Origin: a virus | IMG/VR virus record: IMGVR_UViG_3300009506_000114 | Span: 1 to 44,816 of that record | Length of the DNA: 44,816 bases | Strand: one strand, 5' to 3' | Part shown: positions 1 through 44,816 of the stretch, piece after piece | How the letters are laid out: the number at the start of each line of letters is the position of its first letter | Position numbering within the stretch: the first letter of the stretch is position 1 | Program-made: the position numbers and the translations under genes | The notes under the pieces: generated by a model | Told to the model about the DNA's origin: nothing | What the model saw: the letters and a program-made list of their open reading frames with translations, nothing else | Database searches by the model: none

Positions 1-55
1 GGCCACGGACCGATGAAAGGAAAGGTGCTAAAAATGAAAACAGCCCACACGCGGG
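1..55. repeat. Terminal 55-bp direct repeat (circular contig joint), copy 1
   Basis: Bases 1-55 are identical to bases 44762-44816. An exact overlap of an odd k-mer length at both ends of a contig is what de Bruijn assemblers leave when they close a circle. The unique genome is therefore about 44,761 bp, and the rightward operon continues across the joint. The repeat may be purely an assembly artefact, because it is too short to be a typical phage terminal redundancy. It cannot tell whether the virion DNA is circularly permuted, cohesive-ended or terminally repeated. Confidence 0.95.
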
Positions 56-387
56 GACCCTGGTTTAACGGCTGCCACGGCGGCGGCGAAATTCAGATTT
101 TGGCCGACGACACGGGGACACCCAATGAAAGGACGGACGACATCAGCAATAGTTGGGTTCTGGCCACAGTTAACGATTGCATGGGGTCGGAATCAGAAGC
201 AAACGCCAACCTAATCACCGCTGCCCCGGAACTATTCGAGGCCGTGAAGGGGTTGCTGGGCGTTGTAGACGAGGTTCTACCGCAGGCCGGGGGGCTTGTG
301 TTGAACATTGGAAGATTAAACGAAACCCTGATTTTAGCCCGCAGGGCCATTAAAGACGCAACCGAGGGCCGCCCGCGTGGCGACTAG
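34..387 (+). CDS. Small phage protein with ANANLITAAPELFEA motif, function unknown
   Basis: This encodes 117 residues. The middle carries a segment (N-A-N-L-I-T-A-A-P-E-L-F-E-A) found in many small phage proteins of unknown function, in which an N-terminal W/G-rich part is followed by a helical tail. The start at 34 is preferred over the in-frame ATG at 13 because GGAAAGG lies just upstream and the product then begins MKTAHTRGPW, typical for this group. It lies in the rightward operon, which begins near 43.06 kb and continues across the contig joint. No catalytic residues are recognisable. An early host-interaction role is only inferred from operon position. Confidence 0.8.
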   Translation: MKTAHTRGPWFNGCHGGGEIQILADDTGTPNERTDDISNSWVLATVNDCMGSESEANANLITAAPELFEAVKGLLGVVDEVLPQAGGLVLNIGRLNETLILARRAIKDATEGRPRGD

Positions 388-424
388 CCCACCACCACAA
401 CCAAGGAGCCGAAAACATGGAAGC
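388..424 (+). repeat. 37-bp direct repeat carrying an RBS and start codon, copy 1
   Basis: The 37 bases at 388-424 are identical to 44338-44374. The unit holds CCACCACCACAACC, an AAGGAG Shine-Dalgarno core, the ATG and the first codons (Met-Glu-Ala or Met-Glu-Ala-like) of the following gene. The two downstream genes are unrelated past this point, so the repeat is a transferred or duplicated translation-initiation cassette rather than a gene duplication. Confidence 0.9.
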
Positions 425-971
425 ACAGAACGAAAACCGGCGACTTATCATCGAGCAAGACGATTGCCCCGAGAATCCCCGCGACTGGGATAATCAGGGC
501 CGAATGTTTTGTTGGCACCAGAGGTATCAGTTGGGCGACGAACAACCAGCAGCCGACCCGCACGAATGGTTGGCCAATTTCACCGAACACTATCCCGACG
601 CCGTTATCCTTCCCCTGTACCTCATGGATCATAGCGGCCTGATGTTGTCGGTCGGCCCGTTTTCCTGCCCCTGGGATTCCGGTGTTGTCGGGTGGATCGT
701 TTGCAGTCGCGCATACTGGGAAGGCCTGGACCGTGAACAGGTCAAAGCCAACCTGCAAGCCGAGGTCCGGGTCTATTCCCAGTACCTTGAGGGGGACGTA
801 TGGGGCTTCACCTGCCAGAAAAAAAGGGAGGCCTGTGACAAATGCGGGCGCGGCCCCGACTGGGAAACCGTCGATTCCTGCTGGGGATTTTTCGGTACCG
901 ATTGGGATAACAACGGAATCAAGGATAATCTGCCGGAGGAATTTCACGAGCTGCTAACCCGTTTACCCTAA
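417..971 (+). CDS. Conserved phage protein with HSG...FSCPWDSG motif
   Basis: This encodes 184 residues. The central stretch reads PLYLMDHSGLMLSVGPFSCP followed by WDSGVVGWI. I recognise this pattern from hypothetical proteins of phages and mobile elements in several phyla, which usually continue with a Y-x-Q-Y-L-x-G-x-V-W/Y-G-F signature; here that is YSQYLEGDVWGF. A Cys pair (CDKCG) and a second Cys near DSCWGFFG suggest a metal site. Its biochemical role is not established. The gene sits behind the repeated RBS cassette (AAGGAG, 10 nt before the ATG) in the rightward operon of small genes. Confidence 0.85.
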   Translation: MEAQNENRRLIIEQDDCPENPRDWDNQGRMFCWHQRYQLGDEQPAADPHEWLANFTEHYPDAVILPLYLMDHSGLMLSVGPFSCPWDSGVVGWIVCSRAYWEGLDREQVKANLQAEVRVYSQYLEGDVWGFTCQKKREACDKCGRGPDWETVDSCWGFFGTDWDNNGIKDNLPEEFHELLTRLP

Positions 972-987
972 CCGGGAGGAACCGAAA

Positions 988-1176
988 ATGCAGACCTACA
1001 AATTTCCCTTCCTGGCCCACGCGCCGCGCCGAGGCCGGTGCGCGGAGACGGGCCGACCGATCCGCAAGGGTGAGACTGTCGCCTATTTCCCGTCAGAAAA
1101 ACTCATGTACTGCCAGCGGTCCCAGGTTTTCAAAGACGTGCGCGCCCTGGTCGCCGTCGAGGGGGTGCGCGCATGA
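988..1176 (+). CDS. Small protein with a Cys pair, unknown
   Basis: This encodes 62 residues starting at an ATG 16 nt after the previous stop, with GGGAGG upstream. The sequence has a short motif C-A-E-T-G-R-P-I-R-K-G-E, as in small zinc-ribbon-like proteins where C-x2-G/T-G-x2-I-x2-G-E contacts a ligand, and a later Cys (MYC). Only two Cys are visible, so a full zinc site is not shown. The last four bases (ATGA) overlap the next start, so the two genes are translationally coupled. Confidence 0.75.
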   Translation: MQTYKFPFLAHAPRRGRCAETGRPIRKGETVAYFPSEKLMYCQRSQVFKDVRALVAVEGVRA

Positions 1177-1469
1177 CCACGCCATTTTCCCTTCCGTGTC
1201 CGTTCTGCAACCATACCGTTGTCGTTAGTAAACTGGGCGCCGCAGAACTCGAGAAGCTAAGCCCGGGCGACGCCCAGCCCGCCCCCGCGGTCGCCGACTG
1301 GCGGGATTTGCGCGAGGTCTGGCCCTGGCCCCGGCGGAAATCCGTTCTGATTCTGTCGCATGGCGGGAACCTGTACATGGCCCAGGATTTCAGCAACTAC
1401 GCCGACGATCCCGATAACCTGTGGTCCCACTGGGCCGAGCTGCCCGAGCTGCCGGGGGCCGACTCGTGA
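1173..1469 (+). CDS. Small protein with N-terminal CPFC motif (Lar-like zinc knuckle)
   Basis: This encodes 98 residues. The N-terminus has CPFCNHTVV, the half-ribbon seen in phage Lar/restriction-alleviation-like and other small zinc proteins. A matching second Cys pair is absent, so the assignment is only a resemblance. The rest is Trp- and acid-rich (WSHWAELPELPG). The start overlaps the previous stop (ATGA) and its own stop overlaps the next GTG start (GTGA), so it is a member of a tightly coupled set. Confidence 0.75.
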   Translation: MTTPFSLPCPFCNHTVVVSKLGAAELEKLSPGDAQPAPAVADWRDLREVWPWPRRKSVLILSHGGNLYMAQDFSNYADDPDNLWSHWAELPELPGADS

Positions 1470-1612
1470 CCCCGCGCCCGACCTGGCCCGAGATCGAACG
1501 ACGCAAGACGCCGGGAACCCGGCGCGACCGCCGGCCGGGGTGGCGCCAGTGGGCGTTCCTGGCCGGCTTGCTTGTCCTGGCTGTTGTGAAGACGGTTTTT
1601 TTCCCCGACTAA
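1466..1612 (+). CDS. Small single-pass membrane protein
   Basis: This encodes 48 residues from a GTG that overlaps the preceding TGA (GTGA). A basic, Arg-rich N-terminal half (about residues 1-25) is followed by one hydrophobic segment, WAFLAGLLVLAVV, and a short tail, so an N-in single-span protein is expected by the positive-inside rule. An alternative upstream ATG (1421) would overlap the previous gene and add low-quality sequence. Function unknown. Small membrane proteins in early phage operons often modify the host envelope, but nothing here shows that. Confidence 0.65.
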   Translation: MTPRPTWPEIERRKTPGTRRDRRPGWRQWAFLAGLLVLAVVKTVFFPD

Positions 1613-1629
1613 ACCGAAAGGGTAGAAAT

Positions 1630-2004
1630 ATGAATTTCGGAAACATTGAATTCAGGGTGGACGCCGTGAAACTCGGCGCCGGGCTCCTGGCCATGTTCGA
1701 CGAGGACGACGCCGGCCCGCTGGCCTTCGGGATGCTGCCGGCCGAAAAAATGCGGGTTTTCGAGGCTGGCCTACTGGACAAGTTCAACGAGGAGTGCCGC
1801 AAGAAGTACGGGGGGACGCCGGAAGAACTGGCCGAAATCGAGGCCGAATTATTCCACGATTTCCCCAACGTCCGCGAGCAGATCGGGGAAACCGTGGCCG
1901 ATGAACTCAAGCGGGAGCGCAGGCGATTTGCCTCCGAGGTCGGCCACCTGGTCGCGGTGGAAATCTACAGGCAGGCCAGCGCGGCGGGAAGGATGATCGT
2001 ATGA
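1630..2004 (+). CDS. Acidic helical protein, unknown
   Basis: This encodes 124 residues from the ATG at 1630, preceded by AAAGGG/GTAGAAAT. The product is rich in Glu, Asp, Ala and Arg, with a predicted helical C-terminal half (ETVADELKRERRRFASEVG). No family is recognised. Longer in-frame versions beginning at 1360 would run through two other genes and are rejected. The stop overlaps the next ATG (ATGA). Confidence 0.75.
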   Translation: MNFGNIEFRVDAVKLGAGLLAMFDEDDAGPLAFGMLPAEKMRVFEAGLLDKFNEECRKKYGGTPEELAEIEAELFHDFPNVREQIGETVADELKRERRRFASEVGHLVAVEIYRQASAAGRMIV

Positions 2005-2189
2005 ACCTTTCCGAAGCGGTGGCGCGGTGCCACCAAAGCCCACGATTGGCCGGCAGGATTGCGGACCTCTGCCGGTTCCAATTCAAAATGGATTACGAGG
2101 AAACCCTTGAGTGGGTCATGCGCCGAAACAAGAACATCGACCGCGCCAAATGGGAGGCCCTCATGTACGAGGCCGACGAATGGAGCTAA
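2001..2189 (+). CDS. Small helical protein, unknown
   Basis: This encodes 62 residues. The start overlaps the previous stop (ATGA). The sequence is mostly charged helix (YEETLEWVMRRNKNIDRAKW) with two Cys near the N-terminus that do not form an obvious metal site. It sits third from the end of the rightward operon. No function can be inferred. Confidence 0.7.
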   Translation: MNLSEAVARCHQSPRLAGRIADLCRFQFKMDYEETLEWVMRRNKNIDRAKWEALMYEADEWS

Positions 2190-2191
2190 CT

Positions 2192-2437
2192 ATGCAGCAC
2201 ATAACCACCAAGAGCAGCCACCGGGGGCACGGCCGGAAGGTGTACGCGCGGGCCAGTGGCGGCGCCTCCGTCCGTCTGGCCTGGGACTATGGACTATCGG
2301 CAGAAGACAACCACCACGCCGCAGCTCGGAAGCTCGTTAAAAAACTGGGTTGGGCGCGTGAGGTTTGGGTGTATTCGGGACTGTGGCGCGGCGGATTTGT
2401 GTACATTAACGCCGCAGATGACCGGGTTAGCCTGTGA
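2192..2437 (+). CDS. Small basic protein, unknown
   Basis: This encodes 81 residues from the ATG at 2192, two bases after the previous stop, with GGAG about 7 nt upstream inside the end of the preceding gene. The N-terminus is His/Arg/Lys rich, followed by an amphipathic stretch (HHAAARKLVKKLGWAREVWV) and aromatic residues, so nucleic-acid binding is possible but unproven. The stop overlaps the following GTG (GTGA). Confidence 0.7.
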   Translation: MQHITTKSSHRGHGRKVYARASGGASVRLAWDYGLSAEDNHHAAARKLVKKLGWAREVWVYSGLWRGGFVYINAADDRVSL

Positions 2438-2505
2438 CCCGGCTGGCCGTCCTTTTGGTTCTCGTCGGGTGGGTCATCTGGCGGGCCTGGCAGGGCAAGC
2501 GATAG
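2434..2505 (+). CDS. 23-residue single-span membrane peptide
   Basis: The GTG overlaps the upstream TGA in a GTGA junction, like other joints in this operon, and reads for 23 codons before TAG. The peptide (MTRLAVLLVLVGWVIWRAWQ, then GKR) is almost entirely one hydrophobic helix with basic ends, as in tiny phage membrane proteins. It is the last gene before the convergent terminator. It is too short for homology, so translation is inferred only from coupling and composition. Confidence 0.5.
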   Translation: MTRLAVLLVLVGWVIWRAWQGKR

Positions 2506-2516
2506 CCTGAACGAAC

Positions 2517-2554
2517 GGCGGCCCACGGGGAACCGAAAAAACCCGCGGGCCGCC
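2517..2554. terminator. Long hairpin between convergent operons
   Basis: Arms 2517-2524 (GGCGGCCC) and 2547-2554 (GGGCCGCC) pair. Inside them 2526-2529 (CGGG) pairs with 2542-2545 (CCCG), giving a 12-bp stem with one mismatch and an A-rich loop on the plus strand. It sits between the ends of the rightward operon (2505) and the leftward operon (2649). There is no clear U-tract on either side, so it may act in both directions as a pause or transcript-stabilising end rather than a classical intrinsic terminator. The rest of 2506-2648 shows nothing else. Confidence 0.6.
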
Positions 2555-2648
2555 TTGCCTCTGGCCTCCCTGCCTGGTTGCCGCTCCGTCATGCGACTCA
2601 ACCAAGGGAGGACCCGATCCTACCGCGCCGGCCGGCGCCATGTCAAGT

Positions 2649-3044
2649 TCAAAATGGCGCATCGTCGGAGTCAGTCCCCCCGGAGTCAGTGGCCGCCGCC
2701 CGCAGTTCCTCCACGAAACAGTCCTGCACCTTCAAGACTTTAGTGCGGCGGGCCTCGCCGGTCTTCCTGTCCTCCCAGTCCTCGTCATCATACCGGCCTT
2801 CGACCATGACCTTGTCGCCCTTGCGGAACCGGGCGGACCGTTTCGCCAGGTAGCGCCAGGCCTCGCAATGGTGCCAGGTCACGCGCTCCTTCCACTCCTT
2901 GGTTTCCTTGTCCTGCCACGAGGTCGAGGTCGCCACGTCGAAGCGGCACACGGCCTGGCCGTTGGGGAATTCACGGTAGGTCGGATCCTTCCCCATGAAC
3001 CCGATGATGATGGTCTTGCTGTAGCACTTCGGGTTCGTCTTCAT
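2649..3044 (-). CDS. ssb: Single-stranded DNA-binding protein
   Basis: This encodes 131 residues and is an OB-fold SSB. The N-terminus has IIIGFMGKDPTYREFPNGQ, matching the G-x-L/M-G-x-D-P-E-x-R pattern of bacterial SSBs. This is followed by VCRFDVATSTSW and the WHHCEAWR strand, and KGDKVMVEGR for strand 5. The C-terminus ends in acidic DSDDAPF, close to the DDDIPF tip that binds partner proteins. It coats single strands during phage replication and recombination. The ATG overlaps the preceding stop (TGATG), so it is coupled to the upstream gene. It is the last gene of the replication operon. Its length is shorter than E. coli SSB because the linker is short. Confidence 0.93.
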   Translation of the reverse strand: MKTNPKCYSKTIIIGFMGKDPTYREFPNGQAVCRFDVATSTSWQDKETKEWKERVTWHHCEAWRYLAKRSARFRKGDKVMVEGRYDDEDWEDRKTGEARRTKVLKVQDCFVEELRAAATDSGGTDSDDAPF

Positions 3045-3751
3045 CAGTTGACGGTCTTCTCCTCGTCTCCCTCGGCCTCGGCCCCCGGATCCGGCTGGGG
3101 CCCGCACGAGACTTCCTCCACGGCCTTGAGATAGGCACGGGCCTTCTTCTCGATCAAGTCCTCCCAGTAGTCCACGAGGTAGGAGGCCGTCATGACCGCA
3201 CCGTTGCAGTGCTTCTGCCAGTCGTCGTCGTTGCGGGGGAACTGCTTGGTGACGAGGGCGGCAATGACCTGGCCGCTGATCTGGATGCGGGCCACGTCCA
3301 TCAGGGCCTCGTTCCTCTGCTTGAGGTCGAGGATCTGGAGATCCTTCTCCTTGGCCTCGGCCTGCATCTGCTCGAGCATGGCGTGGGCGGCCATGATGTC
3401 GGTCGCGTCATCCTGCTCGAGGATCGGCTCGGCGGCATCCACCATCTGGATCGGTTGCTCAATGACGGTCTTCGGCTCCCGGTAGTCCCTCTCGAAGATT
3501 TCCGCGGGGACGTAGATCACGGCTCCGGAATACGGCTCCATGACCAGGTACATCCCGGGGCTGGGAACGGAACCCTCCTCGACCTTGGCGAAGCCGTCCT
3601 CCCTCACCCGGCCCTGGATCCCGTCCAGGTACAGGAAGCGGGCCGATTCCAGGGGCGAATCGCCACCCTGGACCACGTTAAGGATCTTGGTGGCCCGGAC
3701 GGTGTTTCCGTCGCCCGAGATCCACAGGGGAAGTTTCGTGGGGTCAAGCAT
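3044..3751 (-). CDS. Unknown protein with central coiled-coil stretch
   Basis: This encodes 235 residues starting at ATG 3751, which overlaps the end of the previous gene by 8 nt and has GGGAG upstream. The N-terminal half is beta-rich (PLWISGDGNTVRATKILNVV). Residues around 105-150 are charged helix with heptad-like spacing (AHAMLEQMQAEAKEKDLQ). The C-terminus is acidic. No family is recognised. Its place directly before ssb and after the helicase group suggests a replication-associated role, but that is inference only. Confidence 0.8.
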   Translation of the reverse strand: MLDPTKLPLWISGDGNTVRATKILNVVQGGDSPLESARFLYLDGIQGRVREDGFAKVEEGSVPSPGMYLVMEPYSGAVIYVPAEIFERDYREPKTVIEQPIQMVDAAEPILEQDDATDIMAAHAMLEQMQAEAKEKDLQILDLKQRNEALMDVARIQISGQVIAALVTKQFPRNDDDWQKHCNGAVMTASYLVDYWEDLIEKKARAYLKAVEEVSCGPQPDPGAEAEGDEEKTVN

Positions 3752-3977
3752 CGTGTTCTCCCATCTTGTTCTCGTCCAGTTTGTGTTCACCGCACCAATC
3801 GGTGGGGAACATGACGGGCCATCCCGCCATCGTAGGCGCCCGGCGCCGGCAGCGGCCGAGATTGGGCGCCTTTAAGAGCAGGGGGTCGGTGGTAAGATCG
3901 GTTGTTTTCTTGGGGACGTAGTACATACAGGTTTTGCACAACATCCCCTTGCTCCTGTGAATCCAGTTATCGGTCAT
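3744..3977 (-). CDS. Small Cys-rich protein, possible zinc site
   Basis: This encodes 77 residues. Cys at CKTC (about residues 14-17), GRC (about 43) and DWC (about 62) have the C-x2-C...C...C spacing of small zinc proteins in phages that carry a YYVP/APTM-type linker. The start has GAGGAG seven nt upstream and lies inside the end of the preceding gene (11-nt overlap). Function unknown. Confidence 0.75.
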   Translation of the reverse strand: MTDNWIHRSKGMLCKTCMYYVPKKTTDLTTDPLLLKAPNLGRCRRRAPTMAGWPVMFPTDWCGEHKLDENKMGEHDA

Positions 3978-4374
3978 CGGTTTTCTCCTCGATCAGAAGG
4001 TTGAACTTGTCCACCCATTTGTCCATTGCCTTCGGCCAGTCTAATGAAGGTCCGAGGATAAAATCGTAATTCGTCTTCGGCATCGGCCCCAGTTCGCGCA
4101 GGACTTCGATGGTCGCCCGCCGGGCCTCGTCGTGGAACCGTGCGTCCAGGTCCACATGGCGCAAATCCGGGCCGGGCTCCACGGCGCCACCGTCCTCCCA
4201 GTCCCGCCAGAACCGCCAGAGCCAGGCGTTGAAGTCCTGCCGCTCGCCATCGTTGGCGTGGGGTAGTCTCGAGGCCAGAACGGCGCCACCCAGGAAGGCC
4301 TTCTGTTCCTCAATGGTGCGGCCGTCGAAAGCGGCCCTCTTGATCTGCCGTTTGTTTTCGTCCAGTTGGTTCAT
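3967..4374 (-). CDS. Unknown helical protein downstream of helicase
   Basis: This encodes 135 residues from the ATG at 4374, which overlaps the helicase stop (ATGA) and is preceded by AAGGAGAC. The product is helical and charged, with a Trp-rich centre (FNAWLWRFWRDWEDGG). The longer reading frame upstream is only the shadow of the helicase. There is no recognised family. Tight coupling to the helicase gene makes a loader or accessory role possible, without direct sequence support. Confidence 0.75.
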   Translation of the reverse strand: MNQLDENKRQIKRAAFDGRTIEEQKAFLGGAVLASRLPHANDGERQDFNAWLWRFWRDWEDGGAVEPGPDLRHVDLDARFHDEARRATIEVLRELGPMPKTNYDFILGPSLDWPKAMDKWVDKFNLLIEEKTDDR

Positions 4375-5315
4375 GCTGTCTCCTTCCCGTGTTCTCGGTC
4401 GACCTCCCGCCATGTATGGCACTCGCCCCAGAACACGAAGTCGATGGGGCCTTTCCTGCCGTGGCGGTTCTTGGCTACATGGACGCGCGCCCCCCATTCC
4501 ACGAAGGCCGACCCGGGCCGGCGCTGGCCGTGGGCATCCTCCAACTGGAACAGAAAGACCGCGTGCGCGAACTCCTCGAAGGCCCCGCTGTGTTTCAGGT
4601 TGGCCATCGAAGGGGTCTTCTGCATTTCCGTCATCCGGTTGAGCTGCGTGAGCAAAAGGACCGGGACGTCCTGCTGCTCGGCCATGACCTCCAACTCGTT
4701 CAGCATATGCTCGGTGGCGATGGCGTACCCGTGCTTGTTCTTGTCGTCGCGGTGGATCCTCGAGGCCTGGTCGATGATGACGAAGGCCGCGGCGCCGTCG
4801 AGGGCCTTGTCACAATGGGTGCTGATCAGTTCGTGGAGCAACCGCACGGTCAACCGCTTGTGGTAGACCACACGCAGGAGGCCGTACTCGACCTGCTTCA
4901 TGACCTCGCCCAGCGCGGCCTCCAGGCGGACGATCTCGTCCTCGCTCGAGCGCCGGTCGTTGGGGTAGATCGGGACGCCCCCCGCATAGGCCTCCACGAT
5001 CTGCATGATAATCTCCTCCTCGTTCAACTCGGTGCTGATGCAAAGGACCCCCTGGTTGCGGTTGAACAGGGCGATGTTCGCCATGATGGACGTGGCCCAG
5101 GAGGTCTTGCCCCCACCCGGCCGGCCAGCGGCGACGTACAGCTTCCGCTGGTGGAACCCCCGCGTGACCCGGTCGAACTCCGGGAAGCCGGAGCGAATCC
5201 CGATCCGCTGGTCCGGGGTGGTCCCGAATTTGGCCTGGATGGCCTCGCGCAGGCGCTTCAACCAGGCCGCCCGCTCGGCCCGGGTCATGGCCTCAGTATT
5301 TGAAGTATCCATCAT
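4371..5315 (-). CDS. DnaB-like replicative helicase (RecA-fold ATPase)
   Basis: This encodes 314 residues. Residues 44-62 (FPEFDRVTRGFHQRKLYVAA) match the start of the DnaB C-terminal domain. Walker A is GRPGGGKT (64-71), followed by CISTELNEEE (the DnaB H1a motif). Walker B is VIIDQ (about 179-183), and LLLTQLNR (about 220-227) is the motif H3/sensor region. The N-terminal DnaG-interaction domain of cellular DnaB is missing, as in many phage helicases. It would unwind the fork on phage DNA. The start is uncertain: ATGs at 5315, 5312 and 5288 all have weak ribosome-binding sites and overlap the end of the initiator gene. Confidence 0.9.
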   Translation of the reverse strand: MMDTSNTEAMTRAERAAWLKRLREAIQAKFGTTPDQRIGIRSGFPEFDRVTRGFHQRKLYVAAGRPGGGKTSWATSIMANIALFNRNQGVLCISTELNEEEIIMQIVEAYAGGVPIYPNDRRSSEDEIVRLEAALGEVMKQVEYGLLRVVYHKRLTVRLLHELISTHCDKALDGAAAFVIIDQASRIHRDDKNKHGYAIATEHMLNELEVMAEQQDVPVLLLTQLNRMTEMQKTPSMANLKHSGAFEEFAHAVFLFQLEDAHGQRRPGSAFVEWGARVHVAKNRHGRKGPIDFVFWGECHTWREVDREHGKETA

Positions 5316-6015
5316 CCTGCTTCGCCTCCTTCGCTCGCTCCAGGGCGCTCTCGAAGGCCTTGAGCCGGATCAGGGACTCCGCTCCGAACTTCCGCGGGTG
5401 GAACCAATCCTCGGTGAGCCGATGCTTGGCCACGGCCAGGATGTCCTCCGGGGAGTGGCCCTCCTTGAGGCACAGGCCCACGGCATGGCGGACGGACTTG
5501 TTCGGCGTCCTGGCCAGACCGTGGGCCTCGTTCAGGGCCGCGATCACCTGGAGGGAGACTTCTTCGACTCTCGGATCGGCCTTGCCCCCCTTGGGGGGTT
5601 TGGGGGGTTTCTTCTCTGCTTTCTGCTTTCTGCTATCCCCGTGACTCGTCACGGGACACGTCCCGGTGTCTGTCCGCGGACTTTCCTGTGACCTTTGGCG
5701 CCTTTTTCGGAAGGCGTCTGGGGTTAACTGACTTTCCTCAAACCCGATAACCCACAGGTTGGCCGCAACCAATTGGCAATCCATTAGTCCTTTCGATACC
5801 CGTTTGAATTTCCGATGATTCATGCCTGCAATTGACAGCAACATTGGCGTTGCGTTTGGCAATAGACCGCACTGTTCGGTGATCCAACCGAGCTTGCAGG
5901 CCGCCATGAGGGCCGTGAAAAGCCACCGATGGTCGTTATCGGGGAGGGTTACGAACTTGCGGGATTTGGTCAGTAGATTGGTGTGGAATTTGAACCAGGT
6001 ATCGAGTCCGTTCAC
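5293..6015 (-). CDS. Replication initiator with phage conserved C-terminal domain
   Basis: This encodes 240 residues from GTG 6015, chosen because GGAGGT lies six nt upstream; the longer frame to 6120 lacks support. The N-terminal part (WFKFHTNLLTKSRKFVTLPD to about 110) has the look of a winged-helix replisome-organiser domain. A Lys/Pro-rich linker follows. Residues about 165-235 (SPEDILAVAKHRLTEDWF, then HPRKFGAESLIRLKAFESAL) fit the Phg_2220_C-type domain that occurs next to DnaB/DnaC-like genes. It would bind the origin and bring in the helicase, whose gene overlaps its end. The region 6016-6116 upstream shows no feature. Confidence 0.8.
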   Translation of the reverse strand: MNGLDTWFKFHTNLLTKSRKFVTLPDNDHRWLFTALMAACKLGWITEQCGLLPNATPMLLSIAGMNHRKFKRVSKGLMDCQLVAANLWVIGFEESQLTPDAFRKRRQRSQESPRTDTGTCPVTSHGDSRKQKAEKKPPKPPKGGKADPRVEEVSLQVIAALNEAHGLARTPNKSVRHAVGLCLKEGHSPEDILAVAKHRLTEDWFHPRKFGAESLIRLKAFESALERAKEAKQDDGYFKY

Positions 6016-6116
6016 TTCTCGACCTCCATGCACTCGACCTAGCTGGCGAGGGGCGGGGGCCGGGCCGGTCGAGAGGCCCGAACCCCCTAGACGGGTGCTT
6101 ATGCCGTCCTGACCCC

Positions 6117-6608
6117 TCACAAATATCCGGTCCCGATGTCCCTGTCAAGCGGGGATCTCACGGGATCCTCGAGGATGGTCACGATGGCCTCTGCTTCGCG
6201 CCTGGGCTCGCGCCGGTCCACGGAGTACCGGCAGACCTGGTTGTCGTTGACGAACACGCCAGCGGCCTCCAGGGCGTCCCACAGGGGCTTCACGGGGTTG
6301 TCGGAGTCCGGGACCTGTCCACGGCGCCGGCCGCGCGTGTCGTGGCTCGGGGGGTGCCAGATGATCCGCATTTCCAGGGGCCCGGACAACCGCGCACCGT
6401 GGGCCTGGGCCATCCGGCACCGGAGGGCGACCATGCTCCTGAAAATCCCAGCCCGCTCGGACAGGATCTTCCTGGGGACCATCCTGGTCCGCTTGCAGAG
6501 CGGGCAGGGCCTCGCCCCCTTGGCCGGCCGGTTCAAGAGGTCCCAGTAGTGGTTCTGGGTCGGCGGGAACGGGAGCCGGAGGGTTCCTCCGCGGCGGCAA
6601 TTACGCAT
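6117..6608 (-). CDS. rusA: RusA-family Holliday-junction resolvase
   Basis: This encodes 163 residues. The N-terminus has LPFPPTQNHYW, the entry pattern of RusA. Residues about 99-124 read VPDSDNPVKPLWDALEAAGV followed by FVNDNQ, carrying the Asp residues (D101/D103 and D122 area) that hold the metal in RusA endonucleases. It would cut four-way junctions formed by the RecT/YqaJ recombination pair or by replication. A CPLC pair (35-38) is an insertion not usual in E. coli RusA. The start at 6608 overlaps the Tat-protein gene stop by 8 nt. Confidence 0.88.
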   Translation of the reverse strand: MRNCRRGGTLRLPFPPTQNHYWDLLNRPAKGARPCPLCKRTRMVPRKILSERAGIFRSMVALRCRMAQAHGARLSGPLEMRIIWHPPSHDTRGRRRGQVPDSDNPVKPLWDALEAAGVFVNDNQVCRYSVDRREPRREAEAIVTILEDPVRSPLDRDIGTGYL

Positions 6609-6978
6609 TTTCCACCCTGATCCTCGGTTTTGTCAGAAGCCCGGAACCAACGGGGATGTAGGACCATCCCGCCATCGACCTTTGCATGAGGGGATCTGTT
6701 TTCCCGCCGGGCTTGTCCCAGTACCAAGCGATCCTGTGCCGGTAGCCGGGGGGTATGCGGTCTACGATTTGGTTCTCCAGGAACTCGACCACCTTCACCC
6801 GCACCGGGTCTTTCTTGTCCTCCATGTCGAACCAATCCGTGATTAAAACCCAGTCTTGATCGGGTTTGGTAGGGTCGAAATTGGGGTAGGACGACTTCGC
6901 GGGCAGAGGCAGGATCGACACCGTCGCCGCCGAGGCCACCACCAGTCCTGCCGCTTTCAGGAACTCTCGCCTGTTCAT
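6601..6978 (-). CDS. Putative Tat-exported protein
   Basis: This encodes 125 residues. The N-terminus MNRREFLKAAGLVVASAATV is a textbook twin-arginine signal: R-R-x-F-L-K, then a mild hydrophobic core, then a LPLPAKS-type exit. The mature part (about 95 residues) has tyrosine/tryptophan-rich sequence and no recognised domain. Export of a folded protein across the inner membrane is inferred. The ATGA overlap with the previous gene shows it belongs to the leftward operon. Phage-encoded Tat substrates are uncommon. Confidence 0.82.
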   Translation of the reverse strand: MNRREFLKAAGLVVASAATVSILPLPAKSSYPNFDPTKPDQDWVLITDWFDMEDKKDPVRVKVVEFLENQIVDRIPPGYRHRIAWYWDKPGGKTDPLMQRSMAGWSYIPVGSGLLTKPRIRVENA

Positions 6979-7277
6979 GACCGTCCTTCCTTTTCCTCCC
7001 TGCGAATTCTGGTGTCTATATCCAGAAGGTCCCCGAGTTGCCTGGCGCGGTCAAAATCACTATACCCATACGCATCGTCCACCGCCCGCACCCGGAAGTA
7101 GTGGTCGTTGAAGATCACGGATCTAGCAATCCCGAACCACCCCACGACCGGCCGGTGATCCCTGGAGTGATCCCACCGGTAGCCTGTCCACCGCGCCCCA
7201 GCCCGCCGCTTGAAGGTCCAGTTCGTCTTAGCTAAGTCCGAAATGCTAATGAATCCATCATCAAAAAGGGGCCTCAT
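6975..7277 (-). CDS. Unknown small protein
   Basis: This encodes 100 residues. Both ends overlap neighbours by four nt (ATGA), which supports the start at 7277. The product is aromatic and Arg/Asp rich (RWTGYRWDHSRDHRPVVGWF), with no signal peptide and no recognised domain. It lies between the lipoprotein gene and the Tat-protein gene, so it may act with exported partners, but this is not shown. Confidence 0.75.
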   Translation of the reverse strand: MRPLFDDGFISISDLAKTNWTFKRRAGARWTGYRWDHSRDHRPVVGWFGIARSVIFNDHYFRVRAVDDAYGYSDFDRARQLGDLLDIDTRIRREEKEGRS

Positions 7278-7708
7278 GGCACGACCTCCATCCACGCGCT
7301 CCAGGCCGTGTCCCCGAGAGCGCAACCGGTCATCCCGTTGGACAGCTCACCGCTGACCCGGACGGTCAACTGGCGCCCGCCCATGACGAAGATCACCAGA
7401 TTGGTGTCTGGGACCTGGAACCGGGCCTGGACGTTGTAGTGGACGATGGGGCCCGCGAGGGTGTCCCCCTGGCAGGCCATCGGGGGATCCCAGTGGATCC
7501 GCTTGACCGCGGGGGCCCGGGCCAGGGTGACGACGCAGGGCAGCAGGGGGTCGACCTGGTCCGCCGGCACGTCGGCCAGCAGGGCCTTGGCCAGCTTCAT
7601 TTCCAAGGGATCGGGCGCCGGTTGTTCCCGGCACCCCATGATCTGTAGGCCGAGGCCTGCGACGATGATCCCGGCCGCGAGGCCGATCCAGAACACGAAC
7701 CACTTCAT
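7274..7708 (-). CDS. Putative lipoprotein
   Basis: This encodes 144 residues from ATG 7708, selected because GAGGGAG is seven nt upstream; an ATG two codons earlier is less well placed. Residues 3-24 are hydrophobic and end in IMGC at Cys26, a near-standard lipobox with Met at -2. Cleavage and lipidation at Cys26 are therefore likely. The mature part is beta-rich with paired Cys residues (PLLPC, PPMAC, TGC), probably disulfide-bonded in an oxidising compartment. It follows a two-span membrane protein and could be an outer spanin, but it is too long and not Pro-rich, so I leave the role open. Confidence 0.75.
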   Translation of the reverse strand: MKWFVFWIGLAAGIIVAGLGLQIMGCREQPAPDPLEMKLAKALLADVPADQVDPLLPCVVTLARAPAVKRIHWDPPMACQGDTLAGPIVHYNVQARFQVPDTNLVIFVMGGRQLTVRVSGELSNGMTGCALGDTAWSAWMEVVP

Positions 7709-7710
7709 GA

Positions 7711-7878
7711 TCATTCTCCCTCTGCTATCTCGGTTCCCAGGACGACAAGAGAAATGAATACGGCAAGCCCGCCCACGAGAGCGAAAGGAACCCACCAGTG
7801 GGTAGATATTCCACAGACCACCATCACCGCGAGAAATGGAGACGCAGCTATGGAATACCCAACGATCTTGCGAACCAC
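7711..7878 (-). CDS. 55-residue two-span membrane protein
   Basis: GTG at 7878 follows the stop of the upstream gene directly (TAG GTG) and reads 55 codons to TGA at 7711, two nt before the lipoprotein ATG. The product starts MVRKIVGYSI and has two hydrophobic segments (about 9-25 and 31-48) separated by a short polar turn with STHWW. The size and topology are those of small holins, antiholins or envelope modifiers. GGAG precedes the GTG at short spacing. The gene is clear from its composition and tight fit even though it is short. Confidence 0.72.
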   Translation of the reverse strand: MVRKIVGYSIAASPFLAVMVVCGISTHWWVPFALVGGLAVFISLVVLGTEIAEGE

Positions 7879-8211
7879 CTACTCCACCCCCAGTTTTTTG
7901 AACGCGATCTTCCTCATGTCCTGTAGATGGTTCTGGAGAGCCCCCAGGTGCCCCTCGCCTCCGAAGGCCGCAGGGCGCACACCGTCTCTCCAGAGCTGGT
8001 CCATCAAATCCTGGACCTGCTGGGGGGACAACTGGAGGGAGGGGTTGACCATGACACCTTCGCCCACCACGGTTTCGGCCACGACTTCATGGGCATAGGT
8101 CGTGATCTCTTGCCCGTCTGGCGTTAATCCTCTTTTGAAGAAGTATACGTCGAACCGAGGCCAGAGATCAGCCGGCCCGCGGTAGATCCGGACTTGCAGC
8201 TCCTCCACCAT
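7879..8211 (-). CDS. Unknown protein downstream of recT
   Basis: This encodes 110 residues from ATG 8211, which shares bases with the RecT stop (TAATG). The product begins MVEELQVRIYRGP and ends in an amphipathic helix (HLQDMRKIAFKKLGVE). No family is recognised. It is transcribed with the recombination genes. Confidence 0.78.
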   Translation of the reverse strand: MVEELQVRIYRGPADLWPRFDVYFFKRGLTPDGQEITTYAHEVVAETVVGEGVMVNPSLQLSPQQVQDLMDQLWRDGVRPAAFGGEGHLGALQNHLQDMRKIAFKKLGVE

Positions 8212-9359
8212 TATTCTCCCTTCGCGCACCGGACGCACTCGCCGGCCTGGAAATCGTAGTGCTGGACGCAGACCCAGTCACCGCAGGAGAGGCATTTGGT
8301 GTTTCCCGGCAGGGAGCAGAGGCGGACGCCGCAGGGAGTGAAGTTCCCATCTTCGGGATCGACCTCGCCATCGGTGATCTGCTCCTCCTCGTCCGGGTAG
8401 ACCTCCTCGCCCGCCATCGCGTCGATCAATTCATTGGCTCGCTTGTTGTTGAAGTCGTGCTCGGCCCGTACCTCGTCGATGTCGAGGCTGGACTGGCCGT
8501 ATTGTCCCGCCATGACGGCCTCGACCTCGGCCGCGTGGTTGTCGGGGTCCATGAACGGCTTGTCGACCTCGGCGGCCATCTGGTCGGCCATCGGGTGACG
8601 GTCTGGCGGGGGGGCGGTGGCCGAAGCCACAGGCGCCCCCTCAAGGGCCCCCGCAAAAGTCCCCCCCGCCATTGCCTCGGTCTTCCCGTCCGTCATGGTC
8701 GAAAGGTCGCGGACCCGGGTTATCCGGTGGATGGGCTGATCCTCGTCGATGACCGTCCCAGCCCCGAAGCCGTAGACCTCGCGGATCGCCAGTCGGTAGG
8801 TGATGACGTGGAGCTTGTGCTTGGTCTTGTCTTGCCACGGGGGGACCCAGTTTCCCCGCGCGGTTCCCGGGACGTACCACTCCTCGAGGAACACGGGAAC
8901 CTGGGGAATGTCACCCTTGATGGAATCGTGGACCGTCGCCTGAATCCACTCCCAGCACTGGCGACCATTTTCGTCAGGGCTGGCCACCAAATTGCCGTAT
9001 TTGTAGGTTACACTCCTGAACCCAGGTTGCCGGTTGGCATAATCCACCCATCCATCATAGGCGATCATGACGTTCATCTTGCCCCGGTTGTCACGCCATC
9101 CGTGGACCTGACCCTGGAGGGGATTAAGGTCGTACTGGCGGCAGGTAGACAGGAATATCGCCAGTTCTGCGTCGGATACCGGCGGCTCGCCTTTGCGGTC
9201 CGGAACGGTGATCAGGGTCGTCTTGACTAGGCGGGCGAGTTGTTCGGACGGCATCCCGAAGCGTTCGCCCAAGTCCATAGCCATCTGGGTCTGCCCGACC
9301 TCGGTGGCCACCACCATTCTCGGTTTCGCCTGCTCGGCAGGCAGGTTTTGGTCGGTCAT
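8211..9359 (-). CDS. recT: RecT/Bet-type single-strand annealing protein with C-terminal zinc finger
   Basis: This encodes 382 residues. Residues about 60-125 (ELAIFLSTCRQYDLNPLQGQ, then VHGW, then MIAYDGWVDYANRQPGF) match the RecT/Red-beta core, and residues up to about 215 (HVITYRLAIREVYG) complete it. It anneals complementary single strands, partnered by the exonuclease encoded just upstream. After an acidic linker (about 245-335) there is an unusual C-terminal Cys/His cluster: CGVRLC, CLSCGDWVC, QHYD, and CVRC. This has the spacing of a zinc-binding fold and may aid DNA or partner binding. Four nt separate it from the exonuclease gene. Confidence 0.9.
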   Translation of the reverse strand: MTDQNLPAEQAKPRMVVATEVGQTQMAMDLGERFGMPSEQLARLVKTTLITVPDRKGEPPVSDAELAIFLSTCRQYDLNPLQGQVHGWRDNRGKMNVMIAYDGWVDYANRQPGFRSVTYKYGNLVASPDENGRQCWEWIQATVHDSIKGDIPQVPVFLEEWYVPGTARGNWVPPWQDKTKHKLHVITYRLAIREVYGFGAGTVIDEDQPIHRITRVRDLSTMTDGKTEAMAGGTFAGALEGAPVASATAPPPDRHPMADQMAAEVDKPFMDPDNHAAEVEAVMAGQYGQSSLDIDEVRAEHDFNNKRANELIDAMAGEEVYPDEEEQITDGEVDPEDGNFTPCGVRLCSLPGNTKCLSCGDWVCVQHYDFQAGECVRCAKGE

Positions 9360-9362
9360 GTT

Positions 9363-10349
9363 TTACTCCTTGATCACGGTCGGCCGGAAGGACCGGCTGC
9401 CAGACTTGACGGTGCGGAAGTGGCCCCGCGCCCAGGCGAACAGGGCCTCCCCGTCGTAGGAGACGGTGTCGTTCCCCTGCCGGTAGGTGAACTTCATCAG
9501 GCCCCCGACCTCGGCACAGGACAGGCCCACGGCCTCCTTCTTCATCGCCGCGCGGAGTTCCTTGTCCCGGGCGGCCAGCGGCCCCAGCTCGTCCTGGAGC
9601 GCCACCCACTGTTCTGCCAACTCAACTAGGCGCCCCTCCGTGACGATCTCCAGCTCTCCCTTCACTTGGACGTCGCTCATGTCCACCAGATCGGCCGGCT
9701 TGCCGTCAGGCGGCGGGACGTCCTTCACGACGTACTCGGACCAGAAGAAGTCGACCATCTGGAGGGTGTCCTGGATGAACCGCTCGTTGCGGCTGATGTC
9801 GAAGGCCACGAGGTCCCAGTTGTCGTAGTCCCAGAACCCCGCGGTGCCCCACAGGATTTGCTGGTCGAGGGCCCTGGAGGCGACGTGCATCCCCGTCTGC
9901 ATCTGGACGATGTAGGTGTTGGACAGACCCTCGCGGGCCATGTGGGCGGCCATTTCGGCGCCCGGGGCCTTCCACTCGCAGATGCCCGGGCCGTCCTGCT
10001 GGCGGCTGTCAGGGTCCAGGGGCGTCCACTCCGGGAACATCCCGTCCGTGTGGTACAGGAGCCACGGCCGCTCGGGGTCACGGTACTGGACCTGCTCGGC
10101 CACCAGTTTGCGGCCGAACTCCCGCACCCGCTCGGTCATGAAGGGCTCCATCGCGTGGCCACGCAGGAAGATCCGCTTCTGCTTGGGCAGGGTCATCCCC
10201 TTGATCTGCTTCCAGACCTGGAGAGGGGTTTCGTATCCCCTGCCCGTCACGTCGGCCACGCGGGACGCGGTCAGGCAGGCGTTCCATTCCTTTGATCCGG
10301 GCTCGAGGTATCCTTCTTGGCCTGGACGGCAAACTAGGATCGGTTCCAT
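9363..10349 (-). CDS. YqaJ-type viral recombination exonuclease
   Basis: This encodes 328 residues from ATG 10349, with GAGGT four nt upstream; the longer frame to 10394 runs into the previous gene. The core has WNACLTASRVADVTGRGYET at the start, LRGHAMEPFMTERVRE (the G-x-x-x-E helix) and ICEWKAPGAEM (catalytic E-x-K). QMQTGMHV follows, as in YqaJ/lambda-exonuclease-type nucleases. It degrades one strand to make a 3' tail for RecT. Residues about 225-300 form a helical region seen in some YqaJ proteins, and the end is basic. Confidence 0.9.
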   Translation of the reverse strand: MEPILVCRPGQEGYLEPGSKEWNACLTASRVADVTGRGYETPLQVWKQIKGMTLPKQKRIFLRGHAMEPFMTERVREFGRKLVAEQVQYRDPERPWLLYHTDGMFPEWTPLDPDSRQQDGPGICEWKAPGAEMAAHMAREGLSNTYIVQMQTGMHVASRALDQQILWGTAGFWDYDNWDLVAFDISRNERFIQDTLQMVDFFWSEYVVKDVPPPDGKPADLVDMSDVQVKGELEIVTEGRLVELAEQWVALQDELGPLAARDKELRAAMKKEAVGLSCAEVGGLMKFTYRQGNDTVSYDGEALFAWARGHFRTVKSGSRSFRPTVIKE

Positions 10350-10356
10350 TTCTACC

Positions 10357-10659
10357 TCACTTGATGATGACGGCGGGCGACCTCGCCCACCCAACGCAGG
10401 GAATCGACGGGTCCGTGATCGCCCACGGGATGGTGGGCACGGCCGGCACCGTCACGAATAGCCTGGGCTCCGACACCGGGAGCAGGCTCAAGGGATGATA
10501 CCGCAGGGTGTCCGGTAGATCGTAGCGGCCCCAGGTGGACAGGCCGCCTTCGACGACCAGGTGAATCTGCGGGCCTTGCGATAGCCCCTGTGGACAACCC
10601 GCAGGTTCTAGGCTCACCCACACTGGGGCCACCAACTGCATGAAAATCAGAAACCACAT
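10357..10659 (-). CDS. Small secreted or membrane-anchored protein
   Basis: This encodes 100 residues from ATG 10659, with GGGAGGAAGT upstream. The first 16-18 residues (MWFLIFMQLVAPVWVSL) are hydrophobic, and a Cys follows at about residue 22. The rest is Pro- and beta-rich with few charges. Export is likely although the N-terminus lacks a basic residue before the core. The start overlaps the stop of a broken upstream reading frame (TGATG). Confidence 0.65.
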   Translation of the reverse strand: MWFLIFMQLVAPVWVSLEPAGCPQGLSQGPQIHLVVEGGLSTWGRYDLPDTLRYHPLSLLPVSEPRLFVTVPAVPTIPWAITDPSIPCVGWARSPAVIIK

Positions 10660-10792
10660 CAGACTTCCTCCCACCTTGCGTCCACGCAGCCAATCTCCGC
10701 TGCGAGGTCCGTGATCCGCTGGTCGTTCTACCGGTTGCACAGGTAGACGGTGGCCACTTCTTCCAGTTCCGGACCTTGATGTAGTCGCTCAT
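10659..10792 (-). pseudogene. Broken small gene sharing its 3' part with the glycosidase-like gene
   Basis: ATG 10792 has GGAGGGG upstream and opens MSDYIKVRNWKK, then the frame is lost. A shifted frame continues with ATVYLCNR, a TAG in place of a Gln codon, then NDQRITDLAAE and GCVDARW. It ends at TGA 10659, overlapping the next ATG. The bases 10670-10753 match 11741-11824 with about 7 differences over 84. That second copy is the intact 3' end of the gene ending at 11733. One frameshift and one stop would restore a ~43-residue protein, so this reads as a decayed duplicate. Confidence 0.65.
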
Positions 10793-10819
10793 TCAGCCGC
10801 CCCTCCGTGGGCTAGTCGG

Positions 10820-11614
10820 TCATTCGAGGATGAGGGTTCTCAGCGGCACGCCAGGAGCCCCGGGTGGGTCCAAGTAGTCCGTGACCTCCTCGGACCACAG
10901 GCTCCACGGGCCCTGGATCTCCTCGTTCTGGGCGTTGATCCCGACCCCCGCGACGTGGACACGCTGGGTCCAGCCGTAGCTGTAGGTGACGGTGATGAAC
11001 GTGTCCGGGGCGACCTCGGAGAACCGGAGCGTATCCCCGCCGGCGGCGGGCCAACTCTCGACCTCGACCAGGTAGTGGTCCGCCGGCATGAGGGGCTGGC
11101 CCGCTGCGTCGTGGGTGGGGCTGGGCGTCCAGCAGTACCGCCAGTTCGCCACGGTCGCCTGACCGAACTCGAAGATGCCGAGGCGGGCCAAGGCCTGGAG
11201 GTGTGGGAGGATTTGCTCAGACGGCCCAGGTGGCTCTGTGGGCTCCGGACAGGTCGGGCAGTAGTAGAACGTGGCCTCGGGCGTGAAGTCGTGCCCCTCG
11301 TCGTTTCCGGCGTTGTCGATGACGCTGGTGGCTAGGTGGTAGGTCATATCGGCGGCCGGGGGCAGCCAGGATCGGTCCAAGGAGTAGGGCGATCCGGTAA
11401 TGTACTGCCACCCGGCCACCGGGTCGGCGGCCCAGTAGAGGCCGACGCCACCGCCCTGATCCCACCCCTCGGTTGATTGGACGGTGATGGTGATGGCGAC
11501 AGAATCGGCGCGCACGGTGTCCTGGAGGACACAAGCCGTCGAAATTGGCGGGATCTGGGCCTGGGCCCTGACGGCCAGAACGGCCACCAGGATCAGCGTG
11601 AGGGCGTGTTTCAT
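10820..11614 (-). CDS. Secreted protein with Fn3-like C-terminal domain
   Basis: This encodes 264 residues from ATG 11614 (ATGA overlap, AAGGAACC upstream). The N-terminus MKHALTLILVAVLAVRAQAQ is a standard Sec signal with an A-Q-A cleavage site near residue 19. Residues about 125-135 carry a CPTCPEP hinge. The C-terminal half (NWRYCWTPSP, then ADHYLVEVES, DTFITVTYSYGW and PWSLWSEEV) has the strand pattern of a fibronectin type III-like domain, common in extracellular adhesive modules. Cys pairs suggest disulfides. Function unknown. Its place inside an early operon rather than with structural genes is odd. Confidence 0.78.
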   Translation of the reverse strand: MKHALTLILVAVLAVRAQAQIPPISTACVLQDTVRADSVAITITVQSTEGWDQGGGVGLYWAADPVAGWQYITGSPYSLDRSWLPPAADMTYHLATSVIDNAGNDEGHDFTPEATFYYCPTCPEPTEPPGPSEQILPHLQALARLGIFEFGQATVANWRYCWTPSPTHDAAGQPLMPADHYLVEVESWPAAGGDTLRFSEVAPDTFITVTYSYGWTQRVHVAGVGINAQNEEIQGPWSLWSEEVTDYLDPPGAPGVPLRTLILE

Positions 11615-11736
11615 CGCGGTTCCTTCCGCTTGTGCGCCAGGATGGCGCTGACAGTCAGGTCGATCATGGCCATGAGGCGGTCGATCTTGAGGACGGCGAT
11701 GGCCTCGGCCGGGGTGGGGCGTGTGGCCTTGATCAC
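11611..11736 (-). CDS. 41-residue basic helical peptide
   Basis: GTG 11736 overlaps the upstream stop (GTGA) and its own TGA overlaps the next ATG (ATGA), so coupling is seen at both ends. GAGGTGGGGG precedes it. The peptide (about 41 residues: starts MIKATRPTPAEAIAVLK, then a helix with DRLMAMIDLTVSAIL, ending KRKEPR) could be a small DNA-associated or membrane-peripheral peptide. No family is known. Confidence 0.6.
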   Translation of the reverse strand: MIKATRPTPAEAIAVLKIDRLMAMIDLTVSAILAHKRKEPR

Positions 11737-12665
11737 GCCCCCCACCTCGCATCCACGCATCCCATCTCCGCTGCCAGGTCGGTGATCCGCTGGTCGTTCT
11801 GCCGGTTGCACAGGTAGACGGTGGTATCGCCGCCGTCCTGAAGGCGTGGGATGTCCTCTACCGCCTCGTCCCATGAGTCCCAGTGGTGGGCGGGGAAGTC
11901 TTCGAGGAAGACGGCATCGACGAGATCACGGAAGTCGTCGTACCGGATGGCATGGTTGCCGTTCAGGAGCAGGCTGGTGTTCTTCGGTAGGGCGTCCCGC
12001 AGTTCTTCCATGTAGTCGAACCACAGCCGCCAGAGTTCATACTGCTCCCCCGGATCGTCGCACTGACTGATCCCGTTACGCAGGTAATCGACGCGCATCC
12101 AGTTGCCGCCGTCGTAGCAGGCGATGGGGACGCTTGCGAAGTCGAGGAAGACGCTGGTTATCCCGCACTCGGCGCAGTAGTCCGCGAGGATGCGGCAGGC
12201 ACCAAGGCGGGCGGACTGGTTAAAGATGTCCCACATTGGCTGCCACTTATTGCCGTTCCAGATCCGCGCCTCGTTGCCATCGCAGTCCACGGCTGGGTAG
12301 CAAGATAGCAAGGCCCACAAGCTGCGCTGATATGATCCCGGCGGCGCGTTCTCCATCCACGTCTGGAGCGTGTGCAGATTGAAGTAGGTCCCGAACTCGA
12401 TGTCCACGTTGCGGGCGATCAGTTGCGCCTGCACTTCTGCCTTCCCCTCCCACGCCCCTTGCGACAGTTGTATCTCGTCATACTGTGCAGCCATGTCGAT
12501 CCACTCCTCGTCCATGACGGGCGGATTTCCCCACTTGAACAGGGTCCGCTTCGGATGCGGCCTTTCGACGGACCACTTGGCGAGTGCGCCGGCGACCGCG
12601 AGGGTGGAGCCGAACGCCCCTCTGTTGTCGAGGGCGCGGGTTATGACTTTCAGGCGAGGTATCAT
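11733..12665 (-). CDS. Putative glycoside-hydrolase-like TIM-barrel protein
   Basis: This encodes 310 residues from ATG 12665 (TAATG with the previous stop). The pattern of short strands ending in polar residues (IDMAAQYDEIQLSQGAW, then DIEFGTYFNLHTL, then GITSVFLDFASVPIA, NTSLLLNGNHA and VDAVFLEDFP) resembles a beta/alpha barrel of the hypothetical glycosyl hydrolase-like (GHL) group. Acidic residues (D in FLDF, E/D in FLEDF) lie at strand ends as catalytic acids would. No signal peptide is present, but the preceding 71-residue gene has one. The fold is an inference from pattern, not from a specific match. Confidence 0.6.
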   Translation of the reverse strand: MIPRLKVITRALDNRGAFGSTLAVAGALAKWSVERPHPKRTLFKWGNPPVMDEEWIDMAAQYDEIQLSQGAWEGKAEVQAQLIARNVDIEFGTYFNLHTLQTWMENAPPGSYQRSLWALLSCYPAVDCDGNEARIWNGNKWQPMWDIFNQSARLGACRILADYCAECGITSVFLDFASVPIACYDGGNWMRVDYLRNGISQCDDPGEQYELWRLWFDYMEELRDALPKNTSLLLNGNHAIRYDDFRDLVDAVFLEDFPAHHWDSWDEAVEDIPRLQDGGDTTVYLCNRQNDQRITDLAAEMGCVDARWGA

Positions 12666-12880
12666 TACCACTCCTCGATCTGTCGGCAGAAGGTGTCGAA
12701 CTCCAGGGAGTCCGCGAATGTGTAGGCGGTGGTTCCGTCGGGGCGGTAGACCCCGGTGGCGTCGAAGGTCCAAGGGGGCACGGGTTCCGATTGGCGGACA
12801 TTGATTTCTGCATTTGGCCGCGCAATTTCAGCCGCCATGAGCAGGAAGATGCCCGCAATGATGATCTGGTAGGTTTTCAC
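12665..12880 (-). CDS. Small protein with N-terminal signal or anchor
   Basis: This encodes 71 residues from a GTG at 12880 that overlaps the previous TGA (GTGA), with GAGGAGACGCC upstream. MKTYQIIIAGIFLLMAAEIA is a Sec-type signal or single anchor, and the remainder (about 45 residues) is polar with one Cys. The stop overlaps the start of the glycosidase-like gene (TAATG). One option is that signal and enzyme were once a single secreted protein and are now split. Confidence 0.68.
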   Translation of the reverse strand: MKTYQIIIAGIFLLMAAEIARPNAEINVRQSEPVPPWTFDATGVYRPDGTTAYTFADSLEFDTFCRQIEEW

Positions 12881-13086
12881 GGCGTCTCCTCTCCGTTGCG
12901 GCTGGTTGGTCCGCACTTGTGGTCCTTGAATTCCTGCGGGAACAGGCACTTGCCACAGCCCCCGCACCTTCTCTGCCTAAGCCCAGATCGATATTGGACC
13001 GATGCCCATTCGTGCCAGTCGAGATAGCCAGTGGGCGCGGGGTCGCCGGGCTTGAAGTCAGGGCGAACGTTCAGGTGGACGTTCAT
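12877..13086 (-). CDS. Small Cys-rich zinc-finger-like protein
   Basis: This encodes 69 residues. RRCGGCGKCLFPQEFKDHKC carries C-x2-C-x2-C...H-x-x-C, a short zinc-knuckle pattern (about residues 40-58). The N-terminus is Pro/Asp rich. ATG 13086 directly follows the TAG of the previous gene, with GGGGAG upstream. Its role is unknown; nucleic-acid or protein binding is possible. Confidence 0.75.
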   Translation of the reverse strand: MNVHLNVRPDFKPGDPAPTGYLDWHEWASVQYRSGLRQRRCGGCGKCLFPQEFKDHKCGPTSRNGEETP

Positions 13087-13650
13087 CTACTCCCCCTCCT
13101 TCGCTTTGGTGTTGCGGGTGACGGTGACGGTGACGGGTTGTTCTGTATCCCCCATGTCGCCTGCGTCCTCGGTGCCGTAGATGGCCAACTGACTGTCCTC
13201 GTCGTAAAAAACAGTGCGGCCTTTGTTCATCCACCCCTCCACCACGGCGATGACCTCAGAATCGGAGGCGAGGATGGCGTCAAGGTTGCGGGCATTTTCC
13301 CACAATCCCTCAACGGCCCACTTCTTGAGTTCTTCCATGATCGGCTTCCACCTTTCCCCCACCGCCGCCAGCTGCGCGTTGGCCTTGGCACACTCGGGGC
13401 AGGGCGGGAGGTCGCCGGAGAGGGTAGACTCGATTCGAAGAATTGCATTTTCCCAGATGGTCCCTCGAAGTCGGTTCCTATCGAATGAACCGATTATATT
13501 AGAAATCGCCCTCAACCTCGCCCCCGCTTCCTCACACGCACGCACGGATCTAGACCACGCTGTTTCGAGTTCTGCCACACGACATTCAGCAACGAAACGC
13601 TCGTTAATGATCTGCTGGACTTCCTCGATGGTCATATCACTTTTGTCCAT
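13087..13650 (-). CDS. Mosaic paralogue A with CPEC motif
   Basis: This encodes 187 residues from ATG 13650, two nt after the previous stop and with GGAGGGGGAG upstream. It shares three blocks with the next gene upstream (13652-14281): GDLPPCPECAKANAQLAA, SD-EVIAVV-GW and the tail VTVTRNTKAKEGE. The rest differs. C-P-E-C gives half of a metal site. The N-terminal half is helical (VAELETAWSRSVRACEEAGA). It resembles Ead/Ea22-like phage proteins of unknown function. The longer frame to 13998 is rejected as a shadow of the paralogue. Confidence 0.8.
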   Translation of the reverse strand: MDKSDMTIEEVQQIINERFVAECRVAELETAWSRSVRACEEAGARLRAISNIIGSFDRNRLRGTIWENAILRIESTLSGDLPPCPECAKANAQLAAVGERWKPIMEELKKWAVEGLWENARNLDAILASDSEVIAVVEGWMNKGRTVFYDEDSQLAIYGTEDAGDMGDTEQPVTVTVTRNTKAKEGE

Positions 13651-13651
13651 G

Positions 13652-14281
13652 TCACTCCCCCTCCTTCGCTTTGGTGTTGCGGGTGATGGTGATGGTGACG
13701 GGAAGCAGGGGTTCGGCGTCTGCGTGCATGAATCCATCTTCCCAAATGGTGAAATAGAATCCCTGTACCCACGGGTTTGGAATTTTTCTCGGCTCAACCC
13801 ACCCATCCACCACGGCGATGACCTCGGGATCGGAGGCGAGGAGTTCCAGGACGCGCTTGTCAAATGCGATGCTGTCGTAGTTCTCGGCTTCGTGCTTGAT
13901 CGCCGCCAGCTGCGCGTTGGCCTTGGCGCACTCGGGGCAGGGCGGGAGGTCGCCGTCGATGGCATCGAGAACGGCGTGGAAATCTTCCTCGGTGCCACGG
14001 TTGGCGTAGTACTCGAAAGCCACTGATGCCATCCTCAACCTCTCCTCCGCTTTCTCCCGTTTGCCCTTTTCGGACAACCACGCCCGGTTGGACGAACCTA
14101 TCTTTTCGGCCAGCCGTTTGTTCTCGGCTTCCGCTTCCTCCCGCGCACGCTCGGAGGCGGCGAGCAAATCAGCCCTGACGTATTCGGTATCGTCCTCGTT
14201 GATCTCGTCCATGCACCATGTTCGCCCCTCGTCTCCGGCGTTGTCGGGGTGCTGAAGCCAAATGCGTTCGTGGTCACTCAT
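13652..14281 (-). CDS. Mosaic paralogue B (Ead/Ea22-like)
   Basis: This encodes 209 residues. It starts MSDHERIWLQHPDNAGDEGR and then EYVRADL, the opening typical of phage Ead/Ea22-type proteins. A long charged helix follows (about 45-75, coiled-coil-like), then the block GDLPPCPECAKANAQLAA shared with paralogue A and the tail RNTKAKEGE. The start overlaps the preceding stop by 8 nt with GGGGGTGG upstream. Family function is unknown. The two copies appear to have diverged by exchange of segments. Confidence 0.85.
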   Translation of the reverse strand: MSDHERIWLQHPDNAGDEGRTWCMDEINEDDTEYVRADLLAASERAREEAEAENKRLAEKIGSSNRAWLSEKGKREKAEERLRMASVAFEYYANRGTEEDFHAVLDAIDGDLPPCPECAKANAQLAAIKHEAENYDSIAFDKRVLELLASDPEVIAVVDGWVEPRKIPNPWVQGFYFTIWEDGFMHADAEPLLPVTITITRNTKAKEGE

Positions 14282-14648
14282 GGCCCACCCCCACCTGATA
14301 GCCCAAGACCAGGAAGGCCCCGGCGGCCAAGCCCAGGAAAACCCCGGGCCACAGATGGGTGGATAAGTAGGACATCAGGGAGGCGCCAGCGCAGAAGTAG
14401 CCCACGCAGAGGGCCCCCTCGCGGCGCCGGCCTCGGCGGTAGGCCCTCTCGGCCCACATCAGGGCCTTTGCCCGGTTCCGCCAGCACTTTAGGCCCTCGA
14501 AGACGATCTCGCTGGAATTCTCGATGATCAAGGTTCCGCAGCCAAAATAGACCGCTGATTGGTTGGTTATACCACGACGCCGCATATTGCCCGGCGCACC
14601 GCATTTGGGGCATTTGAGTTCCAAGACGGAAATAAGGGTAGATTCCAC
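14274..14648 (-). CDS. Zinc-ribbon and membrane protein
   Basis: This encodes 124 residues from GTG 14648, chosen because AAGGGG lies six nt upstream and the gene then starts after the regulator's stop at 14672. Near the N-terminus CPKCGAPGNMRRRG is a zinc knuckle with a later Cys (YFGC). The C-terminal third has two hydrophobic stretches (ALCVGYFCAGASLMSYL and PGVFLGLAAGAFLVLGYQVG), so a membrane hairpin is likely. The longer 188-residue frame overlaps the regulator and is not supported. Function unknown. Confidence 0.68.
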   Translation of the reverse strand: MESTLISVLELKCPKCGAPGNMRRRGITNQSAVYFGCGTLIIENSSEIVFEGLKCWRNRAKALMWAERAYRRGRRREGALCVGYFCAGASLMSYLSTHLWPGVFLGLAAGAFLVLGYQVGVGHE

Positions 14649-14671
14649 GGCGAACCCCTTGTCGTATGAGA

Positions 14672-14917
14672 TCAGGTTTCCTTCCGGTCGACCAGGAAGC
14701 CCACCGTCACGTCCAGGGCTCGAGCGGCCCGCTTGAGGGTGGATATGCGGAGATCCCGAAAGGTCCCATCCGGCTTGGGATGGAAGGCTTTCCAGACGGA
14801 TCCCTGACTCATGTTCATTTCCCTGGCCAGGCCATACCAACTCATCTTCCTGTTCTTGAGTGCGACCCGGAGCCGCCGCAGCCGCTCGGCCCCGTTGATG
14901 AATCTCGATCTGGGCAT
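14672..14917 (-). CDS. Cro/XRE-like helix-turn-helix regulator
   Basis: This encodes 81 residues. Residues about 24-60 (KMSWYGLAREMNMSQGSVWK and AFHPKPDGTFRDLRISTLKRA) form a helix-turn-helix of the XRE type with the recognition helix near SQGSVWKAF; the end RALDVTVGFLVDRKET is the typical tail. It would bind DNA near its own promoter (14945-14973). AGGAGG lies five nt before the ATG. It is first in the leftward operon. Only one such regulator and no integrase are seen, so it may be an early switch rather than a lysogeny repressor. Confidence 0.88.
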   Translation of the reverse strand: MPRSRFINGAERLRRLRVALKNRKMSWYGLAREMNMSQGSVWKAFHPKPDGTFRDLRISTLKRAARALDVTVGFLVDRKET

Positions 14918-14944
14918 AAGTCCTCCTTTTGACTTCCGTGGGGT

Positions 14945-14973
14945 ATGGTACGCAAAGTAGGTTGGTCTGTCAA
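14945..14973 (-). promoter_or_regulatory. Sigma70-like promoter for leftward early operon
   Basis: On the minus strand TTGACA (14973-14968) is followed after 17 nt by TACCAT (14950-14945), then the HTH gene SD and ATG at 14917. It lies directly downstream of the late-operon terminator, so early transcription restarts where late transcription stops. The -35 is perfect and the -10 is a 4/6 match. Start of RNA expected near 14938. Confidence 0.8.
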
Positions 14974-14976
14974 TAG

Positions 14977-15003
14977 AAAAACCCCGGGCGGTGAGCCCGG
15001 GGT
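14977..15003 (-). terminator. Intrinsic terminator of the late operon
   Basis: Minus-strand RNA folds ACCCCGGGC-TCACC-GCCCGGGGT (arms 15003-14995 and 14989-14981) with five U residues at 14981-14977. The 9-bp GC-rich stem with a 5-nt loop and U-run is a standard rho-independent terminator. It closes the operon that ends at 15029. Confidence 0.92.
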
Positions 15004-15028
15004 CCGGTCCTGATCTGGTTGCCCCCGT

Positions 15029-15364
15029 CTAGGGGGCGGGAGCATCGTCCTCGTCGAACCCCTTCATCACGTCCTCGAACTCGTCGATGGCGTGTTCCAG
15101 GGCGACCGCCGCGTCCGCCAGTTCGGTCGGCGTCAGCGTGATCTGGCCGTCCGCGTCAGGAAGGGTGGCGTCCGCGAGCTTCTGGCCCAGGTTGGAGAGG
15201 GCCTGGCCCGCTTCCACGAGTTCCACTCCCCGCTGGTGGACGCCGGCGGCGTCCCCCTCCGAGAGCTTCACCTTGATCTGGGAGAGGACTGCGGGGACAA
15301 AACTGGAGAAGTTCCCCAGTTTTTCCATCGCAGAATCCCAGAGAGGCCCCAGAATGTTCTTCAT
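15029..15364 (-). CDS. Small acidic protein at end of late operon
   Basis: This encodes 111 residues, mostly helical, with a very acidic tail (DEFEDVMKGFDEDDAPAP). AAAGGA lies seven nt upstream. There is a moderately hydrophobic segment (about 15-30) but no strong membrane helix. No family is recognised. It is the last late gene, close to the amidase, so a lysis-related or virion-accessory role is possible. Confidence 0.75.
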   Translation of the reverse strand: MKNILGPLWDSAMEKLGNFSSFVPAVLSQIKVKLSEGDAAGVHQRGVELVEAGQALSNLGQKLADATLPDADGQITLTPTELADAAVALEHAIDEFEDVMKGFDEDDAPAP

Positions 15365-15367
15365 GGC

Positions 15368-15649
15368 CTAATCCTTTCGGATGAGGGATTTGAAAAATTG
15401 CAACCCGTTCTTTGCTACCGTGTAATACAGGATCGCCTGCCCGCCGATGGCCGATCCGGCCTGCATGGTCGTCTCGACGTCCATGTGCTGGCCGGTGATC
15501 TTCTTGAAGGCGATCCCGGTGGCGAGGGCTGCGGCCGGCGCCAAGACCTTATTCCAGGGCTTGGAGCCGGTCAACTTCGATTTTCCGACCCGGTTCCCGA
15601 CGTGACCTCCGGCGATTGCAAGGGCGGTTCCGACCGCTTCGAGAACCAT
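15368..15649 (-). CDS. Small membrane-associated protein near the amidase
   Basis: This encodes 93 residues. Two weakly hydrophobic segments, VLEAVGTALAIAGGHVG and WNKVLAPAAALATGIAF, with Lys/Arg between them, and a third (GGQAILYYTVA) suggest membrane contact. The position beside the endolysin gene fits a holin-like protein, but the hydrophobicity is mild and the match is positional only. GAGAGGA precedes the ATG at 15649. Confidence 0.7.
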   Translation of the reverse strand: MVLEAVGTALAIAGGHVGNRVGKSKLTGSKPWNKVLAPAAALATGIAFKKITGQHMDVETTMQAGSAIGGQAILYYTVAKNGLQFFKSLIRKD

Positions 15650-15664
15650 TCAGGCATCCTCTCG

Positions 15665-16162
15665 TTATCCAGCCAGGGCGGCCCTGACGTGGAATTTCAG
15701 TTCGTCCAGGTTGAACAGCTTCCCCGGACACGTTTTGCTGGCGTACTCCCGGTGGCCGTGGATCTCCTCCACGGGGATCCGGAAGTGGTCGCACCAGGGG
15801 GCGAGGACCCGCCTGGCGGCCACCGCCAGCATTTCAGGATGGGGTTCCTCGAGATCGTAGTTCCCTACGAAGCAGAACCCCAGCGAATCGGAGTTGTAGC
15901 CTTGCGTGTGGGCCCCGGCCATCGTGGTCGGCCGGCCGTACAGGCACTCGTAGGCCGTTCCGACCAGCTCGCAGCCGGCGTGGTAGCCGATGTCCAACCA
16001 GGGATGCTTGACTGACTCCCCGGCTGCCAGCAACTCACGGGCGCGGGCCTCGGTGATGATGGTGCCGTTGTAGGCCCAACTGGTGTGGAAGGCGTAGATC
16101 GCCCGCCAGGACAGGGTGGGCCCGTCCGGGGTCAGACTGTGGTGGACGATGATCCGCTTCAT
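15665..16162 (-). CDS. N-acetylmuramoyl-L-alanine amidase (endolysin)
   Basis: This encodes 165 residues and is an amidase_2/PGRP-type zinc amidase. IIVHHSLT (His7/His8) gives the first zinc ligand, DIGYHAGCEL (His61) follows, and GAHTQGYNSDSLGFCFVGNY is the family's core. The ends IHGHREYASKTCPGK (His137, Cys145) provide the other ligands, as in T7 lysozyme (H17, H122, C130). It cleaves the bond between MurNAc and the stem peptide at lysis. There is no signal peptide, so it needs a holin or another way out. GGGAG precedes the ATG by six nt. Confidence 0.95.
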   Translation of the reverse strand: MKRIIVHHSLTPDGPTLSWRAIYAFHTSWAYNGTIITEARARELLAAGESVKHPWLDIGYHAGCELVGTAYECLYGRPTTMAGAHTQGYNSDSLGFCFVGNYDLEEPHPEMLAVAARRVLAPWCDHFRIPVEEIHGHREYASKTCPGKLFNLDELKFHVRAALAG

Positions 16163-16180
16163 GATGGACTCCCGCCCCGA

Positions 16181-16882
16181 TCAGGGGGCGCTGGTAAGGG
16201 TGGTGACTCCCGCCACGATGGCCCAGCGGAAACTTTCCTGACTGGTGGGATCTTGCACGGGGTAGATCGTGCAGGATTCACCCTGGGACAGTTCGACGTA
16301 ATTGACGTCCTCCACGCAGGAATCCCCGGTGGCCCAATAGAACCCCGTTTGCGAAATCGCGGCTCCCACCTGCACGGTCCCCGTGCCGGAATTGACGATG
16401 ACCAGGGGATGCGGATAGGGGATGCTCGAGAGGATGTCGTTGGCATCGTAAGTATTCGGGTCCGGGGGGTTGACAATGACCGTACCTGAACCGGAATAGA
16501 CCACGGCGTGGTACCTCCGGTATTCCGTGATGGTAAGGGTCTTGCTCAACGTGATCTGTAGGAAGGCCTGGACGTAGATGGCATCCAGGGCCGCCACGTC
16601 CGTCTGGAGGGTGTCGATGTCCGCTGCGTTCAGGGCAATCGCGTTGGAGTTGGCCGTTATGTCCGTCTCGTCCGCGTCGAGCCGGTTGTCGAGAACCTGG
16701 ATGGCCGACGTGTTGGTGGCCACGTCCCCCTCCGTCGTCACCCCCTCGTCGATGATCTGGTCCACCCGCAGGAGGATCCGCACGACCTCGGCCCCGACGT
16801 CCGGACCGGTGGGCGTGTAGCCCGTGTTGAAGACGTTTGTGGTCAGCAACGACAGCAGTTTGGAAAGTCCGCTCCAGGCCAT
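16181..16882 (-). CDS. Fibre-like protein with heptad repeat region
   Basis: This encodes 233 residues. From about 50 to 100 the sequence has alternating short segments (NTSAIQVLDNRLDADETD, NSNAIALNAADIDTLQTDVA), which is the coiled-coil trimer pattern of phage fibres. The C-terminal 100 residues are beta-rich with Gly/Thr. GGAGGTAGGAC precedes ATG 16882. Likely a short tail fibre or virion appendage; the receptor-binding role is inferred from this pattern. Confidence 0.75.
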   Translation of the reverse strand: MAWSGLSKLLSLLTTNVFNTGYTPTGPDVGAEVVRILLRVDQIIDEGVTTEGDVATNTSAIQVLDNRLDADETDITANSNAIALNAADIDTLQTDVAALDAIYVQAFLQITLSKTLTITEYRRYHAVVYSGSGTVIVNPPDPNTYDANDILSSIPYPHPLVIVNSGTGTVQVGAAISQTGFYWATGDSCVEDVNYVELSQGESCTIYPVQDPTSQESFRWAIVAGVTTLTSAP

Positions 16883-16885
16883 GTC

Positions 16886-19800
16886 CTACCTCCGATTCTG
16901 GTCCCAGTCGGCAGCCACCCGGTCGACACTGGCGTCGATCCTGCTCTGGATGCTGTCGCGGTCCACGTTCTTGATCCTCGCCATGTACTTGTCGGCCAGC
17001 TTGTTCCTGGCCGCCATGAGTTCGTCCAGCAGGGCTCGGCGTTCCCGCCTGGTCATCACGCTCGGCGGCGCGTTCTCGATCTGGCGCATCCTCTTGCTGA
17101 TCTTGCCCAGCGTCTCGGCCATCCGGGCCGTGGACTCGTACAGGGCGATGTCCACGCCGCGGTCCCGGTAGAGTTGGAGGTACTTCTCCCGCGAGCCACC
17201 GCCCGACCGCAGGGCCCGCATCGTCTCCACGGCCTCCCGGCCCCGGTCGTAGATTTCGTAGAAGTCGTCCATCTGCCGGCTGTACTTCGTGGGCGTCGTG
17301 GCCGTCAGGCCCCGCAGGATCGGCGTCCAGTCGGGCATGACTCCGTACAGGCGCCGGGACTCTGGCTTCATCTGCCGCTTCTCCGGCTGGACCTGCATGA
17401 TGATGTTCGAGGCGATCTCGGTCCCCCACTGGCCCAGGCCACCGGTCGCGTTCCGGATGATGTAGTCGATCTTGAGCGGGGACCACCCCCCGCCGGGCCC
17501 CAGCGAGCCCAGCCACTTCGAGAATTCCGACGTGGAGGTCGTGTACTGCTCCCGGGGGATCACGTCCTCGAGCCACCCCTTGACGATGGGGGTGCCGCGG
17601 AAGGCGTCGAAGTTCTGCTTCGCGCCGACCAGGCCACCCACCGCGGGCCCCAGGAGTTGCGCCGGGTCCAACGGCACGATGTCCTTGGTGAACTGGTCGA
17701 CCCACCCCTGGACGGCCTTCGGGTCATCCTCCATCGCCCAGTCCAGGAACCGCTCGGGCAGGGAGCCGAAGATCAGGCCGACCTCGAAGGGCTTGGGCAG
17801 GCGGTGGATGGTTTTCCCGTCGTCGAAAGAGAAAAGCCAGAAATGGTTCTTCAACCAGGCCGGCTGCTCCTTGTACCACTCCTTGTCCTTATTCAGGGCC
17901 CAGAGCATCAGCGAAGGGACGGTGATCATGGCCACGCCCTTCGACCAGGCCGCGGACCGGCCGCCCTTGTCCACGAACAGGGTCCGGGCGAGCTTGTCGG
18001 CGCCCTGGAGGGCCGCGTTGAAGAACGGGATGATCCGGTTGATGACGTACCCGTACTCGCCAGACCGGCCGAAATCGGTGCTGGATTCCCGCGCCGCGAT
18101 CCCGGCCTGGAATTCCGCCTCCCGCCGGGAGTATCCCTCGGACATGAGATCGGCCCCGGTCCGCTCGAAGACGGCGAGACGGGTGCTGTTCTCCGTCAGG
18201 TTGGAGAGTTCCTGCAACAGGGTGATCGGGTGCGAGTGCATGACGTACCGGACGGGATTCCTCCCGGCCTTCTTGAGGTTCTGCCAGGGGGTCCTGGCAC
18301 CGCGGACCAGCTCCTCGTCGTGCTTCCGCAGGTTCTCCTGGTCCAGGGCCACGAGGTTCGCGTGGGCGGCCTTGGAATTGACGAACCGAAGCCACATTTC
18401 CCCGGGTTTGCCCTGGAGGCCCAGCAGGCCACGGCCCTTGATGGCCTTCCCGGTTTCCCCCTCGATGGCGTAGCCCAGGCCACGCAGGATCCGCACCGGA
18501 AGCAGGAGCGCGTCGGCGGGATCGGGGAACTCGACGCCGAGGATCTTGCGCGTGTGGACCAGGTGTTTGCTGATGATCCCGGCCGCCGCCAGGTCGCGGA
18601 GCTGGTTCCTGGACATGAATTCCGGGGTCAGCACGGCGCCGGCCCGCAGGAGCCGGGTCTGGGCCGTGAAGAATTTCATGAGCTGGTGCGACGGCCGGTG
18701 GTGCGCGGTCAGGAAGGTGTCCACGATCTCCGGCGTGAACTCCCAGGTTTCCAGTTCCCCGTCCCGCATGAAGGTCAGGGTCTTGCCCTTCTCCCCGGTG
18801 CCGGTCCGGTACATTTTCACCGCGGCGTCGATGGCCCGCTGACTGGCCGGGTCGTTGGGGTCAGCCGCCGACTCCAGTTCCTCTCGGAATCCTTGGAGCT
18901 GTTCTTCATCTGGGGTAGGCACTTTGCGGCCAAACCCCTCGAGAGCGTCTTCTCCATCGGAAGCGAGTCTCACAAAGTCGGCAGCCGACATCTTCGCCGC
19001 GTTGTAGGCGATCAGGAACTCGCGCCGATAGACGGTTTTGATCAGGCCTTCGATGGGGTCCATGCGGACCTGGCCCGGGATCAAGGTGTCCATTTCGTAG
19101 GCGAGTTGGTTCATCGGTGCGCCTTCCTTCTCCAGGACGAAAAGGGGCGCGTAAACGTCGTACTTGAGAACCATGTCTGCGTACTGCTCGTCGGAGATCA
19201 TCCCGCTCTCGAGCGCCCGCTGGAGGGTGGCGTTGGAGAATTTCGTGATGGCCGCCACCGCGTCCAGCCACCCGGGCTTGTCCTTGTACTCGTTGTAGAG
19301 GCGCATCTGGTCCGCGAACTCCTCGCGGGCCGCCTGCTCCTGCTCCCCGGCGTACTCGAACAGCGAGCCCTGGTTGTCGCCCGCCTTGGCGCCCTTCTGC
19401 CGGAAGAAGTCGTCCCCGTGCCGCTCGTACATGGCCTTGAGGCGGGCCGCCACGAGGAACCGGCCGAACACGCCGTTCTCGACGTCGTCCGCGATCCCGA
19501 ACTTCCGGATGATGACCTCCAGGCCATCGGAGAGGATGTTGCGCGGGTCCAGCCAGGACGGGACGGCCGTGGTCAGGATCGTCTGGGCGCTCTTGGTCCA
19601 GGACGCGAACCCCTGGAGCCACTTGTGCGGGTTTTCGATGTCTTTCAGCGTCTCGAAGGGATGGCCGGCCGCCTCCCAGGCCTTCTTCACGGCGACGTGC
19701 AACCAGGTGTTCTGGTCGAAGAACTTCTTGTAGACCTCGCGCAGGAGCCCCCAGCCGCGCCGCGCCCGCTGGGTCTGGACACCCTTCTCGGCCTCGCGCA

Positions 19801-22800
19801 ACCTCTGGACCTCGGCCCGCATCAGGGGGGTTTCGTTTCTCAGGACGTCCGACTCGAACATATCCCCCTGGTAGGGGTTCTCCTGGACCTGGGACCGGAA
19901 CTCCCTGGCCGCGACCTCGCTCATGGCCCTGGACACGGCCTGCTCGATGGCCCCGAAGTTGTCGAAGTAGGCCTCGACGCCAAAATAGGCGGGGGACATC
20001 CGGAAGAAGTTCCTGATCGACCGCAGGACGTCCATCAGCTTGTTGACCACCGCGGAGAAGGCGGTCGGGTTGGTCCGCTTGAGATCCTTCCAGAAGGCTT
20101 CCTTGGCCGCTACTTCCGCGAAGACATCGGACATGAACTCGCCCATGATCTGGTCTTCGGTGTAACCCAAGGCCAGGCGCTCGGCCTTGTAGACGTTGTA
20201 GCCTCCGGGGATCATGTGGCGGGAAGCCACCCTGATGATCTGGTTCCACAGGTCCGGGTGGTTCTTCTGGACGTGGTGGCCGACCTCGTGCATGGCGACC
20301 GGGAGCAGGGGGGCGGCCGGGTTCTCGATGTTGATGTAGGCCGTGCGCTGGGAGGGAGAATACCCGCCTCCCGCGACCCGGTCGTTGGCTTCCTGGTAGA
20401 CCGGCCGGAAGAAGACGGTCTTGACGCCAAAGCGCCGGAGGATGTCGCTGATCAGTTTCAGGTGCGGATCGTTCCCGGGCTCGACCTGCTGAACGTCCTT
20501 CACGAAATCCGACCACCGCTGCTTCATGTCGCGCCGGAAGGCCTGGAAGTTCGCCCGCTCGTCCCCCCGGTCGAAGACGTTGAACAACGTCTGCTCGCCT
20601 CCGAAGGCGAGGCGGTCCTGGGCGGCCCGCCATTCCTGCTTGAGCTTGATGATCTGCTGGTCGGTATGGTCGATTAGATCCTGGAGTTCTTTCGCCTTCC
20701 TGGTTTTCAGGGCCTCCAGTTCTCCCTTTCGCTTGGCCAGACGGGCCTCCAGGTCGGCCTTTTCTTTCTCGTCGGTACTGGTCTTAATCCGGTCTTCCAG
20801 ATCCCTGATTTCCGATTCCGCGACCTCGCTGGGATGGGCTTTCCGCCGCTGGAGTTCCTTCTTCCAGTCCTCGAGGGTTTTGAGCTGTTCCTCGAACCTG
20901 GCCTTGGAGCCCTTGGGGGCCGTGGCCCTAGCCAGGTTAAGGGATTCCATTCCCGTGAAGGAACCCATGTTCCCGCGGGATTCAACCACCGCAATAAAGG
21001 CCGAAGCCGAGGACAGGTTATCCTTGCGTCCGTTCTTTTCCAGGAAGTCGAACATTTCCCTCTCGTGAGAATCGGTGAGAGTCGGGAACCTCTCCCTGGC
21101 TTCCCCGATCCACTTGGCATAACGCAGCACCCGGTTGTATTCGTCGCTTCCCTCCCGGAGAGACTGGAGGACGGAAATAGCCTTCCCCTTGGGGTTCAAC
21201 CTGGACAGGTAGAGGATGGTCGGTGTCTGCTCCTTGTAGAGGCTCTTGGCCTTCTTCTTGACCAGGGTTTCCGGCATCCCGCCTTCACGGTTGGAGCGCA
21301 CGGTGGCCGCTCGGCTGAATATGTCGTTGACCGAAACACGGTCGTTCAATTCCTTGGATTCCTGGAGTGCTTCTTCTCTGGTTCCCTCGAAAATCTTGAC
21401 GTTGACATTCAGGACACCCATGCGCTTCGCGGCCTCGAGCGTGTGGTGGCCGTCCAGAACTTTCAGGAGCCCGTCCTTGGGGTCGCGCCAGGCCACGATG
21501 GGGTCCATTTTGTTGACGTCGAAGTCGTCCAGGATGGCCTGAACCTTTGCCTCGTTGGTCCCTGATTCCGGGTTGTCGATGTTGGTCCTGGTCTGCAAAG
21601 TGGCCGGTTCGATGTGGAGGTCCACCGTTGGGACAAGGATGATTCCCCTTGCCGACTTGCCCTCGATGACCTCGACGATCTTGGGCCCGACCCCTGCGGC
21701 CGGCTGGACTGCGGAAAGATCTTTGCCCTTCCAAATAATCCGATCGGGAGTAAACGCCTTTCCTATGGCCCCGCGCCTGCTGTCTGGCTCTAGCGGGGCG
21801 CGTACAAGTTCTTCTTTCATGGAGCCTGCCCGAGTGTCGCGCGGCCCGAACACGTTGACGGGTATCTTGGCGTCCGGGGCCATCTCCCGCAACACCAATG
21901 CCCGGCCGCGCCCCTCGTGGCCGGTGATTACGACCTTCCCGTCTTTATACCGGACCTGTAGGAAGGGGCTGGCCACGGGCTCCCCCGCCCGTATGCGGTT
22001 GGCCGTAGGCCCGTGAAGCGGGCCTTCTGGCCTCGGGGGGTTCAGGTCCAGGAACTCCTGCGGGGTCATAAAAACTGTGTAGCCCATGTAGTTGACATTG
22101 CCCTGGTCAGGAACGGCTCCGATACCGCGCTGCTGATCAAACCTGATCCCGCTGACCACAAAACGCCCTTCTATGTTTTCGGGCGATGGCGGGGCGGTGC
22201 CATCAGTCTCGGGGCCTACCGCCTCATCCTTTACCTCCGGCCTCATGTCGGTCCGCGCCTGCTGGGAAACGTCGTCGATCATTCGACTGTTCGGGCTGAC
22301 GCGCCACCGGGGGTTGCCGTCCTCGTCGGTGGCGATGGTCACGCTGCCGGCGTTGGTCCACTTGGAGCCGAATTGCTCCTCGGCCTGGGCCCGGAGGCGG
22401 TCGTTGGCCGCGGACAGAGATTCTGGTGTTCCTTCGTGGGACTCGACCAGGACACCCAGGCGGTTGCCGTCGAAATCATTGACGACCAGGGAGGCGGTGT
22501 AGGGATCCTCCGGCCTGCGGCCCCGCTTCTCGATGGCCGCCTGCTTGGCCTTCCGCTGGATCTTCTGAACGGGCTGCTCGATGGTGAACCCAGCCGCCTC
22601 GGCCTCGGCCTTGATCTCGGCCTTACGCTCCTTCTTGCGGGCGCGGTCGTAGGACTTCTGGTATTCCTCCTGCATGGCCTGACGTTCGGCCTCTGCGATC
22701 TGGGCGTCCCGCTTCTTGAAGCGGGCCAGATCCTCGTCGGTGAAGATCCCGACGTCTCGGGCCCGGTCTAGGATTTCTCTGGCTGTGGCGAACCCTCCGG

Positions 22801-24676
22801 CCTGCCGTATCCACCCCTGAACCTCACCTTCGGACATGGCGGCCAGGGCTTCGTTCTGCTCGTCCACCACGGCCTCCACCGGCTCGACCGTCTCGCCGTA
22901 CTTGTTCTCGTAGGCGTCCAGGGCACGGAAGTAGGCGTCCTCGGCCTTGCCGTCGTCCTGGTTGGCGATCCAGGCCCGCTCGAGATCCTGAACCTTGACC
23001 CGATCCGCCTCCATCTGGGCGACATCCTCGCGGGCTGCGGCATAGCCTTCCTCCCGCGCGGCGGCCTTGGCCTCGACCTCGGCCCGGGTCGGCTTCTTGA
23101 GGGGTTTGCCCGTGAACAGGCCCACTTCCTGCGGCGGGAACAGGTCCGGGGCCTCCATCCCCTCGGTGGCCTGCTCCAGGGACCTCTGGGCCCGGCGGTC
23201 CATGCGGGCCTGCTGCTTCGCCGCCCTGCGCTCGTCCCGGGCCGCCTGCTTGGCTTCGATCTCCTGCTGGCGCTGGGCCGCGGCCTCGGCCGCAGACGCC
23301 TCCGTGCGGGCCCCAGAGCGGAACAGGTAGTCCTCGGCCAGGTTGTAGGCATCCTCGGCCTTCTCCCATGCCGCCTGACTGTCGCCTTTCTGAGACAGCG
23401 TTTCGGCCTGCCGGGCGAGGGTGGCCACGGCGCCCGCCTGCTCGGGCGTCAGGCGCTCGGCCAGGTTGATGTCGACGCCGTATTCCTGACTCAAGGACGC
23501 ACTTACGCGGCCAAGGGCATAGGCGTCGTCGCCCACCAGCCGCTCGCGGGCGTCCTGCTTGGCGTGCCTACGGACCTCCTGCTCGGCCTTCCGCGCCCGC
23601 TTCTCGTCCCAGTAGGCCTTCTTCTGGCGCTGCTGGGCGGCCTCCCTGGCACCGGCCTGCGTTCCCGGCCCGAACTCGACCGGCCGGCCGCTGAGACTTT
23701 GCGCCTCTCCTGGGGCCTCCTGGGGCGCCTGAGAGGGCCTCTGGGTGTCCTCCTTGGAGGACGGAACCTCCTGGGGCATGACCAGGCCGGCCCCGGCGCC
23801 GACGAGGGAACCCACCAGCGTCTCGGTGCCGTACTTCTCTGGATCCCAGAAGTCCGACCAGGTGCCCCGGCCTGCGGCCACGTCCTGGATGACGCTCTGG
23901 AACCGCTCCTGGCCGCCCTCGGTGATGAAGGACATGGCGGCCCGGGCGATCCGGCCGGCGGGGGACCACAGGGGGGCGTTGGTGGCCATCAGCAGGGCCA
24001 TGTTCTGCCAGAACACCGGCTGGGATGCCCCCAGAGCCTCCTCGGCCGTCATCCCCTGCGACATCAGCTCCTCTTGCCGCTGGGCCTGCTCGATCCCGGC
24101 CTCCACGGCCGACATGGTGGTCAGGCCCAGAACCTTTCCCAGGACCCGACCGGCCAGCCCCAGTCTCACCGCCAGGGCCTCGGTGCCCAGGCCCGGGATG
24201 ATGAACCCCATCATGGACCCGACCCCGTTGGCCAGGTGGTCGAAGAACTTGGGGTTTTCGACGGCGACGTGTTCGTTGAGCCACTGTTCCCAGGAGATCC
24301 CCGTCTCCGCGAGCTGCTGACCCGCTTCGTCTGCCCCCAGGAAGTCCAGGACGCCGCCGGCCAGGATCATGCTCGAGGGGATCATCTGGGCTATCCCGGT
24401 GGCGATCCCCCTCGCACCGCGCTCGAAGTAGTTGGGCCGGTCCTCTGGCTTCTTGGCGAACTCGTCGGGGAACATGGCCATGCGGGCGTCGGGACCGCCG
24501 ATGATCAGCCGGCGGTTCATGACCGCCGCCGCGGCGTCCCGCTGGATCTGGAGCATGGTTTCGTTGGACAGGGTGGGCCCCAGGTCCGCCGGTCCGGTAG
24601 GCGTGGGCGCGGAGAGGCCCAGGTCGCGCAGGGCGTCCTGCTGGATCTGATCTGCCCTGAAAAGAGGCTCGGTCAC
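16886..24676 (-). CDS. Giant polyvalent internal-virion protein
   Basis: This encodes about 2,596 residues from GTG 24676 (GTGA overlap with the previous gene). N-terminal hydrophobic segments lie at about 88-125 and 150-305 (IATGIAQMIPSSMILAGGVL, GSLVGAGAGLVMP). A long charged coiled coil covers about 350-800. A ParB-like domain lies at about 840-970 (GHEGRGRAL), and a second at about 1020-1130 (LDGHHTLEAAKRMG). A metallopeptidase motif MHEVGHHV lies at about 1460, with EFMSDVFAE downstream as third ligand. A region at about 2020-2300 (FMSRNQLRDLAAAGI, then DDGKTIHRLPKPFEVGLIFG) looks like LPD38. The position after the T7-gp14/gp15-like genes suggests it is ejected with DNA. Confidence 0.85.
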   Translation of the reverse strand: MTEPLFRADQIQQDALRDLGLSAPTPTGPADLGPTLSNETMLQIQRDAAAAVMNRRLIIGGPDARMAMFPDEFAKKPEDRPNYFERGARGIATGIAQMIPSSMILAGGVLDFLGADEAGQQLAETGISWEQWLNEHVAVENPKFFDHLANGVGSMMGFIIPGLGTEALAVRLGLAGRVLGKVLGLTTMSAVEAGIEQAQRQEELMSQGMTAEEALGASQPVFWQNMALLMATNAPLWSPAGRIARAAMSFITEGGQERFQSVIQDVAAGRGTWSDFWDPEKYGTETLVGSLVGAGAGLVMPQEVPSSKEDTQRPSQAPQEAPGEAQSLSGRPVEFGPGTQAGAREAAQQRQKKAYWDEKRARKAEQEVRRHAKQDARERLVGDDAYALGRVSASLSQEYGVDINLAERLTPEQAGAVATLARQAETLSQKGDSQAAWEKAEDAYNLAEDYLFRSGARTEASAAEAAAQRQQEIEAKQAARDERRAAKQQARMDRRAQRSLEQATEGMEAPDLFPPQEVGLFTGKPLKKPTRAEVEAKAAAREEGYAAAREDVAQMEADRVKVQDLERAWIANQDDGKAEDAYFRALDAYENKYGETVEPVEAVVDEQNEALAAMSEGEVQGWIRQAGGFATAREILDRARDVGIFTDEDLARFKKRDAQIAEAERQAMQEEYQKSYDRARKKERKAEIKAEAEAAGFTIEQPVQKIQRKAKQAAIEKRGRRPEDPYTASLVVNDFDGNRLGVLVESHEGTPESLSAANDRLRAQAEEQFGSKWTNAGSVTIATDEDGNPRWRVSPNSRMIDDVSQQARTDMRPEVKDEAVGPETDGTAPPSPENIEGRFVVSGIRFDQQRGIGAVPDQGNVNYMGYTVFMTPQEFLDLNPPRPEGPLHGPTANRIRAGEPVASPFLQVRYKDGKVVITGHEGRGRALVLREMAPDAKIPVNVFGPRDTRAGSMKEELVRAPLEPDSRRGAIGKAFTPDRIIWKGKDLSAVQPAAGVGPKIVEVIEGKSARGIILVPTVDLHIEPATLQTRTNIDNPESGTNEAKVQAILDDFDVNKMDPIVAWRDPKDGLLKVLDGHHTLEAAKRMGVLNVNVKIFEGTREEALQESKELNDRVSVNDIFSRAATVRSNREGGMPETLVKKKAKSLYKEQTPTILYLSRLNPKGKAISVLQSLREGSDEYNRVLRYAKWIGEARERFPTLTDSHEREMFDFLEKNGRKDNLSSASAFIAVVESRGNMGSFTGMESLNLARATAPKGSKARFEEQLKTLEDWKKELQRRKAHPSEVAESEIRDLEDRIKTSTDEKEKADLEARLAKRKGELEALKTRKAKELQDLIDHTDQQIIKLKQEWRAAQDRLAFGGEQTLFNVFDRGDERANFQAFRRDMKQRWSDFVKDVQQVEPGNDPHLKLISDILRRFGVKTVFFRPVYQEANDRVAGGGYSPSQRTAYINIENPAAPLLPVAMHEVGHHVQKNHPDLWNQIIRVASRHMIPGGYNVYKAERLALGYTEDQIMGEFMSDVFAEVAAKEAFWKDLKRTNPTAFSAVVNKLMDVLRSIRNFFRMSPAYFGVEAYFDNFGAIEQAVSRAMSEVAAREFRSQVQENPYQGDMFESDVLRNETPLMRAEVQRLREAEKGVQTQRARRGWGLLREVYKKFFDQNTWLHVAVKKAWEAAGHPFETLKDIENPHKWLQGFASWTKSAQTILTTAVPSWLDPRNILSDGLEVIIRKFGIADDVENGVFGRFLVAARLKAMYERHGDDFFRQKGAKAGDNQGSLFEYAGEQEQAAREEFADQMRLYNEYKDKPGWLDAVAAITKFSNATLQRALESGMISDEQYADMVLKYDVYAPLFVLEKEGAPMNQLAYEMDTLIPGQVRMDPIEGLIKTVYRREFLIAYNAAKMSAADFVRLASDGEDALEGFGRKVPTPDEEQLQGFREELESAADPNDPASQRAIDAAVKMYRTGTGEKGKTLTFMRDGELETWEFTPEIVDTFLTAHHRPSHQLMKFFTAQTRLLRAGAVLTPEFMSRNQLRDLAAAGIISKHLVHTRKILGVEFPDPADALLLPVRILRGLGYAIEGETGKAIKGRGLLGLQGKPGEMWLRFVNSKAAHANLVALDQENLRKHDEELVRGARTPWQNLKKAGRNPVRYVMHSHPITLLQELSNLTENSTRLAVFERTGADLMSEGYSRREAEFQAGIAARESSTDFGRSGEYGYVINRIIPFFNAALQGADKLARTLFVDKGGRSAAWSKGVAMITVPSLMLWALNKDKEWYKEQPAWLKNHFWLFSFDDGKTIHRLPKPFEVGLIFGSLPERFLDWAMEDDPKAVQGWVDQFTKDIVPLDPAQLLGPAVGGLVGAKQNFDAFRGTPIVKGWLEDVIPREQYTTSTSEFSKWLGSLGPGGGWSPLKIDYIIRNATGGLGQWGTEIASNIIMQVQPEKRQMKPESRRLYGVMPDWTPILRGLTATTPTKYSRQMDDFYEIYDRGREAVETMRALRSGGGSREKYLQLYRDRGVDIALYESTARMAETLGKISKRMRQIENAPPSVMTRRERRALLDELMAARNKLADKYMARIKNVDRDSIQSRIDASVDRVAADWDQNRR

Positions 24677-26079
24677 TTCTGGGTCTTCCTGATGTCCCGG
24701 GCAGCGTTCGCCAGATCCGTCCTTGGCGCCCCGCCACCGCCAAGTTTCGGGGGAACCCACCCCAGTATTTTCACGAACTTGTCCCACTCCTCTTTGTCGT
24801 AATACGGGGCCCTGTTGGGGGCCGTGGATGTTTTGGTGGGGGCCGCTGGGGACGCCGACCCCTGCTTAATCGGCGCTGCCGATCCCCGGGCCCCCTGATT
24901 CAGTAGCTCCTGCTCGGCCGGCGTCGGACCCTCCAGGTTGAACCCGGCCACTGGGGCCCCGTACAGGGGAACCACCAATTCGCCGGTCTGGTTGTCCACG
25001 AGCCACCCGGTCTTGGACTCGGGATGGTAGTAGGGCATCAGTCGGGCCGGATCGGCACCGTTGTTGTAGGCCCGCTGGGCGGCCAGGATGAACTCCGGAG
25101 GCGCCTTGGCGATGGATACCGCGTAGGGGGAGGCATCCGACCCATCCTGCCACTTCCCATCGGGACCGACGTAGGCCTGGACCAACAGGCCCTTGATGGT
25201 CGGCAGGTCCATCCCTGCGAGGATCATCTTCTGGCCCATGTCCTCCAGAAGGTGCCTCATGGGCTCCTTCGATTCGGGGAAGATCGGCGCTCCCGGGGTC
25301 AGAACGTCGTCCTGACCCGTGAACAACTCCGACCGGATCCACGAGGACAAGTCCACGCTCATTTTGTTGAATTCCTTCTTCAACTCCTCCGGGCTCATGC
25401 CCTTGGCCTGGGCCTGGACGGTCAGGATCTTCCCCATCTTGTCCCACAGGTTGTTGAACATTTCCGTGGTCAGCTTCTTGTCCATGCCCGACTGCTTCTC
25501 GAACTCCGTCTGGTACTCGAGGAGGGCCAGGTTGGCGATGTTGGGGTCGAGCATCCCCATTTCGTCGACGGCCTTCCTCTTGACCCACTCCCAGGCGTCG
25601 TCCTGGGCCTTGCCCAGCCGGAGTTTCGTCTCGGCGGTGGTCTGGGTTTCCTCGTACTTCCGCTTCTGCTGGGGATCCCGCCATCCGGCCAGCGAACTCT
25701 GCCGACCGGGACTGGGCGGACCCTGCTTCCCCTCGTCCTGGACGGACACGGCGTTCTCCGCTCCCAGATGCAGCACGCTCTTGAAATGGGCTGTCGCGCT
25801 CCCGGCCGTGCGGACGTAGTCAGGGTAGGTCTTGTCCAGCCGCTCGGCCCGGCGCATGACCTCCACGGTCTGGGACGGATCCCAACTCGGGGAGTCGATG
25901 ATGGCTTCGATGCGGGCGAATTCGTCCTCGGCCGCGCCGGTCAACAGCCGACTCTCGGTGGCGATCTTCATGTTGTTCTCGAACAACTGCTGCTTCGCCT
26001 TGGCCTCGGCATCCCGCCGCGCCTTGTTGGCGGCCTTGCCGGCTTCCATCCCACCCAGAAGGGCTCCCATTGTATCCAT
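24673..26079 (-). CDS. Internal virion protein (T7 gp15-like position)
   Basis: This encodes 468 residues, alanine- and charge-rich and mainly helical (GKAANKARRDAEAKAKQQLF near the N-terminus), with a low-complexity Ala/Pro C-terminus. It lies between a glycine-rich protein and the giant polyvalent protein, the order of gp14-gp15-gp16 in T7-like ejection cores. GGAGAAGCCG precedes ATG 26079. Sequence alone does not establish homology to gp15. Confidence 0.72.
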   Translation of the reverse strand: MDTMGALLGGMEAGKAANKARRDAEAKAKQQLFENNMKIATESRLLTGAAEDEFARIEAIIDSPSWDPSQTVEVMRRAERLDKTYPDYVRTAGSATAHFKSVLHLGAENAVSVQDEGKQGPPSPGRQSSLAGWRDPQQKRKYEETQTTAETKLRLGKAQDDAWEWVKRKAVDEMGMLDPNIANLALLEYQTEFEKQSGMDKKLTTEMFNNLWDKMGKILTVQAQAKGMSPEELKKEFNKMSVDLSSWIRSELFTGQDDVLTPGAPIFPESKEPMRHLLEDMGQKMILAGMDLPTIKGLLVQAYVGPDGKWQDGSDASPYAVSIAKAPPEFILAAQRAYNNGADPARLMPYYHPESKTGWLVDNQTGELVVPLYGAPVAGFNLEGPTPAEQELLNQGARGSAAPIKQGSASPAAPTKTSTAPNRAPYYDKEEWDKFVKILGWVPPKLGGGGAPRTDLANAARDIRKTQK

Positions 26080-26088
26080 CGGCTTCTC

Positions 26089-26847
26089 CTACTGCACGGG
26101 GCCCTGCATCCCGGCGTCCCACAGGTAGTTCCCGGTGGACTTGTTCAGGATGTTGGTGTTCAGGTACGAGGTTTCGTCTGTCACGGCGTTCCCCAGCCCG
26201 GCGAACACCGAAGGCAGGAAGGTGTCCGGGGCCACGGCCGTCGAGCTGGTCCCGCCGCTGCTGGTCGTGACCACCTTGGACTCGGAGATCCGCTGGTTCC
26301 AGAGCTGGGTGATCGTCTGGAGGTAGGTTGCGATCCTGGCCCGGGCCTGCTCGCGGCGGGCCTGGATGACCTGCTCGGCGCTCATGGTCGCGCTGCCGGC
26401 CGCGGCGGCCGTGTCCCGGGCCTCTCCGCTGGTCAACTTCTGGCCCATGACGTCGGCGGCGTAGCTGTTCGCCGCACCCCGGCTCGCCCGGTTGGCGTAG
26501 TCCTGGTTCTTGGCCGTGGCGTAGGCGGAACTGATCGCCTCCTGCTGGGGTCCGAAGATGGACTCGTAAATCTGCTTCCGCTGGGCCTCCTCGTCGGCCG
26601 CTCCGGTGGGCTTGAGTTCCCCCTGGAGCCCGGCATAGGCCTGGTCCAGAAGGGACTGCTCCTGGTCAGTCCAGGGCCGCATCTGGGTTTCTCGGGTAGC
26701 CGTTCCGCTCTGCGAGCCCCACGTCTGCGAGGTCCGCGATGCCGAATTTCCGGAACTGAATCCGCTGGCCGCTCCCACGGCCGCGCCCACGGGACCGCCA
26801 GTGGCGAACCCGACCAGGCCACCCAGAATACCGCCGAAAAGGCCCAT
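26089..26847 (-). CDS. Gly-rich internal virion protein (T7 gp14-like)
   Basis: This encodes 252 residues. Residues 1-45 are a glycine/alanine-rich hydrophobic segment (LFGGILGGLVGFATGGPVGA), as in podovirus proteins that enter the host membrane with the DNA. The rest is helical with Gln and Ala repeats (KNQDYANRASRGAANSYAA). It belongs to the block internal protein, internal protein, giant protein. GGAG lies seven nt before the ATG. Confidence 0.75.
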   Translation of the reverse strand: MGLFGGILGGLVGFATGGPVGAAVGAASGFSSGNSASRTSQTWGSQSGTATRETQMRPWTDQEQSLLDQAYAGLQGELKPTGAADEEAQRKQIYESIFGPQQEAISSAYATAKNQDYANRASRGAANSYAADVMGQKLTSGEARDTAAAAGSATMSAEQVIQARREQARARIATYLQTITQLWNQRISESKVVTTSSGGTSSTAVAPDTFLPSVFAGLGNAVTDETSYLNTNILNKSTGNYLWDAGMQGPVQ

Positions 26848-26850
26848 CGT

Positions 26851-27366
26851 TTACTCCCTGGTCATCCCCATGAGGATCAGATCCTCCACGGGCTTTCCCT
26901 TGAGCTTCGTGCCGTCCCGCAGGACGCCTTCTTTCCTGAATCCGCACTCCCGGAGGATCTTCACCGTCCGGTTGCGGGTGCGAGGGATCAGCGACGTGAT
27001 CCGCCGCAGGTCCCGGCGCTCCATGACCCCCTGGAAGATCGGCAACAGGGCCTCCTTGGCCCACTCGTAGACCGGGTCCTCGTTCTTCTGGCCGTCCTTG
27101 CCGATGGGCGAGAAGAACCGGTAGGTGGGGATCAGGTCCACCGTCCCGAACTCTCCGTCGATGACGTCGGTAAAGATCACCCGCGCCACCGTCTCCTTCG
27201 TTTCCGTGTCCACGACCTCGATCATGGTGGCCGTCTCGCTCATGTTCCTGTACTGGAGGATCGCCAGGTCGACGTTCTCCGGGACCAGGTGGTGCTGGTC
27301 GAACAGGTGGAACAACTTCTCTGCCGTGACTTCATCCGGCGGCACCGCTTCCGGTTTCCAGATCAT
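26851..27366 (-). CDS. GNAT-like protein in the tail/core module
   Basis: This encodes 171 residues. A GNAT-like pattern is visible: VARVIFTDVIDGEFGTVDLI, then WAKEALLPIFQGVMERRDLR, then ITSLIPRTRNRTVKILRECG and FRKEGVLRDGTKLKG. The final part R-x-N/R-x-x-x-x-I-L-x-x-x-G-F is the acetyl-CoA site of GNAT enzymes. Podovirus genomes with T7-like tails often have such a gene next to the tail nozzle, where it may be a structural protein rather than an enzyme. It overlaps the nozzle gene by ATGA. Confidence 0.82.
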   Translation of the reverse strand: MIWKPEAVPPDEVTAEKLFHLFDQHHLVPENVDLAILQYRNMSETATMIEVVDTETKETVARVIFTDVIDGEFGTVDLIPTYRFFSPIGKDGQKNEDPVYEWAKEALLPIFQGVMERRDLRRITSLIPRTRNRTVKILRECGFRKEGVLRDGTKLKGKPVEDLILMGMTRE

Positions 27367-29033
27367 GACCTGGGACCTCCTTCACTGGCCTCCACTCGAT
27401 AGCCGACGACCTGGGCTCCCAGGTTGTTCGCCGCACCGACCCACTTGAACCTGATGATCTTGAAATCCCCGTCCAGATCGTACCGGACGATCTTACGCGC
27501 AAAGGTTCCCCACGCCGTCGAGCCCCAGGTGAAGGCCCCCCAGGCTCCGGAGGCCGCCCCGACGCTCCTGACGATCCGCTCGATTGGCTCCCAGGTGTCC
27601 ACGAAATCCTTCTGATACCAGAGCGTCACCCCGTCGCCGTCGTCACCATACAGCACTTCCAGCCACAGGGCGCGGGTGGAATCGGACAGTTCCCCGAAAT
27701 TGATCCAGTCGGTGATGTAGTAGAAATCCGTGCCCTGGATCACGCCGGAATCCAGTTGAACCACACCGTCCTCGAGCGACCCGGCGAGGGGGCGGGACAG
27801 GTAGCTCTCCGTCGCGGGGGTGGTCAGGACATCCTGGATGTTGGTGGTATCACCGTCCCAGATGGACCACTGGCCCGTGTCGTAGTAGTAGGCGAAGGCC
27901 TTGTCGTTGTTCGTGGACGTGGGGCTGGGGACGAACCAGACCACCCGCCGCCTGTCCTTCTCGTGCCAGCACCGGATCAGGCCGAGCTGGTCGGGAGCCA
28001 CGTCCAGCACGTCGTCCTGGATGTTCTCGCAGAGGGAACCGACTTCGATGTCCCCGTACTGGTTCACGGCCGCGAGATTCCGCGGGCCCTCCAGGCTCCA
28101 GAAGTACAGGTCGTTGCCGACCTTGGCCCAGGCCCGGTCGTTCACGCAGCCCACCGGCAGGTCCGCCTGCTGGAACCACTCGAACCCCGTGGGATCGCCC
28201 GGATCGCCGCCGTAGATCAGGGTGCGGCGCTCCTTGAAGATCACCGTGTAGGTATACATATCGGCAATCGAAACCAGCCGATCCCCGTCCCCCGGCCGGA
28301 TCTCGATGTACCCGCCGTCCACCGTGGCGTCCGGGGTGGCCCCGTAGCTCATGTCCTTGAGCATGAAGTTGTACTGGACGTTGACCTCGCTGTAGCCCAG
28401 GAGATTCGGGTTGTCGGGGAACCCGAGGGCGTACATTCGCTCGTTCCGGCCGCGGCCGATCACGCGCATCACGGTCGGCCAGTTGTCCGTCCAGGAAGAC
28501 GGATAGCCCTTCACCTGGTCGCCTGCCGCGGGGGCCGTCTCGATCTGGCCGGCGGGCAGGGTGATGATGTCTCCCGTGGCCGAAGTCTGGCCCAGAAGGA
28601 TCAGCGGGGCGCCATTGGAACGCGGCAGGTAGATGACCGAAGGATACTCCGTGCTGACCTCGTCGTAGTACCTGCTGTTCTCCCGGCCGTAGAAATCCTG
28701 GGCCACGAGGGAGTAACCGGAAGCGTGGGTCGGCGTCTGCCACGTCCAGGTCCCGGGTTCCGGCACACGGTAGATGGTCTGCCCGGCGATGATGTAGAGC
28801 CACCCGCGAGACTGCTCCGGCTGGTTCAGCATCATGACGGCCTCGACGCTGTCCTCCCCGGCAGGAACTCCCAGGATGGTGTAGCCCTTCCGCTGCTTGA
28901 TCGCGTGGCGCGGGAGCAGATCGGCGTTCCGCAGATCCGGGGACATGAAATCCGGCAGGCTGACCTCGCTAAACTGCGTGACCAGGCCACCGAAGATCCT
29001 CAGAACCGGTTGCTGTGGCCTTTCTCCGACCAT
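27363..29033 (-). CDS. Tail nozzle/hub protein (T7 gp12-like)
   Basis: This encodes 556 residues, beta-rich. The N-terminus (VTQFSEVSLPDFMSPDLRNA followed by LLPRHAIKQRKGY) has the typical opening of podovirus tail stabilisation or tail-tubular B proteins, where LxxRxGY is conserved. Repeated strands (VLRIFGGL, YIIAGQTIYRVPEPG, WFVPSPTS) suggest a propeller-like body. It would form the distal tail. GGTGAGGC precedes the ATG. Confidence 0.75.
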   Translation of the reverse strand: MVGERPQQPVLRIFGGLVTQFSEVSLPDFMSPDLRNADLLPRHAIKQRKGYTILGVPAGEDSVEAVMMLNQPEQSRGWLYIIAGQTIYRVPEPGTWTWQTPTHASGYSLVAQDFYGRENSRYYDEVSTEYPSVIYLPRSNGAPLILLGQTSATGDIITLPAGQIETAPAAGDQVKGYPSSWTDNWPTVMRVIGRGRNERMYALGFPDNPNLLGYSEVNVQYNFMLKDMSYGATPDATVDGGYIEIRPGDGDRLVSIADMYTYTVIFKERRTLIYGGDPGDPTGFEWFQQADLPVGCVNDRAWAKVGNDLYFWSLEGPRNLAAVNQYGDIEVGSLCENIQDDVLDVAPDQLGLIRCWHEKDRRRVVWFVPSPTSTNNDKAFAYYYDTGQWSIWDGDTTNIQDVLTTPATESYLSRPLAGSLEDGVVQLDSGVIQGTDFYYITDWINFGELSDSTRALWLEVLYGDDGDGVTLWYQKDFVDTWEPIERIVRSVGAASGAWGAFTWGSTAWGTFARKIVRYDLDGDFKIIRFKWVGAANNLGAQVVGYRVEASEGGPRS

Positions 29034-29040
29034 GCCTCAC

Positions 29041-29805
29041 CTACTCGTTGTAGTTCGGGCCCGGAACATGATTGCGGTTCATGTCCTGCGAACTGCTCAT
29101 GCTCGCCCCCCGCCTCCGGAGATCCTTCCGGCCGATGGCGATGTCGGCCTCGAAATCCCGGTACATCATGTACTGCTTGTAGTACCCGGTGGCGAGCTTG
29201 TGGTGGGCGAACCACAGCTCGCGCGGAAGGCCGATGTCGTCCTCGTCCGTCAACAGGGGGCCAGCCTGCTTCCAGTATTGCCCGTAGAGGGTCCCCTCGG
29301 TATCCACGAAGTCCTCGTCGGGGATCGGCATGAGCCCGACGTACCCGTCCAGGTAGGTGTAGTGGTAGGGCTCCCCGAAATTGTGGGACTGCTCGGACAA
29401 CTGGAAGGCCGATCCGATCCCACCCACACCGGAGCCCGGCGTAAAGGACCGAATATCGGGGTACAGCCTGATCAGGTCGCGGAACTCCATGAACTCGATG
29501 GACCGGTCGATCCTGTTCATGCTGATGGGCCCAGCGGCGTCCACCCAGTCCCCGGGTGCCTCGTACCACATTTGGCCCTCGACCAGGTCGAACTCGAACT
29601 GGCCTCGACGCCAGTGCCACATGACGTGGTAGAAAACCTCGTCGCGGGCGTCGATCACGGCCTCCTTGGCCTTGTCGAGCCGCTTGGTCGGGGTCCCGAT
29701 GGCCGTGTTCACCGAGACGAAGTTCGATTCCCCGATCTCGCTGCACAGGCGGTTCACGGCCTGGAGGAAGGTCCGCTGGGTTCCGTCGACGCCTACGATT
29801 GTCAT
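29041..29805 (-). CDS. Tail tubular protein A (gp11-like adaptor)
   Basis: This encodes 254 residues. The N-terminus (FLQAVNRLCSEIGE, then KRLDKAKEAVIDARDEVFYH and VMWHWRR) matches T7 gp11-like tail-tube A proteins that start with a helix bundle sensing the portal. The centre carries DLIRLYPDIRSF and the C-terminus is basic (GRKDLRRRGASMSSSQD). It connects portal and nozzle. GGAGCGAGCC precedes the ATG. Confidence 0.85.
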   Translation of the reverse strand: MTIVGVDGTQRTFLQAVNRLCSEIGESNFVSVNTAIGTPTKRLDKAKEAVIDARDEVFYHVMWHWRRGQFEFDLVEGQMWYEAPGDWVDAAGPISMNRIDRSIEFMEFRDLIRLYPDIRSFTPGSGVGGIGSAFQLSEQSHNFGEPYHYTYLDGYVGLMPIPDEDFVDTEGTLYGQYWKQAGPLLTDEDDIGLPRELWFAHHKLATGYYKQYMMYRDFEADIAIGRKDLRRRGASMSSSQDMNRNHVPGPNYNE

Positions 29806-29814
29806 GGCTCGCTC

Positions 29815-31794
29815 CTAGTGGAAAGCCTGCCACCCAGACCCGTTGTATCCCTTGAAGGTCGAGTTGGTACTGTCGAACCAGATCAGGCCCCGCTTCCCGA
29901 CTGTGTCAGGTTCCGCCGTGATGGCTGGCAACCACATGGTTCCGTCCCCGTAGGGAATCCAATTCCCTGCGGCTAGTTGATTCCTGTCTGCGTACCCGTC
30001 CGTGACCACCAGATTGTCGATGATCACATACTCGTCGCTCACGGTTGTCGTTTCTCCGGGATAGAGGACGTAGACCCTCACGTCCAGGGCGGTTTCAGAT
30101 CCATTAACGTCGGCATAGGCCGAGAAATAGTTCCAGGCCCCGTCGATGTAGTTGTTGTTCGGCTCCCAGCCTGCGTAGGATCCACCCACTGCCCCGTAGA
30201 ATCCCACCTGGACGTGCCCGTCCCTGGTGGTGTAGGTGGAAACACTGGGGACGTAGACCCACACCCCGCACCTGATCCGTCTTCCCTTGAAGGCATCCAG
30301 AACCGGATCCGATAGCCTGATGTAGGCGGCCGAGGAAGAATCACCCGAGCCATCAGATTCGATCTTGACTGCGCTTCCGCCCGTCCTGCTGGCCGTGGTG
30401 TCCGTAACGGTTGCGTTGGTCAAAGTCCATTCGACGGCCCCGGAACCCCGGTAAAACATGGGATCAGGCCAGTAGTTGTAGGCCGGGTTGATGGTGTTGG
30501 AACCATCTGTGAGAACAGCGCCGGTAACGGAACAATCGAAATGGACGCGCTCCGTGTTGCTGGTCGTGGAAATGATCTGATGTTCCCATCTGGCGTCGAT
30601 GGAAACACTCTCAAGGGTGACGCCAAGAACATCATCGAACTCGAACATATGCGCCGAACCGTCGCCGCCGACCCTCGAAGCCCTTCCTCCGGAAATAAGG
30701 ATTTCTTCGCACTGGGTCGTGAACCCGGCCTTGACGAACCAGAGATCGCTGGCCCCTCCGTTGCCCTCGAAGTAGCAACCGCTGAACGTGACCCCCAGAC
30801 ACCCCTCCAGAGAAACCCCTGTTGTGTTATGACCCTCGATGACGCATCCGGAAAAGGTCAGTCCGTCGCTGTTGGAAATGGCAGCCTGATTGTCGTTATG
30901 CTCTATGGCGCACCCGCTGAACAGGACCCCGTTGACGGTATCCCCACGAACCCCCGTGGTGTTCTGGCGAATATTGGAGCCCACGATCTGTCCGATATAG
31001 GCGTCGTACAAGTCAAGGCCATAGGTACAGTCGTAAATGTCGCACGAGTCTATCCGCCAGTGGTGAGGATGATCGGGTGAGATATTGTCGGCCGTCTCAA
31101 TTCCCGTGCAGTCGTTCCCGTTCCCGTTGATTCCCAACCAGTAGACTCCCCAGCCCTGAGTGTCGACGCTGATCACGGCGGAACCGTCGTACATCCCCGC
31201 GACCAAGACGGAGCCGACCTCCCCTGGGACCCCGCTGGTCATCGGCTTGAGATTGGGGGCGGATCCCATCAGAATTACCCCTTCCTTGAGTTCGATGGTA
31301 GACCCGACGAAATAGGCCCCCGCCGGAACAAGCACCATCCCGCCGCCAGCCGAGGAGCAGGAGTCGATGGCTGCCTGGATGTAGGTCGTGCAGTCAGTGG
31401 AGTCCGTTCCTGAAATCGCCTCTGCCCCGAAGTTGACGATGTTGTAGATCCCGAGTTTGTCGGGATCCCAGTTGATGGCGGAAACCACAACGTCCTCGAG
31501 CGTGTAGGAGACGATCCCGGCCCGGGAAATAGCCAAGTCGTAGGTTCCCGGCGGGACGTAGAAGTAGTACCTGCCGTACCCGTCGCTGTAGACGGGGTTG
31601 TTCTTGGTCCCGATGGCCGTAGTGTACCCCGAGTACAGGGTGGCCTTGGTGCTGGTGTTGGCCTTATAGACCGTGATGGTCGCGGCGGAAACCGCGTCTC
31701 CCCGGACGTTCTGGACCGTCCCCTCGTAGCGGTAGACGGTGTCGGCCATCGCGGGGGCCGCCAACAGCAACAGGCACAGCAGGAATCTACGCAT
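29815..31794 (-). CDS. Signal-peptide-bearing pectate-lyase-fold tail spike
   Basis: This encodes 659 residues. Residues 1-18 (MRRFLLCLLLLAAPAMADTV) are a clear Sec signal with AMA cleavage, which is very unusual for a tail spike. Residues about 25-105 are a carboxypeptidase-regulatory-like domain (YSDGYGRYYFYVPPGTYDL). Residues about 115-440 are a right-handed beta helix with the Pectate_lyase_3 opening (VNFGAEAISGTDSTDCTTYI, then AIDSCSSAGGG, then VPAGAYF). Residues about 450-620 form a jelly-roll, carbohydrate-binding-like module. It likely degrades or binds host surface glycan. Position after the capsid genes and before the tail tube supports a virion role. Confidence 0.85.
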   Translation of the reverse strand: MRRFLLCLLLLAAPAMADTVYRYEGTVQNVRGDAVSAATITVYKANTSTKATLYSGYTTAIGTKNNPVYSDGYGRYYFYVPPGTYDLAISRAGIVSYTLEDVVVSAINWDPDKLGIYNIVNFGAEAISGTDSTDCTTYIQAAIDSCSSAGGGMVLVPAGAYFVGSTIELKEGVILMGSAPNLKPMTSGVPGEVGSVLVAGMYDGSAVISVDTQGWGVYWLGINGNGNDCTGIETADNISPDHPHHWRIDSCDIYDCTYGLDLYDAYIGQIVGSNIRQNTTGVRGDTVNGVLFSGCAIEHNDNQAAISNSDGLTFSGCVIEGHNTTGVSLEGCLGVTFSGCYFEGNGGASDLWFVKAGFTTQCEEILISGGRASRVGGDGSAHMFEFDDVLGVTLESVSIDARWEHQIISTTSNTERVHFDCSVTGAVLTDGSNTINPAYNYWPDPMFYRGSGAVEWTLTNATVTDTTASRTGGSAVKIESDGSGDSSSAAYIRLSDPVLDAFKGRRIRCGVWVYVPSVSTYTTRDGHVQVGFYGAVGGSYAGWEPNNNYIDGAWNYFSAYADVNGSETALDVRVYVLYPGETTTVSDEYVIIDNLVVTDGYADRNQLAAGNWIPYGDGTMWLPAITAEPDTVGKRGLIWFDSTNSTFKGYNGSGWQAFH

Positions 31795-31797
31795 GAT

Positions 31798-32262
31798 CTA
31801 CTCCTTGACCTTGGCGCTGGGGAATTGACTCCACAGGAACCGCTTCCTCGTGATCTCCTTGTGGACCTCGCTGTCGCTCAGGTCGATCTCACCCGGGCCC
31901 CGATTGTGGGTGTGGTGGGTTTCCTCGGCCAGCAGCAGGGAATCCACGACCTCGCGCGGGACGTCCTGCCACATATCCAGGTAGACGATCCACTTCTGGC
32001 TCAGGGGGAAAATCTGCGGGTTGGCGTCGTAGTCCGTCCGCGGCTGGATGTTGACCTGCCACCAGTCGGGGTTATACCTCCCGCCGTTGTCCACGCAGAA
32101 GTGTCCCTCCGTCCCGCAGGGGGGGTTCTTGAACCCCTCGGGAAGCGGCCGGCCAGGGACGATGTTGAAGTTGGTCGGGTCCTCGGGGTCGAGTACCTGG
32201 CCGTCCTCCCGGTCCATCTGCTTCATGATGGCCCTTTCGGTTTCCTTCAATTTGTCGGTCAT
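31798..32262 (-). CDS. Virion-module protein, unknown
   Basis: This encodes 154 residues from ATG 32262, with GGGAG seven nt upstream; an earlier ATG at 32268 is poorly placed. It has one Cys-rich loop (NPPCGTEGHFC), aromatic patches (YNPDWWQVNIQP) and a charged helix. It sits between the capsid and the tail spike, where minor capsid or neck proteins usually lie, but no family is recognised. Confidence 0.72.
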   Translation of the reverse strand: MTDKLKETERAIMKQMDREDGQVLDPEDPTNFNIVPGRPLPEGFKNPPCGTEGHFCVDNGGRYNPDWWQVNIQPRTDYDANPQIFPLSQKWIVYLDMWQDVPREVVDSLLLAEETHHTHNRGPGEIDLSDSEVHKEITRKRFLWSQFPSAKVKE

Positions 32263-32304
32263 GATCATGCTCCCGTATTTTTCGCCCCGTCAGGCGAGTG
32301 TTGT

Positions 32305-32324
32305 GGGGCCCCCGAAGGGGCCCC
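32305..32324 (-). terminator. UUCG-capped GC hairpin between capsid and tail genes
   Basis: On the minus strand GGGGCCCC pairs with GGGGCCCC across a UUCG loop (32324-32305), closed by C-G, one of the most stable RNA hairpins. It lies between the stop of the gene at 32333 and the next start at 32262. There is no U-run, so partial termination or 3'-end protection of the capsid transcript is more likely than full termination. Confidence 0.7.
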
Positions 32325-32332
32325 GGTTGTGG

Positions 32333-32725
32333 CTACCGCCAGGCTTCCCAGAGCCAGGTGTCAGCGTCCGTCAGCAGAGCCGCCGGGATGCTGAACCCCA
32401 TCACGGAACCCGTCTCGTAGGTCGGGGGACCGGGATGCGGGTAGGTATCGTCGCTGGTGTCGCCCACCAACGACGGCCCCGTCACACCCTTCGTGATGAC
32501 CCCGGTGGAACCGGTGATCTTGAGGGTGTTGGTGTAGACCAGGCCCGCCGTCCAGATATAGACGTCGGGATTGGTCCCGGTGTAGTTGTAGAGGACGATC
32601 TTCGACGGGATGAACCCGAGGTCGATGGTCGCCTCCGTGCCGTCCGAAGTCAGCAGACCGCTAGCGAAGGCCTTGTCGTTCGACTGGCCGCCGACGTTGC
32701 TGTAGGTGATGGCTTCCGTCGCCAT
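32333..32725 (-). CDS. Possible head decoration or minor capsid protein
   Basis: This encodes 130 residues. The product is beta-rich with few charges (TEATIDLGFIPSKIVLYNYT, then DVYIWTAGLVYTNTLKITGS). The sequence has the strand/loop look of small capsid-decoration proteins and lies directly after the major capsid gene, where these are typical. There is no identifiable homologue. The SD GGGGGTG is part of a small hairpin (32734-32745). Confidence 0.68.
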   Translation of the reverse strand: MATEAITYSNVGGQSNDKAFASGLLTSDGTEATIDLGFIPSKIVLYNYTGTNPDVYIWTAGLVYTNTLKITGSTGVITKGVTGPSLVGDTSDDTYPHPGPPTYETGSVMGFSIPAALLTDADTWLWEAWR

Positions 32726-32733
32726 GTTTGCAC

Positions 32734-32745
32734 CCCCTCTCGGGG
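32734..32745 (-). promoter_or_regulatory. SD-sequestering hairpin (GAGA loop) before the post-capsid gene
   Basis: Minus-strand RNA reads CCCC-GAGA-GGGG followed by G and TG, seven nt before the ATG at 32725. The 3' arm of the stem is itself the Shine-Dalgarno run. A GNRA loop makes it stable, and a ribosome or preceding translation would have to open it. The same design occurs in front of the major capsid gene. Confidence 0.6.
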
Positions 32746-32767
32746 TTAGTGTTTCATGTCACCGGCC

Positions 32768-33835
32768 CTACCAGAGGGCCAGGCACTCGATCCGCACCAT
32801 CCTGGAATCGTCGAGGATCTTGGCGGTGGCGGCGAACTTCCACCCCGCGGTCGACCTCTGGTGCAGGGGGTCCCCCTGCCCGCCCGGAGGATCGTAGTAC
32901 GTCGCGGCCGAGCCCTGGAGCTTGACCACGCCGTAGGCGTCCTCCGCGATCACCAGGATGGAGTAGACGTCCGCGTTGGTCCCGGAAGTCGACCGGTAGG
33001 CACCGCTCGCCGCCGTGGCGCTCACCGTGACGCTCGAACTGCCCGTGTCCGCCCACACCTTGGCGAAGGTGGTCATGACGAACCGGATGTTGTCGATGGA
33101 CCCGACTTCCGTGGGGTAGGCCACCGTGCCGGCGGCGTACTTCTCACGGGGGATCCACCCGTCCACCTTCCGGAGGTTCTTGACGACGTGCGGGTGGACG
33201 ATGGCGATGTACGCCGGCCCGATGGGGGAGGTCGTGACCTTCGTGCTGGCGCCCATTCCGGACATCCAGTACGGGGCGTCGTTCCCCTCGAGCATGGTGG
33301 CGGCCATCGCCGTCGCTTCCTTCCCCGCGGTGTCGCTGATCGCCTCGTAGGTGAGCGAGCGCGTGCCCGAAGTGTTGACTTCTCCGTCCACGCACCGCAG
33401 GACCGCGGTACCGGCGTTGATGATGTCGCGGGTGATGATGTCCCGCGTCTCGCCGGCCTGGATCCCCAGCTTCTCCGTGGCCTGCATCAGCACGTTGTCG
33501 ACGTGGAAGAAGTTGACCTGGTCCGTCAGTCCCACCCAGTCGCCGTACCAGCGAACGGTGGCGATGACGTTCTCGTAGGCCAGCTTCTTCCCCGGAGGCG
33601 TGATGCCGTCCGCCAGGGGAACGATGTTGGGGGGCAGCTTGAGCCACCGCCGCCAGATACACTGTTCCCCGGTCTTCTTCTTGAGGGTGTAGGCCGTCCC
33701 GAACTGGTCGTGGACCAGCTTCGGTCGGGCCACCGCCAGGAAGGTCCGGAAGTACATGGCGTGGGTTGCGTAGGGCATCGTGGGGGACGCCTCGCTGGTC
33801 GCCCTGTACTCGGTCAAGGTCTGGAAACCGTTCAT
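32768..33835 (-). CDS. Major capsid protein, N4-gp56 family
   Basis: This encodes 355 residues. Features of the N4-gp56 family are seen throughout: FRTFLAVARPKLVHDQFGTA at about 30-50, RRWLKLPPNIVPLADGITPP at about 60-80, VIATVRWYGDWVGLTDQVNF at about 90-110, and AGETRDIITRDIINAGTAVL at about 130-150. HK97-like coat proteins of this family form the shell. It follows the scaffold gene and is preceded by a hairpin that holds its SD. The end is beta-rich with Gly/Thr. Confidence 0.92.
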   Translation of the reverse strand: MNGFQTLTEYRATSEASPTMPYATHAMYFRTFLAVARPKLVHDQFGTAYTLKKKTGEQCIWRRWLKLPPNIVPLADGITPPGKKLAYENVIATVRWYGDWVGLTDQVNFFHVDNVLMQATEKLGIQAGETRDIITRDIINAGTAVLRCVDGEVNTSGTRSLTYEAISDTAGKEATAMAATMLEGNDAPYWMSGMGASTKVTTSPIGPAYIAIVHPHVVKNLRKVDGWIPREKYAAGTVAYPTEVGSIDNIRFVMTTFAKVWADTGSSSVTVSATAASGAYRSTSGTNADVYSILVIAEDAYGVVKLQGSAATYYDPPGGQGDPLHQRSTAGWKFAATAKILDDSRMVRIECLALW

Positions 33836-33845
33836 CTTCGTTCAC

Positions 33846-33857
33846 CCCCTTTTGGGG
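33846..33857 (-). promoter_or_regulatory. SD-sequestering hairpin before major capsid gene
   Basis: Minus strand reads CCCC-AAAA-GGGG then GTGAACGAAG and the capsid ATG at 33835. The 3' arm plus the next base (GGGGG) is the ribosome-binding site. The shape is the same as the one at 32734-32745 though the loop differs (AAAA against GAGA). It may tune capsid output by coupling to translation of the scaffold gene just upstream. Confidence 0.6.
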
Positions 33858-33866
33858 TTTGGAGTT

Positions 33867-34829
33867 CTATCCCTGCTTGGACTTCGCCAAGAGGGCAAGA
33901 ACCTGCTCGTCGGACAGCGCCATGATGGCGTCCCCCTTCTCCTGTTCGGTCATCTGGTCGAAACTGCGCGTGTCGTCGGACCCGCCCATTTCCGCGCTCA
34001 ACCTCCGGGAGACGGGATTGACCCTCTGGCTGCCGCCCTTCGAGGGCTCCTGTTTGTTCAGTTTCATGGCCAGGACGATGAATCCCGGCAATCCGGTGAA
34101 ATCTGCACGATCATCCTCCGAGAGAGACTTGTGATGCTCGACCACCTTGGGAATGTCCGCCGCCGTGAATCCAGGAACGTGCTTCTGGACTCGTGCGACC
34201 AACTCCTGCTCCCTCGTCTTCTGGACCAGCGGGGCCGTGGTGTCTTCGAGTGCCGCGAGACGCTTCTCCAGTTCGGGATCGTTCCCGATGGCCTTCCTGT
34301 ACTTGCCAAGGTATTCCACCATGTCAGGGTCCAGGTCGTCAGTCTCGCCGCCTTCTTGCTCACCGGGCTCCTTCTTGTCCGTCAGTTTGAGGGCCATGTC
34401 CTGCCATCGCTTTTCCCTCTCCTCGGTCTGGGCCAGTCTCTCGGTCAACTCCTTGACCCTGGCCTCCAAGCCGGTAGGTTCCGGCGCGGGCGTCTCGGTC
34501 GGCTCCTTGGTCGGAGCGGGGGGGGATCCCTCGGCATCGGCCTTCTCCTGCTTCCGGGGCAGCACCCCGCTCAGGTTCAAGACATCCTCGATGCTCAGGG
34601 GCCTCTCCTCGTCCGCCTGGGGAGCGTCGGCCAGCCCACCGCGGTCGAACTGCTCCGGATCTATTCCCTTTTCCTCGGGTTCCCCCTGCGCGGGCTGCCG
34701 CTCCTGCGGCTCGCCCTCCGGCTTCTCGGCCGGCTGCCTGGGTTCCGGTGCCTTGAGGGCCTCGATCTCCTCGGGAGTGGGCTCCTCGGGAATTTCTCCA
34801 AAAGCCAGAACGTCGTCCAAATCACCCAT
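33867..34829 (-). CDS. Scaffold protein
   Basis: This encodes 320 residues, highly acidic, Pro/Glu rich and helical, as scaffolds are. A long acidic N-terminal region (PEEPTPEEIEALKAPEPRQP) and a coiled coil at about 105-140 (LEARVKELTERLAQTEEREK) are visible. The C-terminus (LSDEQVLALLAKSKQG) is the typical helix that binds coat proteins. Its position between the portal and the major capsid gene fits. GGAGG precedes the ATG. Confidence 0.82.
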   Translation of the reverse strand: MGDLDDVLAFGEIPEEPTPEEIEALKAPEPRQPAEKPEGEPQERQPAQGEPEEKGIDPEQFDRGGLADAPQADEERPLSIEDVLNLSGVLPRKQEKADAEGSPPAPTKEPTETPAPEPTGLEARVKELTERLAQTEEREKRWQDMALKLTDKKEPGEQEGGETDDLDPDMVEYLGKYRKAIGNDPELEKRLAALEDTTAPLVQKTREQELVARVQKHVPGFTAADIPKVVEHHKSLSEDDRADFTGLPGFIVLAMKLNKQEPSKGGSQRVNPVSRRLSAEMGGSDDTRSFDQMTEQEKGDAIMALSDEQVLALLAKSKQG

Positions 34830-34846
34830 CGTTCTTCCTCCGCGTT

Positions 34847-35116
34847 TTACGCCCCGTCAGGCGTGATTCTCGAGTGGTTCTCGATCCACTGGATCGTTCT
34901 CACCAGCCTGTATCTATCTCCATCGTCGAACGCTCGTTTTTCCGCCCAGTTCGGGTCATTACCAGGACGCTCGGGCCTGGATAGACCCACCAGTTCGTCA
35001 TTGAGGAATTCCAGCAGGGGATCCAAATACCCCGCCTGCCGCGCCGCCGCCGTTTTCTCCTTGCGCCATCTGACCTTCCGCTCCCGGACCTCGTCCGGCT
35101 TGACCTGCTCCGGCAT
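34847..35116 (-). CDS. Small protein overlapping the portal gene end by 119 bp
   Basis: This encodes 89 residues. ATG 35116 has GGAGG eight nt upstream and lies inside the portal reading frame, which ends at 34998, so 119 bp encode both products in different frames. The protein (REKVRWRKEKTAAARQ-type basic N-terminus, then LLEFLNDELVGLSRPERPG) has good composition over its non-overlapping half. The overlapped portal C-terminus is Gly/Ala/Gln-rich low-complexity sequence, so it tolerates overprinting. Function unknown. Confidence 0.65.
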   Translation of the reverse strand: MPEQVKPDEVRERKVRWRKEKTAAARQAGYLDPLLEFLNDELVGLSRPERPGNDPNWAEKRAFDDGDRYRLVRTIQWIENHSRITPDGA

Positions 35117-37010
35117 TAGCAGCCTCCATCCTTCGTTGCTCGGCCATCATCTTCTTGAACTGCTCGATCTCTTGCAGGTAGTTCTCCTTCGACTTGATGA
35201 TCTCCCCGGCCTCGCCAAGAATCTCGATCATCACCCGGCGCCACAGAATATGGTCGTTCACCGGGGTCGGGAGTCCTTGGGCCACCCGCTGGTCGTTGAG
35301 CTGGATGGCCATGAGCAGTTTTTCGATGCGGTCCGATTTCTCCGCGACGTGGACGGACCCTCGGGCCCGCGCTATCCCCCCGCGCATTATCTGTTCGGGT
35401 GGAACGGTGACGTTAAGCACCTTGTCGTCCTGGGTGATCTGGAAGACCTGATCCGTGGTCAGGTTCATGCCGTTCATTTCCAGGCACATATTCAGGAACG
35501 GGGTCAGCAGCTCGTCCTCGAGGTCTTCGACCCGGGCTCCGTGCTTCGTGGCGATGACGCCCGTGTTGCGGGCCGTGAGGGTGGCCGACTCGTCGTTGTT
35601 CCCCTGCGTGTTGATCGCCCCGGTGATCCTCTCGACCCGGGCGATGGCGTCACTCACCGCCTGCCACCCCACCTGGAGGCCCGTGAAGTTCTTCGGGATG
35701 GCTGTGATCGTGCCCTTCTTGTTGACGTAATGCCGCACCCCCGGCCCGCTGGGAGCCATGACCTGGTCCCGGGCGAGGTCTTCTTCCACGACCTCGAGTT
35801 CGGGCTGGATCACCACGTTGACCGCGTCGATAAGCTGGTTGTGGACGGCGTTGGCCGTGTCCTGCTCGTCCAGGGCCTTCTCCAGAAGGCCTATCCCGTA
35901 GACGGCGCCCTCCAGGACGTGGAACCGCGCGTTGTTGACCAGGGACTTCCCACTGTAGAGGGGGCTGGGTTCGGCACGGATCACGGTATTGTCGTTCGCC
36001 ACGACCACGATGTAGTTCTGGTAGATCCTGCCGGCGTCCATGCCCTTCTTGATCTCGAAGGTCCCGTACTGGGCCTTGAGCAGCACCTTCTCCTTGCCGT
36101 GGGGAAGTTGCATATGCAGGGCCATCTTCATGAGGTCTTCACCGACGTTGTCCTCGGATTTGTCCTCGCTGGTGATGTCCGCGATCTTGTTAAGGTTCTC
36201 GTACATCCGGTAGCCCGTCTCGTCGACCTCGCCCATCTTCTTGAGGTAGGCGTGGGTGCGCCACGAGCGCATGATCCGGATGGCCTGGTCCCGGTCGTTC
36301 GGGTGCTGTTCCTCGACGTAGTTGAAGATGCTCCCGATCTGGAGTTTCGGGCCCTGGTAGACGACGTCGAAGTCCTTCCCGGGCGGGCGCGGGGGGTCCC
36401 TGAACGTTGGCGGGGGCGGGGCCGGCATCCCGGCGGCCTCGGCCTGGGCCACAATGTCCGCGTACTCGCGGGCGATCTGGAGACGTTCCTGGTGGAACCG
36501 GCGGGAATCCTCGATCCACTGTTCGGTGGCCTTGTTGAAGGCCAGGGGGTTCACCAGGGCCCGCTGGACCGCCCACTGGCCAGCCCAAGGGCAGTTCCCC
36601 AGGATCCCCAGCGAGCGAATCGCCATCTTGAACGTCGGGATGAAGTTGTTCCTGGTCATCTGGTACAGGAGCAGGTAGCGCATATTCTCGGCCCAGATGT
36701 CATCGTCCTCGAAGAACCCCTCCCGTTGGGGAGCGATGTCCAGCCAATCCATCCCCGGCATGGACGATGCGGCAAGCTGCGGAACCACCGTCTCGATGGC
36801 GTCGAACAGCAGGGACAGGTAGCGGTGCGAGCGATTGGCCTGGTTGGCGAATTCCGCCCAACTCTTGTCGAACTTGCAGAGGTAGGCCATCAGGCACCGG
36901 ATCCACTCCGATTCCAGGGACGCCCGTTCGTCCTTCATGGTCCGCCAGCCGTCGACCACCTGGTCCTTCATTTCCTGGAGGGTGGTGGGGTTGGTGATCA
37001 CAATGCCCAT
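34998..37010 (-). CDS. Podovirus-type portal protein
   Basis: This encodes 670 residues from ATG 37010, sharing bases with the TerL stop (TGATG), with GGAGGA six nt upstream. The N-terminus (TTLQEMKDQVVDGWRTMKDE) and the central SLVNNARFHVLEGAVYGIGL with LLEKALDEQDTANAVHNQ are typical of large portals that join a short tail. The C-terminal 40 residues are Gly/Ala-rich and overlap the next gene. It forms the ring that DNA passes through. Adjacent TerL and scaffold genes support this. Confidence 0.85.
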   Translation of the reverse strand: MGIVITNPTTLQEMKDQVVDGWRTMKDERASLESEWIRCLMAYLCKFDKSWAEFANQANRSHRYLSLLFDAIETVVPQLAASSMPGMDWLDIAPQREGFFEDDDIWAENMRYLLLYQMTRNNFIPTFKMAIRSLGILGNCPWAGQWAVQRALVNPLAFNKATEQWIEDSRRFHQERLQIAREYADIVAQAEAAGMPAPPPPTFRDPPRPPGKDFDVVYQGPKLQIGSIFNYVEEQHPNDRDQAIRIMRSWRTHAYLKKMGEVDETGYRMYENLNKIADITSEDKSEDNVGEDLMKMALHMQLPHGKEKVLLKAQYGTFEIKKGMDAGRIYQNYIVVVANDNTVIRAEPSPLYSGKSLVNNARFHVLEGAVYGIGLLEKALDEQDTANAVHNQLIDAVNVVIQPELEVVEEDLARDQVMAPSGPGVRHYVNKKGTITAIPKNFTGLQVGWQAVSDAIARVERITGAINTQGNNDESATLTARNTGVIATKHGARVEDLEDELLTPFLNMCLEMNGMNLTTDQVFQITQDDKVLNVTVPPEQIMRGGIARARGSVHVAEKSDRIEKLLMAIQLNDQRVAQGLPTPVNDHILWRRVMIEILGEAGEIIKSKENYLQEIEQFKKMMAEQRRMEAANAGAGQAGRGPGAEGQMAQGENGGGAAGGVFGSPAGIPQ

Positions 37011-38419
37011 CAGAATCCTCCTCCGGGAACGTCTCTGGCCCGGACATATTTTTCCCGCCCGCCCGTCATCTGGTGGTGCCGCCTGCGAAGCTGCTCCCTG
37101 GTCGGGATGCGGTGCTGGAGCGCCCCGCAAAATTGGTCGTAGTGATGATCCTCGGCGTGGGAGTCCACGTCCTCGATGTTGTTGTCGTCCACCGGCAGGC
37201 TCGGGAACGTCCGGATGAAATGCTCACAGTGGCTCATGACCTTGAACCTGGCATTGCCGTTGGTCACGGCGAGGAACTGGTGGACCGCGAGTTTCCGGAG
37301 TTTCCGGCGGTCCTTCCCGTGCTTCTTCCACGGCCGCCAGCCCAGTTGGCTCCCGCCCAGTTCCTCCACGATCAGGCCGCTCTGGCCCTTCTCCTCCCAG
37401 CACTGGCTGTCCAGGTAGCCGATGGGGACCCAGATTTCGTGCATCCTCTCGAAGCTGTCGATCTTATCGCGCACGACACTGGGGGCCTCGCGGGTGCCGA
37501 CGTTGGGCTTCCCGCTCCAGCCGTAGATTTCGTTGCCCATGATCAGGTCGCCCTCGTTGCTGGGGAAGTACCATCCCCCCGCGTAAGGCTCGCCGTATCC
37601 CCAGTCGAGGGATCTCCAGATGGGCCGGTCGTGCGGCATGGGGGCCGGCTGGATGACGTGGACCTTGGGGTTCCACTCCGGGAAGGCGGCGCCGGCCACG
37701 ATGTTCCAGTCACCCATGCGAAGGGCCTCGGCCATGTTCGGATCGTCCAGCTCGTAGATCCGGTCCTCGTAGTGCGGATCGTTCTCCATGAGGATCCGGT
37801 TGTCCTCGAGCTTCGCCGGGATGTAGACGCGCCAGTATTTCCTGCCGGTCGTCGTCTCCACCAGGAATCCCTCTCCGGGATAGTTGGGGTCTACGAACCT
37901 TGCCTTCACCCAATGATGTCCCGGCCCGCCCGGGTTGGTCGCGGCCCGGACCCTACAGGGATGGCCGTGTGGGGACCGGCAGCGGGAGAACAGGTAGGTG
38001 TAGGGATGGGGCGAGGACCACTGGGTCAACTCGTCCCAGCCGATCCAGGTGTACTGCTTGCTCTGGTGCTTGAGGACGTCGTCCTTGCGCTCGATGGCCC
38101 GGAACTTCAAGGTCGCACCGGAGGGGAAGTCCCACATCCGGCGGCTCTCCCGCCAGCACTCCACGCCGTAGACCGGGCCGAAGATTTCCTTCGACCGCTC
38201 GATGATCTCGTCCAGGTCGCCCAGGTAGCGGCGGAAGTAGACGCCCTTCCAGCCCTTGCCACGAGGGATGTCCTTGGCGAAGTCGCCCATCAGGCCGTCC
38301 GACTTGCCGCCACCCACCGCTCCTCCGTACAGGACCTCGAAGGCCGGGCACTGGAGGAACAACGACTGGGGCCCCGGCTGGGGCTGCCACGCGATGTTCA
38401 TGGGTAGGGACTTGGCCAC
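37010..38419 (-). CDS. terL: Terminase large subunit
   Basis: This encodes 469 residues from GTG 38419 (GGAGACGG upstream). Walker A is LYGGAVGGGKS (about 30-40), Walker B is YTWIGWDE (about 123-130), and motif III is ATNPGGPGHHW (about 160-170). The nuclease domain starts with WRSLDWGYGEPYAGG (about 265-280), carrying the first catalytic Asp of the RNase H fold, with GYLDSQCW (about 350) downstream. It drives DNA into the prohead and cuts it. No neighbouring small-subunit gene is certain; the gene at 42262 is a candidate. Confidence 0.93.
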   Translation of the reverse strand: MAKSLPMNIAWQPQPGPQSLFLQCPAFEVLYGGAVGGGKSDGLMGDFAKDIPRGKGWKGVYFRRYLGDLDEIIERSKEIFGPVYGVECWRESRRMWDFPSGATLKFRAIERKDDVLKHQSKQYTWIGWDELTQWSSPHPYTYLFSRCRSPHGHPCRVRAATNPGGPGHHWVKARFVDPNYPGEGFLVETTTGRKYWRVYIPAKLEDNRILMENDPHYEDRIYELDDPNMAEALRMGDWNIVAGAAFPEWNPKVHVIQPAPMPHDRPIWRSLDWGYGEPYAGGWYFPSNEGDLIMGNEIYGWSGKPNVGTREAPSVVRDKIDSFERMHEIWVPIGYLDSQCWEEKGQSGLIVEELGGSQLGWRPWKKHGKDRRKLRKLAVHQFLAVTNGNARFKVMSHCEHFIRTFPSLPVDDNNIEDVDSHAEDHHYDQFCGALQHRIPTREQLRRRHHQMTGGREKYVRARDVPGGGF

Positions 38420-38649
38420 TACCGTCTCCTGCCTGGTTTGACCAGGCCGCCGGTTCGCGGCGACCGGGCCGGGTTCTGCATGGGCGCGACATAGCCGCGC
38501 GGCGCCTTCGGCGTCAGGCCCTTGAGCGAGGGGATCCCGCTGCCCTTTGAGGGAGACAGGGGGAGGAGGGACTGGGGACCCCCTCGCAATTTCTTGGCGA
38601 GCCCGCTGCGGATCGCGTTCCCGATGACCCTGTGCATGATGTTGACCAT
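38419..38649 (-). CDS. Small basic protein before terL
   Basis: This encodes 76 residues from ATG 38649, sharing bases with the preceding TGA (TGATG), and ending one base into the TerL start (TAGTG). It is Pro/Gly/Arg rich with a basic tail (RTGGLVKPGRRR). No domain is recognised. Its position directly before terL might make it a small-terminase-like helper, but the composition does not show DNA-binding helices. Confidence 0.65.
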   Translation of the reverse strand: MVNIMHRVIGNAIRSGLAKKLRGGPQSLLPLSPSKGSGIPSLKGLTPKAPRGYVAPMQNPARSPRTGGLVKPGRRR

Positions 38650-38927
38650 CAGTGGTTCCACGTCTTTCCAGCCTCGTCCTCGAGCCGGTGCCTGTTGTTA
38701 TTGTTGACGTCCTGTTTCAGGTCCCTAATCACTTCGGTCAGGTCGTCGATCTTCTCGAGAATCTGCTGGTCCGTCTGCTGGATCTGCTGGTCCACGGCCT
38801 GCCTCTCGGCCCTCTCGTTGTTGTCGGAAATTGTCAGGCCGAAGTAGACCGCGACAACGGAGGCGATCAGTGATATGGCCCCCAGGATGTGGCCGAAGTT
38901 GATCTCCGGGATGTACGTCACCTTCAT
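38649..38927 (-). CDS. Membrane-anchored coiled-coil protein
   Basis: This encodes 92 residues from ATG 38927, 8 nt after the stop of the previous gene. One transmembrane helix (FGHILGAISLIASVVAVYFG, about 11-32) is followed by a coiled coil (NERAERQAVDQQIQQTDQQI and LEKIDDLTEVIRDLKQDV, about 38-78). This TM-plus-coiled-coil layout is that of inner-membrane spanins and of some antiholins. The ribosome-binding site is weak, so an upstream start (39005) remains possible. Confidence 0.65.
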   Translation of the reverse strand: MKVTYIPEINFGHILGAISLIASVVAVYFGLTISDNNERAERQAVDQQIQQTDQQILEKIDDLTEVIRDLKQDVNNNNRHRLEDEAGKTWNH

Positions 38928-38935
38928 GGGCCGAA

Positions 38936-39115
38936 TCACTTTCGTCTGAATAAGCCGCCAAACGCCTCCAAGATCCGGGCGAAACCTGGTGAACATCGGG
39001 TCCATGCGAAAACCCCAATCAGGATGAACAGGATCAGTCCCCCGTGGGGGAGAGTCTGTACTCCTTCCCTGATGGCCTGCAACCACTCCCGCGGATCAAT
39101 TTGCGGGAGATCCAA
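38936..39115 (-). CDS. Small single-span membrane protein
   Basis: This encodes 59 residues if TTG 39115 is used (GGGGAG upstream); TTG 39127 is the alternative. It has one hydrophobic segment (GGLILFILIGVFAW) near the middle and a basic C-terminus (GLFRRK). It follows the Fn3-like gene with 20 nt overlap. It could be a holin-type or membrane-anchoring protein. Start choice and function are uncertain. Confidence 0.55.
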   Translation of the reverse strand: MDLPQIDPREWLQAIREGVQTLPHGGLILFILIGVFAWTRCSPGFARILEAFGGLFRRK

Positions 39116-39338
39116 CCCACTCCCCAATCGCCGTCGCCGTTAGGTTCTCTGGGTACTGGAGGGCATTGGTCGTACCGCCCGTAGGCGTGCCGCTGACCTC
39201 GCTTGCAAACGGATCGACTGTCCCCGCAATCGCGTCATATCCCGAGCCAGAAGTCTCGGAGCGCCACACGACGTAGACCGCAAGATCGCTCTCTGAGTTT
39301 GGCAACCAGTCAAGGTTGACCGTCAGCACGCCGTTCAC
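39096..39338 (-). CDS. Small Fn3-like beta-sandwich protein
   Basis: This encodes 80 residues from GTG 39338, with AAAGGGAG eight nt upstream. The pattern VNLDWLPNSESDLAVYVVWR followed by GYDAIAGTVDPFASEVSG resembles the strand order of a fibronectin type III-like domain, in which D-L-A-x-Y-x-V-x-R is typical. It might be an immunoglobulin-like module on the particle or a secreted partner of the deacetylase encoded just upstream. No signal peptide. Confidence 0.62.
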   Translation of the reverse strand: MNGVLTVNLDWLPNSESDLAVYVVWRSETSGSGYDAIAGTVDPFASEVSGTPTGGTTNALQYPENLTATAIGEWVGSPAN

Positions 39339-39364
39339 AGGTCTCCCTTTCCGCCCTTCGGCTG

Positions 39365-41203
39365 TCAGCGAGGCCCCACCCAAACACTGTCAGGCCACCC
39401 CGTCCCACATGAGTCGTAGATCGCCGCGGATGCCTCCATTTCCGCCGTCGCCCCGTTGGCCTGGGTCACGATCACCGGGTCGATGTAGATGGGATTCCTG
39501 CCGAGCCTGCGCTGAACGGCCTGTCCGAGCGTCATCATCTGCACGTTCGGCTGCGCGTTGATGTAGCCCATCAGGTTCCGCAACTGCGTGACCGTGCAGC
39601 CGTTCGATGCTGGTGCTGCGTTCAATTCGTCGTGGACGTAGGCGATGATCGCGGCCTTGCCCTGCCAGGTATAGTGCCAGTCGATCTGGTCGTTCAGGTT
39701 GTCGAGAATATCGGCCGCCGAAGTATCCGGGCTCGCGTCCGCCCCGAACAATGACGCGGGATAGATCAAGGCCAGGTCCTTTGTGTTGACAAACCAGTCC
39801 CAGGCTAGAGGTGTGGCCATGCCGATGTCTGACCACTGGTCGGATTCCTTGGTCCCGCGCGACGCCCTGTATCCGTTGCGGACGACTTGCCGGACGCCCT
39901 CATAGGACAGGTATGGTTCTTCGGCTCCAACCGGATACGAGAAATCAAGCATATTGGTGGTGTCGATGGTGGCCGTGAACAGAGGGTCGATCCAGTCACG
40001 GCGCAGCAGACTATCGCGCCCGGCGTCGGTGGAGAACGACCCGAGCGATGTGTGGGTGGCCCCGTGGGGGATCAGCTCAACGAAATCCCAGGCAGCCAGC
40101 GAATCATATTGGGCCTGCGTCATCTTGCCGGCCGTGGGCGGGAAGTAGCTCCCGCTGATCATCTCATTGACCACGCCACCGGAATCCCCGATGGTCTGCG
40201 CGTAGCCATAATGGACGTCGTTCCCGTCATCAAGGCAGAAGATGAACGGGACGAGGCCGCGCTGGCCCCAGGGCCTTGCGGCGCGGTTCGGCGTGACGGC
40301 CACGACCTCCAGGCAGGCGTTGTACCTGGAGATGTTGTCACCGGCTTCGACGCGGACGACGTTGGACGGGGTTCCGGACGTCAGGCGGGAGGACACCAGC
40401 CAGCACAAAAGGCCGCTGCTTTCGAGGCCCTTGTCTACCACGAGTTGCGTTGCGTGCGTCAGGTCGATGGAAAACGTCTCGTTGGCGGCAACATCGGTTT
40501 CGATGATGTCGTCCGACCTGACCCCGTAATCGCACCAGTCGTCGCGGTCATATAGGGACGGGGTCCAGTGGGTGTTCGCGGAGTCGGAAATATCCATCGC
40601 GTTCCAGCAGGCGTTCAGCTCGTGGGGGTCGCTGGTAACGGATGTCGCCGAGGCGACCGCAAAGTCGGCCGCAGCGGTGTCCACGCGGATGCACGCGAAG
40701 TTTCCCGAGCCTACGTCAATGGGCGGAGATCCTCCCCGGTATCCATATCCCACGAACTTTGCGGAAACGATCTGCGCTCCGGCCGGGATCTGCGAGATGT
40801 CAAACCACCAGAAGGCACGATATTCTCCGCTGATGGTTGCATTGTATTCAACGCTTCCCATTGTGCGGATCTCGTCTACAATCGCAATCTTGGCCGCCGG
40901 AGATGCCTGATTGAAATACCCGTACTTCATCCCCGATGCGGCGGAATCCACCGCATCGTATGCCGAGACGGCAGAGATGAACCCCAGGGATTCGGCGTCT
41001 GGATTGTGGTTCGTCGAGTGCTTGATGAGCAACTTGAACGTATCGACGCCGGCAGATCCCACCGGACCAACCGCTACACCACCACCAAGCCCCAGCGGAT
41101 TCAGCGCCCCAACTGGCCCGATCTTCCGCGGATCCGCACCCCCCACCACAACCAGACAGATCGCAACGAGGGACCACAACAACAAAATACGCCGCAACAG
41201 CAC
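39365..41203 (-). CDS. Secreted protein with DNRLRE-like and polysaccharide deacetylase-like domains
   Basis: This encodes 612 residues from GTG 41203 (AGGGGG upstream). The N-terminus MLLRRILLLWSLVAICLVVV is a Sec signal/anchor. Residues about 60-300 form a beta-sandwich with DNRLRE-like pieces (YRAFWWFDISQIPAGAQIVS, then AKFVGYG). Residues about 315-560 carry NodB-like features: VPFIFCLDDGN (motif 1, D-D) near 320 and ELIPHGATHTSLG (motif 2, H-x-x-x-H) near 380, so it may bind a metal and deacetylate a cell-surface or capsular glycan. It lies upstream of the terminase block, an unusual place for a virion enzyme. Confidence 0.75.
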   Translation of the reverse strand: MLLRRILLLWSLVAICLVVVGGADPRKIGPVGALNPLGLGGGVAVGPVGSAGVDTFKLLIKHSTNHNPDAESLGFISAVSAYDAVDSAASGMKYGYFNQASPAAKIAIVDEIRTMGSVEYNATISGEYRAFWWFDISQIPAGAQIVSAKFVGYGYRGGSPPIDVGSGNFACIRVDTAAADFAVASATSVTSDPHELNACWNAMDISDSANTHWTPSLYDRDDWCDYGVRSDDIIETDVAANETFSIDLTHATQLVVDKGLESSGLLCWLVSSRLTSGTPSNVVRVEAGDNISRYNACLEVVAVTPNRAARPWGQRGLVPFIFCLDDGNDVHYGYAQTIGDSGGVVNEMISGSYFPPTAGKMTQAQYDSLAAWDFVELIPHGATHTSLGSFSTDAGRDSLLRRDWIDPLFTATIDTTNMLDFSYPVGAEEPYLSYEGVRQVVRNGYRASRGTKESDQWSDIGMATPLAWDWFVNTKDLALIYPASLFGADASPDTSAADILDNLNDQIDWHYTWQGKAAIIAYVHDELNAAPASNGCTVTQLRNLMGYINAQPNVQMMTLGQAVQRRLGRNPIYIDPVIVTQANGATAEMEASAAIYDSCGTGWPDSVWVGPR

Positions 41204-41213
41204 AACCAGCCCC

Positions 41214-41654
41214 CTATTGCAGGACGTACCCCGTGATCCACAACGTATCGGCCGGCGCCGGAGCGATCAACCAGGGCATGAACCCAGCGAAAACCTCCCC
41301 TGTCGCCGATACCGGCTGCGAAAAGTTCAAAAGCGAATCCACCTGGCCATCAGAAGCCGAACTCGTCATGACCTCGTCGTTCGCCAGCATATTCGTCTGC
41401 ATGATGAAAACGTCGAAATCCGTACTCGATTTCAGCGAGAGAATGTCCATCCGACGACCGAAGACAGACGACACGCTCAAGCACAACGGCGTGTACGCCG
41501 TCCAACCATCCCCAGTCGCGCTCTTGTACCCCGTCCCGGGCAACCAGCCCACCGTCCCCTTCAACTGCGGCGTCTTCTCCGCAGCTCGCGCCCCAGGAAC
41601 CACCAGGACCAGAAAAAGCCCCAGCAACGCGAAAACCAGCATCATCCGTCGCAT
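41214..41654 (-). CDS. Secreted protein, unknown
   Basis: This encodes 146 residues. The N-terminus MRRMMLVFALLGLFLVLVVP followed by GARAAEK is a Sec signal with an A-R-A cleavage site near residue 24. The mature part is beta-rich and low in charge (TGYKSATGDGWTAYTPLCLS). ATG 41654 directly follows the stop of the gene at 41655, with GGAGG upstream. It is likely exported with the neighbouring deacetylase-like protein. Confidence 0.75.
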   Translation of the reverse strand: MRRMMLVFALLGLFLVLVVPGARAAEKTPQLKGTVGWLPGTGYKSATGDGWTAYTPLCLSVSSVFGRRMDILSLKSSTDFDVFIMQTNMLANDEVMTSSASDGQVDSLLNFSQPVSATGEVFAGFMPWLIAPAPADTLWITGYVLQ

Positions 41655-42062
41655 CTACTTGCCTCCCTTGCCTTTCCGTCCCTTGTTCCCCGTGGAACGC
41701 TTCTTCGCCACCACAGGCCGCTCACCACCCTGCGCCGACTCCTTCTCCACCTTCACCGCACTCGATGCCGGAGGGAGGGGGGCTGCGGACCCACGCGAAG
41801 GCCCATCATCCACCGCTGCCGCGTCTTCCCACCTACCTGCGGCCATCTCCATGTCAGACTTCCCGCTCCGCTCTCCAGGCAAGAACGGGGATGCCGCGGC
41901 GGCCTGACCCGATTCCGGGGCCGAAACCGCTTCGTCGGTGCCAACAGCAGCCGCCGCGGAATCAAAACCATCACGCTCTACATGACCACAAACCTTGCAG
42001 TACCGAAACCGCTGCGCCAGCACAGCCCAACTCGTCCCCCCACAATGCTTGCAAATCATCAT
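41655..42062 (-). CDS. Zinc-ribbon protein with disordered basic tail
   Basis: This encodes 135 residues. The N-terminus is a zinc ribbon with CKHCGGTSW and YCKVCGHVE (C-x2-C...C-x2-C, about residues 4-27). The middle is Ala/Gly/Asp-rich and the end is Lys/Arg-rich (KRSTGNKGRKGKGGK), which would bind DNA or RNA. GAGGTG precedes the ATG. A nucleic-acid-binding packaging or regulatory protein is possible. Confidence 0.7.
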   Translation of the reverse strand: MMICKHCGGTSWAVLAQRFRYCKVCGHVERDGFDSAAAAVGTDEAVSAPESGQAAAASPFLPGERSGKSDMEMAAGRWEDAAAVDDGPSRGSAAPLPPASSAVKVEKESAQGGERPVVAKKRSTGNKGRKGKGGK

Positions 42063-42265
42063 GACACCTCACCTTCCATCAAACAGAAAATCCCCCAAAA
42101 ATCGCGGGGGGGGACATGGTAGAAACCCGAAGGGCGCGCCGAGACCCCCCACCACGGGGTTCCGGCTCTGGTCCGGCTCTGGGGCCGGCCTTCCCGCCTC
42201 CGGCCGCTCCCCCTGCCGGGCAGGAAGGCGCCCCGAGGCTGGAACTGGCGGGCTGGCCCGGTCAC
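42059..42265 (-). CDS. Doubtful small gene with perfect coupling at both ends
   Basis: The frame opens at GTG 42265, sharing GTGA with the upstream stop, and closes with ATGA on the next ATG (42062). Both joints are the same kind seen between real genes here. The protein (68 residues) is Arg/Gly/Pro rich and looks more like noise, and a terminator-like hairpin (42087-42113) falls inside. It could be a real, poorly conserved gene or a coincidence. Confidence 0.3.
   Translation of the reverse strand: MTGPARQFQPRGAFLPGRGSGRRREGRPQSRTRAGTPWWGVSARPSGFYHVPPRDFWGIFCLMEGEVS
42087..42113 (-). terminator. Hairpin with U-run upstream of the zinc-ribbon gene
   Basis: Minus-strand RNA pairs CCCCC (42110-42106) with GGGGG (42096-42092) across a GCGAUUUUU loop, followed by AUUUUC. 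The 5-bp stem with a short U-run would be a weak intrinsic terminator, placed just before the gene starting at 42062. It would lower but not stop read-through from the gene upstream. Confidence 0.55.
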
Positions 42266-42756
42266 GACGGCATCCCGGCGCCGGCGGCCTGGTCGTCGCC
42301 CCAGTCGTCGGCCTCGCCCTCGAGGTCGGGCTCGGGCGCCCGGCGGGACCGGCCGGCCTGCTGGCTCTTGCGCGTTCCGGTGAGGCCGGCGGCGTCCGCC
42401 TGGGCCTGCCAGGTGCCCATGCTACCGTCCGCCAGGACCGGGACCAGGATCACGCTAGGCGCCTCGGCCTGGCCGGAGTCGATCCCATGCGCCCGGCGCT
42501 CCATCTGGTGGAGCTGGTCGAGGGTGCGCGTCATGGATTGGACCTCGGACGGCGACCACGGCAACGGGCGGCCTTTCTCGTCCGTCCGCGGGTCGTTGAG
42601 CAGGTTCGTAACGTGGCCGGCCAGACGATGGAGTTGGCGCCGATGGCGGTTCAGGACCCTGTTCTGCTCGGTTGCACGGGCTTTTGCGTCGCGGGCGGCG
42701 ACGTCTCCCCCTGCTTCCGGCCCGGCCGGCTTGCCGTTCTTCCGCCCGGACGTCAT
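42262..42756 (-). CDS. Possible small terminase subunit
   Basis: This encodes 164 residues. The N-terminus is basic, followed by helices (TEQNRVLNRHRRQLHRLAGH, then SEVQSMTRTLDQLHQMERRA) that could form a coiled-coil oligomer, and an acidic end (EGEADDWGDDQ). It is the first gene in the late operon, where small terminases often lie, but it is separated from terL by about 4 kb. No helix-turn-helix is obvious, so the call is weak. The ribosome-binding site before 42756 is poor. Confidence 0.5.
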   Translation of the reverse strand: MTSGRKNGKPAGPEAGGDVAARDAKARATEQNRVLNRHRRQLHRLAGHVTNLLNDPRTDEKGRPLPWSPSEVQSMTRTLDQLHQMERRAHGIDSGQAEAPSVILVPVLADGSMGTWQAQADAAGLTGTRKSQQAGRSRRAPEPDLEGEADDWGDDQAAGAGMPS

Positions 42757-42818
42757 GAGGAAGACCCGGAGGAAGAAAGAGCGGAACCGTGAGCGGCCCG
42801 GTTATCCCGGATAGTAGA

Positions 42819-42858
42819 ATACTCTGACGCGCCTGCGCGCGCGCGCGGTATAGAGTAT
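42819..42858. repeat. Inverted repeat flanking a (GC)6 tract
   Basis: ATACTCT (42819-42825) and AGAGTAT (42852-42858) form 7-bp arms 26 bp apart. Between them 42835-42847 is a pure alternating GC stretch, a sequence able to take Z-form DNA. It lies between divergent operons, so it could be an operator, a replication or a packaging site. No protein partner is evident from sequence. Confidence 0.55.
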
Positions 42859-43027
42859 GCTCGGGCTCGAGGGGGGGATGTCACGGGCCGGGGCTCCTTC
42901 CCGGTCGGTCGGTCCGCCGTGGGTTCCCGCCGGGCGGCCGGCAGGATCGGCTATCCGCTTGGGACGCAAACCATACCGGCCGGTTTTTGTCAAGCCCCAG
43001 CTCCCCGCATTTTTTCGCTCAAGTCTG

Positions 43028-43057
43028 TTGACACCCGGCCGACAATAGTTGTATAAT
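43028..43057 (+). promoter_or_regulatory. Near-consensus sigma70 promoter of the rightward operon
   Basis: TTGACA (43028-43033) and TATAAT (43052-43057) are both perfect, with an 18-bp spacer. RNA would start near 43064, about 40 nt before the first ATG. A promoter this strong is what an early phage operon transcribed by host polymerase needs. It faces away from the late operon. Confidence 0.93.
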
Positions 43058-43103
43058 GTAGGTTAGATGCACCATACCAGTTTGAACCGAAAGGAGTTGC
43101 ATC

Positions 43104-43265
43104 ATGTTGGACCGTATCGGCCGCGCCTTCGTCGGTTGGTGTGTCGAGGGTCGGTTGCCCTGGTGGGCTGACCTGGCCGTGCCGGCCTTTTGCCTTGCGG
43201 CAGGGTTGGCCATCGTTGGGGCCATCGCGTTGTTGCGGTGGCTCGTTGTGTTGTGCTGGAACTAG
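43104..43265 (+). CDS. Small membrane protein, first gene of rightward operon
   Basis: This encodes 53 residues from ATG 43104, with AAGGAG seven nt upstream. A short polar N-terminus (MLDRIGRAFVGWCVEG) is followed by two hydrophobic stretches (WADLAVPAFCLAAGLAIV and IALLRWLVVLCW). It is the first product made from the strong promoter, so an early effect on the host membrane is likely but not shown. Confidence 0.7.
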   Translation: MLDRIGRAFVGWCVEGRLPWWADLAVPAFCLAAGLAIVGAIALLRWLVVLCWN

Positions 43266-43277
43266 GAGGTTAATCGC

Positions 43278-43340
43278 ATGAACCGAGAGCAAGCAATCAG
43301 GACGACGGCCGCCGCCGACCGGAAGGGGGGCCGCTCATGA
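43278..43340 (+). CDS. 20-residue leader-like peptide
   Basis: ATG 43278 has AGGAGG seven nt upstream and reads 20 codons (MNREQAIRTTAAADRKGGRS) to a TGA that overlaps the RadC-like start (ATGA). It may be a leader that couples ribosomes into the next gene, or a small basic peptide. Translation is supported by the SD and by coupling only. Confidence 0.5.
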   Translation: MNREQAIRTTAAADRKGGRS

Positions 43341-43762
43341 AGAAGTTCCAAGTTCAACCCATCATCGCCCGTGAACGGACCGCAACCATCCGGCAACCGT
43401 CCGATCTGCGGAACCTGCCGGGCCTTGACTGGCCGGAAAACCGAGAGGCCTTCTATGTCCTGTTGCTGGACGCCCGCCACCGCCTCGCGGCCGCGCCCCA
43501 TCTGGTATCGTTGGGCACCCTCAACGCCTCGCTTGTGCATCCCCGCGAGGTTTTCGGCCCGGCCTATGCCGTCCCCGGGGTTGCGGCCGTGATCGTCCTA
43601 CACAATCACCCATCCGGCGACCCGTCCCCGTCCGGTGATGACCTGGACCTTACCCGGCGCCTGGACAAGGTTGGCGATTTGCTCGGCCTGGCCCTGCTGG
43701 ATCATGTAATCGTGGCCGGTGACGAACACACCAGCATCCGGGAATTCGGCTGGCCGTCCTGA
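43337..43762 (+). CDS. RadC-like JAB/MPN-domain protein
   Basis: This encodes 141 residues. The core matches RadC: REAFYVLLLDARHRL, GTLNASLVHPREVFGPAYAV, AAVIVLHNHPSGDPSPSGDD and LLDHVIVAGDEHTSIREFG. HNHPSGDPSPSGDD (88-102) with Glu37 forms the JAMM metal site. The helix-hairpin-helix part of cellular RadC is missing. RadC proteins are abundant on mobile elements, where a role in recombination or counter-defence is suspected but not proven. It is one of the earliest genes made here. The stop is followed by a GC hairpin. Confidence 0.92.
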   Translation: MKKFQVQPIIARERTATIRQPSDLRNLPGLDWPENREAFYVLLLDARHRLAAAPHLVSLGTLNASLVHPREVFGPAYAVPGVAAVIVLHNHPSGDPSPSGDDLDLTRRLDKVGDLLGLALLDHVIVAGDEHTSIREFGWPS

Positions 43763-43769
43763 TGTTCCC

Positions 43770-43796
43770 GCGCGGTCCCTTGCCGGGAGGCCGCGC
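43770..43796 (+). other. Intergenic GC hairpin after the RadC-like gene
   Basis: GCGCGG (43770-43775) pairs with CCGCGC (43791-43796), and TCCC with GGGA inside, around a TTGCC loop. No U-run follows. It is the first of several hairpins between genes of this operon and may slow polymerase or protect upstream RNA. Confidence 0.55.
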
Positions 43797-43881
43797 AACC
43801 GGGGCGGGGCTAGCCACCTGTAAAACGATAACCAACCTGGGTGCGATAACCTTTTTCAAGCCCAGAATCAGAGGAGAAAAA

Positions 43882-44064
43882 ATGGTTAAGTTCAGCGAAA
43901 TTAAAATTGGGCAATGCTTCACGGTGCCCCAAGAGGTGGAAAATTTGGGCATGGCCGCAGAAATCTATCGGAAGACGGGGGGAACCGCCGCCCGGACAAC
44001 TCGACAGCACAAGAATTCGGTGGCGCGCTTCCCTCGCGGCCAAGAAGTCACCCCGGCAGACTAA
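43882..44064 (+). CDS. Small protein, unknown
   Basis: This encodes 60 residues from ATG 43882, with AGAGGAGAAAAA just before it; the frame to 43762 is rejected because nothing marks that start and the region holds a hairpin. The product opens MVKFSEIKIGQCFTVP and ends in basic residues (TRQHKNSVARFPRGQEVTPA). The stop region GGCAGACTAACCCC is repeated at the end of the next gene. The 119 bases before it hold only the hairpin and the SD. Confidence 0.72.
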   Translation: MVKFSEIKIGQCFTVPQEVENLGMAAEIYRKTGGTAARTTRQHKNSVARFPRGQEVTPAD

Positions 44065-44072
44065 CCCCAAGG

Positions 44073-44094
44073 GGGCGGGGCTAATCCCCCGCCC
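44073..44094 (+). other. Intergenic hairpin module, copy 1
   Basis: GGGCGGGG (44073-44080) pairs perfectly with CCCCGCCC (44087-44094) across a CUAAUC loop. It lies between a repeated stop module (GGCAGACTAACCCC at 44055-44068) and the AGAGGAGAAAAAA SD of the next gene. There is no U-tract. It may protect RNA or attenuate. Confidence 0.6.
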
Positions 44095-44117
44095 TAAATC
44101 AACCAGAGGAGAAAAAA

Positions 44118-44315
44118 ATGGAGAACGTATGTTTGACAAAAAACAGACTGTGTGGCCCGGGGGAGCGCGTGCTGTGGGACCTTAATTATATCGGATGCGC
44201 CTACGTCAGGTCCGCCGGTGGGCGGCTATTTGTTTCGCGCCTTGGGATCAAGTGGTTTCCTGTTGGAAGCTTACGAGAGGCCCACAAAATGATGATTGAT
44301 GGCAGGGCAGACTAA
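44118..44315 (+). CDS. Small protein, unknown
   Basis: This encodes 65 residues. It starts behind AGAGGAGAAAAAAATG, the same SD block as the previous gene. The product (starts MENVCLTKNRLCGPGERVLW, then a beta-like stretch GCAYVRSAGGRLFVSRLGIK) has three Cys and ends in GRAD. The stop region is again GGCAGACTAACCCC. Function unknown. Confidence 0.75.
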   Translation: MENVCLTKNRLCGPGERVLWDLNYIGCAYVRSAGGRLFVSRLGIKWFPVGSLREAHKMMIDGRAD

Positions 44316-44321
44316 CCCCCC

Positions 44322-44340
44322 GGGGCGGTTCTTTCGCCCC
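44322..44340 (+). other. Intergenic hairpin module, copy 2
   Basis: GGGGCG (44322-44327) pairs with CGCCCC (44335-44340) around GUUCUUU. It follows the repeated stop block and leads straight into the 37-bp RBS repeat at 44338-44374. As with the copy at 44073 no U-run is present. Confidence 0.55.
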
Positions 44341-44374
44341 ACCACCACAACCAAGGAGCCGAAAACATGGAAGC
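44338..44374 (+). repeat. 37-bp direct repeat carrying an RBS and start codon, copy 2
   Basis: Identical to 388-424. It contains AAGGAG and the ATG of the gene at 44367. The repeats lie 810 bp apart on the circular map, on either side of one full gene. Recombination between them would swap or remove that gene. Confidence 0.9.
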
Positions 44375-44759
44375 GATAGAAGCCACCCTAACCCGCCGTC
44401 ACTGTTGGGGGTTCCCCGACTCCGCCTTGCCCAAGGGCCGCTTGACTAGAATCAAGAAGTTTCCCCACGCGGCGATTGACGCCGCGCCCGTGTCCCTTTG
44501 GCGGACCGAGGCGGGCCGCCTTTGGATCAGTTTCCCCCGTCGGTCATGGCGTCGGGACGACGGCGCGACGAATAACGAGCCGGGCCGGATCGTCCTCGAG
44601 TTCTGCCCCGTGTCAGCAGTCACGGTTGGGGACCAGGGCCAGAATTTCGGGACGGAAATAACCTGCAACGATATTTGCGGGGCCTGCGGGTTCCAGTCAT
44701 GGGTTGAGTTCCCCGGATGCGCCGACGGGGTTTGCGAGCGTTGTCATTATCACGGCTGA
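44367..44759 (+). CDS. Protein with C-terminal Cys cluster
   Basis: This encodes 130 residues. The C-terminal end reads CNDICGACGFQSWVEFPGCA and then GVCERCHYHG, six Cys with two His, spaced as a zinc ribbon. The N-terminus is basic. The first residues come from the repeated initiation cassette and differ from those of the gene at 417 after residue 3. Function unknown; nucleic-acid contact is plausible for this layout. Confidence 0.8.
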   Translation: MEAIEATLTRRHCWGFPDSALPKGRLTRIKKFPHAAIDAAPVSLWRTEAGRLWISFPRRSWRRDDGATNNEPGRIVLEFCPVSAVTVGDQGQNFGTEITCNDICGACGFQSWVEFPGCADGVCERCHYHG

Positions 44760-44761
44760 AA

Positions 44762-44816
44762 GGCCACGGACCGATGAAAGGAAAGGTGCTAAAAATGAAA
44801 ACAGCCCACACGCGGG
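44762..44816. repeat. Terminal 55-bp direct repeat (circular contig joint), copy 2
   Basis: Identical to bases 1-55. It marks where the circular assembly was opened, inside the rightward operon, just after the stop of the gene ending at 44759. Confidence 0.95.
44795..44816 (+). CDS. 5' fragment of the gene at 34-387 (repeat copy)
   Basis: These 22 bases are the first seven codons plus one base of the gene that is complete at 34-387, present twice because of the contig overlap. It is not a separate gene and should not be counted when the circle is closed. Confidence 0.9.

Follow-up and report, generated by a model that had tools for sequence, protein, structure and literature searches.

Polyvalent proteins of phages were described by Iyer et al. 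in 2017 (PMC5512222), who hypothesized that effectors carried on them are injected into the host. In that work, polyvalent proteins with an LPD38 domain are very large, encoded in a late-gene context, and combine LPD38 with a zincin-like motif and a ParB/Srx domain, and DdrB of phage P1 is cleaved before packaging. A report on the Burkholderia podovirus JC1 (PMC9144972) adds that DarB-like proteins are virion-borne, and that the 4,515-aa gp69 of this phage was found by mass spectrometry in CsCl-purified virions, with 51 unique peptides and a score second to that of the capsid protein. JC1 gp69 carries LPD38 at residues 4195-4401 and provides the strongest evidence that LPD38 proteins are virion components, direct for this relative only. 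Among open-licence PMC papers, no use of LPD38 for phage proteins was found beyond Iyer 2017 and JC1. Two further papers describe T7 gp16 as a protein that is expelled and reaches the cytoplasm (PMC11784390), and show that giant polypeptides can be expelled, as with the ~3,500-residue N4 RNA polymerase (PMC12633501).

Here we describe a polyvalent protein encoded in a virus record of 44,816 bases, analysed as a whole (hereafter the window). The gene, for a putative ejection-type polyvalent protein, lies on the minus strand from 24676 to 16886 and has 2,596 codons from a GTG; the longest open frame (minus strand, 16886-24787) has 2,633 codons from its first GTG. Of the two starts we prefer 24676, where the GTG runs into the stop of the preceding gene, 24673-26079, in the string GTGA. 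The open frame is real, in agreement with the original prediction of a single protein of ~2,600 residues at 16886-24676, and the motif strings quoted in that prediction are all present. Residues are numbered in the 2,633-aa translation (P0001), from which 37 is subtracted for the 2,596-aa form. The late genes of the window are on the minus strand and encode terminase, portal, capsid, spike, adaptor, virion-type proteins, the polyvalent protein and an endolysin; the protein joins at least two unrelated domains in one chain and has a late-gene context. Polyvalent proteins are, as had been noted at the outset, already known (Iyer et al. 2017, PMC5512222).

The conserved part of the protein, common to many phages, is its C-terminal ~950 residues. 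An LPD38-like region had been anticipated here, and the LPD38 (PF18857) core was located at P0001 2302-2466 (17390-17884, minus strand) with a Pfam score of 127.2 bits against a cut-off of 27 (E = 1.1e-36). The domain itself is certain, and assignment as an LPD38 polyvalent protein is well supported. The surrounding module, a putative ejection/packaging module (P0001 1680-2633; 16889-19750, minus strand), is 28% identical over 975 blastp columns (9e-96) to the corresponding part of the closest relative, the 2,494-aa protein of IMGVR_UViG_3300037504_000445 (L022). When the whole protein was searched with tblastn, 54 of 50,697 phage records matched, and in the 40 records listed the matching part was the C-terminal third, with identities of 22-28%. 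When IMG/VR was scanned with an alignment of four C-terminal sequences, at least 458 relatives were obtained among at least 600 matched stretches.

Eighty-four loci were surveyed, comprising 80 kept from the IMG/VR scan and four others, and 72 of them hold a complete ORF. Sixty-one of these ORFs are shorter than 1,450 aa and 11 are longer, two of the long loci (L048 and L073) looking like the same sequence. The common form has ~1,140-1,430 aa, mostly without a peptidase motif or a detected ParB domain, and the window protein is this short form plus some 1,300 extra residues. HExxH or HExxxH motifs occur in none of the 61 short complete ORFs and in 7 of the 11 longer ones. A Pfam scan of ten long loci (all but L073) found LPD38 in every one, accompanied by an N-terminal SLT transglycosylase in L024 and L031, NlpC/P60 in L048, glycosyl hydrolase 108 (GH108) in L005 and a zeta toxin in L047; the other five showed no enzyme above the Pfam cut-off, the metallopeptidase match in L022 (0.0018) falling below it. 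Among 13 phage proteins or loci that were fetched, eight were scanned with Pfam and seven of the eight carry LPD38, with methylase domains in X14, D274, BA3 and Salisaeta icosahedral phage 1 (SSIP-1), one below cut-off in V1205, and a helicase in D274; zincin-type motifs were present in 6 of 12 phage proteins examined. Variable cargo on a constant module is the pattern given for polyvalent proteins in general by Iyer et al. 2017 (PMC5512222). The LPD38 protein with the zeta-toxin domain (L047:6617-11356; 9.6e-16) is itself a candidate injected toxin kinase.

Upstream of the gene, on the minus strand, lie a portal/head-tail connector (34998-37130; PF12236, 6.4e-8; phrog_332), an SU10-type head-tail adaptor (29041-29805; PF24175, 1.3e-5, just below the cut-off), a 556-aa virion-type protein (27363-29033; PHROG virion structural/amidase) and a 171-aa gene (26851-27366; phmmer 8.8e-14 to L022 1103-1630), the latter two syntenic with L022. 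They are followed by a 252-aa gene in the gp14 position (26089-26847), with weak N-terminal glycine-zipper similarity below the Pfam cut-off (0.0096), and a 468-aa gene in the gp15 position (24673-26079), assigned by position, with no Pfam or PHROG match and a 560-aa counterpart in the L022 slot. The same order of upstream genes is found in L022, where sequence similarity links two of the neighbouring genes to those of the window. In pelagiphage HTVC034P the order is connector, capsid assembly, capsid, tail tubular A, tail tubular B, acetyltransferase, internal virion protein B (gp14-like), a 580-aa protein, the LPD38 protein and tail fibre; this pelagiphage order matches that of T7, with the LPD38 protein in the gp16 slot. 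The window gene likewise follows gp14- and gp15-like genes, recognized as such by order and size only. The original prediction that the protein stands where T7 gp16 stands therefore holds for the family by gene order (HTVC034P versus T7), while the term T7-like is not supported in the strict sense: the window carries DnaB-like helicase, RecE, RecT and RusA genes, and no homology to T7 gp16 was detected in the module. In HTVC010P (L010, 7094-10717), several small CDS are annotated where HTVC034P has one 1,229-aa LPD38 protein, and the gene may be split there by a frameshift or by annotation.

By sequence, seven gp16 proteins compared with the LPD38-protein profile gave an hhalign probability of 0.1%, and homology to T7 gp16 outside the SLT domain was accordingly rejected. 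The gp16 profile found nothing beyond the SLT domains in L024 and L031 (1e-15), and no SLT was found in the window protein at E <= 1 with Pfam. An AlphaFold model of residues 1436-2633 (pLDDT 70.5, pTM 0.65) returned nothing from the PDB at E <= 0.001 with Foldseek, and 82 predicted viral proteins at the same threshold, many of the 50 listed being named polyvalent or LPD38; PDB rows naming pyrophosphatase and lyases had TM scores near 0.1 and were set aside. With VIA-align, the model aligned to chain 9jyy_I of the mature T7 core, which we infer from chain length and numbering to be gp16, over 203 residues (P0001 1688-2144, model 253-709; rmsd 5.5) at Z 5.2, a value in the middling range of the tool and within reach of unrelated helical proteins. 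This was the longest alignment among the 50 rows listed; the rows above it (dynein and others) cover ~100 helical residues each and were taken as common helices. Similarity of the modelled fold to the T7 core is only suggestive. The window protein resembles T7 gp16 in gene-order place (via the pelagiphages), in the size of its short relatives and in the SLT domains of L024 and L031, but differs in that its module has no detectable sequence homology, it has no SLT match and its likeness in fold is only suggestive; we call it an analogue of gp16 by position and not a homologue.

The N-terminal part of the protein begins with a moderately hydrophobic region (P0001 111-337; 23777-24457, minus strand) common to L022 (blastp 28% over 256 columns, 3.6e-17). 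The best 19-residue Kyte-Doolittle window reaches 1.49 and none reaches 1.6, so that the hydrophobic segments originally proposed are present in moderate form, and not in a strongly hydrophobic one. In an N-terminal profile search L022 was the sole relative, and a second look gave weak matches, the best to L042 at 0.02. Near the end of this region a motif, EGGQE[RM][FY]Q, occurs at P0001 residue 290 (about 23920-23900) and at L022 residue 260. A looser pattern was also found in L003 and L020, at a similar place near the N terminus, which makes 4 of 99 proteins altogether; the ParB region of L019 gave one further match, and 0.44 proteins are expected in shuffles. Further along the chain, an A/E/K/R/Q-rich, coiled-coil-like stretch (P0001 346-745; 22553-23752, minus strand) and a second such linker (P0001 1291-1430; 20498-20917, minus strand) contain 57% and 52% of these residues respectively, against 31-46% in the rest of P0001. 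This composition fits the long coiled coils that had been proposed.

Between these stretches lie two regions that had both been called ParB-like, and they fared differently. The first, a rare domain here named for its HEGRxR motif (P0001 879-1035; 21683-22153, minus strand; GHEGRGR at 956, window 21902-21922), has as relatives only three ORFs among 72,556 plasmid records, single-domain proteins of 182-193 aa on alphaproteobacterial megaplasmids (Bosea ANAM02, Bosea RAC05 and Rhizobium). The match to the Bosea ANAM02 ORF is 37% by tblastn (2e-18), and invariant residues of the four-member alignment include GAVPD and HEGRxR. With the Bosea protein as query, one phage record was found at E 0.09, and with the window region as query one at E 2; scans of viral and genome collections, which reach close relatives only, gave none. 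The region has no Pfam match, no PDB match and no ParB among its PHROG results, and hhalign against the second region gave a probability of 0.06%. A hit to glycosyltransferase PF12000 (E 0.0039; 17.4 bits against a cut-off of 25; one of four members) was taken as chance. In a predicted model of residues 860-1310 the HEGRxR region is mostly below pLDDT 50, and it may have a ParB-like fold. We accordingly set aside the proposed double ParB arrangement as unsupported: there is no match between the two regions, the first has no ParB match in Pfam, PDB or PHROGs, and what remains is one ParB domain and a rare domain for which no relation to ParB could be detected. GC3 is 0.73 in the HEGRxR region and 0.78 in the ParB region, against 0.81-0.93 elsewhere in the gene, which fits later insertion of both, amino-acid content being a further influence on GC3.

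The second region (P0001 1050-1290; 20918-21640, minus strand; LDGHHT at 1111, window 21440-21457) comprises a ParB/Srx-superfamily domain with a helical extension, and here the ParB reading stood. It matches PHROG ParB at 1.7e-5. The PDB hits of a four-member profile of the region are to Noc and ParB, with E-values from 4.9e-7 to 1.6e-3. In the 860-1310 model the region is mostly at pLDDT 75-92, and Foldseek gave 26 matches at E <= 0.001, every one of them to ParB, Noc, KorB or sulfiredoxin. On profiles and predicted fold, the region belongs to the ParB/Srx superfamily. In Pfam itself the region gets no score, and it gave no match at E <= 1 to a DdrB-ParB model. The GERR/GHxR motif reads GHHT, with Thr1116 where SSIP-1, L019, L020 and Noc have Arg, and the Asn of the next ParB motif is kept (N1148); we take both positions to touch nucleotide in ParB. 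The substitution weakens the case for a normal nucleotide site, not for the ParB/Srx fold.

The ParB region also matches SSIP-1 gp43 (30.5%, 2e-19; 31% identity when aligned), in which Pfam ParB_N scores above cut-off, and two giant viral proteins, L019 and L020. In each of these three longer viral relatives the ParB domain is accompanied by methylase or helicase domains, which points to DNA protection. SSIP-1 gp43 (L007:2526-9485; 2,319 aa), annotated as a structural protein, joins a methylase to ParB and is, in a phage that we take to be tailless, a polyvalent protein outside the tailed phages; it shares with the window protein the ParB/Srx domain and helical extension, but differs in having a methylase domain and no LPD38 that could be found. 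The polyvalent proteins at L019:6437-20623 and L020:7217-20539 are 4,728 aa and at least 4,441 aa long; beside an HExxH motif they have ParB, helicase, RadC or three ADP-ribosyltransferase domains. Relatives of the region further occur in Persicobacter sp. JZB09 on four replicons of one strain (CP012854, CP012856, CP012858 and CP012861; L105). One of these measures 632 kb; the other three, at 39-49 kb, may be phage-like elements.

Between the second linker and the C-terminal module lies a predicted zincin-like metallopeptidase (P0001 1431-1600; 19988-20497, minus strand). The MHEVGHHV string with a downstream Glu, read originally as a peptidase signature, is present as HEVGHH at 1500 (H1500-E1501-H1504) and Glu1550 in GEFMSD, and the motif aligns with the HExxH of relatives. 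HExxH alone arose in 3.2% of 2,000 shuffles of the protein, and the HExxH plus Glu pattern, chosen after seeing the sequence, in 0.25% of 2,000. In the model of 1436-2633, the consecutive helices 1492-1509 and 1544-1559 hold HEVGHH and Glu1550; the strand region is below pLDDT 50 and the beta part is not modelled. The region matches the motif region of L022 weakly (phmmer iE 0.029), no phage relative was found with the segment used alone, and no solved structure matched in a PDB sequence search. Given the motif and the frequency of zincin motifs at the same place in the family, a zincin-type peptidase is the probable identity of this segment.

Set against the described systems, the window protein resembles the LPD38 polyvalent proteins of Iyer et al. 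(PMC5512222) in LPD38, zincin-like motif, ParB/Srx domain, late-gene context and very large size, but its HEGRxR region matches no Pfam family and its ParB domain gets no score in Pfam and lacks the conserved Arg. With JC1 gp69 and the DarB-like protein of Bcep22 (PMC9144972) it shares a C-terminal LPD38 and the place of last large virion-module gene before the lysis genes, whereas the LT-like, methylase and helicase domains of the 4,515-aa gp69 were not found in it. L022 shares its N-terminal region, weak HExxH region, C-terminal module and upstream gene order, but no ParB or HEGRxR region was detected there, and conservation therefore does not anchor the roles of these two domains.

We consider it likely that the window protein is an internal virion (ejection) protein in which a fixed C-terminal LPD38 module is combined with exchangeable middle cargo. 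The ~950-residue module would be the fixed part, probably docking the protein on the internal core or portal, and the middle ~1,300 residues, including the HEGRxR domain, would be the cargo. On infection the protein would probably leave by way of the portal and short tail, ahead of the DNA or along with it, accompanied by the products of 26089-26847 and 24673-26079, which are gp14- and gp15-like by position, and would carry its middle domains into envelope or cytoplasm. There, the zincin domain would probably cut the chain to free cargo or act on a host protein, and the ParB/Srx domain would probably bind nucleotide and/or incoming DNA during the first minutes. The sequence features, the late-gene position and the variable cargo on a shared module are shown; ejection, processing of the chain and any effect within the host are what we infer, and the cargo could be inactive. 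Replacement of the ParB Arg by Thr1116, together with the fact that most relatives manage without these domains (zincin motif in 0 of 61 short complete ORFs), would also suit a protein that builds core and envelope channel like T7 gp16, its middle domains being structural filler or degenerate relics. We hold this to be unlikely, since the three zincin ligand residues and ParB N1148 are all kept and long relatives carry unrelated kinds of enzyme, those of L024, L031 and L048 being expected to act on peptidoglycan.

Less probable still, and in our view very improbable, is a late cytoplasmic maturation factor whose peptidase trims virion proteins, the protein or its peptidase part being left out of the virion. 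The position among late genes and the cleavage of P1 DdrB before packaging (PMC5512222) are compatible with such a role, but JC1 gp69, which shares the C-terminal domain, is among the best-detected proteins of purified virions (PMC9144972), and most LPD38 relatives have no peptidase motif. Within the ejection explanation, and compatible with it, the ParB and HEGRxR regions might be antirestriction or anti-exclusion effectors that coat or nick entering DNA, as in the DarB/DdrB systems. The methylase and helicase domains of all three longer viral ParB-region relatives and the virion-borne nature of DarB-like proteins (PMC9144972) speak for this, but the window protein has no methylase or helicase by Pfam and its HEGRxR region matches no identifiable family, and this assignment is doubtful, if well short of negligible. 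A broader proposal, which we advance tentatively and give somewhat more weight, is that the LPD38 module serves phages generally as a delivery chassis into which successive cargoes are spliced. It would be a gp16 analogue and perhaps, as hinted by the 203 residues aligned with the T7 core, its distant homologue. On this proposal, this phage has recently loaded it with an altered-site ParB-type domain and a rare HEGRxR domain as cargo for the host cytoplasm.

What is fresh here is the comparison of short and long forms, which isolates the cargo, and the rare HEGRxR domain, a small target that occurs alone and could be expressed alone. The LPD38 module is present in many phages, most of which have it annotated only as a hypothetical protein. 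Should it prove to be a common ejection chassis with exchangeable cargo, the effectors that phages inject could be listed directly by comparing long and short forms, and the module itself would be testable as a natural protein-delivery part. If true, this would also give the polyvalent-protein hypothesis a definite place in the virion, that of gp16.

Follow-up and report, generated by a model that had tools for sequence, protein, structure and literature searches.

A tail spike with a predicted Sec signal peptide in the virion operon of an uncultured N4-gp56-capsid podovirus

In the textbook view, the assembly of tailed phages is wholly cytoplasmic and the parts are freed by lysis. The tail spike gene considered here starts with a Sec-type leader, and such a leader indeed conflicts with an assembly that takes place only in the cytoplasm, as the initial annotation had pointed out. 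Is the protein a virion spike, is its leader translated, and what would an export signal do on a receptor-binding protein? The window (the whole stretch of DNA that was analysed) is one record of an uncultured virus, 44,816 bases long with a GC content of 63%, and a podovirus gene order runs across it on the minus strand (Table 1). The 659-residue spike ORF proposed initially exists on that strand, while the plus strand is not open over the same positions.

Table 1. Features of the window around the spike gene, in the order of transcription.
Feature	Position	Strand	Basis or remark
P0015, putative third exported late protein, 146 aa; signal MRRMMLVFALLGLFLVLVVPGARA, then A	41214..41654	-	L195: 149-aa signal-bearing protein at the same position
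P0002, putative second exported late protein, 612 aa; signal VLLRRILLLWSLVAICLVVVGGA	39365..41203	-	Polysaccharide-deacetylase-like motifs LDDGND, HGATH
Large terminase (terL)	37010-38419	-	
Portal	about 37010 to 34998	-	
Scaffold	33867-34829	-	
Major capsid protein (MCP), N4-gp56-like	32768-33835	-	PHROG 1357, 4e-54
130-aa gene, between MCP and 156-aa gene		-	
156-aa gene, directly upstream of spike	31798..32268	-	Kept beside spike in kin
Shine-Dalgarno AAGGAG, six bases before spike ATG, within 3' end of upstream gene	31801..31806	-	Sequence; AGGAG at equal spacing in kin L195 and L174
Tail spike, 659 aa	29815-31794 (ATG at 31794, stop 29815-29817)	-	
Predicted Sec/SPase I-type signal peptide, residues 1-17, MRRFLLCLLLLAAPAMA	31744..31794	-	Heuristic score and inspection; same kind in L195, L174/L175/L244
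Virion-type N-terminal anchor domain, about residues 18-106, CarboxypepD_reg-like	31477..31743	-	Pfam PF13620 6.6e-5, under cut-off (residues 24-106); aligned to cultured-phage spike N-domains; kept in kin
Right-handed parallel beta-helix, receptor/glycan part, about residues 117-430	30505..31446	-	Pfam Beta_helix; boundaries inferred
C-terminal part, about residues 431-659; resembles carbohydrate-binding jelly roll and tail-fibre-type C-terminus	29818..30504	-	Inferred from sequence
SU10-adaptor-like head-tail adaptor gene, directly downstream of spike	29041-29805	-	Pfam PF24175 1.3e-5, just under cut-off
Stabilisation-like protein	27363-29033	-	
GNAT-like protein, then two further proteins, then 2633-aa polyvalent protein (LPD38)		-	Gene order

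The protein matches Pfam Beta_helix (9.8e-12, residues 244-348) and PHROG 2234 'tail spike protein' (5.7e-13), which bears out its first description as a beta-helix spike. The entry of the helix gives a hit to Pect-lyase (2.7e-5 at residues 118-187, under its cut-off) and the helix itself resembles the pectate lyase of PDB entry 5olp (9.4e-5). No database match was found for the C-terminal part, and the single-sequence AlphaFold2 model of the spike, with a pLDDT of 40, is too weak to be of use. The spike gene lies directly upstream of the adaptor gene in the window and in two related contigs (L195 and L248). By predicted fold, anchor domain and synteny, the protein is a true member of the tail-spike family, but for the usual leaderless start.

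The N-terminus (MRRFLLCLLLLAAPAMA, followed by DTVYRYEG) is composed of a basic n-region (MRR), a hydrophobic core of 10 residues and an AxA site after residue 17. The start context is aaggagTAGatcATG, in which TAG is the stop codon of the upstream gene. Ribosome sites of the same form occur elsewhere in the window: AGGAG-N6 at the adaptor gene and at gene 24673-26079, GGAG-N6 at gene 26089-26847 and at the amidase gene. The only other plausible in-frame ATG, codon 16 within the AMA motif (Met16), has no Shine-Dalgarno site. Signal peptides were called with a home-made heuristic and by inspection, not with SignalP; the heuristic looks for basic residues at the start, then for a hydrophobic core of 8 residues or more and a small-x-small site, with a threshold score of at least 28. 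Such a score together with a Shine-Dalgarno site was found in 1 of 902 antisense shadow ORFs. When the ribosome site is left out of account, the heuristic score is reached by 14 of 5370 shuffled N-termini, and shuffling the leader's own residues reproduces the score of the spike in 5 of 100,000 trials (0.005%). Translation of the spike from the first ATG, and the Sec design of its leader, are thereby well supported at the level of sequence.

Other readings of the leader were considered and rejected. The lipobox of lipoproteins, [LVI][ASTVI][GAS]C, is absent, since the sole cysteine of the leader is residue 7, after FLL. The Tat motif [ST]RRxFLK is absent too: MRRFLLC has its RR at residues 2-3, without LK and without a preceding S or T, and the kin have MKK. 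A signal-anchor-release (SAR) endolysin would carry an uncleaved, weakly hydrophobic segment on a lysozyme-like enzyme, whereas here a short core and an AxA site stand on a beta-helix spike. The mature spike has 12 cysteines, several of them in the 'SGC' ladder of the beta-helix, and an argument from an odd number of free cysteines was dropped for that reason.

Searches with the spike as a single query gave no matches, whether as scans of viral_contigs and genome_contigs or as tblastn against phages. A loose profile of the major capsid protein retrieved distant kin only, and the adaptor and stabilisation profiles gave no extension to distant kin. Close kin, with 51-62% capsid identity over the matched stretch, were retrieved only with A3, a capsid profile built from closer capsids. 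One of them, L195 (IMGVR_UViG_3300049479_000205), has the same gene order as the window (terL-portal-scaffold-MCP-p130-p156-spike-adaptor-stabilisation-GNAT-252-468-big). The GNAT-like acetyltransferase gene of the window (26851-27366, minus strand) lies within the virion operon, and it has the same place in L195 and L249.

The L195 spike (L195:11788-14673, 961 aa) starts with MKKFLLYLLVAMIAASAAHGATAYRYQDSV and has the signal peptide MKKFLLYLLVAMIAASAAHG. One further spike, of 520 aa, is encoded in the same gene slot by L174, L175 and L244 and starts with MKKILPYLMLLMLVAVPARA followed by ATTYRYSDSV. Both genes have AGGAG at spacing 6 and neither has a Met at the position of Met16. A downstream start is therefore excluded in these relatives and very unlikely in the window. 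The leaders are far more diverged than the domain that follows them: window and L195 share 5/17 leader residues and 43/80 anchor-domain residues, window and L174 8/17 and 46/78, L195 and L174 9/20 and 55/78. Hydrophobicity is retained despite this low identity, and all three leaders begin with basic residues, continue with a hydrophobic core and close on small residues (AMA, AHG/ATA, ARA) right before the domain. Judged by their sequences, three independent leaders of this design are not due to chance. The signal peptide ending in AMA that was noticed initially thus stands as a Sec-type signal, on its three-part design, its ribosome site, the low chance rate and the leaders of two orthologues; that the Sec signal of the spike precursor is both translated and selected appears well supported.

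Signal and anchor domain together form an N-module of about 125 residues, which is 48-53% identical among the window, L195 and L174 spikes. The similarity drops off in the beta-helix. Indeed, the window spike aligns to that of L195 over residues 1-251 and to that of L174 over residues 4-162, while the main beta-helix of L174 matches the second of the two beta-helices of L195. A conserved anchor with exchanged receptor-binding parts is a known pattern of virion receptor-binding proteins. The conserved N-module and the swapped beta-helix of this family thus point to a protein of that type. The anchor domain also resembles spike N-domains of Serratia, Idiomarinaceae, Escherichia, Pantoea and Enterobacter phages, with E values of 0.02 to about 1 that are suggestive only. 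The initiator Met of six cultured-phage spikes aligns to Met16 of the window. The domain also occurs, more distantly related, in L246 and L247, where it stands at the very start of the protein, without a leader.

Leaders are found on a second anchor domain as well. In two kin with capsid identities of 42% and 39% (L176 and L183), the same slot, two genes after the capsid gene, holds fibres with a different, widespread tail-fibre N-domain (...GWKVYTYEAGTTTPK...) that matches the 'tail fiber protein' of Vibrio phage VvAW1, Rhodoferax phage P26218 and others. Both fibres have signal peptides and good ribosome sites, and the cultured relatives checked begin at the domain, exactly at the end point of these leaders. 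All 12 of the leaderless relatives of both anchor domains that were compared, from ten cultured phages and two contigs, begin right at the domain, and the window leader similarly stands exactly before the start point of its leaderless relatives. In the first 80 distant kin, 14 of 113 accessory long genes and none of 259 core long genes have a signal-like leader (Fisher 3e-8; genes not independent, 9/73 clusters). Several of the leader-bearing genes are tail-type (L067, PHROG tail fiber 2e-17; L042, PHROG baseplate 2e-9; L062, Beta_helix 7e-8; L039, Beta_helix 1.4e-5, just under cut-off); a Gly-rich tail protein of L014, which has a low score, was set aside as a false positive of the heuristic. 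Other kin have leaderless spikes or fibres (e.g., L064, L061, L073), so that the leader is an optional addition.

Several other signal-bearing proteins were seen in these contigs. Directly downstream of the leader-bearing fibre of L183 are two small signal-peptide proteins (L183:11623-12015, MKYLTVILVTVLFWLPASA followed by G; 12742-13107, MKRIFLALMLLAYALPAFA followed by A). Very long beta-helix proteins with signal peptides precede the portal gene in L039/L040 (1716-5243) and L062 (466-3390). A conserved family of about 290 aa, 5' of the scaffold gene within the capsid operon of L021, L039, L040, L058, L062 and L072, has an N-terminal signal or membrane anchor (MKNFSKKIWIGIIVAAVALFSLLA), and may be anchored rather than cleaved. 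Tail-fibre-like proteins with signal peptides also occur in the phage contigs L033 (5317-7368), L084 (14745-16910), L111 (2130-4229) and L119 (13931-15691); those of L033 and L084 have a common N-domain (ITPNFP..NDFSEGDIIEEEDFNAIENTIG), and L111 and L119 are binned with Patescibacteria (Nealsonbacteria and Parcubacteria, respectively).

The spike is not the only late protein with a predicted signal. In the window, P0015 and then P0002 lie upstream of terL (39365-41654, minus strand), and a signal-bearing pair of 149 aa and 697 aa occupies the same place 5' of terL in L195 (L195:1816-4364). The 697-aa protein matches Polysacc_deac_1 at the family cut-off (9.4e-5) and has a weak relation to P0002 (5e-6); no sequence matches to P0002 or P0015 were found in the kin fragments. 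This pair, found in both genomes, suggests that the lineage exports at least one probable glycan-modifying enzyme besides the spike. At the same place, the G001/L248 contig has an open-ended protein of 1613 aa with similar DDA/AHSRHH motifs and fibronectin-like repeats. A virion polysaccharide deacetylase is known, the turret protein of the archaeal virus HFTV1 (PMC12494034), so that P0002 may by analogy be a virion part as well. Like the companion P0002/P0017, the turret protein has a glycan-binding-like part and a deacetylase domain; a signal peptide is unmentioned in the text of that paper, and the comparison concerns P0002, not the spike (PMC12494034). Two other proteins of the window have N-terminal signals. 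P0003 (125 aa, 6601-6978, minus strand) starts with a textbook Tat signal, MNRREFLKAAGLVVASAATVSILPLPAKS, and its C-terminus (KPGGKTDPLMQRSMAGW) resembles that of the virus's own major capsid protein (blastp 5e-9). P0004 (264 aa, 10820-11614, minus strand; MKHALTLILVAVLAVRAQA followed by Q) is a Sec-signal protein near recombination genes for which no database match was found.

How does this spike compare with known systems? Podoviral and myoviral beta-helix spikes (P22-type; the depolymerases of Serratia phage Hera, E. coli phage ECOO78 and Pantoea phage AAS21) share with it the N-terminal anchor, the beta-helix and the place in a virion operon, but the coding sequences of the Hera, ECOO78 and AAS21 spikes start at the domain, without a signal peptide, whereas the window spike has a leader of 17 residues. 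WceF of Pantoea stewartii is a trimeric, secreted EPS hydrolase of tailspike fold, with a Tat signal, encoded in a biofilm operon; it is exported, as predicted for the window spike, and has a virion-like head domain (PMC7949094). WceF is however bacterial, belongs to an EPS biosynthesis cluster and uses Tat rather than Sec, whereas the window spike belongs to the virion operon of a phage. Among phage endolysins, those with Sec signals (Lys44 of fOg44) or SAR domains are late proteins which use the host Sec route (PMC6116005), but they are lysis enzymes, not receptor-binding proteins, and SAR domains are uncleaved. According to one survey, DGR target proteins of phages have no signal peptides, unlike bacterial ones (PMC6199706). 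No description of a conserved signal peptide on virion receptor-binding proteins was found in the titles and abstracts of the open-access literature searched. Leaderless spikes, Sec/SAR endolysins and the exported bacterial WceF are thus known already; what appears to be new is the predicted export signal on an otherwise true tail spike.

The explanation that we favour, with a confidence that stops just short of even, is that the spike of this N4-gp56-capsid podovirus is made as a Sec precursor, is exported late, probably acts on envelope glycan and may join the particles at lysis. In this precursor, a cleavable signal peptide would directly precede a virion-anchor domain of ordinary type, and an exchangeable beta-helix that binds or cuts glycan would follow. 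The precursor would reach the Sec translocon late in infection and signal peptidase I would cut it after AMA, which would leave a mature N-terminus (DTVYRYEG...) equivalent to that with which leaderless virion spikes begin. Within the envelope, the mature spike would act on surface glycan together with the deacetylase-like P0002. Since the anchor domain is conserved, the spike would probably also attach to particles from outside, once lysis mixes envelope and cytoplasm. The more specific proposal, that a receptor-binding spike is completed outside the cytoplasm, being exported by Sec, cut, used on envelope glycan and picked up by particles at lysis, so that the last step of virion assembly is extracytoplasmic, is possible but more tentative. 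Some points count against export. The 12 cysteines of the mature spike would be awkward in an oxidising periplasm, and the cytoplasm suits the folding of trimeric beta-helix proteins. The secreted analogue WceF relies on Tat instead of Sec (PMC7949094). If the host is a diderm, export by Sec without a further step would end in the periplasm, and the crossing of the outer membrane is a problem. Leaderless spikes with the same N-domains are normal working virion parts of other phages. Export need not bar assembly, since P22 heads have been combined in vitro with tail parts that were made separately, to give complete particles (Israel et al. 1967, as cited in PMC3741392).

The main rival, which we consider rather unlikely, is a free exported enzyme that is no longer a virion part and cuts or masks surface glycan (for superinfection exclusion, progeny release or biofilm dispersal), like WceF. 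WceF, though exported, still has a head domain like that of P22 and a neck like that of CBA120 (PMC7949094), which shows that an anchor domain can be retained away from the virion, and the predicted export of a deacetylase-like late protein by the window and L195 fits an enzymatic role. The initial suggestion of a simple free secreted depolymerase is nevertheless unsupported as it stood: it does not account for a signal within an N-module that is kept while the beta-helix is exchanged, nor for a gene that has kept its virion-operon place next to the adaptor gene. The virion would moreover be left without an evident spike, since no further spike gene, one without a leader, was recognised in the window. 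Another possibility, clearly less probable, is that the leader is translated but unused for export, being kept for virion attachment or folding, or that the spike is retained at the inner membrane during its translation and built into the particle from the cytoplasmic side. The place of the gene in the virion operon and its typical anchor domain agree with this, and a hydrophobic leader might, in principle, be packed into the tail; but three diverged leaders all keep the basic start, the hydrophobic core and the small-residue end, such leaders stand on two unrelated anchor domains in the same slot, and neither domain needs such a segment in its leaderless relatives. It is very improbable that one gene gives two products, one begun at the first ATG and exported, the other begun at Met16 and kept in the cytoplasm for the virion. 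Met16 does align with the initiator Met of leaderless spikes, and an in-frame alternative start gives endolysin isoforms in mycobacteriophage Ms6 (PMC6116005), but the missing Shine-Dalgarno site and the absence of this Met from L195 and L174 argue against it. Finally, the idea that Met16 is the true start and the upstream codons are untranslated is nearly refuted. MADTVYRYEG resembles an ordinary spike start, but the ribosome site at the first ATG, the leaders without internal Met in two orthologues and the low chance rate effectively exclude a start downstream of the signal, which the initial annotation had named as a result that would refute its reading.

For annotation, this locus is a warning that the labels 'secreted beta-helix protein' and 'tail spike' are not mutually exclusive. 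If the exported virion spike that we favour is real, some phages would route their receptor-binding spike through the export machinery of the host, with leaders on two anchor domains in one gene slot. The spike would then be a dual-use protein, an envelope enzyme as well as a virion part, and its export would be a simple means to clear or mask receptors ahead of the emergence of the progeny.
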